Translations under genes and position numbers: made by a program
NCBI RefSeq assembly: GCF_020905375.1
Contig: NZ_JAJJBU010000035.1
Location: 1-52,487 of the forward strand
DNA: 52,487 nucleotides
Source: Arthrobacter cryoconiti
GTDB taxonomy: Bacteria; Actinomycetota; Actinomycetes; Actinomycetales; Micrococcaceae
Direction: 5' to 3'
Shown: in pieces, positions 1-52,487 of the stretch
Layout: every line of letters starts with the position of its first letter
How positions within the stretch are numbered: the stretch's first letter is position 1
The notes under the pieces: generated by a model
What the model saw: the letters and a program-made list of their open reading frames with translations, nothing else
The model's database searches: none
What the model was told of the DNA's origin: nothing

Positions 1-731
1 TTGTCTTGTATGAGGAAGATTTTGACTTCGACGAGGCCTCCGACGCGGCCATCAAGACAAATAATCAGGTCAAGATTATGGTGAACACCCTGGTTAATTG
101 GTTAGCTGAGGAGCACGAGGAAAGCCATGTCCCGGCATCGCGGCGTCTGCACCTGCACTTCTTGCATACGCCTGTTGAGATTATGGGTGTGGATGGCCAG
201 GTCACGGGTATCAAGTTTGAGCGTAACGAGTTGGATGGCACGGGTAACGCCCGCGGCACTGGCGAATTCATCGACTACCCCGTCCAGGCTGTATATCGTG
301 CAGTAGGTTATCTTGGCTCGGAACTGCCCGACGTTGACTTTGATGATCGCCGGGGTGTCATCCCCAACGATTCCGGAAGGGTTCTGGATAGCAAGGGTGC
401 CCAGGTGCCGGGGCTGTATGCGACGGGTTGGATCAAGCGGGGTCCAGTTGGTTTGATCGGCAGCACCAAAGGCGACGCCCTTGAAACCATTGGCTGTTTA
501 CTGGAGGACCGTTTGAACCTCCCCCTGGCCGAGCACGCCGGTGAAGAAGAAATCGTGGAACTGCTGCGCTCACGCGGCGTCGCCTATACCACTTGGGCTG
601 GTTGGAACAAGCTGGATGCCCACGAGCGCGAACTCGGAAAGGGCTACGTTCCTGGGCCCGGCCTGGAAGTGGTACGCGAACGCATCAAGGTCGTGGACCG
701 CGATCAAATGGTGAACATTTCCAATCTCTAA
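1..731 (+). CDS. fprA: Ferredoxin/adrenodoxin-type NADP reductase FprA, 3' part
   Basis: The gene is cut by the window edge; its reading frame is open from base 3 (GTC, TTG, TAT...). The visible 242 residues are the C-terminal part of a flavoprotein that passes electrons between NADPH and ferredoxin through FAD. The recognisable block is GWIKRGPVGLIGSTK, the FAD/NADP-contacting segment of mycobacterial FprA and mitochondrial adrenodoxin reductase, preceded by a V-Y-R-A-V-G-Y-L-G strand typical of the same family. The C-terminal stretch WNKLDAHERELG followed by ERIKVVDRDQM is also a family signature. The N-terminal GxGxxG FAD motif lies outside the window. The assignment is by family resemblance; the redox partner is not visible. 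Confidence 0.88.
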   Translation, partial: VLYEEDFDFDEASDAAIKTNNQVKIMVNTLVNWLAEEHEESHVPASRRLHLHFLHTPVEIMGVDGQVTGIKFERNELDGTGNARGTGEFIDYPVQAVYRAVGYLGSELPDVDFDDRRGVIPNDSGRVLDSKGAQVPGLYATGWIKRGPVGLIGSTKGDALETIGCLLEDRLNLPLAEHAGEEEIVELLRSRGVAYTTWAGWNKLDAHERELGKGYVPGPGLEVVRERIKVVDRDQMVNISNL

Positions 732-769
732 CAGGCGCGCTTTTTTATTCGTGTCTGTTTGCGCCATTT

Positions 770-796
770 GTGGCGTCTCACAATGTGAGACGCCAC
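770..796. promoter_or_regulatory. 27-bp perfect interrupted palindrome, candidate operator
   Basis: The arms are GTGGCGTCTCACA and TGTGAGACGCCAC, exact 13-bp reverse complements separated by a single A. It lies 76 bp upstream of the amino-acid permease start. The one-base spacer makes it a better dimeric-repressor site than a hairpin, and no T-run follows. The AT-rich stretch after it (CTAATAGTTCGCTACAG) could hold the permease promoter. Terminator function for fprA is the alternative. Confidence 0.45.
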
Positions 797-872
797 TGTC
801 CCCAAAATGAAGTCTCTGCTAATAGTTCGCTACAGTCGAGAGGTTGAAAAACCGAGAGATTGAGCAATTATT

Positions 873-2384
873 ATGAACTTGTTTCGCACCAAATCCATTG
901 AACATTCCCTTGCAGACGCCGATGAGCCCGGGCGGACATTAAAGCGGTCCCTGAGCACCTGGGACCTGATGATAATGGGCATCGCCGTGGCGGTGGGTGC
1001 AGGAATTTTTTCAGTTGGCGCGAAGGCTGCGGCGAGCTATTCAGGTCCCGCTGTGACGCTCTCCTTTGTTCTGGCCGCGGTGACGTGCGCGCTGGCAGTG
1101 ATGTGCTACGCCGAATTTGCAACGGCAATCCCGGTTACCGGTAGTGCGTACGTCTTTACGTACGCCACGATGGGTGAGCTGTTGGCGTGGATCATAGGCT
1201 GGAACTTGATCTTGGAGTTACTTATGGCAGCTTCGGTGATCGCCAAATATTGGGGTGTTTACCTAAGTAATTTCTTAGAAGTTATGAATATCAATATTCC
1301 GTCAAACTTCCAGATTCTGGGGTTGAATGTCTATTGGGGCCCGCTGGTGGTGGTTTCGGCCTTCACGGTGGTGCTGGTGCTGGGCACCAAGCTGTCCGCA
1401 CGGATCAACAACGTCTTCACCATGATCAAGATCGCGATAGTGCTGTTCGTGATCGTGGTCGGTTTCTTCTACGTCAAGGCAGCCAACTTCAGCCCCTTCA
1501 TCCCTACCTCCGAACCAGCGCCCACAACAAGTGGTTCGTGGGCTGAACAGCCGTTCCTGTCCTTTTTGACGGGAGCCAACCCCACTATGTACGGGTTTAC
1601 AGGTGTCATCTCCGGCGCCGCTCTCGTCTTTTTCGCGTTCATTGGTTTTGATGTGGTTGCCACCAGCGCCGAAGAGGTTAAGAATCCGGCCAAGACCCTT
1701 CCTCGTGGCATCTTTGCTGGACTGGGAGTGGTCACCGTTTTGTATATTCTGGTGACCTTGGTGGTTACTGGCATGGTGTCCTATAAGGACTTGGCCAAAG
1801 AGGCGGAACCTTCTCTGGCAAGTGCTTTTCATCTGGTCGGCGCTGACTGGGCCGTCGTGGTGATTTCTCTGGGCTCCTTGATCGGCTTGACCACAGTGAT
1901 CATGGTGCTTTTGATGGGCCTTGCCCGAGTTGCCATGGCTATGAGTCGTGACGGAATGCTCCCACGTGCTCTCAGCCGCACGTCGGCGAAGCGGGGCACG
2001 CCGGCTAGAACACAGATTCTTTGTGGTGGAGTTGTGGCACTGCTGGCCGGCTTCACGCCGGTGGAACTGCTCAGCGAAATGATCAACATCGGCACGCTGA
2101 GCGCGTTTGTGATGGTCAGCATTGGCATCTTGGTTCTTCGTCATAAACGCCCTGACCTCAAACCCGCTTTTCGAGTGCCGTTGGGGCCGGTTATTCCTGT
2201 ACTGTCCGCACTTTTGTGCATCTACCTGATGTTCAATCTAGCCACAGTGACCTGGGTTTTCTTCGCCATCTGGGTGGCTTTTGGCCTGGTCATCTACTTC
2301 TCCTATGGGCACTGGAACTCGCGGTTGCGCCGGGAAGAAGCCGCCGGAATCGTGGATTCGGTATCCGTGGAGCTTCAACGCTAG
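873..2384 (+). CDS. APC-superfamily amino-acid permease (CAT/YfnA-like)
   Basis: This 503-residue membrane protein has about 12 hydrophobic segments. The first segment has the APC substrate-binding signature G-A-G-I-F (MGIAVAVGAGIFSVGA), and a later segment has ALVFFAFIGFDVVATSAEEV, the conserved TM6 block of cationic amino-acid transporters. A C-terminal hydrophilic tail follows the last segment. The family imports amino acids, often basic ones, by proton symport. It is transcribed alone, with a perfect palindrome in the upstream gap, and faces a convergent DUF2461 gene. No strong ribosome site precedes the ATG (only GAGATTGAG). The exact substrate cannot be read from the sequence. Confidence 0.85.
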   Translation: MNLFRTKSIEHSLADADEPGRTLKRSLSTWDLMIMGIAVAVGAGIFSVGAKAAASYSGPAVTLSFVLAAVTCALAVMCYAEFATAIPVTGSAYVFTYATMGELLAWIIGWNLILELLMAASVIAKYWGVYLSNFLEVMNINIPSNFQILGLNVYWGPLVVVSAFTVVLVLGTKLSARINNVFTMIKIAIVLFVIVVGFFYVKAANFSPFIPTSEPAPTTSGSWAEQPFLSFLTGANPTMYGFTGVISGAALVFFAFIGFDVVATSAEEVKNPAKTLPRGIFAGLGVVTVLYILVTLVVTGMVSYKDLAKEAEPSLASAFHLVGADWAVVVISLGSLIGLTTVIMVLLMGLARVAMAMSRDGMLPRALSRTSAKRGTPARTQILCGGVVALLAGFTPVELLSEMINIGTLSAFVMVSIGILVLRHKRPDLKPAFRVPLGPVIPVLSALLCIYLMFNLATVTWVFFAIWVAFGLVIYFSYGHWNSRLRREEAAGIVDSVSVELQR

Positions 2385-2471
2385 AGCGACTTTCTGCGCC
2401 CTCATTAGTGGGAGCGGCCTACCTAGACACTGAAACTCTGCGCACACGCCAACCGTGCACTCCGTTTCGGT

Positions 2472-3107
2472 TCAGGGGGCCGCATACCTAACGATCCAAT
2501 CCACGAGTGGGCGCAGTTGCTCCCAGCGGGCCGCCACCTCTTGTGCTGCCGCTGGCGTATCTAGCCACTTAGGGAGACCTGGCAGCGTGGATGCGCTCAG
2601 TGTCTTGTGCCGGAGCAGATCTGCCCGGGGGTGGTCCCGGGCGAAGCCTCTCGGCACAGTCTTGAGCGACTCGCAGTCGATGGTGAATCCCTCTTCCACC
2701 AAAGACTTCACGATTTTGACGAGGATCTCTCCGCTGACGGGAGCGTCAACCGCCGTTCGGTATCTGGCAAGCTGGGCAGGGGAGTAGGAATGGTAGCCTC
2801 CGCCGGTGGATAGGCCCGCCGCGCTGACCCTAAGGTAGAAGCCAACGCCCTCATAATTGGAGGCAAAGACGCCTTGTTCTGTTTTGTAGGGGGAATTATC
2901 TGGTGAAAATCGCTTATCCCGGTAAGGCCGGAAGAATTTGCTCTGACCAAAGACGGGAGCCAATTGCGCCAGGAGACTCTCCAAGGGGAGCCTGACAGCA
3001 GAGTCGTAAATATCCTTGTGAGCTAGCCACCAGTGGCGGTTGTTATTCTTCGCCAGCTCGGCGTAGAACGTCGCCGCTGCAAAGGGGATACCTGTAAAAG
3101 TGTTCAT
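2472..3107 (-). CDS. DUF2461 family protein
   Basis: The 211-residue soluble protein begins with the family hallmark: a short FY.EL..NN...W...(H/N)K..Y segment (FYAELAKNNNRHWWLAHK), followed by PYRDKRFSPDNSPYKT and GVGFYLRVSAAGLSTGGGYH. These match the DUF2461/TIGR02453 family, which is widespread in bacteria and fungi and has no settled biochemical role. It is convergent with the amino-acid permease and divergent from the Fur gene, and seems monocistronic. Length and motif order are normal for the family, so it looks intact. Confidence 0.85.
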   Translation of the reverse strand: MNTFTGIPFAAATFYAELAKNNNRHWWLAHKDIYDSAVRLPLESLLAQLAPVFGQSKFFRPYRDKRFSPDNSPYKTEQGVFASNYEGVGFYLRVSAAGLSTGGGYHSYSPAQLARYRTAVDAPVSGEILVKIVKSLVEEGFTIDCESLKTVPRGFARDHPRADLLRHKTLSASTLPGLPKWLDTPAAAQEVAARWEQLRPLVDWIVRYAAP

Positions 3108-3214
3108 GCAAGGAGCCTAGGTCGCTCTAGGTGCCGGCGGCAGGGGACCCATCGATTATGTGGGTCACCAGCGCTTCAGAGGTGCCTGTGGAGGATTTCT
3201 CAAGGAAAGTTTAT

Positions 3215-3227
3215 TGGACTCAGTCCA
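3215..3227. promoter_or_regulatory. Candidate Fur operator upstream of fur-katA
   Basis: TGGACT-C-AGTCCA is an exact inverted repeat of two 6-bp arms around one base. It is flanked by short A/T runs and lies 23 bp before the chosen Fur start. Autoregulated fur-catalase pairs in actinobacteria carry the operator in this place, so autorepression is a reasonable inference. Confidence 0.5.
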
Positions 3228-3250
3228 GAAAACATGAGAGTGTGGGTCGC

Positions 3251-3697
3251 ATGGTCGATGTACGGGAACCCGAAGAAATGCTGCGAGCAGCCCAGCTGCG
3301 CGTGACGCGTCCTAGGCTTGCCGTCCTGGAAGCGGTCAGGGCACAACCCCATGCTGATGCGGATACCATCATTGGCGCCGTGCGCGAGGTACTGGGAACT
3401 GTGTCAAAGCAGGCGGTCTACGACGTCCTGGCGGCGCTGACTCAGGCTCGCCTGGTGAACCGAATCGAACCTTCCGGTTCGCCGGCTCGCTATGAAGCGA
3501 GGGTGGGTGATAACCACCATCACGTGATCTGCCGCAGTTGTGGCGAGATTGCCGACGTCGACTGTGCAGTGGGAGAAGCGCCTTGCCTGCATGCTTCAAA
3601 TGACCACGGCTTTGCCATCGATGAAGCTGAGGTTATTTACTGGGGCACCTGTCCTGCCTGCGTTGCCAAGAAGACTTTAGAAAATGAATCCACTTAG
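3251..3697 (+). CDS. Fur-family peroxide/metal-sensing repressor
   Basis: The 148-residue protein has an N-terminal winged helix ([24 protein letters not shown]..., then [22 protein letters not shown]) and a C-terminal dimerisation/metal domain with [19 protein letters not shown] and a second Cxx[11 protein letters not shown]. The HHH and paired CxxC motifs are the metal and structural-zinc ligands of Fur/PerR proteins. The open frame extends upstream to 3131, but the ATG at 3251 gives the usual family length and leaves the palindrome at 3215 in the leader. Catalase starts 14 bp downstream, so this is a classic FurA-catalase unit in which peroxide or iron status controls both genes. Confidence 0.9.
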
Positions 3698-3711
3698 GAG
3701 CGAGAACACGC

Positions 3712-5178
3712 ATGGCTAACGAGAACACTTTGCCAATGACAACCGTTGCAGGCGCACCGGTTGCAAACAACCAGGACAGCCTAACGGCCGGTCCCCGTGG
3801 TCCGCTGCTGCTTCAGGACGTCTGGTTCCTGGAAAAGATGGCTCATTTTGACCGCGAAGTCATCCCCGAGCGTCGCATGCATGCCAAGGGATCGGGTGCC
3901 TTCGGCACACTGACCATCACCAATGACATCTCCAAATACTCCAGCGCCAAGGTGTTCTCCGAGGTTGGCAAGAAGACCGAGTTGTTCACCCGTTTCTCCC
4001 TCGTTGCGGGTGAGCGTGGTGCAGCCGACGCGGAGCGTGACATCCGTGGCTTCGCCGTGAAGTTCTACACCGAGGAAGGCAACTGGGATCTGGTGGGTAA
4101 CAACACCCCGGTGTTCTTCTTCCGCGATCCGCTCAAGTTCCCTGACTTGAACCACGCCGTCAAGCGCGACCCACGCACAAATCTCCGCAGCGCCGAGAAT
4201 AACTGGGATTTCTGGACTCACCTACCTGAGGCGCTACACCAGGTCACGATCGTCATGTCAGACCGTGGCATTCCGGCGTCGTACCGCAACATGCACGGCT
4301 TCGGATCGCATACGTACAGCCTGATCAATGCGGAGGGCGAGCGTTTCTGGGTCAAGTTCCACCACGTCACCCAGCAAGGCATCAAGAACCTCACCGATGA
4401 GGAATCCGCAGCCATGATTGGTGCAGACCGCGAATCGCACCAGCGTGACCTGTTCGACTCGATCGAGAACGGTGACTTCCCCAAGTGGAAACTCATGATC
4501 CAGGTCATGCCGGAGGCCGACGCCGACACCTACAAGTACCACCCCTTCGATCTGACAAAGGTCTGGAGCAAGAAGGACTACCCGTTGATAGAGGTTGGCG
4601 AGTGGGAACTGAACCGCAACGCCGAGAACTACCACGCCGACGTCGAGCAGGCAGCGTTCTCCCCGGCGCACGTTGTCCCCGGCATCAGCTTCTCCCCGGA
4701 CCGCATGCTTCAGGGCCGCCTGTTCTCCTACGGTGACGCTCAGCGCTACCGTCTCGGTGTGAATCACCACCAGATCCCGGTGAACGCCCCGAAGAACCCG
4801 ACTAATTCCTACCACCGCGACGGTGCCATGCGCGTTGACGGGAACCAGGGACGCACCCCTAGCATCGAGCCGAACTCCTACAATCGTTGGAACCAGCAGC
4901 CCACTTATGCTGATCCGGCGCAGGCTATCGGTGCCGTCGCTGATCGCTTCAACTTCCGTGACGACGATGCTAACTACTTCGAGCAGCCAGGCATCTTGTT
5001 CCGCGAAAAGATGGACGACGCCCAACGCCAGGTCCTCTTCGAGAACACTGCGCGCGCCATTGACGGTGCGTCACAGGCCACCATCGAGCGTCACATTTTC
5101 AACTGCACGCAGGCTGATCCAGCATACGGCGCAGGCGTTCGTAAGGCTATCGAGGCCCTCCAGGCGTCAAAGGGCTAG
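3712..5178 (+). CDS. katA: Monofunctional heme catalase
   Basis: The 488-residue enzyme dismutates hydrogen peroxide to water and oxygen in the cytosol. The distal catalytic histidine is His57 in [15 protein letters not shown], the catalytic asparagine is in [17 protein letters not shown] (residues 130-131), and the proximal heme-ligand tyrosine is Tyr340 in [14 protein letters not shown]. The size fits small-subunit catalases (clade 3). An AGGAG ribosome site stands before the ATG. It follows the Fur gene by 14 bp and is almost certainly co-transcribed with it and derepressed by peroxide. A large palindrome lies just after the stop, and an ankyrin-repeat gene converges on it. Confidence 0.97.
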
Positions 5179-5212
5179 CTCTTAATCAAGGCCGACGACG
5201 GCGACAGTCGTC

Positions 5213-5278
5213 GAGGGCGTGCCAAAGCGGCGGGGGCGTGGGAAATTTCCCACGCCCCCGCCGCTTTGGCACGCCCTC
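5213..5278. repeat. 66-bp spacerless perfect palindrome between katA and ankyrin gene
   Basis: Two exact 33-bp reverse-complement arms meet at position 5245/5246 (centre GGAAATTTCC). The left arm begins GAGGGCGTGCCAAAGC and the right arm ends GCTTTGGCACGCCCTC. The first non-pairing bases are C5212 and A5279. A smaller hairpin (CGACGAC, 7-nt loop, GTCGTCG, 5193-5213) precedes it and touches its left edge. Because it sits between two convergent stop codons it most probably acts as a bidirectional terminator, though no U-run follows either arm. It is far longer than an ordinary terminator stem. Confidence 0.9.
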
Positions 5279-5299
5279 AGCTGAGCCGCGTGGGTATTT

Positions 5300-5686
5300 T
5301 CAGCCCAGAAGGTGTTCGCGGCCAAACATGGTGGCTGCAGCGCGGGCTGAAGGGGTTCCGGCGTCGAGATCTGCGCTGGCGGCCACTAAAAGGGTAACCA
5401 CAGCGTCTTCGCCCTTGAACAGTGCTCCAGCGATGGGGCTCTGGTCCCGGTTGTTACGAATGTTTGCGTCCGCGCCGCGTTTTAGCAGCATTGACACCGT
5501 CTCTACCTGACCTTTGTAGGCGGCGAGCATCAGCAGTGTGTTCTCTTCGGTGTCCAAGACGTCCACAGGGAGCCCATGGTCCAGGAACTGGGCAAGCTCG
5601 GCTGTGTTACCTTCCCGGGCAAGGTCCATGGCGATGGCCGTGACTTTAGAGCTTTGTTCTTCACTGAGAGAAGGAGAATCAGTCAT
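5300..5686 (-). CDS. Ankyrin-repeat protein, catalase-linked
   Basis: The 128-residue soluble protein contains about three ankyrin repeats: ARE GNTAELAQFLDHGLPVDV, then NTLLMLAAYKGQVETVSMLL with KRGADANIRN, then SPIAGALFKGEDAVVTLLV with a final degraded AASADLDAG. Ankyrin repeats mediate protein-protein contacts. No signal peptide is visible, so it is probably cytosolic. It converges on katA across the long palindrome. In Pseudomonas aeruginosa the ankyrin protein AnkB is encoded beside katB and is needed for full catalase activity, so a catalase-accessory role is a reasonable inference, although there AnkB is periplasm-associated. Confidence 0.85.
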   Translation of the reverse strand: MTDSPSLSEEQSSKVTAIAMDLAREGNTAELAQFLDHGLPVDVLDTEENTLLMLAAYKGQVETVSMLLKRGADANIRNNRDQSPIAGALFKGEDAVVTLLVAASADLDAGTPSARAAATMFGREHLLG

Positions 5687-5741
5687 TTCTCCACACTAGG
5701 CCAGCGCGGCAATGTACGGGAAATTCTCTTCGTGTAAGCCC

Positions 5742-6557
5742 TCATTGAGGCAGGTCGAGCCCACCGCCGCTGACAAAGTGCGCCACGTGCTGGTGAGGAT
5801 CCGAATGCAACCTGGTAAAAATGTTGAAAACAGGTGAGTTCTGTTCGGTGTCCGCCCATGAGTCAACTACCCAGATAGTGATTGCCGTGCCAGCGGAGCC
5901 GCGCACAGGCGCCAGCGAGTGAGCCCCTAGAGCCTCAATGCTGTGGGCCAGATCCAGAATGGCGGTGGGTTCTAGAGCGTCCAAATAGGGTGTGGGCACT
6001 ACAGGGGTGGCAGTCCATTGGCCCGGGAGAGAATCCCTGCTGGAGCTGGCGGGCGTCAGGCAGAACGCCGCGCCGGCGCTCATAGCAGGTGCACTGGTAG
6101 CTTCGTCGGCCTGCGCCAGAGGTGAAGCATCCGACGCCGGTGGCACGGCGGCGGAGGCCGCGAAGTGCAGGCGTAACGCGGAGTCCAAATCGGAGGTCTG
6201 AGTCACGGCCTTACGTTCGTATGCTGGCACGCACAGAACACTGCTCGCTTTGGCGCTGTCTGGCCAGTGGAAAAATACGTGAACGGTGGGTGTGGACGTC
6301 TCCGCCAGCGGCTCGCCCACCGCGTCACCAACGGGCTGCCAGTTCAACGCCAGATAAGAGCAAGCGCCTTGTGCCCCGCGAAGTGCGGACAAGGCCTGAC
6401 GCAACGCGCCGTAGCACCCTAAAAGCCCCGCCGCAGATTTGGGCCCGAAAGCGATGATGGGGTCATTGAGTCGGAGGACAAAGTGTCCCTCGGTCAGTGG
6501 AAACTTTGGTCGCCCAATACTCCAGTAAGTGGAGGAGTACAGAAGAGAGCGCACCAT
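5742..6557 (-). CDS. Hypothetical protein, possible distant HIT-like fold
   Basis: I do not recognise this 271-residue protein with confidence. The ATG at 6557 is preferred over a start at 6617 because it leaves GGGGAGGA upstream and does not overlap the divergent MFS gene at 6610. The N-terminal half is compact (PLTEGHFVLRLNDPIIAFGP; then SYLALNWQPVG and TVHVFFHWPDS), weakly recalling the strand-plus-His layout of HIT/GalT-type nucleotide hydrolases. The middle (about residues 125-165) is Ala/Ser/Pro rich and looks like a linker. A second conserved-looking block, AITIWVVDSWADTE, ends in a His-containing HQHVAHF segment. No TM helix is evident. Function unknown. Confidence 0.6.
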   Translation of the reverse strand: MVRSLLYSSTYWSIGRPKFPLTEGHFVLRLNDPIIAFGPKSAAGLLGCYGALRQALSALRGAQGACSYLALNWQPVGDAVGEPLAETSTPTVHVFFHWPDSAKASSVLCVPAYERKAVTQTSDLDSALRLHFAASAAVPPASDASPLAQADEATSAPAMSAGAAFCLTPASSSRDSLPGQWTATPVVPTPYLDALEPTAILDLAHSIEALGAHSLAPVRGSAGTAITIWVVDSWADTEQNSPVFNIFTRLHSDPHQHVAHFVSGGGLDLPQ

Positions 6558-6609
6558 TATGATCGTCGTCCTCCCCATGGCTGATTGTTGAATACAGTGC
6601 CAGCATAAC

Positions 6610-7929
6610 GTGCGCAACTACGCTGTATCAGTGGCCAAGATTTTTGCAGATATCACCCCCCTGCGCGAAAGTGTGCCGTTTAGGCGTTTGTGGGTGGGCA
6701 ATGGACTCTCTTCGATTGGCACGCAGCTAACGGTGGTGGCCGTTAGCTTGGAAGTGTACGACCTCACTGGCTCCACTTTGTCCGTGGGGTTATTAGGACT
6801 CGTGGCGCTCCTTCCATTGGTGTTTTCTGGGCTGTACGGCGGAGCAATTGCGGATGTCCACGACCGCCGAAAGGTGGCCCTGCTTTCGTCTGCAATCTTG
6901 TGGCTTGTGACAATTTGTATTGCCCTGCAGGCCTGGTTGGGGCTTGGCAATGTGGGGATCCTTTATGGGTTGATTGCCATACAATCGGCTGCTGCGGGAA
7001 TCAATGGTTCAGCCCGCAGCGCCATTGTGCCACGGCTTGTACGCATTGAATTGCTGCCTTCCGCGAACGCATTGAGCATGATCGTGATGGGCTTGGGCAC
7101 CACCATCGGTCCTTTGATGGCTGGCATTTTGGTAGCCAACATTGGCTATGGCTGGACGTACACGGTGGATGTTTTGACGTTCACGGCGTCGTTATGGGCG
7201 CTGTTCAAGCTTCCGCCGCTGCCACCTTTGCCCAGGGCTGGTGAGAACGACGGCGGTGCTCCAGCTCAGCGCGCAGGGTTGCGGACCGTGTTGGAAGGCT
7301 TTGCTTTTTTGGGCAGCCGCAAGAACGTACGCATGACATTTCTTGTGGACCTTTGTGCAATGGTTTTCGCTCTCCCGCGGGCGTTACTTCCGGCTCTGGG
7401 GGCTGTGTGGCTAGGTGGCGGTGAACAGACCGCTGGCTTGCTGTTAGCTTCCATCGCTGCTGGCTCATTCTTGGCCGCGCTGTTCTCCGGCCCATTGGGC
7501 AGCGTGCGGCGCCAGGGATTGGCCGTGGTCTGGTCCATTACCCTGTGGGGTGGGGCCATTATGGCCCTGGGAGGATCGGTGTTGTTCGGCGGGCGGACCC
7601 ATGACGGAGTTATCTCGCCGTGGATAGTGGGCGCGGTAGCCGCCTTAGTTGTGGCTGGTGTGGCTGATTCCATCAGCTCAGTGTTCCGCTCCACTATCTT
7701 GCAGGCGGCCACTCCTGATCACTTGCGCGGCCGGCTACAGGGGATCTTCGTTGTGGTGGTGACGGGTGGACCGCGCTTGGGTGATGTTTTTTCCGGGACC
7801 ACAGGTTCTTGGCTGGGCGAGGGTTGGGCAGCCGTGGTGGGCGGGATACTGTGCATCGCTACGGTGTGGGGGCTTGCCTCGTGGCAGCCGAGCTTTTTGC
7901 GCTATGACGCCCGTCATCCACAGCCATGA
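6610..7929 (+). CDS. MFS exporter, EntS-like (MFS_3)
   Basis: This 439-residue transporter has about 12 TM segments. The N-terminus PFRRLWVGNGLSSIGTQLT followed by YDLTGSTLSVGLLG and GGAIADVHDRRKV (the loop 2-3 motif) is the pattern of EntS/enterobactin-exporter-like MFS proteins, which expel small molecules by proton antiport. The start is GTG at 6610; a GTG seven codons later is also possible. It is divergent from the unknown 271-residue gene across a gap of only about 50 bp, so the two promoters must overlap. No siderophore genes are nearby, so the substrate is open. Confidence 0.82.
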   Translation: MRNYAVSVAKIFADITPLRESVPFRRLWVGNGLSSIGTQLTVVAVSLEVYDLTGSTLSVGLLGLVALLPLVFSGLYGGAIADVHDRRKVALLSSAILWLVTICIALQAWLGLGNVGILYGLIAIQSAAAGINGSARSAIVPRLVRIELLPSANALSMIVMGLGTTIGPLMAGILVANIGYGWTYTVDVLTFTASLWALFKLPPLPPLPRAGENDGGAPAQRAGLRTVLEGFAFLGSRKNVRMTFLVDLCAMVFALPRALLPALGAVWLGGGEQTAGLLLASIAAGSFLAALFSGPLGSVRRQGLAVVWSITLWGGAIMALGGSVLFGGRTHDGVISPWIVGAVAALVVAGVADSISSVFRSTILQAATPDHLRGRLQGIFVVVVTGGPRLGDVFSGTTGSWLGEGWAAVVGGILCIATVWGLASWQPSFLRYDARHPQP

Positions 7930-8045
7930 GCTGTGAATACTCCCCAATGCGGAATCCTGGATCGCCCAGATAATCGTGAACTGCGCCGGGTCGTTAGCGC
8001 TGGGATACGCAAGCAAGGTCCAGAGTTCTAAGACAGAATAGAAAC

Positions 8046-8744
8046 ATGCGACTGATTTTGATACGGCATGGCCAGACCCCGAACAATATCCTAAGCCTGC
8101 TTGACACGGCTGCCCCGGGTCCCGGGCTGACGGATTTGGGGCACTCGCAGGCAGAGGCTGTCCCTGCCGCGCTGGCCCAAGAAGAAGTCGAAGGTCTCTA
8201 CATTTCCAATCTGACGCGAACCGCATTGACAGCGGCGCCGTTGGCAAATCAGCGTTCATTGCAGCCTCTAGTCCGCGAAGGACTCAGGGAAATCAGTGCC
8301 GGCACATTGGAAATGAAGGGGGATCTGCCCTCGGTGATGGCTTATCTGGAGACAGTGAAAGCCTGGCTCTCCGGTGACTTATCCGCCCGTATGCCTGGTG
8401 CCGAGACGGGCTTTGACGTACTGGAGCGCTTTGATGCGGTAGTCGATGAAGCCGCTGCCAGCGGAGCCGGAACCGTAGCCATGGTCAGCCATGGAGCCAT
8501 GATCAGGTTTTGGGCCGGGTACCGGGCCACCAATCTGGACTGGTCAGAGGCCAAGTACCAGGAACTCTCCAACACCGGAATTGTCACCTTGACCGGTGCC
8601 CCATCCGGCAATGCTGCCCCGGGGGGATGGGACATCCTTAGTTGGCAAGGCACCCCGGCAGGTGGTGTCAGTGGGACTGACGGTCCGACGGCGGAGCCCA
8701 GCGCGCTCCAGCAATACGTCAGCGGTGGCTATGAAAAATCCTGA
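8046..8744 (+). CDS. Histidine phosphatase (phosphoglycerate mutase family)
   Basis: The 232-residue enzyme opens with LILIRHGQTPNN, the RHG catalytic motif in which the histidine is phosphorylated. The partner histidine is in VAMVSHGAMIRFW near residue 150. Family members dephosphorylate small metabolites or proteins; this one is too short and divergent to be called glycolytic PGM. Its 3' end overlaps the sensor-kinase start by 14 bp, so the three genes 8046-10697 likely form one transcript. Confidence 0.87.
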   Translation: MRLILIRHGQTPNNILSLLDTAAPGPGLTDLGHSQAEAVPAALAQEEVEGLYISNLTRTALTAAPLANQRSLQPLVREGLREISAGTLEMKGDLPSVMAYLETVKAWLSGDLSARMPGAETGFDVLERFDAVVDEAAASGAGTVAMVSHGAMIRFWAGYRATNLDWSEAKYQELSNTGIVTLTGAPSGNAAPGGWDILSWQGTPAGGVSGTDGPTAEPSALQQYVSGGYEKS

Positions 8745-10020
8745 CGTCAGTACGTTCCAAACGGCACCATTTAGCACTGTCAACCTTTGGCGGCTGAAGA
8801 AGCTTAGCTGGGTGTGGTTGGGCACGGCAGTGGTGTGTATAACGCTGCTGGCTGTTGGCGCGCCGTTGAACACCAATCTGTACCAGATGGTGTTGCCGCT
8901 TGGTCTGGGCATGGCGATCTTGCATTCGGCCTCGTTGGGGCTGACCGCAGCACGCCCCGTGGCAGGCGTCCTGGTTTCCTTAGTCCCCCTGTTGGTCATG
9001 CCGTTGGCTGCACACTCTGTGGGTGCTGCGCCTTTGCCGTTCAGCGTGGTGGCCATGCTCACCCAGGTGCTGGTAATTTGTGTGGCCGGGCTGCGCAGCC
9101 ATTGGATGGTGGCGGCCGCCGCCTGGTTACTCAGTGTCGGGGTGGGTGTTGTGGCAAATTATTTGACCATGCCGCACTTCCAATCTCAGGGTGCCCAGAT
9201 CAATGTGGTCATCTTCGCGTCGGTTTCTGGCGGGCTCATGGTGGCCTCAGTGGTGGCTCAGCAGTGGCGGCATCTGCGGGGGGAACTTGCCGCCGAGCGA
9301 ACGGTGAGCGCCGAGGAACAGTCCAGACGCAGACTGGCCGAAGAACGCACCCGTATAGCCCGCGAATTGCACGACGTCGTGGCGCACGGCATGTCGGTTG
9401 TGGTGGTGCAGGCAACAACTGCGGCCTACCGTCACCCGGGTTTGAGTGAGGAGCTCAAAGCCGAGTTTGACGACATCGCGGACAACTCCCGCCGGGCGAT
9501 GACGGAGATGCGAAGCATGCTTGGCTCACTTCGAAATTCTGGAGCGGGCCGCGAGTTGGGGCCACAGCCGGGCATCGCTGACCTGCCCGGTCTGCTGGCA
9601 TCGGCTCGGCGCGCCGGAGTGTGTGTGGACGATCCGGACCTCTCCGGCGTCGAACTGGACGGTGTGGGAGAGATTATTGCCCTGACCGCCTACCGCATTG
9701 TGCAGGAGGCGCTCAGCAACGTCATCCGCCACGCCCCGGGTGCCACCGCCAGTATCACTCTGGTCAGCACCGGCAATGGGCTGGAAATATCCATTATCAA
9801 TACCCCCTCCGCAGTGGGGGCAGTGATGGCACAGCTGGACCGTGGCGCCCACGTGGGCCAGGGGTTGATCGGCATGCGGGAGCGGGCCGCAATTGTGGGT
9901 GGATCGGTCATCTGCACACCCACGCGCGACGGCGGCTTTTCGGTTGTAGCGACCCTGCCCCCAACAAGCGCCACTAGTTCAGCCAGCGTGACGAAGAACC
10001 GAAACGGACGGGGGCTCTGA
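8731..10020 (+). CDS. Sensor histidine kinase, NarL/DesK-type (HisKA_3)
   Basis: The 429-residue membrane kinase starts at ATG 8731, inside the end of the phosphatase gene; the frame is open further upstream but those codons are the phosphatase coding region in another frame. Residues about 20-180 contain five or six hydrophobic segments forming the sensor. A short coiled region (RRLAEERTRIA) leads to the phospho-acceptor block RELHDVVAHGMSVVVVQ with His214. The C-terminal ATPase has VQEALSNVIRHAP (N box) and GQGLIGMRERA (G box). The response regulator begins one base before the stop (TGATG). The signal sensed is unknown. Confidence 0.93.
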   Translation: MKNPDVSTFQTAPFSTVNLWRLKKLSWVWLGTAVVCITLLAVGAPLNTNLYQMVLPLGLGMAILHSASLGLTAARPVAGVLVSLVPLLVMPLAAHSVGAAPLPFSVVAMLTQVLVICVAGLRSHWMVAAAAWLLSVGVGVVANYLTMPHFQSQGAQINVVIFASVSGGLMVASVVAQQWRHLRGELAAERTVSAEEQSRRRLAEERTRIARELHDVVAHGMSVVVVQATTAAYRHPGLSEELKAEFDDIADNSRRAMTEMRSMLGSLRNSGAGRELGPQPGIADLPGLLASARRAGVCVDDPDLSGVELDGVGEIIALTAYRIVQEALSNVIRHAPGATASITLVSTGNGLEISIINTPSAVGAVMAQLDRGAHVGQGLIGMRERAAIVGGSVICTPTRDGGFSVVATLPPTSATSSASVTKNRNGRGL

Positions 10021-10697
10021 TGAATATCAGGGTGTTAGTGGTGGACGATCAAGCAATGGTCCGTCAGGGCTTTGCTGCGCTATTAGGAGCCCAGCCGGAC
10101 ATCGAAATTGTCGGCCAGGCCGAAGATGGGGCCCAAGCCGTAGCGCTGGCTGCCGAGCACCACCCCGACGTGGTTCTCATGGACGTGCGCATGCCGGTGA
10201 TGGACGGCTTGGAGGCAACTCGCCTGATTTTGGCGGACGGTGCGCGCACATCGGGTGGAGGCGACGTTCATGTACTGATGTTGACCACTTTTGATGTGGA
10301 TGACTACGTCTACGACGCGTTGAAGCTTGGTGCCAGCGGCTTCCTCCTCAAGGATGCGCTGGCGGATGAACTCGTGGCGGCCGTGCGCATAGTTGCCGCC
10401 GGTGAGGCGTTGTTAGCGCCCTCGGTGACAAAGCGTCTCATTGAACAGTTCGCTGCGGCGTCACCTCGGGTGGAACTCTCACGCGAACCGTTGGAGGCTT
10501 TGACGGAGCGGGAACTGGAAGTGATGACGTTGGTGGGAAAGGGGATGTCCAACCACGAAATTGCGGCAACACTTTTCATTGCTCAACAAACCGTCAAAAC
10601 TCACGTCAGTAAGATCCTGGCAAAGCTGGTGCTCCGGGACCGGGTCCAAATGGTGGTGTTGTCCTACGACACCGGGCTCGTAGAGCCCGGTGGGTAG
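10020..10697 (+). CDS. LuxR/NarL-family response regulator
   Basis: The 225-residue DNA-binding regulator has an N-terminal receiver domain with acidic pocket DD at residues 9-10 and phospho-acceptor Asp55 in VVLMDVRMP. The conserved Thr and Lys appear in LMLTTFD and GASGFLLKDA. The C-terminal helix-turn-helix reads LTERELEVMTLVGKGMSNHE then TVKTHVSKILAKL. Start and upstream kinase stop overlap (TGATG), so translation is coupled. It is the cognate regulator of the preceding kinase. The 3' end contains a 10-bp-arm hairpin (10670-10692) within the last codons, ahead of a terminator. Confidence 0.95.
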   Translation: MNIRVLVVDDQAMVRQGFAALLGAQPDIEIVGQAEDGAQAVALAAEHHPDVVLMDVRMPVMDGLEATRLILADGARTSGGGDVHVLMLTTFDVDDYVYDALKLGASGFLLKDALADELVAAVRIVAAGEALLAPSVTKRLIEQFAAASPRVELSREPLEALTERELEVMTLVGKGMSNHEIAATLFIAQQTVKTHVSKILAKLVLRDRVQMVVLSYDTGLVEPGG

Positions 10698-10703
10698 GAC
10701 GGT

Positions 10704-10736
10704 GGCGCCCATTGGTGCTGGGTAAGGGCGCCTTTT
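10704..10736 (+). terminator. Rho-independent terminator after the two-component operon
   Basis: GGCGCCC (10704-10710) pairs with GGGCGCC (10726-10732) around a 15-nt loop and is followed by TTTT. It overlaps the last bases of the convergent yajQ gene. An upstream hairpin CACCGGGCTC/GAGCCCGGTG at 10670-10692 may reinforce it. Confidence 0.65.
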
Positions 10737-11223
10737 AGCGCATGTTCACAAACTGTAGATCCGCGTCTTCGAACTTACGCAGCATCGCCATGACTTCCTG
10801 CAGATCGTCCCGGCTCTTGGAGCTGACACGTAGTTCGTCGCCCTGAATGGTGGATTTGACTCCCTTGGGGCCTTCGTCACGGATGAGCTTGTTGATCTTC
10901 TTCGCCACGTCCTGGGCGATTCCTTCCTTAATCTCGGCCTCCAGTCGGTACTCCTTACCAGAGGCAAACGGCTCACCTGCATCGAGGGACTTCAACGAGA
11001 TGCCACGCTTGATCAGCTTGGATTCAAAAACGTCCATGATCGCCATGACACGTTCCTCGGAGTTGGCCTTCAACAGAATTTTCTCGCCGCTGAAATCGAT
11101 CTCGGCGCCCACGCCCTTGAAGTCGTAACGCTGGACGACTTCCTTCTGCGCCTGGTGCAGCGCATTGGCGACCTCCTGCTTATCAACCTTGCTGACGACG
11201 TCGAACGTTGATTCACTTGCCAT
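10735..11223 (-). CDS. yajQ: YajQ-family nucleotide-binding protein
   Basis: The 162-residue protein begins MASESTFDVVSKVDKQEV and has ALHQAQKEVVQRYDFKGV and the C-terminal KGVKSTIQGDELRVSSKSRD, all diagnostic of the UPF0234/YajQ family. These small cytosolic proteins have two RRM-like folds and bind nucleotides; in Xanthomonas a YajQ protein is a cyclic di-GMP effector. The start at 11223 is the family N-terminus; an in-frame extension to 11265 is not conserved in type. It converges on the two-component operon. No c-di-GMP enzyme is visible in this window. Confidence 0.95.
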   Translation of the reverse strand: MASESTFDVVSKVDKQEVANALHQAQKEVVQRYDFKGVGAEIDFSGEKILLKANSEERVMAIMDVFESKLIKRGISLKSLDAGEPFASGKEYRLEAEIKEGIAQDVAKKINKLIRDEGPKGVKSTIQGDELRVSSKSRDDLQEVMAMLRKFEDADLQFVNMR

Positions 11224-11317
11224 TATTTTCCTCCACTGTGTGCGGACATGATTGCGGGTTGGCACCTAGCCTATCCGGCCTGACCCGAGCGCTCACAGTT
11301 TGCTTTCAGCGGATGCG

Positions 11318-11366
11318 TGGTGGGATCACATCTTCTCGGGGCATTGTGGAACATGTGATCCCACCA
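11318..11366. promoter_or_regulatory. Inverted repeat with 14-bp arms before small-protein RBS
   Basis: TGGTGGGATCACAT (11318-11331) and ATGTGATCCCACCA (11353-11366) are exact reverse complements separated by 21 nt. The right arm ends five bases before the AGGAGG of the gene at 11382. It may be a two-half-site operator or a leader stem next to the ribosome site. Confidence 0.5.
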
Positions 11367-11381
11367 TTTGCAGGAGGACCG

Positions 11382-11708
11382 ATGAGCAAGGCCAAAAGTA
11401 CGACGACGGCACGTGGTGCGGCGGACGCCCAAAACAACGCTGTGGCGCTTACACGCAGCAAACCTGGAGTGAAAACCGCTGTGGGCACTGCCGTGGCCGC
11501 GGCCACGCTGGCAGCTGTAGCGGTCCTCTCGGGTCCGATCTACAGCGCTGATGCGGTGTCGATTCTGGCCGCACCAGCGAATTCGGTGCAGTCGCGAATT
11601 GCAGGCGTACAGCAGGATATGGCCAGGGCCGTGGCGTTGCAGCAAGTCACGCCGGAGCAGGCGGCCTTCTTGGAAGGTCAACTGGTCAGGCGCATCCAGT
11701 CAACCTAG
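11382..11708 (+). CDS. Small exported-looking hypothetical protein
   Basis: The start is set by a strong AGGAGG (11372-11377) ahead of ATG 11382, giving 108 residues. The basic N-terminus (MSKAKSTTTARGAAD..., TRSKPGVK) precedes one hydrophobic segment, AVGTAVAAATLAAVAVLSG, and the sequence IYSADAV that could be a signal-peptidase site. The rest is a short helical domain (SVQSRIAGVQQDMARAVAL, TPEQAAFLEGQLVRRIQ). I know no family for it. It could be secreted or membrane-anchored. The conspicuous inverted repeat in its leader suggests dedicated regulation. It precedes tRNA-Tyr. Confidence 0.65.
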   Translation: MSKAKSTTTARGAADAQNNAVALTRSKPGVKTAVGTAVAAATLAAVAVLSGPIYSADAVSILAAPANSVQSRIAGVQQDMARAVALQQVTPEQAAFLEGQLVRRIQST

Positions 11709-11859
11709 CCGGGATGAGTTGGACCGGCATGAGTCAGGATGAGTTACACGGCCGAAAATACTCGATTCGATTCTTCGGCAAATACCTTGTATTGTTTTAC
11801 TGCTCCCACTTGATGGGGGCGAAAGTTGGACCTTTAGTATTATTGGTCTGGCTGGCCAT

Positions 11860-11944
11860 GGCAGATTACCCGAGCGGCCAAAGGGGGCTGACTGTAAATC
11901 AGCTGGCAACGCCTTCACTGGTTCGAATCCAGTATCTGCCACCA
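11860..11944 (+). tRNA. tRNA-Tyr (GTA)
   Basis: The acceptor arms GGCAGAT and ATCTGCC pair, with discriminator A and an encoded CCA (11942-11944). The anticodon arm GCTGA-CTGTAAA-TCAGC exposes GTA. A long variable arm (TGGCAACGCCTT) marks it as class II, as expected for bacterial tRNA-Tyr. The T arm is CTGGTTCGAATCCAG. Confidence 0.97.
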
Positions 11945-11948
11945 GTGT

Positions 11949-12005
11949 AAAAGGACTCGTCGTCACCGCAGAATCAGTGCGGGACGGCGGGTCCTTTTCA
12001 CTTTT
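11949..12005 (+). terminator. Terminator after tRNA-Tyr
   Basis: AAAAGGAC (11949-11956) pairs with GTCCTTTT (11991-11998) around a GC-rich interior that can also fold, followed by a T-rich stretch (CACTTTTGTC). It begins five bases after the encoded CCA. Confidence 0.6.
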
Positions 12006-12076
12006 GTCTCCGAATCCCCGGCGAATATTCGCAAATCTCTGCCGGGGGAGTCCGCTCTGGGAACTAGAGTTGAGCT

Positions 12077-12709
12077 ATGGAATACCTTGTGCCCCTGCTC
12101 ATAGTGCTTGTCATTGTCGTCCTCGTACTGGTGGCAGCCAAGCTCATGGGCCGCAAGGGCCGTGCCGTGCAGGACGCCGCACCGTTGCGAGCAAAGACTG
12201 CGAGTCCGGAGCAAAGGCCAGCGCGGCGTGGGCGGGAGGTCACCCGGGAGATGGCGGAGGCTGCCAATGCGCGGCTGAACGCCGCCTCGCATCGAGTCGT
12301 ATATTCGCTCATTGCGCGCCAACAGGTACTCAACGCTGTCAAGGAGTATCGGAAGGCCACCGGTTCCAGCTTGGGGCAGGCTGCCGCAGCAGTGGCGGCC
12401 TTGGCTCAGTTCCCGCAGACGGCGCCGGGGGAAGCTGCAAAAGCGCCGCAGAAGGCGCCAGATTCAGCGCAGGCCCCAGCTCCTGTCAGCGGATATCGAT
12501 ACCGGGCCATTGTCTCGCGCGGGGATCAAATACGGGAAGTTGCCAGTACCAGACTCAATGAAGAGATCTTTACCCGTGTCCAGTCCATGGCTAGAAAAGG
12601 AAACTACGACGGCGCCGCCCGTCTGTTGCGTGAACACGCAGACATTGACGAGGCGGCAGCGGACGAATTTGTTTCTATGATTGAGCGGGAAAGCCCGCAG
12701 TCAAGCTAG
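12077..12709 (+). CDS. Single-pass membrane hypothetical protein
   Basis: The 210-residue protein has an N-terminal TM helix (YLVPLLIVLVIVVLVLVAAK, residues 3-22), then a basic stretch (GRKGR) that predicts a cytosolic C-terminus. A helical segment (EMAEAANARLNAASHRVVYS, then RQQVLNAVKEYRKATG) is followed by an Ala/Pro-rich linker and a second domain, GYRYRAIVSRGDQIREV with LNEEIFTRVQSMARKGNYDG. I do not recognise the family. The domain order suggests a small anchored scaffold. It overlaps the convergent gene at 12706 by four bases. Confidence 0.72.
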   Translation: MEYLVPLLIVLVIVVLVLVAAKLMGRKGRAVQDAAPLRAKTASPEQRPARRGREVTREMAEAANARLNAASHRVVYSLIARQQVLNAVKEYRKATGSSLGQAAAAVAALAQFPQTAPGEAAKAPQKAPDSAQAPAPVSGYRYRAIVSRGDQIREVASTRLNEEIFTRVQSMARKGNYDGAARLLREHADIDEAAADEFVSMIERESPQSS

Positions 12710-12939
12710 ATTTCGTTTTCTAGGACAAATCCGTCTTGGTGGTGAAAGAGCTGACGGCCCATGCCGGAGTCGAGTTGAATCCACAGACATTGGCGGTCGT
12801 GGCTGAGTGTTTCCACTGTGCCGGAGAGGCGCCAGCCACGGTCATTGACCAAGGCGATTGGCTGGTCGGTTTGTAGTGCGGGCCAGACGTCATGGTGGTC
12901 CGGGTTGATGAATGCTCGGTGGTGTGTAGGGCGGGTCAT
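12706..12939 (-). CDS. Small hypothetical protein (77 aa)
   Basis: On the minus strand an AGGAGG lies just before ATG 12939, which supports a real gene. The 77-residue product is His/Asp/Trp rich (HHRAFINPDHHDVWPALQ, then QLFHHQDGFVLE) with a central segment PIALVNDRGWRLSGTVETLS that reads like a small beta-barrel, followed by CLWIQLDSG. No TM helix or signal is present. I know no family for it. It ends four bases inside the convergent membrane-protein gene. Confidence 0.65.
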   Translation of the reverse strand: MTRPTHHRAFINPDHHDVWPALQTDQPIALVNDRGWRLSGTVETLSHDRQCLWIQLDSGMGRQLFHHQDGFVLENEI

Positions 12940-13082
12940 GGTTCCTCCTGCTGGGAAAGTCGTCGCTGCTTTCTTTATTTCAAGTCAACACCGTCAGCAT
13001 GAACGAACAATGTGAATGTCCGGTGAATTGGGAGTGTCTGTGCGGCCAGCATTGGGAAAAGGATCAGCACCGACTGCGACCC

Positions 13083-13625
13083 CTACGTTAAGTTCGGCTT
13101 GTTCACGGCAAAGACCAGAGAGTCCAACCACGCCCCGCGAATGAGCCGGTCATTTTTGATTCGGCCGGTTTGCACCATGCCCAGCTTGAGTAGGACCGCG
13201 GCCGAACCGGTGTTTTCCGGTCTGCACGTGGCGGTGATTCGGGCCAGCGAGAGTTGCCAGAAGCCGAAGTCGCGCAGAGCCCGCGCCGCCTCGCTGGCGT
13301 ATCCACGACCCCAGTGATCTGGGTGGAGCGTGAATCCAATTTCCCCCTCGTCCCATACCTGGTTCCGGCCACGTGGAGTAAGGGTGAGTCCAATGGTGCC
13401 GATGAGTGTTCCCTCTAGAAGTTGGATCGCCAGAAGGTGGCCCGTACGGGGTGTGGTGGTTGCGGCGGCGCTGGCGAAACGCAGAAAATCACGGGTTTCC
13501 GCTTCGGAATTGGGCCCCCAATCCATAAACGTGCTGCTCCGTGGATCAGAGGCGAAGGCGTGGACGCTCGCAAAATCGTCGGCCGTAAATTCACGCAGTT
13601 TCAGCCGTTCTGTGGTGAGAAGCAT
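13083..13625 (-). CDS. GNAT N-acetyltransferase, RimJ/RimL-like
   Basis: The 180-residue enzyme begins LLTTERLKLREFTADDFASV, typical of RimJ/RimL acetyltransferases, and carries the acetyl-CoA loop region GEIGFTLHPDHWGRGYASEA followed by ATCRPENTGSAAVLLKLGM. Such enzymes transfer acetyl groups to protein N-termini or small amines. It is divergent from the MarR gene across about 70 bp. The acceptor cannot be named from sequence. Confidence 0.9.
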   Translation of the reverse strand: MLLTTERLKLREFTADDFASVHAFASDPRSSTFMDWGPNSEAETRDFLRFASAAATTTPRTGHLLAIQLLEGTLIGTIGLTLTPRGRNQVWDEGEIGFTLHPDHWGRGYASEAARALRDFGFWQLSLARITATCRPENTGSAAVLLKLGMVQTGRIKNDRLIRGAWLDSLVFAVNKPNLT

Positions 13626-13680
13626 TGGTCAATGGTAGCGCTGTAAGAGCCGGTAAAACTTGCTTGCCGCTTGAAATATT

Positions 13681-13695
13681 GTTAGACTGCCTAAC
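13681..13695. promoter_or_regulatory. Candidate MarR operator
   Basis: GTTAG-ACTGC-CTAAC is an exact inverted repeat that ends one base before the ATG of the MarR gene. Its TAGACT could also serve as a -10 box, which would make the transcript nearly leaderless. Autorepression is the usual arrangement for MarR regulators beside an exporter. Confidence 0.5.
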
Positions 13696-13696
13696 T

Positions 13697-14134
13697 ATGA
13701 GCGAGAATCTAGAAGAGCTGTCAGGCCGGTACCGGGATATCCTGCGCCAGTCCGTGTATCTTGTCCGGTCCATTGATGCTGATGGCGAACTCAGCACCGG
13801 GCAGGTCAGTACTTTGAACATGATTTTTGTTGAACCTATGCGAGTGAGTGCCATTGCGAGGTATGCGGGCATCAAGGTTCCCAGTGCCACCGAACAGGTC
13901 ATCAAACTCGAATCTGCCGGCATGGTGGAGCGCATTGCGGATGCCTCGGACGCCCGGGTGGTCTTGGTCAAAATCACGGCCTTCGGCAAGAAGAAATTGG
14001 CCGTGGCCAACAAGCGTCGCAATGCCAATATGGCGGCGGCGCTTAGCGAACTCACGTCGCAAGAACAGCAAGCCGTCGCCGATGCGATCCCTGCCATTGC
14101 CAAACTCAACATCGCACTTGCCGCTAGGCTCTAG
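13697..14134 (+). CDS. MarR-family transcriptional regulator
   Basis: The 145-residue protein starts at ATG 13697 (MSENLEEL). It has the MarR winged-helix core: GQVSTLNMI, then RVSAIARYAGIKVPSATEQV with IKLESAGMVERIADASDARVV (recognition helix and wing) and ITAFGKKKLAVANKRR. Long helices at both ends form the dimer interface. MarR proteins repress exporter genes and release DNA on binding phenolic or drug-like ligands. The MFS gene follows 58 bp downstream in the same direction, so they are likely one regulatory unit. Confidence 0.9.
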   Translation: MSENLEELSGRYRDILRQSVYLVRSIDADGELSTGQVSTLNMIFVEPMRVSAIARYAGIKVPSATEQVIKLESAGMVERIADASDARVVLVKITAFGKKKLAVANKRRNANMAAALSELTSQEQQAVADAIPAIAKLNIALAARL

Positions 14135-14192
14135 CGCTTGCCTGTGCAGCGGCGTCGTCAATAAATTTGTGAACAGTTAGAAGGAGAGAATC

Positions 14193-15422
14193 GTGCAGCC
14201 CACACCGGCAGCAGAAACGTTCAAGCAGATTGAGGAGGTTGTTGAGGATGAGAAGAAATCCATGCTCAAGCAACCAAAAGCTGTTTGGGCGGTGGCGTTC
14301 GCGGCAGTGTTCGCGTTCATGGGGATCGGCCTCGTTGATCCGATTCTGCCGGCTATTGCCAAGAACCTGAGCGCAACACCGAGCCAAGTCTCGCTACTGT
14401 TCACCAGCTATTTTCTTGTCACGGCGATCGCCATGCTGATTACGGGCTTTATCTCCTCGCGAATTGGTGGAAAAAAGACGCTCTTGATCGGCTTGTCCAT
14501 CATCGTCGTCTTCGCTGCGCTGTCTGGCATGTCTAACACCGTGAGCGAGTTGGTGGGCTTCCGCGCGGGCTGGGGTCTTGGCAATGCGCTATTCGTGGCA
14601 ACGTCGCTGGCCGTCATGGTCGGTGTTGCATCCGGTGGTGCTGCCACAGCGATCATCTTGTATGAAGCGGCCCTTGGTTTGGGCCTCTCCTTGGGCCCGC
14701 TCATGGGAGCCCTTTTGGGTGGTTGGCAGTGGCGCGCACCCTTCTTTGGCACGGCTACGGCGATGGCGATCGCCTTCGTGCTGGTGGTTATCCTCTTGCC
14801 CAAGACGCAAATTCCGGCTAAAAAGACCCGGCTTCGGGATCCTTTGGTGGCTCTCAGTCACAAGGGTCTGCGCACCACAGCTGGCAGTGCGTTGTTCTAC
14901 AACTATGGCTTCTTCACCATCTTGTCCTTCGTGCCTTTCATCCTTGGCTTTGACGCATACGGAATCGGCGCAGTGTTCTTTGGTTGGGGAGTTTGCGTGG
15001 CAGTCTTTTCCGTTTTCGTCGCCCCGATCGTTCAACGACGCTTCGGCCCCACCAAGGCGCTGATGGGATCTTTAGTGGTCTTGATGTTGGTCCTTGCCGG
15101 AATTGCGCTGGCGGCCGGACACTCGGTTACCGTAATCGTGGTCTTGACGATCGTCTCCGGTGCCCTACTGGGCATCAACAACACCCTATTCACTGAGATG
15201 GCCATGTCTGTCTCCGATGCGCCGCGTCCCGTGGCCAGCGCCGGATACAACTTCGTGCGGTGGATGGGCGGCGCTCTGGCCCCGTTCCTGTCAGCGAAAA
15301 TTGCGGAGCATTCCAGCGCTGCAGTGACGTTCTATGTGGCAGCTGCCATGGTGTTAGTCAGTGCTGGTGTGATCTATGGGGGACGCAAGTTCCTCACCGC
15401 CCATGAGCCGCACGGAGTATAG
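14193..15422 (+). CDS. MFS drug exporter (DHA1-like), MarR-linked
   Basis: The 409-residue, 12-TM protein starts at GTG 14193 after AGAAGGAGAG. After a 25-residue cytosolic extension the first helix is VWAVAFAAVFAFMGIGLVDP, with the loop SSRIGGKKT between TM2 and TM3 and the antiporter motif region ALGLGLSLGPLMGALLGG (motif C like) in TM5. This pattern fits proton-coupled multidrug exporters. It lies behind the MarR gene, which probably represses it. A hairpin (GGGCCCGA, 14-nt loop, TCGGGCCC, 15439-15468) lies after the stop without a T-run. Confidence 0.87.
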   Translation: MQPTPAAETFKQIEEVVEDEKKSMLKQPKAVWAVAFAAVFAFMGIGLVDPILPAIAKNLSATPSQVSLLFTSYFLVTAIAMLITGFISSRIGGKKTLLIGLSIIVVFAALSGMSNTVSELVGFRAGWGLGNALFVATSLAVMVGVASGGAATAIILYEAALGLGLSLGPLMGALLGGWQWRAPFFGTATAMAIAFVLVVILLPKTQIPAKKTRLRDPLVALSHKGLRTTAGSALFYNYGFFTILSFVPFILGFDAYGIGAVFFGWGVCVAVFSVFVAPIVQRRFGPTKALMGSLVVLMLVLAGIALAAGHSVTVIVVLTIVSGALLGINNTLFTEMAMSVSDAPRPVASAGYNFVRWMGGALAPFLSAKIAEHSSAAVTFYVAAAMVLVSAGVIYGGRKFLTAHEPHGV

Positions 15423-15552
15423 GCGGGGTTTAGGGTTAGGGCCCGACCCAGGGTCCGCCCTCGGGCCCGACCGGCAGGTGAATCGACGGCGTGTCTGACG
15501 CGCTCAGCGAAATTTCTAGCCATACTTCAGGCTCTCCGCGTACCGTGGAAGG

Positions 15553-15993
15553 ATGGCAACAGTAGAAATTACCACCGAATCATTTGGCACCACTATTGAA
15601 TCCAATGACATTGTGTTCGTTGACTTCTGGGCTTCCTGGTGCCAGCCCTGCGTCCGGTTCGCCCCCACGTACGAGGCTGCTTCCCTCAAGCACGCTGACG
15701 TTTTGTTCGGGAAGGTGGATACCGAAGCGCAGCAGCAACTCGCTGCCGAAGCCAATATCACCTCTATCCCGATGCTGATGGCGTTCCGCGAAAAGGTCAT
15801 GGTCTTCGCTCAACCCGGAGCCCTCAGTGGCACCGACCTAGAGAAGGTGATCACCGCCGTCAAGGAACTGGATATGGCGGAAGTCCATGCGGCTGTCGCA
15901 AAGCAGCAGGACGAAGCCAGAGCCGCAGAAGGTTCGGCGGCGGAGGGCTCAGCTACTGAGGAAGAAACCGTGCAGGATAAAGCAGGCGAATAA
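15553..15993 (+). CDS. Thioredoxin with acidic C-terminal tail
   Basis: The redox site is Cys30-Gln-Pro-Cys33 in VDFWASWCQPCVRFAP, so the dipeptide between the cysteines is QP rather than the common GP. The cis-proline loop is ITSIPMLMAFR. The thioredoxin fold ends near residue 110; about 30 further residues (KQQDEARAAEGSAAEGS, then EEETVQDKAGE) form an acidic, low-complexity tail not needed for the fold. No signal peptide is visible, so it acts in the cytosol as a disulfide reductant. It is transcribed alone and converges on the ABM gene across a strong terminator. Confidence 0.92.
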   Translation: MATVEITTESFGTTIESNDIVFVDFWASWCQPCVRFAPTYEAASLKHADVLFGKVDTEAQQQLAAEANITSIPMLMAFREKVMVFAQPGALSGTDLEKVITAVKELDMAEVHAAVAKQQDEARAAEGSAAEGSATEEETVQDKAGE

Positions 15994-16018
15994 GTACTCC
16001 GAAATAGAACTGGTATGA

Positions 16019-16050
16019 AAAAGGGGCTCCCGTTGGCGGGAGCCCCTTTT
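16019..16050. terminator. Bidirectional terminator
   Basis: AAAAGGGGCTCCCG and CGGGAGCCCCTTTT are exact 14-bp arms around loop TTGG. The A-run on one side and T-run on the other serve both convergent genes (thioredoxin and the ABM protein). Confidence 0.93.
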
Positions 16051-16057
16051 CTATGCC

Positions 16058-16336
16058 TTAGAAACGTTCGAGTTTTACAGGTTCGGCCAGCAAAGCGCTG
16101 AGGGACTCATTGAGGTCCTGCACAGCAATTCCCTTGCCGTGCGCAGCCAGATGTTCTTCAGAAGCCCATTGTTCGCTGAGGACTATCTGCTCTTCTGATT
16201 CCTGCGTGATCTGGTACTGGAGGCAACCCGATTCGAGCACAACTTGCTCGATCGCGATCTCCAACGCGAGCTTGACACGGAAGAATTCGCCTTGGTTGGG
16301 GATGAAAGTTGCCTGCAGTGTGATGATCTGGCTCAT
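16058..16336 (-). CDS. Antibiotic-biosynthesis-monooxygenase (ABM) domain protein
   Basis: This 92-residue single-domain protein has the ABM ferredoxin-like pattern: ITLQATFIPNQG, ESGCLQYQITQESEE, IVLSEQWASEEHLAAHG, and a C-terminal EPVKLERF strand. Members include quinone/quinol monooxygenases (YgiN type) and heme-degrading IsdG-like proteins; the Cys-Leu-Gln-Tyr segment is the usual core strand. Substrate is not determinable. It is convergent with thioredoxin and precedes the glycosylase gene on the same strand only at a distance upstream of it. Confidence 0.85.
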   Translation of the reverse strand: MSQIITLQATFIPNQGEFFRVKLALEIAIEQVVLESGCLQYQITQESEEQIVLSEQWASEEHLAAHGKGIAVQDLNESLSALLAEPVKLERF

Positions 16337-16393
16337 GAGAAAAGCCTAAGCGATCCGCCCAGCGAAATGGGAACTAGTTCCGCACTGTGAACA

Positions 16394-17350
16394 CTAGTGA
16401 GTGCTGTGGTCTTGAATTGTCATGCGGGGGCCGAAGGTGGGCTTGCGGAATCCGCTGAGGTAAAGCATCCGTACGATCCGTTGACGGTGTCCACGCCACG
16501 GCTCGAGCAATTTCAGCATGCCGTCATCATTCACGGCTTCTCCGGCCAAAGCCCAGCCCACATAGGCTGCCAGGTGGTAGTCGCCCACTGCCACCAGATC
16601 CGGGTCTCCGTGCGTGCGTTGAGTGACTTCGGCAGCGCTCCACACACCAATGCCGGGAATGCTGCGCATCTTTGTGGCTGCCTCGTGTGCTGGCAGGCCG
16701 GCAAGACGTTCCAGGCCCGACGCCGAACCGACCACGCGCATGACCGTGGCCGAGCGCTGTGGTCCAACACCGGCTTTATGCCATTCCCACGAGGGAATAT
16801 TCGCCCACTGTGCCGGTGTGGGTGGGAGCATTAAATCGGTGGGGACGCCCAGGTGTTCGCCTGCGCCGGGGGCCGGCGCACCGAACTTGCGCACCAGTGA
16901 GGCAAAGCTGCGGCGCGCCTGTAGCGCTGTGACCTTTTGTTCCAGGATCGCCGGGATCAACGCATCAACCATGCGCCCGGTGGAAGGCAGACGCAGGCCC
17001 GGGTTCTTGCGTCGTGCTTCCCGGGCAGCGTGTGGCAATGACGCGGTAAACGCCGGCGCGTCGAAGCGGGACCAATCGTCATTTGCGCCCAGGAGCGCTG
17101 GAACAGTACGAAGTGCGTGTTCGGCGCCCGGCCCCCATGCCTGGGCCCGGAGCTCGGTGCCGTGCGCACTGATACCCAGAGTTGCCGGGCCGTCGGGGGT
17201 ATTGAAGGCAAGCCACGCCGCATCGGGGGTGAGTCGCATGGTCCGATCCCCGGGCCCCCGGCCGATGATGCCCAGAGTTTTGTGCAGAGAATAGGGCCCT
17301 CCAGCGTCCCAGACCACGACGGGACGTGGGTGCGTGGGGGCGGAAGTCAT
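16394..17350 (-). CDS. DNA-3-methyladenine glycosylase, AlkA-type (HhH-GPD)
   Basis: The 318-residue protein starts at ATG 17350. It excises alkylated bases from DNA as the first step of base-excision repair. The hairpin-helix-hairpin is SIPGIGVWSAAEVTQR and the catalytic aspartate follows in PDLVAVGDYHL; upstream, LIPAILEQKVTALQARRSFA is the helical entry to the HhH-GPD domain. The N-terminal 100 residues (TLGIIGRGPGDRTMRL) form the AlkA-like beta domain. It stands alone between the ABM gene and the ArsB-like permease, and is likely constitutive as no adaptive-response regulator is nearby. Confidence 0.9.
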   Translation of the reverse strand: MTSAPTHPRPVVVWDAGGPYSLHKTLGIIGRGPGDRTMRLTPDAAWLAFNTPDGPATLGISAHGTELRAQAWGPGAEHALRTVPALLGANDDWSRFDAPAFTASLPHAAREARRKNPGLRLPSTGRMVDALIPAILEQKVTALQARRSFASLVRKFGAPAPGAGEHLGVPTDLMLPPTPAQWANIPSWEWHKAGVGPQRSATVMRVVGSASGLERLAGLPAHEAATKMRSIPGIGVWSAAEVTQRTHGDPDLVAVGDYHLAAYVGWALAGEAVNDDGMLKLLEPWRGHRQRIVRMLYLSGFRKPTFGPRMTIQDHSTH

Positions 17351-17500
17351 GGTTCCATAATGACACGGTGGGCCTGTGGTTGTGCCACCCGCAGCAACCA
17401 GGCGCGCCACCCCGCAGCTGCTGCGCCTGGCACCGGCAGCAACCGGAACAAGCGCGCTGGAGCGAGCCCGCCGGCGTCGTACCTGGAAGTTCGTGGGAAG

Positions 17501-18736
17501 CTACGCCGGCATTCCGGCAGCCCACCACAGGGCCACGATTGAACTGGGGATCAGAACTACTACCAGGCACAGCCCTGCCAGTGCGTAGCCGCGCCAGGAA
17601 ATGGTGATGCCTAAAGCCTTGAGCCGACTGTGCCACAGGAGAGTCGCCAGCGACGCCCACGGGGAAACCAGCGGGCCAAAGTTGACGCCAATCAAGAGCG
17701 CCGCCAGCCGGAGGGGGGAGTTCGCCAGCGGCTCCAACGCCAGGTACCCCGGAAGGTTGTTGACGCCATTGGCCGCAACGGCGCCCACGCCGGCAATTTG
17801 GAGCAGACTGGCCAATCCGTCCCCGGTTCCTGCAAATCGGGAAAACGCTTCGGCTAAGCCGTGGTCCTGCAAAGTCGCCACCACTAAAAATAATCCCATG
17901 GCCAGCAACAATGGCTGGATGGGCAGCATGCTCCAGCGCAAGGCTGCGCGCTGGCGTACCAAGAACACGACGAGTAAGAATGCTGCGGCAAATGATGCCG
18001 GAATCCAGACAGGCATGCCCGAAACAAGCGCTGGCAATAGCGCAGCTAACGTGATCCCGGAGAGAAGCAGCAACGCCTTATCCGTCACTGCTGGAACCGC
18101 TGGCGGCACGAAGCGTCCACGGAATTGCTTGCGGAAAATTAGGAACAAGAATGCAACGGGAACGGCCACACCCACAAGCGCCGGCGCCCACATGAGCTCG
18201 GCAAATTGTGCCGGGCTGATGTTCAAACGATGTTGAGCTAGTAAGTTCGTCAGGTTTGAGACTGGAAGTAGCAACGACGCAGTATTGGCCAGCCACACTG
18301 TTGTCAGCGCGAACGGCAGCGGATGGATGCGCGCATGCTTGGCCAGGGATACCACCACTGGCGTTACCAAAACGGCCGTGGTGTCTAGGGAGAGGAAAAT
18401 TGTACTGACCGTGGCCAGTGCCACAACCAACAACCACAGCAGGAGTATTCGTTGGCTTGGCGCCGCGGCTTTCTCTCCCTGTGGATCGGATCGAGGCACT
18501 CGTTGGCGGCCGCGAGCCAGCTTAGCGGTGACCACCTTGAATACGCCGGCCGATTCGGCCAAGTCAGTGACCACAGTCATCGCCGCAACGAACAGCAAGA
18601 TCGGGACAGTGCGCCCCGCCAGTTGTGCAAAAGAGTTTTCGCTAAGCAGGCCGCTCGCCACCAGAATAATCCCAGCGCCAAATAGGCCAGCGGTGAGTAG
18701 TTTTCCAGGCAGTGCGCCCGCCATGATATTTTTCAT
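17501..18736 (-). CDS. ArsB/SLC13-like ion permease
   Basis: The 411-residue, 10-12 TM protein starts at 18736, where its ATG overlaps the stop of the upstream LysR gene (ATGA). Motifs match the ArsB/NhaD/CitM transporter superfamily: FLSLDTTAVLVTPVVVSLA, LANTASLLLPVSNLTNLLA, GAVAANGVNNLPGYLALEPL and NFGPLVSPWASLATLLWHS, the last two corresponding to blocks in arsenite pumps. No arsR, arsC or arsA is present, so arsenite is not assured; organic-anion or other oxyanion transport is equally possible. Translational coupling to a LysR regulator suggests ligand-controlled expression. Confidence 0.8.
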   Translation of the reverse strand: MKNIMAGALPGKLLTAGLFGAGIILVASGLLSENSFAQLAGRTVPILLFVAAMTVVTDLAESAGVFKVVTAKLARGRQRVPRSDPQGEKAAAPSQRILLLWLLVVALATVSTIFLSLDTTAVLVTPVVVSLAKHARIHPLPFALTTVWLANTASLLLPVSNLTNLLAQHRLNISPAQFAELMWAPALVGVAVPVAFLFLIFRKQFRGRFVPPAVPAVTDKALLLLSGITLAALLPALVSGMPVWIPASFAAAFLLVVFLVRQRAALRWSMLPIQPLLLAMGLFLVVATLQDHGLAEAFSRFAGTGDGLASLLQIAGVGAVAANGVNNLPGYLALEPLANSPLRLAALLIGVNFGPLVSPWASLATLLWHSRLKALGITISWRGYALAGLCLVVVLIPSSIVALWWAAGMPA

Positions 18737-19671
18737 GCTCCGGCGGGGGTTTCTGCTAGCTCTTTCGCCGTCTGCGTCAGGATTTCTCGACAAGCCAAGA
18801 TCGCTGGACGACGGCGACTGGCACGGCGCACCGACGTGAAGACGGTCCGCCGTGGCAGTCCTGGCAAATCGATCAAGGTGAGTGCGGGGGTTCGTTCTGT
18901 CCACATGAGATCGGGCAGTAAGGCAACCGCATTGCCCGATTCAATGAGCCGAACCTGAGCTTGGAGGTCGGCAGTTTCAAAACGTACATCCGGTTCGAAC
19001 CCTGCTTGCCGGCAGGCCTGCTCCGCCCAATGACGGGAGGCTGCGCCGCGCGGTTCCATGACCCATGGTAGTTCGGCGGTGTCCTCAATGTGGGTGATGG
19101 ATTCTGCACGCAGGCGTTCCACAGTGCCCCGGGTTCCGCATGCTGGAACGGCTAGACGGATTGCGTCAGTGGTGAGCACCAATCGATCCAGCTCCGGATG
19201 GCGGGGAGCGCCATGACCGGGATACTGTTCCGCGACCACCAAGTCGAAGTCTCGAGCCCACGTTTCATACAGAGCCGTTTCAGGCTCGCGTTGGGTCATC
19301 TCAATGCGAACGTTTGGATACTGCTGGCTCATGGCTGTCAGTAGTCCCGGTAAGAGAGCCAGGGCGGCGGATTGGAACACCGCCAGCTTTACGGTACCTG
19401 CCACTGTGGTCAAAGAAGCCGACATATCAGCTTCAGCTCTCTCCAGCGTTTCCAGAATTTCTGCGGTGTGGGCCACCAAGATCTCTGCTTGGGGGGTGAG
19501 CTGAACCCGCCGGCCCACTTTTCTCAGGAGCTTGACCCCTGCTTCCTTCTCCAAAAGAGCCAGCTGTTGGGACACTGCGGAGGGGCTGTATTGCAGGGCC
19601 AGAGCCACATTCGCCAGCGTGCCGCGGATGTGTAACTCACGTAGGAGTCGCAGTCGTTTGACGTCTAGCAC
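18733..19671 (-). CDS. LysR-family transcriptional regulator
   Basis: The 312-residue protein opens with the winged helix MLDVKRLRLLRELHIRGTLA, then ALQYSPSAVSQQLALLEKEA as the recognition region, and a linker GRRVQLTPQAEILVAH. The remaining 220 residues form the two-lobed ligand-binding domain (VKLAVFQSAALALLPGLL...). It is divergent from putA with about 150 bp between starts and is coupled to the ArsB-like gene behind it. It could control either neighbour. An AT-rich inverted repeat of LysR type lies in the shared promoter region. Confidence 0.93.
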   Translation of the reverse strand: MLDVKRLRLLRELHIRGTLANVALALQYSPSAVSQQLALLEKEAGVKLLRKVGRRVQLTPQAEILVAHTAEILETLERAEADMSASLTTVAGTVKLAVFQSAALALLPGLLTAMSQQYPNVRIEMTQREPETALYETWARDFDLVVAEQYPGHGAPRHPELDRLVLTTDAIRLAVPACGTRGTVERLRAESITHIEDTAELPWVMEPRGAASRHWAEQACRQAGFEPDVRFETADLQAQVRLIESGNAVALLPDLMWTERTPALTLIDLPGLPRRTVFTSVRRASRRRPAILACREILTQTAKELAETPAGA

Positions 19672-19695
19672 GGGCCCTCCAGTTAGTTAAGTTGA

Positions 19696-19715
19696 TTTGA
19701 CTGATATTGATCAAA
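19696..19715. promoter_or_regulatory. Candidate LysR box between lysR and putA
   Basis: TTTGA-N10-TCAAA is an exact inverted repeat of the T-N11-A kind bound by LysR proteins. A second exact inverted repeat, CTAAT-TGAAC-ATTAG (19730-19744), lies 14 bp further toward putA. Both sit in an unusually AT-rich divergent promoter region. Confidence 0.5.
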
Positions 19716-19818
19716 AAACAGCACTTTTGCTAATTGAACATTAGTCTCATACTGGTCTTAAGGGAACCATTGGCGGACCTCTATCCGGACGTGCCAATTG
19801 TCCTTGACCTTGTGCCGT

Positions 19819-22800
19819 ATGCCAGTAGAAAAGACCACACCAGCCGCCATGACAAGTACCGCCACAACAGCCACTGCCGCAGATATCCCAGTTCCCGGAA
19901 ACGATCTTGCCGAGGAAACTATTGCCCTTGTGCGGCGCTGGCTCACGCAAGCCGCCACATTCCCCGCGGACGTCTCCGCCCAGCGCTTAGCCGGAGTTCT
20001 AAAGGACCCCAACGGCTTGGACTTCACAGTCGGCTTCGTGGACGGTGTGATCCGGCCCGAGGATTTGAAGGTGGCAGCGCGGAACTTGGCAGTTCTGGCG
20101 CCTAAAGTGCCCGCCTTCCTGCCGTGGTACATGCGAGGTGCAGTTCGCATGGGTGGGATCATGGCACCAGTCGTTCCTCAAATCGTCATCCCGATCGCTC
20201 GCAAGGTACTGCGGGAAATGGTGGGCCACCTGATCGTGGACGCCACTGACGCGAAGCTGGGACCCGCCATTGCCAAAATCCGCAAAGACGGCGTGGACCT
20301 GAACGTCAATCTCCTCGGTGAGGCAGTGCTGGGCGAACACGAAGCTGCCCGCCGTCTGGAGGGAACCAAGAAACTGTTGGCACGTGAGGACGTCACTTAC
20401 GTCTCCATCAAGGAATCCTCCACCGTCGCTCCTCACTCACCCTGGGCATTCGACGAAGCCGTAGAGCACATCGTGGAGAAACTCACCCCGCTTTACACGT
20501 TGGCGGCCTCCTTCCCCAAAGCCAAGTTCATCAACTTGGACATGGAGGAGTACAAGGATCTCACCATGACGATCGCCGTATTCAAGCGCATCTTGGATAA
20601 GCCGGAGTTCAGGAACCTCGAGGCCGGGATCGTGCTTCAGGCCTACCTTCCGGACACTCTCGCGGCCATGATCGACCTCCAGCAGTGGGCTGCGCAGAGG
20701 CGGGCCGACGGCGGAGCCCCCGTGAAGGTCCGGATCGTCAAGGGCGCTAACCTACCCATGGAACAGGTTCAAGCGTCAGTCTTCGGCTGGCCGCTGGCCA
20801 CTTGGGGCAGCAAAGAAGAATCTGACACAAATTACAAGCGGATCGTCAACTACTCGCTGACCCCCGAACACATCAACAATGTCCACATTGGCGTGGCCGG
20901 ACACAACCTCTTTGATGTGGCTCATGCATGGTTGCTGGCCAAGAGCCGTGGGATCGACCCCGCTGATGGTTCGCTCGAATTTGAAATGTTGTTGGGCATG
21001 GCGACGGGTCAGGCAGAGGCAGTGCGCCGCGACGTCGGATCGCTTTTGCTGTACACACCTGTGGTTCACCCGGCCGAGTTCGACGTCGCCATCGCGTACC
21101 TGATCCGCCGTCTTGAAGAAGGCGCCAGCCAAGATAACTTCATGTCTGCGGTGTTTGAGCTCACCGAGAACGAGGCCCTCTTCGAGCGCGAAAAGAACCG
21201 CTTCCTGTCCTCGTTGGCAAAACTTGATGACACGGTCCCGCCAACCAACCGGGTTCAGGACCGCAACGATGCTCCGCTCGAGGCACCCACTGACTCTTTC
21301 GAGAACACCGCGGATACGGACCCCTCCCTGGTAGCGAACCAGGCCTGGGGCAAGGAGATTCTGGCCCGCATCCCCGGATCCGTGCTGGGTAATGACATCG
21401 TCAAAGCCACCACCATCACCGAGGTGGAGGAATTGAACACGATCATTTCCACCGCCGTCGAGCACGGCAAAGCGTGGGCTCAGATGGGTGGGGCCGGCCG
21501 GGCTGCGATCTTGCACCGAGCCGGCGATGTTCTGGCCGGTCGCCGTGCCGAACTCATGGAAGTCATGGCTTCTGAGACAGGCAAGACACTGGATCAGGGG
21601 GATCCGGAAGTCAGCGAAGCTGTTGACTTTGCCCATTACTACGCTGAGCGTGCCAAAGACTTGGCAACGATCGACGGCGCAATCTACGTCCCGGCCAAGC
21701 TCACCGTGGTGACCCCACCGTGGAACTTCCCCGTGGCCATTCCCGCCGGCTCTACGTTGGCAGCGCTCGCCGCAGGCTCCGCCGTCGTCATCAAACCTGC
21801 ACGTCAGGCTCAGCGCTGTGGCTCCATGATGGTCCAAGCCCTGTGGGATGCAGGCGTTCCACGCGAAGTACTGGCACTGGTCCAGTTGGGGGAAAGAGAA
21901 CTTGGCAAGACTCTCATCTCCCACCCGGCAGTGGACCGAGTCATCCTGACCGGCGGTTACGAGACCGCTGAACTGTTCAGGAGCTTCCGCTCCGATCTGC
22001 CACTGCTTGCGGAGACGTCCGGTAAGAACGTCGTTATCGTGACTCCGAGTGCCGATCTTGATCTTGCCGCGAAGGACGTTGTTCAATCTGCCTTCGGGCA
22101 TGCCGGACAAAAATGCTCAGCCGCATCCCTGGTCATCATGGTGGGCTCGGTATCCAAATCAGCGCGCTTCCACAACCAGCTCATCGATGCCGCTTCCAGC
22201 CTGAGCGTCGGTTACCCCGAAACGGCAACTTCCCAGATGGGGCCGATCATCGAACCCGCCGCTGGCAAGCTGCACAAAGCGCTGACCACTCTCGATGCTG
22301 GGGAATCGTGGGCGATCGAACCACGTCAGCTCGACTCAACCGGGAAACTCTGGTCGCCGGGAGTTCGGACGGGTGTTGCCGCAGGTTCCACAGTGCACCT
22401 GACCGAGTTCTTCGGACCCGTGCTCGGTGTTATGGAGGCGGCAACGTTGGAAGACGCGATCTCCTTGGTCAACAGGATCGACTACGGACTCACCTCCGGC
22501 CTGCACTCTTTGGATTCTGCGGAAATCGGTCTGTGGTTGGACACCGTCCAAGCGGGAAACTTGTACGTCAACCGCGGTATCACGGGTGCCATCGTTCAGC
22601 GCCAGCCTTTCGGAGGCTGGAAGAAGTCGGCCGTCGGGGCGGGTACCAAAGCCGGTGGGCCGAATTACCTGATGGGCTTGGGGTCTTGGGAAACCGCTGA
22701 GTCCACCGCCACGACGCCGCTGGGAGAATCTGCCCGCAAAGTGCTCAATGCAGCATCTTCGCTCTCGGACGACGAGAAGGCTTACTTGACCCGTTCCCTT

Positions 22801-23301
22801 CATTCCGACGCCGCAGCTTGGGCATCGGAGTTCGGAACTGCCAAGGATGTCTCTGCGCTATCTGCCGAGCGCAACGTGTTCCGCTACCTGCCGTTGAACC
22901 CCCTGGTCCGGTTGGCGGAGGGCGAGTCTCTTGTGAAGCTGCTGCGCGTTCTGGCCGCTGGCATCCTTGCTGGCTCCTCGATGGAAGTCTCCTCCGGGCT
23001 TGAACTTCCTAACGCCGTCAAGGCCTTGCTGGTCAGTCTGCATATCAATTTCACCCTTGAGAATGACACCGACTGGCTCGCGAGCGCCCGCCGCTTCGGA
23101 GCGGGTCGCATCCGGTTGATCGGAGGGAATGCGCCGGCACTTTTCGAGGCAACCGATGCACGCCCCGACCTTGCCATCTACCACGGCGAGGTCACCGAAG
23201 CTGGCCGTGTTGAAATGCTGCCATTCTTGCACGAGCAGGCAGTTAGCATCACGGCTCACCGATTTGGCACGCCCAATCAGCTCTCGGAAGGGCTGATCTA
23301 G
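19819..23301 (+). CDS. putA: Bifunctional proline dehydrogenase / P5C dehydrogenase
   Basis: The 1160-residue enzyme oxidises proline to glutamate. The FAD-binding proline dehydrogenase barrel covers roughly residues 60-450, with LQAYLPDTLA, VRIVKGANLPMEQVQA and EFEMLLGMATGQAEAVRR. The aldehyde dehydrogenase half, about 500-1000, has VVTPPWNFPVAIPAGSTLAA, the general-base glutamate in LLAETSGKNVVIV and the catalytic cysteine in FGHAGQKCSAASL. A C-terminal extension completes the actinobacterial type. There is no N-terminal ribbon-helix-helix, so it is not a self-regulating PutA; the divergent LysR gene is a candidate regulator. ATG 19819 is a tentative start; ATG 19849 and TTG 19798 are alternatives, none with a clear ribosome site. 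Confidence 0.93.
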   Translation: MPVEKTTPAAMTSTATTATAADIPVPGNDLAEETIALVRRWLTQAATFPADVSAQRLAGVLKDPNGLDFTVGFVDGVIRPEDLKVAARNLAVLAPKVPAFLPWYMRGAVRMGGIMAPVVPQIVIPIARKVLREMVGHLIVDATDAKLGPAIAKIRKDGVDLNVNLLGEAVLGEHEAARRLEGTKKLLAREDVTYVSIKESSTVAPHSPWAFDEAVEHIVEKLTPLYTLAASFPKAKFINLDMEEYKDLTMTIAVFKRILDKPEFRNLEAGIVLQAYLPDTLAAMIDLQQWAAQRRADGGAPVKVRIVKGANLPMEQVQASVFGWPLATWGSKEESDTNYKRIVNYSLTPEHINNVHIGVAGHNLFDVAHAWLLAKSRGIDPADGSLEFEMLLGMATGQAEAVRRDVGSLLLYTPVVHPAEFDVAIAYLIRRLEEGASQDNFMSAVFELTENEALFEREKNRFLSSLAKLDDTVPPTNRVQDRNDAPLEAPTDSFENTADTDPSLVANQAWGKEILARIPGSVLGNDIVKATTITEVEELNTIISTAVEHGKAWAQMGGAGRAAILHRAGDVLAGRRAELMEVMASETGKTLDQGDPEVSEAVDFAHYYAERAKDLATIDGAIYVPAKLTVVTPPWNFPVAIPAGSTLAALAAGSAVVIKPARQAQRCGSMMVQALWDAGVPREVLALVQLGERELGKTLISHPAVDRVILTGGYETAELFRSFRSDLPLLAETSGKNVVIVTPSADLDLAAKDVVQSAFGHAGQKCSAASLVIMVGSVSKSARFHNQLIDAASSLSVGYPETATSQMGPIIEPAAGKLHKALTTLDAGESWAIEPRQLDSTGKLWSPGVRTGVAAGSTVHLTEFFGPVLGVMEAATLEDAISLVNRIDYGLTSGLHSLDSAEIGLWLDTVQAGNLYVNRGITGAIVQRQPFGGWKKSAVGAGTKAGGPNYLMGLGSWETAESTATTPLGESARKVLNAASSLSDDEKAYLTRSLHSDAAAWASEFGTAKDVSALSAERNVFRYLPLNPLVRLAEGESLVKLLRVLAAGILAGSSMEVSSGLELPNAVKALLVSLHINFTLENDTDWLASARRFGAGRIRLIGGNAPALFEATDARPDLAIYHGEVTEAGRVEMLPFLHEQAVSITAHRFGTPNQLSEGLI

Positions 23302-23316
23302 CGGTACCCAAACCGC

Positions 23317-23384
23317 TGCCCGGTTGCGGTGGTGTTCCCCTTGTTTTTAGAGGTACACCACCGGAACCGGGCATTTGTGTTTCC
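23317..23384. terminator. Long-stem terminator after putA
   Basis: TGCCCGGTT-GC-GGTGGTGT (23317-23335) pairs with ACACCACC-GG-AACCGGGCA (23355-23373): 17 paired bases interrupted by a two-base mismatch. It is followed by TTTGTGTTTCC and lies between two convergent genes. Confidence 0.82.
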
Positions 23385-23406
23385 TAGTTTGGGATCACTG
23401 ACCGGT

Positions 23407-24420
23407 TCAATGATGCCGGTGCTGCGGCAGGCCAACTTGGCGCAACAGTAGTTCGAATCTATTCGGGTCTAGCATTTCCGCCCATGTCCAGCGGACAAAG
23501 TTGACACCCTGGGCGCGGATCTGGTCCTCCCGTTGTTTTTCTACGATCAACCTCTCCGGAAGCGGTTTTCCGCCACCCCACTCGGCTCGAAGGTACTTGC
23601 CCCGACCATCAAACTCACCGGCTGTTTGGAACTCCTCGAACCAAAAGTCGACGAAGGCGCTGCTCCCATCACGGAGTGTGAACCGTCGCTGCAACTCGGG
23701 AGCGGGAAAACCGAGTTTGTGCATCTGAACGCGGCTCAGGGATTCCCCGGCAGATCCGGAAAGCCCCGAGGAAAATTCAAGGACGGCCATTGCGCGGTGA
23801 CGGGAAGAAGCCGATGGCAGAAGCTGGGCAGCAGTGATGAGATCCGAAAGTAGAAGTGCCGACCCCTGCGGTACATCGTTGTGCCACGACGCCTGCCCAA
23901 TCGCCGGGGCCCTGCCAGGTGTTGTGAAAATGTTGTTACTGGTGTGGGTGCTTGCGCGGTGCAGAGCGGAATCACAGACCGCCACGGCGTAGTCGAAGTC
24001 CAGACTCGTGAGCAACCCGAGGGTGGTCATCAACTTGTTTGTCAACAGAATTCCCCCGCATTCCACGACTCCGTCAGTGAGGGAACCAACGTGGCGTGCG
24101 ATGTCGTTGCGGCTACGACCGCCAGCATTTGACGCGATGATGACATGCAGCAAAGCAGGCGTGCGCACGATCCATAAACCCCACAGCATGGCGGCGGTGG
24201 CATGACAAAAGACGGGTGGGCGTCCGGCCTGCTGTTGAAAAGCCCGCACTTTGAGGCCATACCGAGAGGCAGCGTCCAGGACATTCCAGGCGCCGGATTC
24301 CAGGTAGGTGCCGCGCCGCACACGGACAAGTTCACCTCGATTGCAGCGTTTAGCCAGTTGCCGGGGGTCGTGGCCTATCAGTTTGAGGTCGCCGGCTTGG
24401 ATGAGCCGTGGTGTGTCCAT
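23407..24420 (-). CDS. Solitary AbiEi-like protein with DUF559-like C-terminal domain
   Basis: The 337-residue protein has an N-terminal winged-helix-like block (LIQAGDLKLIGHDPRQLAKR then GELVRVRRGTYLE) resembling AbiEi-type antitoxins, a middle region with FCHATAAMLWGLW, and a C-terminal domain with FVDFWFEEFQTAGEFDGRGK and ERLIVEKQREDQIRAQG leading to VNFVRWTW. The last part has the spacing of the Vsr/DUF559 endonuclease-like fold (D, E-x-D, then K/R helix and final strand). No AbiEii toxin partner flanks it. ATG 24420 is preferred; ATG 24471 is possible, and a still longer frame to 24633 only translates the repeats upstream. The true activity is unknown. Confidence 0.75.
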   Translation of the reverse strand: MDTPRLIQAGDLKLIGHDPRQLAKRCNRGELVRVRRGTYLESGAWNVLDAASRYGLKVRAFQQQAGRPPVFCHATAAMLWGLWIVRTPALLHVIIASNAGGRSRNDIARHVGSLTDGVVECGGILLTNKLMTTLGLLTSLDFDYAVAVCDSALHRASTHTSNNIFTTPGRAPAIGQASWHNDVPQGSALLLSDLITAAQLLPSASSRHRAMAVLEFSSGLSGSAGESLSRVQMHKLGFPAPELQRRFTLRDGSSAFVDFWFEEFQTAGEFDGRGKYLRAEWGGGKPLPERLIVEKQREDQIRAQGVNFVRWTWAEMLDPNRFELLLRQVGLPQHRHH

Positions 24421-24508
24421 GGAATAAAGGGTTCCAGCACTCGCGCTGTCCTGAAAGAGGTGAAACGTCATCTGTGGACAACGCGGGTGCGCGATCCACA
24501 GAAAGGAC
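24421..24508. other. Leader of AbiEi-like gene
   Basis: This stretch carries a 7-bp inverted repeat CTGTGGA...TCCACAG (24472-24501) and an alternative ATG at 24471 on the minus strand. No convincing ribosome site is seen for either start. Confidence 0.35.
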
Positions 24509-24607
24509 GGTTGCCCTCGGTGGGGTGGTCGCGCCTGGTTACCCTTTTCGCGCCCGGTTGCCCTCGGTGGGGTGGGGTGGTCGCGCCTGGTTACCCTTTT
24601 CGCGCCC
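24509..24607. repeat. Two-copy GC-rich tandem repeat
   Basis: Copy 1 (24509-24555, 47 nt) and copy 2 (24556-24607, 52 nt) both start GGTTGCCCTCGGTGGGG and end GGTTACCCTTTTCGCGCCC. Copy 2 differs only by five extra bases in the G-rich tract (GGTGG duplicated). A further GGTTG starts a third copy. The repeats lie upstream of the AbiEi-like gene and not within a supported coding region. Confidence 0.88.
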
Positions 24608-24627
24608 GGTTGACGGGGCGCGAAAAG
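24596..24627. terminator. Hairpin at the end of the tandem repeat
   Basis: CTTTTCGCGCCC (24596-24607) and GGGCGCGAAAAG (24616-24627) are exact 12-bp arms around an 8-nt loop. The left arm is the end of repeat copy 2. No gene ends here, so a role as terminator is uncertain; it may be part of a palindromic repeat element. Confidence 0.5.
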
Positions 24628-24772
24628 CGCCACGGGGGGGCGATAGGGAAAATGGCGACTAATTCAGCCCATGGAATTCGGCACAGTGAACCAGCCCCGA
24701 ATCCATTGTTGCGTGTGCCCTAAACGGTAACTTTCTTTGGCCGGGGTTATGGCCAGGGGATACCGTGGAAAC

Positions 24773-26158
24773 ATGAAGTATGCGAACTCCGTGCTGGACC
24801 TTGTGGGTAACACTCCGCTGGTGAAACTGAACAGGGTCACCGAAGGCGTTCAAGCCACCATTTTGGTGAAACTCGAATACCTCAACCCGGGCGGTTCCGC
24901 TAAGGACCGCATTGCCGTGAAGATGCTGGATCAGGCGGCCAAAGAAGGGCTGATCAAGCCCGGTGGCACCGTGGTGGAGCCCACCAGCGGCAACACCGGC
25001 GTGGCCATGGCAATGGTGGCCCAAGCCCGCGGATATAAGTGTGTGTTTGTGGTTCCGGACAAGGTAGGGGCGGACAAACGAGCTGTACTGGCGGCATACG
25101 GCGCAGAAGTGGTGGTGACACCCTCGGCGGTTGCGGCAGATAGCCCGCAGTCCTATTACGGTGTCTCAGATCGGCTGGTAAAGGAGATTCCCGGGGCTTA
25201 CAAACCCGATCAGTTCTCCAATCCGAATGGACCGCTCAGTCACTATGAGAGCACGGGACCAGAAATTTGGGCTGACACCGACGGTAAAGTCACGCACTTC
25301 ATAGCCGGTGTGGGCACTGGTGGCACCATTTCCGGAACGGGAAGGTTCTTGCGCGAGGCTTCCAAGCACCGCCCGGACACTGAGGGCGGCGAAGTACAAA
25401 TCATCGGGGCGGACCCGGAAGGATCCGTCTATTCTGGCGGTTCTGGCCGGCCATACTTGGTCGAGGGGGTGGGCGAAGATATTTGGCCTGCTTCTTTCGA
25501 CCCCAGTGTTCCGCATCAGATTATCTCCGTGACAGATCACGAGTCCTTTGCCATGACCCGCCGTCTGGCCCGGGAAGAAGGCCTGCTTGTCGGTGGATCC
25601 TCCGGCATGGCTGTGGTGGCGGCGCTGGAAGTTGCCAAGGGGCTGGGACCGGAAGCCGTCGTCGTCGTCCTTCTGCCGGATAGTGGACGTGGCTACTTAG
25701 CCAAGATTTTCGACGACACGTGGATGCAGTCCTATGGCTTTTTGAAGACCACCGACGAACCCGCGATTGGGGATGTCCTTCGGGCCAAGACCGGAAAGCT
25801 GCCGGATTTAGTTCACATCCACCCGAATGAGACGGTCCGGGACGTCATCAACTTGATGTCCGAATATGGCGTCTCCCAGATTCCCGTGCTCTCCGCCGAA
25901 CCGCCCGTGGTGATGGGTGAAGTTATCGGGTCGGTGGATGAGCGTACGCTGACCGGGAAACTGTTTCGGCACGAAGCTAAGCTGACGGACAAAATTACCG
26001 AACACATGCAAGCGCTGCTTCCGATCATCGGCTCGTTGGAACCGATTTCCGCCGCACGGAGCAAATTGCAGGACGTGGACGCACTGATGGTGACGTTTGT
26101 AGGTGCGCCCGTCGGGGTGCTGACACGTCACGACCTACTGAACTACCTCAACGACTAA
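24773..26158 (+). CDS. cbs: Cystathionine beta-synthase
   Basis: The 461-residue PLP enzyme condenses homocysteine with serine (or O-acetylserine) to cystathionine. The PLP lysine is Lys44 in NPGGSAKDRIAVKM, the phosphate loop is TSGNTGVAMAM near residue 75, and GVGTGGTISGTGRFL lines the active site. After about residue 335 come two CBS motifs (HPNETVRDVINLMSEYGVSQ and DVDALMVTFVGAPVGVLTRHD), a regulatory Bateman module. ATG 24773 gives the usual N-terminus MKYANSVLDLVGNTPLV. The metB gene follows 17 bp downstream, so the pair converts homocysteine toward cysteine. The same order is known from mycobacteria (cbs near metB). Confidence 0.95.
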   Translation: MKYANSVLDLVGNTPLVKLNRVTEGVQATILVKLEYLNPGGSAKDRIAVKMLDQAAKEGLIKPGGTVVEPTSGNTGVAMAMVAQARGYKCVFVVPDKVGADKRAVLAAYGAEVVVTPSAVAADSPQSYYGVSDRLVKEIPGAYKPDQFSNPNGPLSHYESTGPEIWADTDGKVTHFIAGVGTGGTISGTGRFLREASKHRPDTEGGEVQIIGADPEGSVYSGGSGRPYLVEGVGEDIWPASFDPSVPHQIISVTDHESFAMTRRLAREEGLLVGGSSGMAVVAALEVAKGLGPEAVVVVLLPDSGRGYLAKIFDDTWMQSYGFLKTTDEPAIGDVLRAKTGKLPDLVHIHPNETVRDVINLMSEYGVSQIPVLSAEPPVVMGEVIGSVDERTLTGKLFRHEAKLTDKITEHMQALLPIIGSLEPISAARSKLQDVDALMVTFVGAPVGVLTRHDLLNYLND

Positions 26159-26175
26159 TTCTCAAGGAGAAACCC

Positions 26176-27348
26176 ATGACTGCATCGGAAAATACAGGGT
26201 TCAACACTCGCGCCGTCCACGCAGGTCAAACACCTGACTCGAGCACGGGATCGGTGATCCCGCCGCTGTATCAAACCACCACTTTTGCCCAGGACGGGAT
26301 TGGCAAGCTACGCAACGGTTACGAATACGGCCGCGGCACTAATCCCACCCGGGATGCCCTGCAGAGTCAACTAGCCGCCTTGGAGGGTGGAAAGTTCGCG
26401 TTCAGCTTCGCCTCCGGTCTGGCAGCGGAGGATGCTCTGATCCGGGCGCTTTTGGTTCCTGGAGACCACATCTTGATGGGCAATGACGTCTATGGCGGAA
26501 CCTACCGGCTCATCAATAGGGTGTTGTCGGTGTGGGGGATCAGCAACGCTGCCGTTGACATGAACGACGCCGACGCGTTGGCGAGCGCTATTGCCGCCGG
26601 TGGGCCGGAGGGCGCAACGAAGATGATCTGGGTGGAGACGCCGTCGAATCCGATGATGAAAATTACGGACATCGCAGCTGTGGCCCAAGCAGCGCACGCT
26701 GTAGGCGCTGTGCTGGTAGTTGACAATACTTTCGCGTCCCCGTACCTGGCGAACCCGTTAGCGCTGGGAGCGGACGTGGTGGTGCACTCCACGACGAAGT
26801 ACATTGGCGGGCACTCGGATGCCTCCGGTGGCGCGATCGTACTCAACGACGCTGCTGCTGCAGAGAAGGTTGGCTTCGTTCAGTTCGCCGTCGGGGCAGT
26901 GTCTGCACCGATGGAGGCATGGCTGACCACGCGCGGGCTCAAGACCTTGGGCGTGCGTATGGACCGACACTGCGCCAACGCACAGAGCATTGCAGAATGG
27001 CTGCTGGCCCGCACGGAGGTAGAGCGCGTGCTCTATCCAGGGCTGGTCGATCACCCAGGTCACGAGCTGGCAGCGCGCCAAATGCGCGGCTTTGGCGGGA
27101 TGATTTCGGTACAGTTCAAAGGCGGAGAGAGCGCTGCGCGTACGGTGGCAGAATCAACGCATCTGTTCACTTTGGCGGAGTCACTGGGCGGCGTTGAATC
27201 GCTTATGAACTACCCGTCGGAGATGACGCACGCATCAGTGAAGGGCACCGAGTTGGCTGTGCCAGTGAATCTGATCCGGCTCTCCGTGGGCATTGAGGAC
27301 GTTACTGACCTCATTGAAGACTTGGATCAGGCCATCAGTTCACTCTGA
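26176..27348 (+). CDS. metB: Cystathionine gamma-synthase/lyase
   Basis: The 390-residue Cys/Met-metabolism PLP enzyme has Lys208 in VVVHSTTKYIGGHSDASGG as the Schiff-base lysine, YGRGTNPTRDALQSQLAALE as the substrate-phosphate region, and VDNTFASPYLANPLALGAD with the PLP-contacting aspartate. The family includes synthase and lyase activities that sequence alone separates poorly; next to cbs a gamma-lyase role releasing cysteine, ammonia and 2-oxobutyrate is plausible, while annotation tradition in actinobacteria is metB. An AAGGAG ribosome site precedes the ATG. Its stop lies within the stem of a terminator. Confidence 0.92.
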   Translation: MTASENTGFNTRAVHAGQTPDSSTGSVIPPLYQTTTFAQDGIGKLRNGYEYGRGTNPTRDALQSQLAALEGGKFAFSFASGLAAEDALIRALLVPGDHILMGNDVYGGTYRLINRVLSVWGISNAAVDMNDADALASAIAAGGPEGATKMIWVETPSNPMMKITDIAAVAQAAHAVGAVLVVDNTFASPYLANPLALGADVVVHSTTKYIGGHSDASGGAIVLNDAAAAEKVGFVQFAVGAVSAPMEAWLTTRGLKTLGVRMDRHCANAQSIAEWLLARTEVERVLYPGLVDHPGHELAARQMRGFGGMISVQFKGGESAARTVAESTHLFTLAESLGGVESLMNYPSEMTHASVKGTELAVPVNLIRLSVGIEDVTDLIEDLDQAISSL

Positions 27349-27379
27349 GGTCTTCGCGGTGAGCCCCAGAGTGAACTGA
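27335..27379. terminator. Terminator overlapping the metB stop
   Basis: TCAGTTCACTCTG (27335-27347) and CAGAGTGAACTGA (27367-27379) are exact 13-bp arms with a 19-nt loop. The left arm includes the last metB codons. It sits between convergent genes; no strong T-run follows. Confidence 0.7.
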
Positions 27380-27384
27380 CACTC

Positions 27385-28731
27385 TCACACTCTGGAGGCA
27401 ACGGCCCCCACACGTGTGGCGGCGTCGTAGGTGTAGACGGGCTTGCCGCCGATGAAGACCTTCATGGCCCGCTGCATGACATCGAGAGGGTCACCGCTCC
27501 ACAGCACCAGATCGGCATCCTTGCCTACCGCTAAGGAACCGATCCGATCCGCCAAGCCCAGTACCTTTGCCGGGTTGATGGTGATGGAACGCAAAGCGGT
27601 CTCCCTATCCAGCCCCTCCTTCACAGCGAAGGTGGCCTGATGGACCAGGAAGTTGATGGGTACCACCGGGTGATCGGTGATGATCGAGATCTCCACCCCG
27701 GCGGCCGCCAGTTTACCCGGATTGGCAAGGGAGCGGCCCCGCAATTCCGGTTTGGATTTGGCCGTGAAGAGCGGGCCAATGAGAACTGGTGTGCCACGCT
27801 TGGCCAGGACGTCGCCAATCACGTGAGCTTCGGTGCCGTGATCGATGACGAGGTCGTAGCCAAACTCGTCGGCTAACCGGATGGCCGTTGCCACGTCATC
27901 GGTGCGGTGGCAGTGCTGACGCCAGGGAATTTCGCGTCGGAGCACCATGGCCAGCGCCTCCATCTGGGCGTCGCGGGGGCGCGGCTCGGGCAAAGCCAAC
28001 CAATTTTGAGCGGCCATGAATGCTTTGCGGATCACCAGCGCCGTACCGAGCCGGGTGGAGGGAGTCTGCTTCTTTTCACCATAAAAACGCTTCGGATTCT
28101 CCCCCAGTGCTGACTTGAGACCACTGGGGGAGCGCAGAACCATTTCCTCGATGTAGCGCCCGTGGGTGTGCAACGCCACGGCCAGTCCGCCGATGGGGTT
28201 GGCGGAACCTGGGTTGACGTTCACGGCAGTGATACCTCCGGCCAGAGCATCGTCGAAGCCGGGGTCAAAGGGATCAACGGCGTCAATGGCACGCACGCCA
28301 GCCATGAGTGGATCGGTCGCCTCATTGACGTCGCTGGTGGAACCCAGCTCGCCTTCAGGGTGCATCCCGAGGTGGACGTGGGCGTCAATGAAGCCAGGCA
28401 GCAGCCACTGTCCCTGCGCATTCACTTCCTCCGCTCCGGCCGGGACCTGCACCGAGGCACCCAGAGCGAGGATTTTACCGCCCTCCACCAGAACGGTGCC
28501 ATGGAACGGTGCACCGTCGATCGGCACCACGTGGGCGTTCGTGATGGCCAGCACCCGCCTCTTTGCGGCTGCGGCCGCTTCCCGGATGGCTGCACTGATC
28601 GACGCCGTATCCGTGGCCGGCTTGGCAGGTGTTGCCTTGGACTTTCCGCTAGGGCTCGCCGCAGGCTTGGCCGGCTTGGTGACGCGCCCTGGAACGAAAG
28701 CAGGCTTGGACGTGGGCAGTGGGGGAGTCAT
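27385..28731 (-). CDS. Amidohydrolase (imidazolonepropionase-like)
   Basis: The 448-residue protein carries the metal-binding HxH of amidohydrolases in LLPGFIDAHVHLGMHPEGE, a later WRQHCHRTDDVATAIRLADE with the second-site histidines, DLVIDHGTEAHVIGD, and a final active-site aspartate in IITDHPVVPI. The N-terminal 50 residues are Pro/Ala/Lys rich and not conserved in type, so the true start may be internal even though a GAAAGG precedes this ATG. The closest known relatives hydrolyse cyclic amides or prolidase-like substrates; the substrate is not determinable. It is divergent from the SDR gene. Confidence 0.87.
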   Translation of the reverse strand: MTPPLPTSKPAFVPGRVTKPAKPAASPSGKSKATPAKPATDTASISAAIREAAAAAKRRVLAITNAHVVPIDGAPFHGTVLVEGGKILALGASVQVPAGAEEVNAQGQWLLPGFIDAHVHLGMHPEGELGSTSDVNEATDPLMAGVRAIDAVDPFDPGFDDALAGGITAVNVNPGSANPIGGLAVALHTHGRYIEEMVLRSPSGLKSALGENPKRFYGEKKQTPSTRLGTALVIRKAFMAAQNWLALPEPRPRDAQMEALAMVLRREIPWRQHCHRTDDVATAIRLADEFGYDLVIDHGTEAHVIGDVLAKRGTPVLIGPLFTAKSKPELRGRSLANPGKLAAAGVEISIITDHPVVPINFLVHQATFAVKEGLDRETALRSITINPAKVLGLADRIGSLAVGKDADLVLWSGDPLDVMQRAMKVFIGGKPVYTYDAATRVGAVASRV

Positions 28732-28828
28732 GAGGGCCTTTCAATGCGGGTGCGCTGGTGACGGCTGGATACTGGCGGACCTGTGGGCCCTCTCCCAAGT
28801 TACCCCGGCAGAGGCATAAGCTGGGCGC

Positions 28829-29578
28829 ATGCAACGCAAAATAGCACTGATCACCGGGGTGGGCCGTGCAGTCGGGATAGGAACAGGAATTGCCCGTGAG
28901 CTAGCTGCCGACGGTTGGGACTTGGTCCTTAGCTTCTGGCAGCCCTCTGATTCTCGCGAGCCTTGGGGCGTCCAGCGCGACGACGTCGCTGTGTTGAGTG
29001 CCGAACTTACCGCCGCCGGAGCCCGGGTCTGGGCCGTGCCGGCCGACCTGGCCGATCCGGACGCGGTTGATCGCCTGTTCGAGCAAATCGCCCAGGAAAG
29101 CGGAACCCTCCAGGGGATGGTGCTCTCTCACTCCGAGTCAGTGGACTCGGCCATTTTGGACGCCACCTTGGCGAGCTTTGAGACGCACTTTGCCGTCAAT
29201 ACGCGTGCCAGTTGGCAGCTCGTGGCCGCTTTTGCACGCCAGGCCGGGCCCGACGGCGGCGCCATTGTGGCCCTGACCAGCGATCATACGGCGTTCAACC
29301 TTCCCTATGGCGCGTCAAAAGGAGCGTTGGACCGGATCGTTATTGCAGCAGCACGTGAACTTGGAGGTGCGGGAATTAGCGCGAATGTTCTCAACCCCGG
29401 GCCCGTGGACACGGGTTGGATGGATGCCCGAACTCGTGTGGAGTTGACGGCTTTGCAGCCTGGCGGCCGGCTCGGTACCCCTGCTGATGTCGCGCCTAGC
29501 GTGGCGTTTTTGCTTTCACCCGGGGGACGCTGGATCAGCGGACAGCTACTGAAAGTGGACGGTGGCTTCAGCGCCTAA
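28829..29578 (+). CDS. Short-chain dehydrogenase/reductase (SDR)
   Basis: The 249-residue enzyme has a Rossmann start ALITGVGRAVGIGTGIAREL, in which the usual TGxxxGIG is present with a slightly expanded spacing, the catalytic Tyr-x-x-x-Lys in LPYGASKGALDR and the serine region in IVALTSDHTAFN. The structural NNAG is replaced by SHSE (LQGMVLSHSESVD), an unusual substitution. It ends with RWISGQLLKVDGGFS, the standard SDR tail. It lies just upstream of the kdp operator region but is unlikely to be functionally linked to it. The substrate is unknown. Confidence 0.88.
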   Translation: MQRKIALITGVGRAVGIGTGIARELAADGWDLVLSFWQPSDSREPWGVQRDDVAVLSAELTAAGARVWAVPADLADPDAVDRLFEQIAQESGTLQGMVLSHSESVDSAILDATLASFETHFAVNTRASWQLVAAFARQAGPDGGAIVALTSDHTAFNLPYGASKGALDRIVIAAARELGGAGISANVLNPGPVDTGWMDARTRVELTALQPGGRLGTPADVAPSVAFLLSPGGRWISGQLLKVDGGFSA

Positions 29579-29607
29579 AAGTAGCCCCAACTGAAGCGAT
29601 CGCTGCG

Positions 29608-29682
29608 CGTGTGAAAAACATGTCAAAAACGCGTCAAGAACGTGTCAAGAAACCATGCGCTGGCGTTAAGAACGTGTAAAAA
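29608..29682 (+). promoter_or_regulatory. Helically phased 11-bp repeats, likely KdpE operator
   Basis: Four consecutive 11-bp units run without gaps: CGTGTGAAAAA (29608), CATGTCAAAAA (29619), CGCGTCAAGAA (29630), CGTGTCAAGAA (29641). After 10 nt two more degenerate units follow back to back: GGCGTTAAGAA (29662) and CGTGTAAAAA (29673). The consensus is C-G-T-G-T-C-A-A-R-A-A. OmpR-family regulators such as KdpE bind tandem half-sites spaced 10-11 bp. The array ends about 70 bp before kdpF, with the AT-rich GATAAATCT (29695-29703) as a possible -10 region. Confidence 0.8.
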
Positions 29683-29752
29683 CGCCCCCCACGGCGATAA
29701 ATCTGGTGTGCGATGGATCCAGAGAACTTCTCGCACATGAAAGCAGGCAGTC

Positions 29753-29845
29753 GTGGAATTGGTGACGTGGTTAATCTTGGGGTTGGTGGGGCTGGGACTT
29801 GTGGTGTACCTGCTCACAGCCCTCATCCGGCCTGAGAAGTGGTGA
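29753..29845 (+). CDS. kdpF: KdpF small subunit of the potassium ATPase
   Basis: Translation from GTG 29753 gives 30 residues: MELVTWLILGLVGLGLV, then VYLLTALIRPEKW and a TGA stop. It is a single TM helix ending in the RPE-(K/R)-W/F pattern typical of KdpF, a lipid-like stabilising subunit of the KdpFABC complex. Its stop lies within the first codons of the longest kdpA frame, so the two are tightly coupled. The start is preceded by GCAGG. The gene is easily missed because of its size. Confidence 0.9.
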   Translation: MELVTWLILGLVGLGLVVYLLTALIRPEKW

Positions 29846-29853
29846 ACGCGACC

Positions 29854-31505
29854 ATGGAACTGAACGCCTTCGCGTTGGCCACACAGGTGGTCGTATTAAT
29901 AGTGGCACTCGGTGCGCTGCACCAGCCGCTGGGAGCCTATTTGGCTAAGACTTTTACCAGCCACAAGCATTTGGCATTCGAGCGTGTCCTGTACAAACTC
30001 TCCGGAGTGGAACCGCGGGCGGACCAGCATTGGAAGGTGTATCTGCGCTCGCTGTTGGCATTTAGCGTTGTGTCGATCGTGGTCCTGTTCGCCTTCCAAC
30101 TGCTTCAAGGTGTGCTCCCTTTCAACCAAGGCAATGGCACGGTTGACCCCTGGGTTGCCATGAATACGGCGGTTTCCTTCGTCACCAACACCAACTGGCA
30201 GACTTACGCGCCGGAAACCACCTTGGGCTTTGGTGTACAGATGCTGGGCCTGGCAGTGCAGAACTTCCTTTCCGCCGCCGTCGGCCTGGCCGTAGTTGTG
30301 GCACTTATTAGAGGTTTGGTCCGTGCTGAGACGTCTAATCTGGGCAACTTCTGGGTTGATGTGACCCGCGGAGCTCTCCGAGTGCTGTTGCCCATCAGCA
30401 TCATTGGGGCAGTTGTTCTGATCATCACCGGAGTCATCCAAAACTGGGGCGGCACAGACATCCACACGTTGGTCACCGGAGCACAGCAAACCGTTCCCGG
30501 CGGACCCGTGGCATCCCAGGAAGTCATTAAGTTGTTGGGGACCAACGGTGGCGGCTACTTCAATGCCAACTCCGCACACCCTTTTGAGAACCCCAATGCC
30601 ATCAGCAACCTCTTTGAAGTGTTCTTGATCCTGCTGATTCCCTTCTCGCTGCCCGCAATGTACGGGCGCATGGTGGGGGACAAACGGCAGGGCTACACGT
30701 TGCTGAGCGTTATGGCCGCGTTCTGGATTATTTCTACCGCGCTGATGGGCTGGGCCCTTGCCGCATTCGCCGGGACCGGAACCAGCGTAGGCGAAGGGAT
30801 TGAACAGCGATTTGGCGCCAACGGCACAGCGCTTTTTGCTACCGCCACCACGCTGACCTCCACGGGTGCTGTCAACGCGGCCCACGACTCCTTGCCACCC
30901 TTGGGTGGTGGGCTCGCGTTGGTGAACATGATGCTGGGAGAAATCGCTCCCGGTGGTGTGGGCTCAGGCTTATACGGACTTATGGTGCTCTCGGTGGTGG
31001 CCGTTTTCATCGGTGGGCTCATGGTGGGGCGCACTCCGGAAATGCTGGGGAAGAAGGTTGGCGCCGGGCAGATGAAGCTGGTAGCCGTGTACATTCTTGT
31101 AACCCCCACGCTGGTGTTGCTGGGCACCGCCATCACTGTCTCGATTCCGGCGCTTGCCGCGGCCGCTCCCGCCGAAGGACAGCATGGATTTAGCGAAATC
31201 CTGTACGCCTTTACCTCTGCGGCGAATAACAACGGCTCCGCTTTTGGTGGCATCACCAGCTCCGGACCGGGCCTGGCCACCATGTTGGCACTGGCCATGT
31301 TCATCGGCCGGTTCCTGCCCATCGCCCTGGTGTTGGCATTAGCGGGTTCCTTCGCGAAGCAACGCAAGATCCCCAACACCGCTGGCACCCTTGCCACGCA
31401 CGGGCCGCTGTTTGCCGTCCTGCTTGGCGGGATCGTGCTGATTCTTACCGCATTGACCTACTTCCCGGCGCTCACCCTGGGCCCGGCTGCTGAAGGACTG
31501 CTGAA

Positions 31506-31509
<4 letters not shown>
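29854..31509 (+). CDS. kdpA: KdpA potassium-binding and translocating subunit
   Basis: The roughly 551-residue membrane protein has about 10 TM helices and four selectivity-filter-like loops, including [61 protein letters not shown] and [20 protein letters not shown]. These bind K+ in the Kdp complex. ATG 29854 was chosen; GTG 29839 or 29842 upstream would overlap the kdpF stop and are possible. The stop overlaps the kdpB start (ATGA). Confidence 0.97.
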
Positions 31510-33623
<2,114 letters not shown>

Positions 33624-33627
33624 CACT

Positions 33628-34209
33628 ATGAACGCCTATGGACGCCAACTTTTTACCGCAGTGCGATTCCTGCTGTGCACCACGCTGATATTGGGCCTCG
33701 CCTATCCGGTCTTGGTCTTTGGACTAGGTCAGGTCATTGCCCCGGCCCAGGCCAACGGTTCAATCGTCAGTGTGGACTCAGAAGCCGTCGGTTCTTCCCT
33801 GCTTGCCCAACCCGTCACAGGGGTGGACTTCTTTTATCCGCGACCCTCTGCTGTTGAGTGGGATCCGGCGGGGTCTTCGCCTAGCAACTTCGGACCCAAC
33901 CAACCAGCCTTGCTGGAGTCCATCGCCAAGAACCGTGCGGAGGTGGCGGCCCGGGAGAAAGTAGCACCGGACACTGTCCCGATTGACGCGCTCACAGCCA
34001 GCGGCTCCGGGCTCGATCCGCAGATCTCCGTGGCCTATGCACAATTGCAGCGAGCCAGGGTGGCCGGCGCAACCGGCCTCGGCGAAGCCGCAGTTCAGGA
34101 ACTAATCAGCAAGAACACCAACAATGCGTTGGTGGGTTTTCTGGGGCAGCCCTCCGTTAATACGACCACCTTGAACGCCGCGCTGATCCAGGCGCGCCGC
34201 GCGCGCTAA
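33628..34209 (+). CDS. kdpC: KdpC periplasmic-facing assembly subunit
   Basis: The 193-residue protein starts at ATG 33628, four bases past the kdpB stop. One N-terminal TM helix (VRFLLCTTLILGLAYPVLVF) anchors an outer domain with GSSLLAQPVTGVDFFYPRPS, SSPSNFGPNQPALLESIAKN, ALTASGSGLDPQISVAYAQL and the C-terminal FLGQPSVNTTTLNAALI. These are the defining blocks of KdpC, which stabilises KdpFAB and tunes ATP affinity. Length is normal. Confidence 0.96.
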   Translation: MNAYGRQLFTAVRFLLCTTLILGLAYPVLVFGLGQVIAPAQANGSIVSVDSEAVGSSLLAQPVTGVDFFYPRPSAVEWDPAGSSPSNFGPNQPALLESIAKNRAEVAAREKVAPDTVPIDALTASGSGLDPQISVAYAQLQRARVAGATGLGEAAVQELISKNTNNALVGFLGQPSVNTTTLNAALIQARRAR

Positions 34210-34230
34210 GGTACTGCAAGAATAGGCGTT

Positions 34231-36765
34231 ATGGCACGGGGCATATTACGGATTTTCCTGGGCGCGGCACCCGGTGTAGGCAAAACCTACACCATGCTCG
34301 AAGATGCTCGCGCCCAGGCTGCTGCCGGGGTGGATGTGGTGGCCGGGATCATCTTGGACCACGGCCGCGCACAAACCAGGGCCCAGGTAGGCGATCTGGA
34401 AGTCTTACCCACTATCCGCATTCCTTACCGGGATGCGGACTTTGAGGAGCTCGACGTCGATGCCTTGCTGTCGCGGCGACCGACCCTGGCGCTGGTGGAC
34501 GAGTATGCGCACACCAACGTGCCAGGCTCCACCAACGCCAAGCGCTGGCAAGATGTTGAACAGTTGCTGGCGGCGGGAATCGACGTCTACTCAACCCTGA
34601 ACGTTCAGCACCTTGCCTCCCTCGGCGATGTTGTGGAGACCATTACGGGAGTTCACCAGCAAGAAACGGTTCCCGACGACATCGTGCGCCGTGCTGAGCA
34701 GATTGAGCTCGTGGACATTCCCCCGGAGCTGCTGCGCCAACGACTGAGCGTTGGAAATGTCTACGCCAAAGACAAAGTTGACGCGGCCCTGACCAACTAC
34801 TTCCGGCTGGGGAACTTGACTGCCCTGCGCGAACTGGCGCTCTTGTGGTTGGCGGACCGCGTCGAAGAGGGCGTGGCCCACTACCGTGCGAGTCACGGCA
34901 TAGAAACCAACTGGCCCACCAGGGAACGGGTGGTAGTTGGATTGACGGGTGGTCCCGAAGGAGAATATTTGTTGCGCCGAGCCGCACGAATATTGAGCCG
35001 GGTGAGCGGCGGCCAACTACTTGCCGTCCATGTTCCACGCTCCGACGGGGTGAGCGGGGACGCGCCGGCGGCATTGGAAACTCAACGCCAACTTCTCACA
35101 GACCTAGGAGGCACCTACCACTCAGTCGGAGGAGAGGACCCGGCTGCGGCCCTGCTGGAGTTCTCACGGAATATCGGTGCCACCCAAATCGTCATCGGCA
35201 CCTCCCGGCGGAAACCACTTCTGGGATTTTTCGCCCGGCCTGGTGTCGGAGCCATGGTGGTGCGCAACGCCGGTGACATCGACGTGCACATGGTCCCGCA
35301 CCCTCTTGGCGGCAAGGCAATGCGGGTTCGTAACCGCGGTGAGTTAAACAGGAAGCGTGTGATCGCCGGATTCGTCCTGGCCGCCGCACTGCCTGTTCTG
35401 GTGCAGCTGGGTACCGGGAACTTAAACTTACAAACCACCATGATCATCCAACTGGCAGCTACCATTGCTGTGGCGCTCGTGGGCGGACTCTGGCCAGCGG
35501 TCGTCGCAGCGGTTTGGGGTACCCTATTGCTGAACTATTACTCGGCGCCACCCATCGGAACCCTGACCATCAGCGATCCCGAGAACCTGCTTGCTTTGGC
35601 CATCTTCCTTCTCGTGGCGGTGGCGGTGGCGCTCGCCGTGGATCAATCCGCCAGGCGTTCCCGTGAGGCGATTCGGGCGGGGGCTGAAGCAGCCACCCTC
35701 AGCGAATTGGCCCGTGGAATTCTGGCTTCCCAAGACACGGTTCAGGTGTTTTTAGAGCAGGTGCGTGATCACTTTGCCATGACTTCAGTGGTTCTCTTCA
35801 GTGGCTCCGGCAGTGATTTTTCCAGTTGGCATGCCGATGCTTCGGTGGGGGAGAACCCGCCAGCCTCTCCTGAGGCTGCGCAGAACGTCGAGGAAATTTC
35901 CGAACGCTGGATCTTGGGGCTGAACGGACGAGTGCTGCCCGCCAGCGATCGCCGGCTACTGAGTGCTTTTGGCGCGCATTTGATGGCTTTGGAACAACGT
36001 GAGACATTGACCCAGACGCAACGGGAGAACAAGATGCTCTCCCAAGACAACAAAATCCGGACCTCCGTTCTGCGAGCCGTCTCTCATGACCTGCGCACCC
36101 CGCTTGCTGGGATCAAACTATCGGTGAGTAGCCTGCGTCAAAACGAGGTGGAATTCTCACCGGCGGATGAGGCGGAATTGTTAGCGACCATTGAGCATTA
36201 CACGGACAGGATGGATGCCCTGGTGGGCAACCTTTTGGATATGTCACGGCTGAGCGCCGAGATGGTCAGCCCCGTTATGGGGGCCATCACGTGGTTGGAA
36301 GTATTACCGGCCGCGTTCCATGGCGTTCCGACAGAGCGGATCCGCACGGAGGTACCGGCAAATATGCCGCCCATCGAGGCCGACCCCGGATTGCTGGAGC
36401 GGGTCATCGCCAACATTGTCGAAAATGCGGTGAAATACGCGCCGGATTCATTCATTACGGTGCTTGCCTCGGTGGGGGGAAGCGGTAGTGCCACGATCGA
36501 CGGTCACCCGGCCAGCGAATTGCGGGTAGTCGATCATGGTAAGGGCGTACCGGCCGGGGACGTCATGGCCATGTTCAAGCCTTTTCAACGGCTCGACGAC
36601 GTTTCTTACGGCCCGCAGGGCGGGACCGGGGTGGGCTTGGGGCTGGCGGTAGCAAAAGGTTTCACCGAAATTATGGGCGGTGTCCTGGAAGCTGAGGAGA
36701 CTCCCGGCGGCGGCTTGACCATGATCATTAGACTGCCACTCTCCACTGGAATTGTAAGGACCTGA
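34231..36765 (+). CDS. kdpD: KdpD sensor histidine kinase
   Basis: The 844-residue sensor has the N-terminal KdpD domain with Walker A GAAPGVGKTYTMLEDA and PTLALVDEYAHTNVPGSTNA (residues 10-95), a universal-stress-like domain ending in SRNIGATQIVIGTSRRKPLL near residue 325, four TM helices (about 370-475), a GAF-like region, and the kinase core: phospho-acceptor His619 in LRAVSHDLRTPLAGIKLSVS, N box ANIVENAVKYAP, and G2 box GGTGVGLGLAVAKGF. It monitors low K+ or osmotic stress and phosphorylates KdpE. The kdpE start follows its stop by one base. Confidence 0.97.
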   Translation: MARGILRIFLGAAPGVGKTYTMLEDARAQAAAGVDVVAGIILDHGRAQTRAQVGDLEVLPTIRIPYRDADFEELDVDALLSRRPTLALVDEYAHTNVPGSTNAKRWQDVEQLLAAGIDVYSTLNVQHLASLGDVVETITGVHQQETVPDDIVRRAEQIELVDIPPELLRQRLSVGNVYAKDKVDAALTNYFRLGNLTALRELALLWLADRVEEGVAHYRASHGIETNWPTRERVVVGLTGGPEGEYLLRRAARILSRVSGGQLLAVHVPRSDGVSGDAPAALETQRQLLTDLGGTYHSVGGEDPAAALLEFSRNIGATQIVIGTSRRKPLLGFFARPGVGAMVVRNAGDIDVHMVPHPLGGKAMRVRNRGELNRKRVIAGFVLAAALPVLVQLGTGNLNLQTTMIIQLAATIAVALVGGLWPAVVAAVWGTLLLNYYSAPPIGTLTISDPENLLALAIFLLVAVAVALAVDQSARRSREAIRAGAEAATLSELARGILASQDTVQVFLEQVRDHFAMTSVVLFSGSGSDFSSWHADASVGENPPASPEAAQNVEEISERWILGLNGRVLPASDRRLLSAFGAHLMALEQRETLTQTQRENKMLSQDNKIRTSVLRAVSHDLRTPLAGIKLSVSSLRQNEVEFSPADEAELLATIEHYTDRMDALVGNLLDMSRLSAEMVSPVMGAITWLEVLPAAFHGVPTERIRTEVPANMPPIEADPGLLERVIANIVENAVKYAPDSFITVLASVGGSGSATIDGHPASELRVVDHGKGVPAGDVMAMFKPFQRLDDVSYGPQGGTGVGLGLAVAKGFTEIMGGVLEAEETPGGGLTMIIRLPLSTGIVRT

Positions 36766-36766
36766 C

Positions 36767-37441
36767 ATGACCACCGTTTTGATAGTGGATGACGAACCTC
36801 AGATACTGCGGGCATTGCAAATCAACCTGCACGCTCACGGGTACACGGTCGTCCCGGCAGCAAATGGGACCACAGCGCTGGCTGCCGCCCAAACCCACGC
36901 GATTGACGTCGTCGTACTTGATCTGGGCTTGCCGGACATGGATGGGTTGGACGTGATTTCCGGGCTGCGCGGCTGGAGTGAGGTTCCCATCATCGTCCTC
37001 TCTGCGCGGCACGGATCTCATGACAAAGTGGAGGCGTTGGACGCGGGTGCTGACGATTATGTGACGAAACCTTTCGGGCTGGATGAGTTACTGGCACGAT
37101 TGCGGGCGGCGGCGCGACGGGGAGGTTCTCAGGCGTCACAACCTCTCGTGACGACACCGGAATTTACCGTCGACCTGGCGAATAAGCAGGTGAGTCGGCA
37201 CGGGGAAGCGGTACGCTTGACGCCCACGGAATGGAACGTGCTAGAACTTTTGGTGCGTAATCCAGGGCGGCTGGTGAGTCAGGCGCAGATCCTCTCCGAA
37301 GTGTGGGGGCCGGCCTACGCTAAGGAAACCCATTACCTGAGGGTGTATATGGCGCAATTACGGCGCAAGCTTGAGGTTGATCCGGCCAATCCTGTGCACC
37401 TGCTCACAGAAGCTGGAATGGGATATCGATTCGCGTTGTAA
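36767..37441 (+). CDS. kdpE: KdpE response regulator (OmpR/PhoB family)
   Basis: The 224-residue regulator has receiver acidic residues DDE at 8-10, phospho-acceptor Asp52 in VVVLDLGLPDMDG, and Lys in DYVTKPFGLDELLAR. The C-terminal winged helix reads LTPTEWNVLELLVRNPGRLV, then YAKETHYLRVYMAQLRRKLE and a final MGYRFAL. It activates kdpFABC; the 11-bp tandem repeats upstream of kdpF are its probable binding array. It lies one base behind kdpD. Confidence 0.97.
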   Translation: MTTVLIVDDEPQILRALQINLHAHGYTVVPAANGTTALAAAQTHAIDVVVLDLGLPDMDGLDVISGLRGWSEVPIIVLSARHGSHDKVEALDAGADDYVTKPFGLDELLARLRAAARRGGSQASQPLVTTPEFTVDLANKQVSRHGEAVRLTPTEWNVLELLVRNPGRLVSQAQILSEVWGPAYAKETHYLRVYMAQLRRKLEVDPANPVHLLTEAGMGYRFAL

Positions 37442-37503
37442 TTGTGGGTAGCCTCCACCGAACTAGACTATTTGTCTTCGGCTTTTATTTCTAAGGAACT
37501 TCC

Positions 37504-38979
37504 ATGCAACCGCATGTCACACCCCTGGGACGGGCGCGTTCAATCGCACTTGTCTCGCTGTTCATGGCATCGTTCATGGAATTGTTAGATGCCACGATCG
37601 TCAACGTTGCACTGCCGGATATTGAACGTGCCCTCGGTGCGCAAAATGCGCAATTGCAGTGGATGGTGGCTTCCTACACGCTGGCCCTGGCCGTTGGTTT
37701 GATCACCGGATCCCGGCTGGGCGACATCTATGGTCGGAAAAAGATTTTCATCATTGGGCTGGTGGCATTTACCGCGGCATCCGTCTTGTGCGGTGCAGCC
37801 ATGAACCCGGAAATGCTGATCGCCTCGCGGGCCCTGCAGGGATTTGCTTCTGCCGCGATGATCCCTCAGGTTCTCTCCAGCCTTCAAGTCATGTACAAGC
37901 CTTCCGAAAGGGCCGGCGCGCTGGCGGGTTTCTCCGCGCTGGCGGGGGTTGCCGCGGTCTCCGGTCCCATCCTTGGTGCCATCCTCACTGACGCCGACCT
38001 CTTTGGCTGGGGATGGCGAACCATCTTCTTTGTCAACGTCCCGGTGGGAGTCTTCGCCGTTTTTTGTGCCTGGAAGTTCGTGCCGGAATCGGTGGCTCCC
38101 GTACGGCACAAACTGGATTTGTCGGGGGCAGTTGTCTTAGCTGCGGGAATGCTCGCCGTCCTGTACCCGCTGACGGTGGGACGCGAGGACAACTGGCCGT
38201 TGTGGACGTACATCTCCATGGGTTTTGGGTTACTGGTCTTGGTGGGGTTTGTTCTGCTCCAGCGTCGAGCAGAACATCGTGGCAAAGAGCCTCTGGTGGC
38301 TGTTTCCTTGTTCAGGAACCGTCCGTTTGCTGCAGGCATCGCCATGATGTTCTTGTTTTTCATCCCGATGAACGGGTTCTTTTTGATTCAGACATTATTC
38401 TTGCAGTTGGGCTTGGAGTACCCCATTCTCAAGGCCGGGCTGACTATGATCCCGTTCTCCATTATGGTTCCAGTGCTGGCAGGGGTGTCCGCGGCAATTC
38501 TGGCCCGGAAGATTGGCCGCGTGGTCCTTCAGCTGGGGCCGTTGGTTGTAGCAATCGGCTTTGTGGTGCTGATTTTCACGGTCCAAGGGATTGGCGGCAC
38601 CGTCACTCCGTGGCATTTGATTGCGGGCCTGGCGCTCAGCGGCGCTGGATTCGGCATGGTCGTAGCTCCGGTGGGGATCTTCGTGCTCTCCGAGGTGCCG
38701 GCTAAATTTGCCGGGAGTGCCTCGGGGCTGTTTAACACCACAAGTCAGCTTGCCGGTGCTCTGGGTGTTGCCATTGTGGGCACAGTCTTCTTTAACGGCT
38801 TGGAGACGAGCACCGCACACAGCCAAGCTGGCGTTTTCATCGAGGGCTTCACATTCACCATGTGGCTCATGGCGGCAGGCATGGTGCTGGCTTCAATTGC
38901 CGCGTCATTCTTACCGCGCTGGGCTTCGGAGGCGGATATCGCAGACCAGGACTCGCCTGTTCTGGCGCCCTCTGTCTAA
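37504..38979 (+). CDS. MFS drug exporter, DHA2 (EmrB/QacA) family
   Basis: The 491-residue protein has 14 predicted TM segments. The first contains MASFMELLDATIVNVALPDIERA, reported here as MASFMELLDATIVNV, the DHA2 motif D1; the loop GSRLGDIYGRKK is motif A; LAGFSALAGVAAVSGPILGA is motif C for antiporters. Such proteins export drugs or toxic amphiphiles by proton exchange. It follows kdpE by 62 bp but there is no functional reason to place it in the kdp operon. No regulator adjoins it. Confidence 0.87.
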   Translation: MQPHVTPLGRARSIALVSLFMASFMELLDATIVNVALPDIERALGAQNAQLQWMVASYTLALAVGLITGSRLGDIYGRKKIFIIGLVAFTAASVLCGAAMNPEMLIASRALQGFASAAMIPQVLSSLQVMYKPSERAGALAGFSALAGVAAVSGPILGAILTDADLFGWGWRTIFFVNVPVGVFAVFCAWKFVPESVAPVRHKLDLSGAVVLAAGMLAVLYPLTVGREDNWPLWTYISMGFGLLVLVGFVLLQRRAEHRGKEPLVAVSLFRNRPFAAGIAMMFLFFIPMNGFFLIQTLFLQLGLEYPILKAGLTMIPFSIMVPVLAGVSAAILARKIGRVVLQLGPLVVAIGFVVLIFTVQGIGGTVTPWHLIAGLALSGAGFGMVVAPVGIFVLSEVPAKFAGSASGLFNTTSQLAGALGVAIVGTVFFNGLETSTAHSQAGVFIEGFTFTMWLMAAGMVLASIAASFLPRWASEADIADQDSPVLAPSV

Positions 38980-39228
38980 GGTCACCAGCAAGATCCGGAT
39001 CTAGTCGAGAAGGACTGGAAAAGCCGCGCCATTCGGTAAGCCTGCACCGATTGGCGTGGTTTCGCATGCCGGTTTTGGGCTCCTGATGTCCTAGCTTCAA
39101 ACGAATCTTGGAGTACTGGCTCACCCCCCGTTGGAGGGGATGAGCTGAAGGGGCCAAAATAATGTGTCTTAGACCACAATTCACCTAATATTTGTGCTAG
39201 CCTAGGTCGCGCCGGGATCAAAAAATTT
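38980..39228. other. Intergenic region before the peptide-transport island
   Basis: No gene is visible between the DHA2 exporter and the binding-protein gene (342 bp in all). The region holds a 12-bp palindrome AGATCCGGATCT (38991-39002) and a weak hairpin GCTCA-C-CCCC/GGGG-A-TGAGC (39119-39145) that may terminate the exporter transcript. It becomes A/T rich from about 39160, where the promoter of the downstream island probably lies. Confidence 0.45.
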
Positions 39229-39246
39229 TCAATCAAAAATCGAATC
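39229..39246. promoter_or_regulatory. Shared 18-nt element, copy A (candidate GntR site)
   Basis: TTCAATCAAAAATCGAAT lies 75 bp upstream of the binding-protein ATG. It matches 17 of 18 bases of an element in the GntR/lyase intergenic region at 49172-49189, in the same orientation. Binding by the GntR/FCD regulator encoded at 48390-49100 is inferred. Confidence 0.65.
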
Positions 39247-39321
39247 AGGCGTCCGATGTCGCCAACGTGAAGTTCTGGTTTTTGAAAGTACCCCTACTAG
39301 TTGGCACAGGTGATGGACAAA

Positions 39322-40890
39322 ATGAAATCTAAAACGGGAAAGTTAACCGCAGTATTTTGCGCTTTAACATTGACCCTGGGAATGGCCGCATGCGGCACCG
39401 GGGCCAATAAGGCAGGTGCAGGTTCAGAGCTCAAGGACAAAGTGACCGTCGCGGTCAACGTCCAGCCGCCGACCCTCGACGTTCAACTGACTACGACATC
39501 GGCGTCGCAGATCATTATGAGGAACGTGTATGAGTCATTGGTGACGCTGGATAAAAACTATGAAGTGACAACGGCACTGGCTGAGAAGTACACGACTTCC
39601 GAAGACGGGAAAACCTACCTCTTCGATTTACGGAAGGGAGTGAAGTTTCAAAACGGCAAAGAAATGACGTCAGCGGATGTGGTCGCCTCGATGACGAGGT
39701 GGGCAGCGTTGAATGCCAAGGCAATTCAGTTCCTGCCGGGGGTCACCTTTACCAGCAAGGGTGACTACGTGGTGGAGATGACGTTGCAGGAGCGTGCAGC
39801 TGATGCTCTGAATATTCTGGCCGCAGGATCCCAGATGGCAGCGATCATGCCTAAAGAACTCGTTCCGCCCGCAGGTAAGACGCAGGTGAGCGAGTTTGTC
39901 GGAACAGGGCCTTACAAGTTCGTCAAATGGGAGAAGGATCAGTTCATCCAACTCTCCAAGTACGATGACTACAAGGACAACGGGCTTGAGCCTAGCGGAA
40001 ATTCGGGGAACAAAGCCGTCTTCGTCAAAGACCTCATTTTCCGGTTCATTACGGACCCTTCGACCAGGGCTGCTGGCGTCAGATCAGGTCAGTACGACAT
40101 CGCCACCAACATACCGGCGAGCAGTTACGACACTCTGAAGTCGCAAAAGAACGTCAAGGTATTTACCGAACCCACGGGTCACCTGATCTCAGTCTTCAAT
40201 CAGCGAAGCGGGCCGACTTCCAATCTCAAGGTTCGTCAGGCGATCAACGCCGCGATGGATTCAACGGCCATCATGAACACGGCATTTCCTAGCGAAAAGC
40301 TGGTCCACCTGACTGCTGACTACATGCCGTCAACCACTCGTTGGGCAAGTGATGCGGGCAAGGAAGAATACAACCAACACAATGTTGCGAAGGCCAAACA
40401 GCTCCTGAGCGAAGCCGGATACAACGGTGAACCGATCCACATTTTGACCTCCAGAGACTATGACTACATGTTCAAAGCTGCCGTCGTTATCCAACAACAG
40501 CTTGAGGCTGTTGGCATGAAGGTGGATCTGGATGTGACCGATTACGCCACTGTCGTGGAAAAGCGCAGTAAGGATACTGGCTGGGATATGGCCATGGCTA
40601 GCTTCGTCTACCAGAGCAATCCTTCTCAACTTTATGCAGTCAGCAGCACGTTTGCTGGTTCCGTCAAGGACGTTCCCAAGCGGGATCAATTGTTGAAGGA
40701 CCTGCGAGCCGCCGCTACACCTGAGGCGGCCCAGGCGGTGTGGGCTACATTGCAAGGCTACATTTGGACGGACTACTTGCCATTCGTCTTCTACGGAGAC
40801 TTCGACACCGTCTTTATCGGAACGGACAAAGTGCAGAACCTGGAACTCTTCCAGGGAGTTATTGGGCAGAGTCTCAAAGTTTCCAAGTGA
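39322..40890 (+). CDS. ABC importer substrate-binding lipoprotein (family 5, DppA/OppA type)
   Basis: ATG 39322 is favoured because AGGTGA lies eight bases upstream and it gives a clean lipoprotein signal: MKSKTGKLTAVFCALTLTLG followed by MAACG with acylated Cys24. Earlier in-frame starts exist at 39301 (TTG) and 39313. The 522-residue protein has the family-5 solute-binding layout: ITSASQIIMRNVYESL-type N-lobe (STTSASQ at the hinge), KFQNGKEMTSADVVASMTRW, and GTGPYKFVKWEKDQ. It is anchored outside the membrane and captures di/oligopeptides or peptide-like compounds for the permeases encoded downstream. The ligand is unknown. Confidence 0.93.
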   Translation: MKSKTGKLTAVFCALTLTLGMAACGTGANKAGAGSELKDKVTVAVNVQPPTLDVQLTTTSASQIIMRNVYESLVTLDKNYEVTTALAEKYTTSEDGKTYLFDLRKGVKFQNGKEMTSADVVASMTRWAALNAKAIQFLPGVTFTSKGDYVVEMTLQERAADALNILAAGSQMAAIMPKELVPPAGKTQVSEFVGTGPYKFVKWEKDQFIQLSKYDDYKDNGLEPSGNSGNKAVFVKDLIFRFITDPSTRAAGVRSGQYDIATNIPASSYDTLKSQKNVKVFTEPTGHLISVFNQRSGPTSNLKVRQAINAAMDSTAIMNTAFPSEKLVHLTADYMPSTTRWASDAGKEEYNQHNVAKAKQLLSEAGYNGEPIHILTSRDYDYMFKAAVVIQQQLEAVGMKVDLDVTDYATVVEKRSKDTGWDMAMASFVYQSNPSQLYAVSSTFAGSVKDVPKRDQLLKDLRAAATPEAAQAVWATLQGYIWTDYLPFVFYGDFDTVFIGTDKVQNLELFQGVIGQSLKVSK

Positions 40891-40982
40891 GGAAAAATAC
40901 TCTCCTCACCCATGACGCGACGATGCCGGATCCATGCAGGTCCTGTCCGGCCAAATGACGATTTGAAAGCATCGGCGCTTTC

Positions 40983-41036
40983 GTTGCTGGGCAGGGCGCC
41001 CCGGAAAATCCGGAAGTCCCGGCCCCGCCCAGCAAC
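40983..41036 (+). terminator. Intercistronic hairpin between binding protein and permease
   Basis: GTTGCTGGGC (40983-40992) pairs with GCCCAGCAAC (41027-41036); the interior adds GGGC/GCCC pairing and a nested CCGG-AAAAT-CCGG. No T-run follows. Its position suggests partial attenuation or protection of the binding-protein mRNA, which gives excess lipoprotein over permease in many importers. Confidence 0.7.
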
Positions 41037-41138
41037 CGTCAGTGGGACTATATGTGGTGCTCAGTCCTTAGCTCAAAAAAGATAATTCGCGTGCCAGGCA
41101 CCGTGCGCTGATAGAAAGAAAATTGGAGGATATCCACT

Positions 41139-42083
41139 TTGGTCAAGTTCTTGGCTAGACGATTACTGTCAACCATACCGATACTTCTGGTCGTTCTCAC
41201 CGTGGTGTTTCTCATAATTCATCTAACCCCGGGTAGTCCGGCAGCAGTGATTCTGGGCGATAACGCAACCGATGATCAGATTTCCAACCTCAATCACCAA
41301 CTTGGGTTGGACGCACCGCTTTATCAGCAATACTTTTTGTGGATCGCGGATGTCTTCAGAGGCAATTTAGGAGCGTCCTACTTCTTGGGGCAATCCGTCA
41401 CAAGTGCGATCATCAGTCATATCGGCCCGACCTTCGCCATCGCGATGCTCGCCGAAATAATAGCAGTCACAATCGCTATCCCTCTTGGTATCTATGCGGC
41501 ATCTCGCCGGGGGACGGTTAGTGACGTGTCCATTATGGGTGTTTCTCTTTTAGGAATGTCTATACCGAGCTTTCTGCTCGGGCTATTTCTGGCACTAATT
41601 TTTGGGGTAAACCTTGGCTGGCTTCCTGTCGCGGGTTATGAACCTCTCAGTTCAGGTGTCTGGAATTGGTTCCAGTATTTGATACTGGCATCCGTGGCGC
41701 TGGGCTCCATGCAGGCTGCGCTCTTTGTGCGGATGACGAGGTCGTCAATGCTTGATGTGCTCCGCAAGGACTACATCAGAACCGTTCGCGCTAAAGGCGT
41801 CAAAGAACGCGGTGTCATTTACCTACATGCTCTGAGGAACGCATCATTACCAATTCTCACTGTTGTTGGTCAGAGTGTTGGAGGTCTCATCACGGGTGCT
41901 GTCGTCACCGAAACCATCTTCAATATTCCAGGCCTCGGTCAATTGATAGTTGACTCCATCCAAAGGCGTGACCTTCCGGTTATTCAAGGAACAGTATTGT
42001 TCATAACTTTCGCATTCATTTTCGTGAATCTGATCGTCGATGTTCTCTATGGAGTCCTTGACCCACGAGTTCGGCTGAAGTGA
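41139..42083 (+). CDS. Peptide-type ABC permease (DppB-like)
   Basis: The start is TTG 41139, nine bases after GGAGG. The 314-residue protein has six TM helices, an N-terminal MVKFLARRLLSTIPILLVVL with HLTPGSPA typical of DppB/OppB, and the EAA cytosolic loop DYIRTVRAKGVKERGVIYLH, which docks the ATPase. The C-terminus VDVLYGVLDPRVRL is a family hallmark. It is followed after 12 bp by the second permease. Local base composition is lower in GC than the flanking core genes; for example 41161-41220 contains 26 G/C in 60. Confidence 0.95.
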   Translation: MVKFLARRLLSTIPILLVVLTVVFLIIHLTPGSPAAVILGDNATDDQISNLNHQLGLDAPLYQQYFLWIADVFRGNLGASYFLGQSVTSAIISHIGPTFAIAMLAEIIAVTIAIPLGIYAASRRGTVSDVSIMGVSLLGMSIPSFLLGLFLALIFGVNLGWLPVAGYEPLSSGVWNWFQYLILASVALGSMQAALFVRMTRSSMLDVLRKDYIRTVRAKGVKERGVIYLHALRNASLPILTVVGQSVGGLITGAVVTETIFNIPGLGQLIVDSIQRRDLPVIQGTVLFITFAFIFVNLIVDVLYGVLDPRVRLK

Positions 42084-42095
42084 AAGGAAGAAATC

Positions 42096-43106
42096 ATGCC
42101 AAATGTAAGTTCAACTAAAGTTCTTACCCAACGAACTTTAGTGGCGCCCTCTAAGCGCTCAATGTTCGTTCGGAAAATTATGGGAAGCCGATTTACAGTG
42201 TTCGGCGGCAGCATAGTGATCCTCCTCGCGCTCCTAGCCATCGTGGGTCCGCTTCTGACGCCTTACAACCCTTTGGAGTTGGGCCCTGACGCATTGGCGG
42301 GACCATCGGCGTCGCACTGGATGGGAACTGACGAGTTTGGCCGAGACCTGGCCACGAGAATTCTCTACGGAGCACGAACCTCGCTGGGAATCGGTGCGTC
42401 GGTGGCACTCATTACGGCATTCTTCGGCGCCACGATCGGGCTTCTTGCGAGCTACTACCGTGCGGCGGATAACATATTGATGCGCATCATGGACGGACTG
42501 ATGGCTTTCCCGAGCATCTTGCTGGCGATTTCCTTGATGGCAGCACTCGGGCCGAAGACCGAAAACGTAGTGCTTTCCCTGAGCGTGGTCTTTACGCCGT
42601 ATATTGCACGAGTCGTAAGATCTGCCGCACTTTCCATCAAGGACGAGCTGTATATCGACGCGGCCAGAGTCCAAGGCGTGAGCGACCTCCGTATCATTTT
42701 GAAACACGTCGCTCCGAACATACTTTCGCCCTTGGTCGTTCAAGTCACGTTCATCTTTGCGGATGCGATCATCAACGAAGCATCGCTGAGCTTTTTAGGG
42801 GCGGGTGTTCCTGCTCCAGCCCCGAGCTGGGGGAGTATATTGCTCGCGGGAAAGTCTGTGATTTTCGAGTCAAGCTGGATGGTTATATTCGCAGGCGGCA
42901 TCATTATTCTGTCCGTTTTGGGTTTGAATTTGCTCGGTGACGGACTCAGAGACTTACTGGACCCGCACGTTCAAAACATTCGTAAGAAGCGCAAACCGTT
43001 CTTGATTTTTCGCGGCCTCATTTCTTCCAGACGTGTCCCGGCTGCCTTTGCCGATGTTGAGCCCCTGCTCGAGGATCAGGTAGACGTCGATGAAAATCCC
43101 AAGTAG
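42096..43106 (+). CDS. Peptide-type ABC permease (DppC-like)
   Basis: The 336-residue permease starts with a cytosolic tail, then a first TM helix (FTVFGGSIVILLALLAIVGP) and the DppC/OppC signature HWMGTDEFGRDLATRILYGA in the loop after it. The EAA loop is LYIDAARVQGVSDLRIILKH. It ends with NLLGDGLRDLLDPHVQN, followed by a longer-than-usual tail of about 45 residues rich in acidic residues (EPLLEDQVDVDENPK). With the upstream DppB-like protein it forms the membrane channel. Confidence 0.95.
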   Translation: MPNVSSTKVLTQRTLVAPSKRSMFVRKIMGSRFTVFGGSIVILLALLAIVGPLLTPYNPLELGPDALAGPSASHWMGTDEFGRDLATRILYGARTSLGIGASVALITAFFGATIGLLASYYRAADNILMRIMDGLMAFPSILLAISLMAALGPKTENVVLSLSVVFTPYIARVVRSAALSIKDELYIDAARVQGVSDLRIILKHVAPNILSPLVVQVTFIFADAIINEASLSFLGAGVPAPAPSWGSILLAGKSVIFESSWMVIFAGGIIILSVLGLNLLGDGLRDLLDPHVQNIRKKRKPFLIFRGLISSRRVPAAFADVEPLLEDQVDVDENPK

Positions 43107-43140
43107 ACCACGTGAGAAAACTTGCGATAAGGAAAAGACC

Positions 43141-44841
43141 ATGAATATGGACAAGAGCGAAACCCAGGTAATCGATGCAGCGCCTTTTCAGCAGGACGGC
43201 GAGCTGGCCCTGGAAGTACGTGATCTTAGTGTCGAATTCGAATCGAATGGCGAATGGATTCAGGCCGCGACTGACCTCAATTATGATGTTTACAAGGGGG
43301 AAATCCTTGCAATAGTTGGTGAGTCTGGTTCTGGTAAGAGCTCAAGTGCCATGGCACTCTTGGGGCTGTTGCCTGAAAACTGCAGAACCTCAGGAAGCAT
43401 CAAGCTCAATGGGGAAGAAATCGGAAACCTCGATGCTGGAGGGCTTCGCCGCCTCCGCGGAAAACGGATAGCTGTAGTTTTTCAGGAACCGATGACGGCG
43501 CTGGACCCCTTGTATACGGTTGGTAAGCAGATTATTGAAGCCATCACTGTGCACAACAATATGAGTAAGAGTGCTGCGCGTGAGCGTGCGCTGGAGCTCT
43601 TGGAAATAGTGGGCTTGCCCAATCCAGAGAAGACGTTTGCTTCCTACCCGCACCAATTATCCGGTGGCCAGTGTCAACGTGTAGTTATTGCACAGGCCAT
43701 TTCATGTGATCCGGATGTGCTGATTGCTGACGAAGCGACAACAGCATTGGATGTGACGGTTCAAGCCGAGATCCTGGATCTGTTGCGAAACTTGCGCCAT
43801 CGTCTTCACTCGGCGATTCTGCTCATTACTCATGACATGGGCGTTGTAGCCGATCTTGCTGATCGTGTGGTCGTCATGCGCAGCGGGCGGATTGTTGAAA
43901 TTGGAAGCACCCAACAGATCTTCGCGAACGCGCAGCAGCCTTACACGCAGGAATTGCTTTCGGCTGTGCCTCGCTTGGGTGCGACAACAGTGCGTGAACA
44001 CGTTGTCAATCGGGAAGACGCGCCCAGCTTGTCCATGAAAAATGTGACCATCGACTACCCCAAGCAAGGCAACTCTCCGGTATTTCGAGCAGTGGAGGAT
44101 TTCTCTCTCGACATTCATGCCGGAGAGCTAGTTGCCTTGGTTGGTGAATCGGGCTCTGGAAAGACCACCATTGGCAGAGCAGTCATGGGGTTGGTCCCCA
44201 TAGCTTCCGGTGAGGTAAGTGTTCTTGGTCATGACCTATGGAAACTCAAAAAGGCCGCTCTTCGCGACGTACGCCGGCAAATTGGGATCGTCTTTCAGGA
44301 CCCAACCTCATCCTTGGATCCGCGTATGAAGATTGGGGAGAGTATTGGTGAGCCTCTCAAGGTCGCCGGTGTTGCCAAGGGACGGCGGCTTGACTCGATG
44401 GTCGAAGACCTGCTGGAGCAGGTAGAACTACCTCGAGCCTTTTTTGGGCGATACCCCAATGAATTATCAGGTGGTCAAAAGCAGAGGGTGGTCATTGCTC
44501 GAGCACTGGCATTGAGCCCCAAACTGCTGGTGGCCGATGAGCCAACATCTGCACTTGACGTTTCCGTGCAGGCGCGCTTTTTGGAACTGCTTCTGCAGTT
44601 GCAGCAGAATCTGCAATTCGCTTGTCTGTTTATCAGCCATGACTTAGCGGTTGTGGATCTATTGGCGCACAGGGTCGTAGTGCTGCGCAATGGGAAACTC
44701 GTCGAAGAAGGACCTCGAGACGCAGTTCTGCGAAACGCGAAGGAACCCTACACGCAGCGCTTGATCTCTGCCGTTCCACTGCCTGATCCAGAGGCGCAGC
44801 GTATCAATCGGGAACGGCGCGTTGCGAGTCTGAGGACCTAG
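43141..44841 (+). CDS. ABC ATPase with two fused nucleotide-binding domains (DppD-DppF type)
   Basis: The 566-residue protein starts at ATG 43141 behind AAGGA. Domain 1 has Walker A GESGSGKSSSAMALLG, signature LSGGQCQRVVIAQAI and Walker B VLIADEATTALD. Domain 2 has GESGSGKTTIGRAVMG, LSGGQKQRVVIARAL and LLVADEPTSALD. Each is followed by the oligopeptide-transporter C-terminal extension (PYTQELLSAVPRLG and PYTQRLISAVPLPDP). Both sites look catalytically intact. One polypeptide thus replaces the separate DppD and DppF subunits and powers the import complex encoded just upstream. Confidence 0.95.
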   Translation: MNMDKSETQVIDAAPFQQDGELALEVRDLSVEFESNGEWIQAATDLNYDVYKGEILAIVGESGSGKSSSAMALLGLLPENCRTSGSIKLNGEEIGNLDAGGLRRLRGKRIAVVFQEPMTALDPLYTVGKQIIEAITVHNNMSKSAARERALELLEIVGLPNPEKTFASYPHQLSGGQCQRVVIAQAISCDPDVLIADEATTALDVTVQAEILDLLRNLRHRLHSAILLITHDMGVVADLADRVVVMRSGRIVEIGSTQQIFANAQQPYTQELLSAVPRLGATTVREHVVNREDAPSLSMKNVTIDYPKQGNSPVFRAVEDFSLDIHAGELVALVGESGSGKTTIGRAVMGLVPIASGEVSVLGHDLWKLKKAALRDVRRQIGIVFQDPTSSLDPRMKIGESIGEPLKVAGVAKGRRLDSMVEDLLEQVELPRAFFGRYPNELSGGQKQRVVIARALALSPKLLVADEPTSALDVSVQARFLELLLQLQQNLQFACLFISHDLAVVDLLAHRVVVLRNGKLVEEGPRDAVLRNAKEPYTQRLISAVPLPDPEAQRINRERRVASLRT

Positions 44842-44982
44842 CCGCTTGTTACGTACTAGCTCCGGGTGAGAGTAAACATTCTTAGGACGGAACCGAATGT
44901 GAGATTGCTTTAGAGCAGCTGCCGACCTTGCCGAACAGGGTCTATTTGCATGGTTCCCGACACATCGAAAGGAAGTAGATTG

Positions 44983-47097
44983 ATGATCGTTAGTGCGAAT
45001 GAGGAGGTCATGGACACCGTCGCGAAGACGCCCGAAAACGCGGAGCAGAAGACGGTTTTTCACGACCTAGACGACTACCTTGGGCTTCGCCGCCAGGGCA
45101 CACTGGCACTTTCCCCCGACGGCTCCATGCTCGTGGCGGAGGCTGCGGAACTTGAGCAGAAGAAGAATGACTGGGTGAACGCACTTTGGCAGATCGATCT
45201 CGAAGGCGCCCTGCCAGCGCGCCGGATAACTCGATCATCCGCTGGCACCAGGGCAGCAGCGTTCCTTCCCGATGGATCACTACTCTTTCTTGCCCCGCGG
45301 GGGCCGACGGCGGAGAGCGGTACTCGTAGCGAAGGGGAGCCGCAGGGCTTGTCACTGTGGAAATTGTCTTCGGATGCGGGGACTGAGGCCGAACAGCTAG
45401 CAGTGAACCAGCAAGGAGGGTTCAGTGCGCTGGAAGTCGCAGCCCACTCCGGCGACGTCATCTTGAAAGCGTCAGTGCTGATCGGGGCGGCTCCTGCGGA
45501 AGCCGGGGTGCGGACTCGGCAACGAGCAGAGCGAGATGTATCCGCGATCCTGCATGACGGCTATCCAGCGAGGCTGCGCCATCGTGACATTGGGCCGGAG
45601 CAGGACCGGCTATTTGTGACCAGCGACAACGGATCTGTTCAGTTGCGAGATCTCACCCCAGATGCCGAATACGGATTACTTCAAACTTCCTTTGATGTCA
45701 GCCGCGACGGAACGTTCATCGTGACTTCGTGGCAGCGAATCGAGCGTGAAGTCGAAATGACCTTTGAGCTCGTGAGGATCGAGACGTCCACTGGTGCCCG
45801 CACGGTGCTGGCCGGAGCGCCCGGAATGCTTTACGGCGGGCCAGTTCTCTACTACGAAGTTGCTCCCGCGATCTCTCCGGATGGCTCGCGTGTTGCGTGT
45901 GTCCGTCTGGAACAAGGAACATACGAAAGAGCAGACGTACAAAGTCTGTGCTTGGTGGACACCGAAGGACCTCGGGAACCCGTGGTGGTGCCGTTGGAGG
46001 GCGAGTTGCGAGCAAAGCTTCTCGTGTGGGCGCCTGACGGAAAAACGTTGTACTTCGTTGCCGATCAATCGGGCAGGGCGCCCATCTTCGCACTAGATGT
46101 CAGTTCAGCTCGCCTGCGCAGACTCGTCAACGATGGATCCTATTCGGGGCTCTGTGTTCATCCCGACGGGCAGTTGATCTATGCGGTGCGCTCCAGTTGG
46201 AGCGATCCCGGCAGCGTGGTCGTCTTAGATACCGGTCTGATAGACCAGACGCCGGTAGAGCTGCGTGGGCCAGCTCCGGTTCCGCAGTTGCCTGGAACTT
46301 TGAGCGAAGTGAGCGTTGTTGTCCAGGACGGGACGTCGGTGCGTGCGTTCTTGGCCCTTCCAAAGGAGGCATCGCGGGAGCATCCCGCGCCACTGCTGCT
46401 GTGGGCACATGGTGGACCCGTCAACTCTTTTAACACGTGGTCATGGAATTGGTGTCCGTGGCTTTTGACCGCCTGTGGTTATGCGGTGCTAATGCCCGAT
46501 CCGGCACTTTCCACCGGGTACGGTCAAGAAATGCTCCAGCGTGGCTGGGGCGAGTGGGGGAAAGCTCCCTTCAATGATTTGATGGCGGTCACTGATGAGG
46601 CTCTCACCCGGGAGGATTTGGATAGCACCCGAACAGCTGTGATGGGTGCTTCGTTCGGTGGTTACATGGCCAATTGGATCGCCGGGCATACTGACCGATT
46701 CAAGGCAATCACCTCGCACGCGGGTATTTGGGCGCTGGATGATTTTGGTGAGTCAACGGATCTGCCCAACTTCTGGCGTGCGGAAATGGAACGCGGGAGG
46801 ATCGTTGAGAACTCACCGCATCTGCATGCGCGCAAGATTGTCACTCCGATGCTTGTGACGCATGGGGATAAAGACTACCGCGTACCCGTTGGCCAAAGTA
46901 TGCGGTTGTGGTGGAGTCTACTCGCGCACCATGATGTCGATGAACCGTTGCCTCACCGCTTCCTTTATTTTCCCGACGAATCACACCGCATTCTCAGGCC
47001 CCGGAATCAGAAAATTTGGTATGAGACGGTTCGCGCATTTTTGGCCTGGCATGTCTTGGATGAGGGGTGGAACCCACCGGCGGACTCAACCTTGTAA
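44983..47097 (+). CDS. S9-family prolyl oligopeptidase/acylaminoacyl-peptidase
   Basis: ATG 44983 follows AAAGGAAG by seven bases. The 704-residue serine peptidase has an N-terminal beta-propeller (repeated LSPDGSML, FLPDGSLLF, ISPDGSRVA, WAPDGKTLYFV, VHPDGQLIYAV blades) and a C-terminal alpha/beta-hydrolase with Ser557 in MGASFGGYMANWI, Asp631 in THGDKDYRVPV and His668 in FPDESHRIL. The propeller limits substrates to short peptides. There is no signal peptide, so it acts in the cytosol, consistent with cleaving peptides brought in by the ABC importer encoded upstream. Confidence 0.95.
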   Translation: MIVSANEEVMDTVAKTPENAEQKTVFHDLDDYLGLRRQGTLALSPDGSMLVAEAAELEQKKNDWVNALWQIDLEGALPARRITRSSAGTRAAAFLPDGSLLFLAPRGPTAESGTRSEGEPQGLSLWKLSSDAGTEAEQLAVNQQGGFSALEVAAHSGDVILKASVLIGAAPAEAGVRTRQRAERDVSAILHDGYPARLRHRDIGPEQDRLFVTSDNGSVQLRDLTPDAEYGLLQTSFDVSRDGTFIVTSWQRIEREVEMTFELVRIETSTGARTVLAGAPGMLYGGPVLYYEVAPAISPDGSRVACVRLEQGTYERADVQSLCLVDTEGPREPVVVPLEGELRAKLLVWAPDGKTLYFVADQSGRAPIFALDVSSARLRRLVNDGSYSGLCVHPDGQLIYAVRSSWSDPGSVVVLDTGLIDQTPVELRGPAPVPQLPGTLSEVSVVVQDGTSVRAFLALPKEASREHPAPLLLWAHGGPVNSFNTWSWNWCPWLLTACGYAVLMPDPALSTGYGQEMLQRGWGEWGKAPFNDLMAVTDEALTREDLDSTRTAVMGASFGGYMANWIAGHTDRFKAITSHAGIWALDDFGESTDLPNFWRAEMERGRIVENSPHLHARKIVTPMLVTHGDKDYRVPVGQSMRLWWSLLAHHDVDEPLPHRFLYFPDESHRILRPRNQKIWYETVRAFLAWHVLDEGWNPPADSTL

Positions 47098-47156
47098 TTG
47101 ACTTACCCACAATTGGGTGCTGCCTATTTTTACCAATCCAGAAAAGGGGAAAAGTC

Positions 47157-48362
47157 ATGGGACTTCGTGAGGAAGCTGGCGAGCTCCAAGAGGAACTGAC
47201 TCGATTACGGCATTCTCTGCATAGGGAGCCTGAGATCGGACTAGATTTGCCGCTGACGCAGAAGAAGGTGCTTGACGCCATCGACGGGCTGCCTTTGGAA
47301 GTGTTCACCGGTCGCAGTTTGTCTTCCGTGACAGCTGTGCTCCGCGGATCCCCGGGCGGACCCACGGTGCTCCTGCGAGGGGATATGGATGCGTTACCCC
47401 TTGTAGAGCAGACGGGCGTTGGGTACGTTTCGGAAATCGCCGGTGCGATGCACGCTTGTGGACACGACCTTCACACCACGATGTTGGTGGGGGCAGCGAA
47501 ACTTCTCTCGCGACGAGTACACCAGATAAAAGGGAACGTCATTTTCATGTTTCAACCTGGCGAAGAAGGCTGGGACGGGGCGGCAAAGATGATTGGTGAG
47601 GGTCTCTTGGAAGTGGCTGGCGATCGTCCGGTGGCGGCCTATGGGCTGCATGTGGCAGCCGGCAATGTGCCGCTGGGCAAGTTCGCCACTCGTGTGGGCG
47701 CGTTGAGTTCTGCCTCGGCACGGATGGCGGTTCTGGTCAGAGGTGTGGGTGGCCACGGCTCGAAGCCGCACCTGTCCAAAGACCCCGTACCGGGGGCTTG
47801 TGAAATGATCCTTGCCTTGCAAGCCGCTGTTACCCGTAGTTTCGATGTCTTTGACCCAGTGGTACTTACCGTCGGTTCTCTCCACGGCGGCACTGCCAGG
47901 AACATTATTGCCAGCGAGGTGAAATTCGAGGCGACCATTCGTTGCTATTCGGAAGCATCAAGCGAACGCATCGAAGAGATCTTCACACGTATTTGTCGCG
48001 GGATTGGCGCTGCCCATGGACTCGAAGTTGACGTTGACTTTGCACAAGAATATCCGCCCATGGTGGGTTCGCAAGCTGGTGCAGTAGCGGCGCAAAAGAC
48101 CGTGACGGCACTTTATGGAGAAGACGAATATCTTGAGCTTGAGCATGCTGTGTATGGTTCAGAAGACTTCGCGTACGTGCTAAAAAGAGTCGGTGGAACA
48201 TTCATCTTCATGGGCTCGTGCGCACCCGTAGATGCCCCGGGAATCGTTGCCCAGAACCACTCCGATAACGTGATATTCGAGGACTCGGTGCTCTCACGGG
48301 GTTCAGCAGTACTCGCTGGGCTTGCCCTGGGACATCTGAATCCCGGAGATGGTCTGGCGTGA
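47157..48362 (+). CDS. M20D amidohydrolase/peptidase (HipO-like)
   Basis: The 401-residue metallohydrolase starts at ATG 47157 after AAAAGGGG. It has LRRGD-type entry VLLRGDMDALPL, the metal-binding HACGHDLHTTMLVGAAKLL, and MFQPGEEGWDGAAKMI with the catalytic Glu-Glu. The lid dimerisation segment is RGVGGHGSKPHLSKDPV. M20D enzymes (hippurate hydrolase, N-acetyl-cysteine deacetylase, indole-acetyl-amino-acid hydrolases) remove acyl groups from amino acids. This placement after the peptidase suggests release of a free amino acid from an N-acyl or dipeptide form. The gene converges on the GntR gene. Confidence 0.93.
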   Translation: MGLREEAGELQEELTRLRHSLHREPEIGLDLPLTQKKVLDAIDGLPLEVFTGRSLSSVTAVLRGSPGGPTVLLRGDMDALPLVEQTGVGYVSEIAGAMHACGHDLHTTMLVGAAKLLSRRVHQIKGNVIFMFQPGEEGWDGAAKMIGEGLLEVAGDRPVAAYGLHVAAGNVPLGKFATRVGALSSASARMAVLVRGVGGHGSKPHLSKDPVPGACEMILALQAAVTRSFDVFDPVVLTVGSLHGGTARNIIASEVKFEATIRCYSEASSERIEEIFTRICRGIGAAHGLEVDVDFAQEYPPMVGSQAGAVAAQKTVTALYGEDEYLELEHAVYGSEDFAYVLKRVGGTFIFMGSCAPVDAPGIVAQNHSDNVIFEDSVLSRGSAVLAGLALGHLNPGDGLA

Positions 48363-48389
48363 ACGCAACGGATGGAAATCCCCGCAGCT

Positions 48390-49100
48390 TCACAGCTCCG
48401 GGATAGCTGAAGCTTCCTTTTCCATGAGTTCTGACATTGCTTTAGCAGCCGTGCGAATGTGCGCACGAACCGCGCGTTCAGCCCCGCGTGCGTCGCCGGC
48501 GCGCAGGGCCAGAACGATGGCGCCGTGCTCGCTAAGTGATGCTTCGGGGCGTCCTGGGACACGGGTGGAGATATTGTTTCCAATGCGCATCTGTCCGAAG
48601 AGGTTGTCGGCAACGCCCACCAGCCGCTTGTTACCGGATCCGATCCAGAGGAGCTGGTGGAACCTGACGTCTAGATCGGCATATCCGGCTAGGTCGCCGG
48701 CTGACACGAAGGCTCGTTGTTGTTCAAGTAACACGTCCATGCCGTTGGCAACATCAAGGCGAGATGGTGACTGGATGGTTCGTCGGCAAGCGATCACTTC
48801 TAGCGCTTCACGCAGTTCGTAGATCTCCATCAGATCACTGGCGCTAAATTGTGGAACAAAGAATCCGCGATGTTCGCGGGACTCGAGAAGTCCTTGGCGT
48901 TCAAGGGCTGCAAGTGCCGTCCGGATTGGTGTTGGTGAAAGGCCGAGTCGGGAGACCAGAGGCCGCACTGTCACGCGGTCTCCTGGCGATAACTCTCCAG
49001 AGAGGATCAGTTTGCGGATCTGTGTGTGCGCCACGCTTACCAGGCCGTCTCCGCGAACGGCTTCCCGTTCCAGACTGGCCAACTCAACTCCGGGTGTCAT
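48390..49100 (-). CDS. GntR-family regulator, FCD (FadR) subfamily
   Basis: The 236-residue protein has a GntR winged helix (LVSVAHTQIRKLILSGELSP, then RPLVSRLGLSPTPIRTALAA and LERQGLLESREHRGFFVPQ) and an all-helical FCD ligand domain (LMEIYELREALEVIACRRT, with DLDVRFHQLL and a C-terminal SEHGAIVLALRAGD, RAVRAHI). FCD domains bind metal and carboxylate effectors. ATG 49100 was chosen; TTG 49115 is possible. It is divergent from the PLP enzyme; the shared 18-nt element in that gap and upstream of the transporter makes it the likely controller of the whole island. Confidence 0.92.
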   Translation of the reverse strand: MTPGVELASLEREAVRGDGLVSVAHTQIRKLILSGELSPGDRVTVRPLVSRLGLSPTPIRTALAALERQGLLESREHRGFFVPQFSASDLMEIYELREALEVIACRRTIQSPSRLDVANGMDVLLEQQRAFVSAGDLAGYADLDVRFHQLLWIGSGNKRLVGVADNLFGQMRIGNNISTRVPGRPEASLSEHGAIVLALRAGDARGAERAVRAHIRTAAKAMSELMEKEASAIPEL

Positions 49101-49171
49101 ATTCACAGGACTCAAGCTACCACCCTTGACCTACTAGCAAGAAGTATGTCAATCTAGAATCAAATTCAAGA

Positions 49172-49189
49172 TTCAATCAAAAATCAAAT
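49172..49189. promoter_or_regulatory. Shared 18-nt element, copy B (candidate GntR site)
   Basis: TTCAATCAAAAATCAAAT lies in the AT-rich gap between the divergent GntR and PLP-enzyme genes. Only one base differs from copy A at 39229-39246. Immediately upstream is GAATC-N8-GATTC (49157-49174), whose right half-site overlaps the start of the element, so several TTGA/TCAA half-sites are clustered here. Confidence 0.65.
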
Positions 49190-49337
49190 ATGAAGAGTAG
49201 AAATCGTTGACTGAATACTAATCACGTTCCTCTACATCCTGTCCACTCGTGAGTCGACCTTCCTTACGTCGGCGCCGTACACGCCATCGGGACCGCAATA
49301 GGCGGAACCGTGAACTGATCGAGAAAGTGTAAACATC

Positions 49338-50336
49338 ATGAATTTGGCTAAGATCGCTCGTCGCCGCTACACCGTGGGGGCTACCCCTCTTGAGTTCCTT
49401 CCGAACCTCAGCAGAGAACTGGGCGGCCCTCGTATCCACATCAAGCGCGATGACCTGCTGGGTTTAACCTCTGGCGGTAATAAGACTCGCAAGCTCGAGT
49501 TCCTAATGGCAGACGCGTTGGCGCGTGGCGCAGACACGATCATCACAACGGGTGCGGTCCAATCCAACCATTGCCGTTTAACGCTTTCGGCAGCTGTTAA
49601 GGAAGGACTCAAATGCCGGTTGCTCATCGAGGAACGAGTAGAGGGTTCGTACAACGAAGAAGCCAGTGGCAACAACTTCTTGTTCCGTCTGCTGGGCGCT
49701 GAATCCATTACTCCAGTACCGGGGGGAACAGATCTAATGACTCGGATGGAGACGATGGCGCAGGAAGTCATCGCAGAAGGCGGACGACCCTACATTGTGC
49801 CAGGTGGCGGCTCCAACGCGCTGGGTGCCCTAGGCTATGTAGCCTGCGCGGAAGAAATACTCACGCAGAGCTTTGACGCGGGCTTGGATATCGACCATGT
49901 GGTGTGTGCCAGTGGATCCGGCGGAACACACGCCGGCCTGCTCGCCGGTTTCTATGGCAATCAAAGCGGAATCCCACTGACCGGGATCAGTGTGCGGGGG
50001 GCAAAAGGACCCCAAGAAGCCAAAATTCACGGTTTGGCGCAGCAGACGCTAGCGCTTGCGGGCGCGCAGCTGCAGATTCCGGTGGAACTGTCCGTGGTGC
50101 GCGACGACTTCGTAGGACCGGGCTATTCGCTCCCGACGAAGGAAATGACGGAGGCAATCAAGCTATTCGCACGGACCGAAGGAATCCTTCTTGATCCGGT
50201 CTATACCGGCAAGACTGCTGCAGGCCTCGTGGGGATGATCCAAGAAGGCTCTTTTGAAAAGGACAGCGACGTCCTGTTTGTCCATACCGGAGGCTCGCCT
50301 GCCCTCTACGCATACCCGAACGAGTCTCTGGGATAG
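49338..50336 (+). CDS. D-cysteine desulfhydrase / cysteate sulfo-lyase family PLP enzyme
   Basis: The 332-residue fold-II PLP enzyme has Lys49 in TSGGNKTRKLEFLMADAL, the nucleophile region VQSNHCRLTLSAA, the phosphate loop ASGSGGTHAGLLAGF and, near the end, DPVYTGKTAAGL and FVHTGGSPALYAY. In ACC deaminase the VY(T/E)GK position is Glu; here it is Thr, as in D-cysteine desulfhydrase, so ACC deaminase is unlikely. The same family contains CuyA, which turns L-cysteate into pyruvate, ammonia and sulfite. The racemase gene follows by three bases and a putative sulfur-oxyanion exporter comes next, which favours a sulfur-releasing lyase. Substrate is inferred, not shown. Confidence 0.85.
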   Translation: MNLAKIARRRYTVGATPLEFLPNLSRELGGPRIHIKRDDLLGLTSGGNKTRKLEFLMADALARGADTIITTGAVQSNHCRLTLSAAVKEGLKCRLLIEERVEGSYNEEASGNNFLFRLLGAESITPVPGGTDLMTRMETMAQEVIAEGGRPYIVPGGGSNALGALGYVACAEEILTQSFDAGLDIDHVVCASGSGGTHAGLLAGFYGNQSGIPLTGISVRGAKGPQEAKIHGLAQQTLALAGAQLQIPVELSVVRDDFVGPGYSLPTKEMTEAIKLFARTEGILLDPVYTGKTAAGLVGMIQEGSFEKDSDVLFVHTGGSPALYAYPNESLG

Positions 50337-50339
50337 ATC

Positions 50340-51122
50340 TTGCTAACCGAACCAGTTCCATCCCGGGTAGTGGGGATACTAGGCGGCATGGGTCCCTCTG
50401 CCACGGCAGATTTTTATGCCAAGTTGATCGCCCACACTCCGGCGTCGCTGGATCAAGAGCATCTTCGAGTGGTAATTTGGGCGGATCCTACGGTGCCCAG
50501 CCGTCAGGACGCCATTCTCGCCGGTGCTCAAGATCCAACGCCATGGCTGGAAACCGGACTGCAACGGCTCATGGACTGCGGAGCGGAGATCATCGTCGTT
50601 CCGTGCAATACCGTTCATGGCTACCTTCCAGCCGTCCTGGCCGGAAAGCCCGTTGAATTCATCAGCATCATTGATTCAACGATCCAGGCAGTCCAGCGCA
50701 GTGCGCGGAGTGGCACGATCGGGTTGCTGGCAACTGATGGTGCCCTTCTGTCGGGGATGTACCAGCAAGCTCTCAGCGATGCCGGATACGACGTTGCTGT
50801 CCCGGTCCCGGAAGATCAAGCGCTGCTGATGAACATAGTTCACGGGGTCAAGGCTGGTAGGCCTGGGGCATCTTCGCTCCAGGACCTGCGCCAGATTTTG
50901 GCGAACCTGTATGAGCAGGGGATTCAGAGCGTCATTGTGGGCTGCACCGAGTTGTCGACGTTGGTTTCGGAAATAGGGGATTCCGGCGTCGTGACACTGA
51001 TCGATCCAGCGGTCGAACTAGCTATCGCGACTGTGCGCAGTGCTCGGACCCACGTCCGAGCTTCGTGCGGTGAGCTGAACAGTTACCCAACACTGTCTCA
51101 TTCCTCCCGGGCCGTTAGCTAG
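50340..51122 (+). CDS. Aspartate/glutamate racemase family protein
   Basis: The 260-residue protein starts at TTG 50340, three bases after the PLP-enzyme stop, so translation is coupled. Both catalytic cysteines are present: Cys89 in IIVVPCNTVHGY and Cys202 in SVIVGCTELS. The N-terminus VVGILGGMGPSATADFY and ADPTVPSRQDAIL are typical of Asp/Glu racemases that act without PLP by two-base chemistry. Cysteate is a close structural analogue of aspartate, so a racemase feeding the neighbouring lyase with one enantiomer is plausible. The last 20 residues look unstructured. Confidence 0.9.
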   Translation: MLTEPVPSRVVGILGGMGPSATADFYAKLIAHTPASLDQEHLRVVIWADPTVPSRQDAILAGAQDPTPWLETGLQRLMDCGAEIIVVPCNTVHGYLPAVLAGKPVEFISIIDSTIQAVQRSARSGTIGLLATDGALLSGMYQQALSDAGYDVAVPVPEDQALLMNIVHGVKAGRPGASSLQDLRQILANLYEQGIQSVIVGCTELSTLVSEIGDSGVVTLIDPAVELAIATVRSARTHVRASCGELNSYPTLSHSSRAVS

Positions 51123-51136
51123 GGCCCTATTCTCAC

Positions 51137-51183
51137 CCGGTCAGGGGTCGCCACTCATGGAGGTGCGCGCATTCCCTGACCGG
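51137..51183 (+). terminator. Intercistronic hairpin between racemase and YeiH genes
   Basis: CCGGTCAGGG (51137-51146) and CCCTGACCGG (51174-51183) are exact 10-bp arms with a 27-nt loop. Outer GGGCCC blocks at 51123 and 51186 could extend the stem. No T-run follows, so partial attenuation rather than full termination is likely. Confidence 0.65.
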
Positions 51184-51243
51184 ATGGGCCCCGCTCCTGT
51201 ACGCACGTTTCATTGGCTATCACAGCACAGTTAGAAGAAGAGA

Positions 51244-52329
51244 ATGCCCATCAGTAAAACCCTCCAGGAGCCCTTGCCCCGGCGTCGAGCGCGAAAAAAC
51301 CCGGTGCGCGAAAGCCGGGCACAGCTCATACCCGGGCTCATGGCCTGCACCGTGGGGGTACTTATTTCCTTCGGGATTCATACGCTGCTTCCCTCGCTCC
51401 CTGCGCTGACAGTGGCGGTAGTACTTGGAATCCTGTGCGCGAACCTGCCTCGCGTGCGGACGCCGACCGCCGGATCTTTTCGTCCCGGACTGGATTTTGC
51501 CGGCAAGAAGCTTATGCGGGCCGGGATTGTGGTGCTTGGCTTGAAGCTGAGCATCGTCGATGTCTGGGAGTTGGGCTGGGCAACTTTCGCGATCATTGTT
51601 GGCGTAGTCGTTCTGGCATTTACCGGTACTTATTTCTTGGGGAAACTCTTTAGGCTTCCGGGAGAGACCCCCTTATTGATCGCCGCCGGGTTTTCAATCT
51701 GCGGAGCCTCCGCCATTGGAGCGATGGCCGCTGCGCGGCGCATTCGCCATACTGATACGGTCATGCCGGTAGCGCTGGTAACTCTCTGCGGAACCCTCGC
51801 CATCGGCGTCCTGCCGCTACTCATGGGTCCGTTGTCTCTTTCACCAATTCAGTTTGGGGAATGGACGGGGGCTTCGGTGCACGACGTCGGCCAAGTCGTT
51901 GCAACGGCGCAAGTGGCCGGGTCCGCTGCGCTGGCGGCCGCCTTGGTCTTCAAGTTAACCCGGGTCATGTTGCTGGCGCCCATTGTCTTCATAGCGGCCT
52001 TGGCGACGCGTCGAAGCGCCCGCAACCAGGGCGTAGATGCTGTCAGCGGCCAGAAGCCGTCGTCGTTGCCACCGTTGGTTCCCGTGTTTGTTATTGGCTT
52101 CGTGGCGATGATTGTCATCAGATCGCTGGGAATCCTAAGTCCCGGGATGCTAGAGATCGGTTCCCTGCTCCAGGACGTGCTCCTAGGCGCCGCGCTCTTC
52201 GGTTTGGGCTCCGCTGTGAGTATCAGGGACTTGCTCTCCACCGGAATTAGGGGAAGCCTTGTGGCATTGCTGTCCTGGACACTCATCGCAACCCTGGGTT
52301 ACGGGGCAGTGCAGTTGATCTCGTTGTAG
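51244..52329 (+). CDS. yeiH: YeiH/UPF0324 putative sulfur-oxyanion exporter
   Basis: The 361-residue protein has about ten TM segments. Family blocks include LDFAGKKLMRAGIVVLGLKL, LLIAAGFSICGASAIGAMAA, GEWTGASVHDVGQVVATAQV and LLQDVLLGAALFGLGSAVSI. The COG2855 family is annotated as putative sulfate exporter; members encoded beside sulfonate-degrading genes have been proposed to export sulfite or sulfate. Its location after the sulfur lyase and racemase supports removal of the sulfur anion made by the lyase. The cytosolic basic N-terminus (RRRARKNPVRESR) is typical. An AGAAGAAGAG precedes the ATG. Confidence 0.9.
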   Translation: MPISKTLQEPLPRRRARKNPVRESRAQLIPGLMACTVGVLISFGIHTLLPSLPALTVAVVLGILCANLPRVRTPTAGSFRPGLDFAGKKLMRAGIVVLGLKLSIVDVWELGWATFAIIVGVVVLAFTGTYFLGKLFRLPGETPLLIAAGFSICGASAIGAMAAARRIRHTDTVMPVALVTLCGTLAIGVLPLLMGPLSLSPIQFGEWTGASVHDVGQVVATAQVAGSAALAAALVFKLTRVMLLAPIVFIAALATRRSARNQGVDAVSGQKPSSLPPLVPVFVIGFVAMIVIRSLGILSPGMLEIGSLLQDVLLGAALFGLGSAVSIRDLLSTGIRGSLVALLSWTLIATLGYGAVQLISL

Positions 52330-52397
52330 GAATAAAATCAGGCGACCGCCCCTTTGGGCCGCTGCCATTCGCACCCACCTCATTAAGAAGGAATAAC

Positions 52398-52487
52398 GTG
52401 TCTACGTCGCAAAAGAGAACTGAAACTGGCCGTGGAGAGCTCCCGGTGACTGGCAGTAGCCGCGTTAAGCGTGGTATGGCTGAGATG
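52398..52487 (+). CDS. pdxS: Pyridoxal 5'-phosphate synthase lyase subunit PdxS, N-terminal part
   Basis: The window ends 30 codons into this gene. Translation from GTG 52398 (after AAGGA) gives a short variable leader and then TGSSRVKRGMAEM, the invariant opening of PdxS (normally continuing into LKGGVIMDVV). PdxS with glutaminase PdxT makes PLP from ribose 5-phosphate, glyceraldehyde 3-phosphate and glutamine. It is in the same orientation as the PLP-dependent lyase operon, 68 bp after the exporter. Identification rests on the conserved motif only, as most of the protein is outside the window. Confidence 0.85.
   Translation, partial: MSTSQKRTETGRGELPVTGSSRVKRGMAEM

Follow-up and report, generated by a model that had tools for sequence, protein, structure and literature searches.

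An 18-nt sequence occurs twice in the window, the whole 52,487-nt stretch of Arthrobacter cryoconiti DNA that was analyzed, and the question is whether the two copies join a transporter, two hydrolases and a set of cysteate genes under one regulator. Copy A (TTCAATCAAAAATCGAAT, 39228–39245) and copy B (TTCAATCAAAAATCAAAT, 49172–49189) are identical at 17 of 18 bases, lie on the same strand and are approximately 10 kb apart. The earlier note had described this match and its orientation correctly, and had copy B in the right place, although its coordinates for copy A (39229–39246) were one base off. The features concerned, in window coordinates, are as follows.

39227–39245, + strand: predicted operator A, TTTCAAT-CAAAA-ATCGAAT, which fits the 19-bp pattern exactly and precedes the gene for the substrate-binding protein
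39325–40890, + strand: oligopeptide-type substrate-binding lipoprotein (SBP_bac_5; Pfam), the first gene behind operator A
41139–42083, + strand: Opp/Dpp-type permease B (Pfam)
42096–43106, + strand: Opp/Dpp-type permease C (Pfam)
43090–44841, + strand: fused OppD-OppF-like double ATPase (Pfam)
44950–47097, + strand: S9 prolyl-oligopeptidase-family peptidase (Pfam)
47067–48362, + strand: M20 amidohydrolase/peptidase (Pfam; TIGR01891 over cut-off)
48390–49115, - strand: gntR, FCD-type GntR regulator (Pfam GntR and FCD over cut-off; recognition helix SPTPIRTALAALERQGLLE)
49126–49131, + strand: TTGACC, put forward as the -35 box of the promoter on the cuyA side; in orthologous islands TTGAC and the operator are similarly placed
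49147–49189, + strand: predicted operator B, an array of four half-sites, each 7 bp long and repeating every 12 bp, between gntR and cuyA
49338–50336, + strand: cuyA, D-cysteate sulfo-lyase (NF052482, 514.4 bits, cut-off 450)
50340–51122, + strand: cuyB, cysteate racemase (NF052483, 242.8 bits, cut-off 190)
51244–52329, + strand: PF03601 (YeiH-like) membrane protein (Pfam PF03601 over cut-off)

The repeat and the genes beside it

The repeat, its rarity, its position, its conservation near orthologous regulators and the gene families around it were all established computationally. When up to three mismatches are allowed the 18-mer has three matches in the window, the third being a degenerate neighbor of copy B (49148–49165), and none of 100 dinucleotide shuffles of the window reaches three (the highest count is zero). 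The same search of the whole 3.6 Mb genome gives five matches, three of which are the window's, and none with the reversed pattern as control. At two mismatches or fewer only copies A and B remain, both in this island, and the crowd of unrelated copies that would have spoken against the earlier note is not there. Further weak sites in the genome are possible, because the 19-bp pattern with one mismatch has 29 places as against 16 for the reversed control. The short core pattern GATNTTNGATTNRA is unspecific by itself, since in a search of 16 genomes it has five places in the own genome, two of them sites A and B, and zero to three in the six genomes chosen as having no orthologue. One could regard the two copies as a chance match or the remnant of a duplicated promoter, and both do lie in AT-rich intergenic stretches, but the shuffles argue against this, as do the flanks of A and B, which by eye are dissimilar outside the element. 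We reject this reading on the strength of the shuffles, the leave-one-locus-out results and the recovery of the element in other genera with the window withheld (see below).

The gene adjoining copy B encodes a GntR/FCD regulator of 241 aa, as had been proposed for its family, with scores of 55.2 for PF00392 (cut-off 27) and 91.1 for PF07729 (cut-off 24.3), and thus a GntR winged helix and a C-terminal FCD domain; its real start is perhaps the GTG at 49106. An Asp and three His residues of the FCD domain (the D-x3-H, H and H columns) align by eye with 3fms and 7xp0, and we take them to be a metal- or ligand-binding site. The best NCBIfam model is TIGR03338 (phnR_burk) at 121 bits, far below its 271.5-bit cut-off, and the NanR model NF003011 gives 65 bits where 260 are needed. 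A search of 22 other genomes of the genus found no orthologue, the best match by E-value being only 35% identical, and identities in a plasmid collection of 2053 records were all below 60%. The recognition helix reads TPIRTAL, and nine of the nine regulators read with it, the window's included, have the element. Paralogues differ in having the usual RE in place of RT; among other FCD regulators of the genus this holds at 28 of the 29 loci, as it does for all four own-genome paralogues that were read (from 11 others matched).

Downstream of copy B, the lyase and racemase calls of the earlier note were right and can be sharpened to CuyA and CuyB, both of which exceed curated cut-offs. The PF03601 membrane protein is a probable sulfite or sulfate exporter, with 118.8 bits against the TIGR00698 sulfate-exporter model, which needs 232.6; its gene comes after cuyB also in L042 and L043, and the window's top-scoring places include no separate site for it. 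In the cassette behind copy A, the substrate-binding lipoprotein has no listed NCBIfam model above its own cut-off, and the M20 start may be further inside, since the frame overlaps the S9 gene. The S9 peptidase has matches in 188 of 395 genomes of the family at E≤1e-120 (own included); the closest other by E-value is 49% identical, and none is higher among the matches listed. A counterpart of the cassette may exist near some of these.

The element in other genomes

Ten genomes other than the own one were selected, with G794, G827, G862, G899 and G933 left out of the 20-kb reading. The eight regulators read that are 52–75% identical to the window's (L042, L043, L044, L053, L054, L071, L072 and L073) all have the element at their loci, and cuyA lies within 6 kb of the regulator in L042, L043, L044, L053, L071, L072 and L073. 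The eighth, L054, has the regulator and the element in a genome without CuyA over cut-off, and behind one of its elements the nearest long frame resembles a catalase. Overall, the element was found in nine of the 16 related islands read and is absent from the other seven (L074, L075 and L077–L081), L077 having a weak 12.3-bit match before gntR.

When one locus at a time is left out, the element ranks first in nine of the nine loci carrying it, and the window sites score 27.9 and 26.3 bits while no other place exceeds 13.4, but these results and the earlier matrix results are partly circular, as the first foreign sites were chosen by eye or with matrices that included the window. For this reason a de novo search was run with the window excluded. 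The best common 17-mer around the eight regulator genes is TTAGATTTTTGATTTAA, with an identity sum of 99 compared with at most 87 in 20 shuffled sets, and the conservation between species that the earlier note had wished to see compared therefore extends across genera. Applied to the window, its matrix gives 25.0 bits to 49172, the top place, and 22.0 to 39228, the runner-up, with the next place at 16.0. The 19-mer at 49171, in operator B, is the top window position for all matrices built without the window, and operator A is the second-best (24.5, 26.3 and 22.0 bits).

The element might instead be bound by a different regulator, perhaps a global one, with the GntR neighbor there by coincidence; the half-sites are simply AT-rich, and binding by the GntR protein is itself a prediction. 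However, the element accompanies this GntR regulator from genus to genus but does not accompany its paralogues, with one of 58 paralogue flanks scoring above 12 bits (200 nt outward from both match edges, partly coding, and with one of the 58, at L034, misplaced because a contig end cuts the locus). The element also goes with one recognition-helix sequence and has only the two genome places within two mismatches, and we think it very unlikely that a different protein is responsible.

A further locus bears on site A. In L076, where the regulator is 39% identical, the only exact 19-mer in the 4.8 Mb genome lies in front of the binding-protein gene in a cassette of Opp and M20 genes, which is the placement of site A, and no CuyA over cut-off is encoded in that genome. 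L074 is without the element, although its island includes an Opp cassette and an exporter-like gene and its regulator is 41% identical. The S9 gene has no match in any of the 16 related islands, and the full Opp-S9-M20 cassette is in none of them, including the eight with cuyA, so that the role of site A rests on the sequence match and on L076. It could be that the GntR protein binds site B only, at its own promoter and that of cuyA, with site A an unused resemblance by descent or chance and the cassette under other control, such as through the palindrome GTCTTAGAC upstream (39166–39174). The missing cassette in related islands favors this, as does the lack at site A of the TTGAC box that accompanies the operator elsewhere. 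Set against it are the second rank of site A for matrices that exclude the window and the matching placement in L076, and we consider binding at B alone unlikely.

Architecture of the predicted operator and the likely sign of control

Alignment of 11 sites gives a 28.3-bit motif, WTTNGATTTTTGATTNAAW on the gntR strand, which is an imperfect palindrome of 19 bp built on a strong GATT-N3-GATT core, without GT/AC boxes; its arms are 5 bp apart and its half-sites are WTTNRAT. The additional half-sites that had been noticed around copy B resolve into four at an even 12-bp pitch (TGTCAAT at 49147, ATCAAAT at 49159, ATTCAAT at 49171 and ATCAAAT at 49183), and a repeat search reports the operator B pair as a 17-nt direct repeat with 24-bp spacing. 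Across 13 sites the inverted reading of the element matches 3–6 of 7 positions between arms and the direct reading 2–5 of 7, and both fit partly.

A strict promoter scan found nothing at threshold at sites A and B, and site A is without a clear promoter. The hexamer 17 bp past TTGACC is TCAATC, a weak -10 that lies inside operator B. A TTGAC box begins 40–46 bp before the operator centre in L042, L043, L044, L053, L054, L071 and L073, and the distance is 42 for the middle of the B array in the window. The position of the element, usually just past the TTGAC box, suggests that the regulator acts as a repressor. GntR proteins include regulators of both signs, and the protein might be an activator, or activate one operon and repress the other, in keeping with the poor promoters at the window's sites, as activated promoters would show. 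The elements nevertheless overlap or come after the -10 region and are not upstream of the TTGAC box, and the L076 site covers a promoter-like stretch, TTGACT-N16-TAAAAT; activation at either operon thus seems improbable, and repression is the reading that we carry forward.

A proposed regulon and related systems

We propose that one FCD-type GntR protein (48390–49115) probably controls both the transporter and the cuyA operons via A and B. The single regulon put forward in the earlier note has computational support in the rarity of the 18-mer in the genome and in the retention of the element at orthologous regulators in other genera. The parts that we infer are binding by this protein, its repressing action, the inducer and the transporter substrate, and the steps would be these. 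The 18-mers would be the cores of operators for the protein, a dimer of which would sit at the transcription start of gntR and of cuyA-cuyB(-exporter) at site B, which with its two adjacent sites has room for two dimers, and another at site A, the start of the oligopeptide transporter-S9-M20 operon. The bound protein would block transcription, and binding of a small acid inducer to the FCD domain, either cysteate itself or something closely related, would lift the block. The transporter would bring in a cysteate-containing peptide or N-acyl-cysteate, from which the S9 and M20 hydrolases would free cysteate; CuyB would racemize it, CuyA would split it into pyruvate, ammonia and sulfite, and sulfite or sulfate would be exported.

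More tentatively, and judging from sequence, actinobacterial FCD regulators with the TPIRTA helix may read GATT-N3-GATT outside the GT...AC rule, and here may have captured an Opp transporter and two hydrolases; the result would be a regulon devoted to eating cysteate-containing (oxidized-cysteine) peptides or N-acyl-cysteate. We noticed no comparable uptake route for either in the literature searched, mostly at the level of listings. If true, actinobacterial cysteate breakdown would gain a regulator with its operator and a probable class of inducer, sulfonate breakdown would be tied to peptide uptake, and the unusual recognition helix together with the unusual operator would offer a clean test of DNA reading by FCD-type GntR proteins.

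The window's regulator resembles the FadR (FCD) subfamily, as described in a survey, in its winged-helix GntR and FCD domains, its AT-rich palindromic operator and its place adjoining a target operon (PMC4494728). The usual operators there have TKGT/ACMA boxes with GT and AC 2–3 nt apart, and NanR and BioR are given as other exceptions to this box rule; the window operator has no such boxes, having instead the GATT-N3-GATT core and arms 5 bp apart, and array B is comparable to the weaker extra half-sites that the survey places 7–12 nt from the site centre (PMC4494728). In Ruegeria pomeroyi DSS-3 the cuyARZ genes likewise cluster a regulator, a cysteate sulfo-lyase and an exporter, but the excerpted account mentions no oligopeptide transporter (PMC4334477). 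The racemase gene of that strain is called unknown in the excerpt of another source, according to which the CuyA route occurs, among HpsN-bearing organisms, in some Alpha- and Gammaproteobacteria and Thermodesulfobacteria (PMC11382572). Unlike the phosphonate-use regulator of the TIGR03338 phnR_burk model, the window's has sulfonate and not phosphonate genes as neighbors. E. coli NanR is also FCD-type, a repressor with repeated half-sites, which lie downstream of the polymerase-binding site, although it has a (GGTATA)3 operator and an N-terminal extension in contrast to WTTNRAT at 12-bp pitch; in both systems several operons come under one repeat operator, in the window by prediction (PMC8012715).

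The two copies of the element

The earlier note described an 18-nt element common to two promoters of the window, and both copies are present, near-identical and in the same orientation. The position given for site B (between the regulator gene gntR and cuyA) is exact, but site A (before the substrate-binding-protein gene) starts at 39228 rather than 39229. With one extra base on the left, the 18-mer becomes a 19-bp imperfect palindrome with the half-site WTTNRAT, 5 bp, and then ATYNAAW.

Copies of the element in the window
39227-39245, site A 19-mer, TTTCAAT-CAAAA-ATCGAAT
39228-39245, site A 18-mer TTCAATCAAAAATCGAAT, same strand as the site B copy
49148-49165, weaker third copy of the 18-mer
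49171-49189, site B1 19-mer, ATTCAAT-CAAAA-ATCAAAT
49172-49189, site B 18-mer TTCAATCAAAAATCAAAT, same strand as the site A copy

The further half-sites noticed around site B form an array of four (one every 12 bp, starting at 49147, 49159, 49171 and 49183), more extended than the 18-mer pair implies. With two mismatches allowed, only sites A and B match the 18-mer in the host genome (3,598,525 bases, 57 contigs), and there is no swarm of unrelated copies. At up to three mismatches there are five matches, three of them in the window; outside it, one with three mismatches (L005) is within a reading frame of at least 150 codons and another (L003) is not. At this threshold the reversed 18-mer has no match genome-wide, and the 18-mer matches nowhere in 100 dinucleotide shuffles of the window. 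At up to two mismatches, any match is found in four of 147 genomes (the host and relatives). The exact 19-bp pattern occurs at three places in the genome (site A, B1 and one inside a reading frame); allowing one mismatch makes it unspecific (29 places vs 16 when the pattern is reversed). An odd palindrome, GTCTTAGAC (39166-39174, inside TGTGTCTTAGACCACA at 39163-39178), sits some 52 bp ahead of site A and could be a site for another regulator of the transporter operon.

Genes of the island and its relatives

Gene families in the window were assigned with Pfam and NCBIfam models.

Genes of the window's island, in order
Before gntR: oligopeptide-type (Opp) binding protein, two permeases and a fused double ATPase (Pfam, NCBIfam)
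After the transporter genes, before gntR: S9 peptidase, then M20 amidohydrolase (Pfam, NCBIfam)
gntR, strand opposite to the transporter-peptidase genes: GntR/FCD regulator (Pfam, NCBIfam)
After gntR: CuyA (514 bits, cut-off 450)
After CuyA: CuyB (243 bits, cut-off 190)
After CuyB: PF03601 membrane protein (TIGR00698 score under cut-off)

The CuyA and CuyB scores, both above curated cut-offs, together with PF03601 make the genes previously called PLP-lyase, racemase and exporter a cysteate-breakdown set; the exporter call holds for a PF03601 membrane protein, but not at the TIGR00698 cut-off. According to PMC11382572, CuyB interconverts L- and D-cysteate, and the CuyA products are pyruvate, ammonia and sulfite. 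A literature search, mostly limited to non-subscription papers and to a minority of those listed, found no operator of a cysteate regulator; cuyR appears in an R. pomeroyi annotation (PMC4334477), and the accessible sections of PMC8873060 mention neither CuyA nor GntR. Ahead of the island (31506-37441) are frames resembling, by eye, KdpB, KdpC, KdpD and KdpE of potassium transport.

FCD relatives of the regulator occur in 22 other genomes of the genus, the best by E-value being 35% identical. Closer relatives (E≤1e-35) belong to other genera and are found in 4 of 395 family, 7 of 396 order and 11 of 394 class genomes, the host included each time; of 11 loci taken from the genome collection, three are near full-length. 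Identities are 76% in Arthrobacter sp. Soil764 (G382), 75% in Corynebacterium alimapuense and 54% in Microbacterium sp. MPKO10. Sixteen islands besides the window were compared (L042, L043, L044, L053, L054 and L071-L081; L077 spans only 5.7 kb), and eight have a CuyA match within 6 kb of the regulator (L042, L043, L044, L053, L071, L072, L073, L075). The full Opp-S9-M20 cassette is in none of the 16, and the S9 gene has no match in any (E<1e-15). Whole Opp cassettes are in L074 and L076, Opp-type permeases in L054 and L075 lie 7 kb or more from gntR, and ATPase matches in L043, L053 and L073 are short and generic. Transporters close to cuyA vary, with an Na+/H+-antiporter-family protein in L042, L044, L071 and L073, and taurine-type ABC genes, under curated cut-offs, in L043.

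Between the antiporter-family protein and cuyA, L042 (5698-8344) encodes a dehydrogenase of the HisD family together with a DegT-type aminotransferase, and L072 (10856-13460) has frames similar to this pair by eye. HpsN is a relative of HisD, so a different C3-sulfonate may be the starting compound, for example dihydroxypropanesulfonate or cysteinolate. L054 (7802-9244) combines the element with a relative of the regulator whose recognition helix is unchanged, and the first long frame behind one L054 element encodes a catalase-domain protein of 480 aa; the L054 genome has no CuyA over cut-off.

Conservation beside related regulators

The repeat is real and conserved: nine of the 16 islands have it, in line with the predicted conservation beside orthologous regulators. 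The 19-bp pattern is just ahead of the gntR match in L042, L043 and L053 (exact) and in L072 and L054 (one mismatch); in L044, L071, L073 and also L054 a site is on the opposite side, ahead of the neighbouring gene, and in L076 it precedes an Opp-type binding-protein gene. It is absent from L074, L075 and L077-L081, where the best matrix scores are 0.4 to 12.3 bits. In L044 (Microbacterium sp. MPKO10), where the element itself is ahead of the next operon, a perfect inverted repeat with the same 5-bp spacing and different arms, TGATTGTAT-TTTTC-ATACAATCA, lies just ahead of gntR (9910-9932).

On a matrix made from five sites that exclude those of the window, the top score of all window positions is at 49171 (25.3 bits) and the next at 39227 (24.5), compared with a maximum of 19.2 bits on 20 random windows. 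When the loci are withheld one at a time, all 9 of the 9 other loci have the site as their top place (21.7-31.9 bits vs 7.6-18.5 for the best elsewhere), and the window sites are first and second (27.9 and 26.3 bits vs 13.4). These sites were chosen by eye or by matrices informed by the window, and therefore a de novo search was made with the window excluded, using the eight closest loci with 350 nt to the left and right of their gntR match. The best common 17-mer is TTAGATTTTTGATTTAA, with best identities totalling 99/119 (20 shuffled sets gave 87 at most, mean 84.8); it picks the site ahead of gntR in L054 and the already named sites in the other seven. Its matrix places 49172 first in the window (25.0 bits), 39228 second (22.0) and the next position at 16.0. 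Among FCD paralogue flanks of the genus (200 nt on each side of the match, partly coding, with one stretch, L034, misplaced), one of 58 is above 12 bits, at 12.0.

The regulator's predicted reach to the Opp-S9-M20 cassette is suggested by the strength of site A and by the L076 placement. There, the 4.8 Mb genome has a single exact 19-mer, which is ahead of an Opp cassette that includes an M20 gene, ~8.4 kb from a regulator 39% identical to that of the window; the binding protein has just 26% identity, and the genome has no CuyA over cut-off. L074 lacks the element, although its regulator is 41% identical and it has an Opp cassette. The window transporter would take up cysteate-containing peptides or N-acyl-cysteate.

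Promoter position and operator type

In L042, L043, L044, L053, L054, L071 and L073 the operator centre is 40-46 bp from the start of a preceding TTGAC box, which is followed 17 bp on by TATCTT (L071, L073), TAATCT (L044), TACAGT (L054), TAGCTT (L053) or the poorer CACTCT (L042) and CAGGCT (L043). The distance is 34 in L072 and 23 in L076, where the site overlies TTGACT-N16-TAAAAT; the L054 site ahead of gntR has no TTGAC box at a comparable position. In the window, the middle of the B array lies 42 bp past TTGACC at 49126, no TTGAC box accompanies site A, and nothing passed a strict promoter scan at either site. The operator would cover or directly follow the -10 region, a position that points to repression. 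A TAGCTT/TAGCGT box, seen by eye, lies ~7 nt before the conserved gntR GTG in the window (49104-49119), L042 and L043, so the gntR message would be leaderless.

The recognition helix contains TPIRTAL in the window protein and in L042, L043, L044, L053, L054, L071, L072 and L073, and all nine regulators come with the element; the eight more distant regulators (L074-L081) lack TPIRTAL, and the element is only in L076. At the RT position, RE is found in 28 of 29 paralogue loci of the genus and in all four host paralogues read. Very probably, the repeat serves as operator for the GntR/FCD protein encoded next to it, and the one-regulator regulon proposed earlier is supported as a local catabolic regulon whose operator and cargo are both unusual. 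FadR-subfamily operators follow a rule of TKGT/ACMA boxes with GT and AC 2-3 nt apart, NanR and BioR being exceptions (PMC4494728), whereas the element in the window and its relatives has no such boxes (11 aligned sites give WTTNGATTTTTGATTNAAW, 28.3 bits). The repeat operator of NanR is described in PMC8012715 as downstream of the polymerase site, and the element likewise lies at or past the putative -10 region in the islands that carry it.
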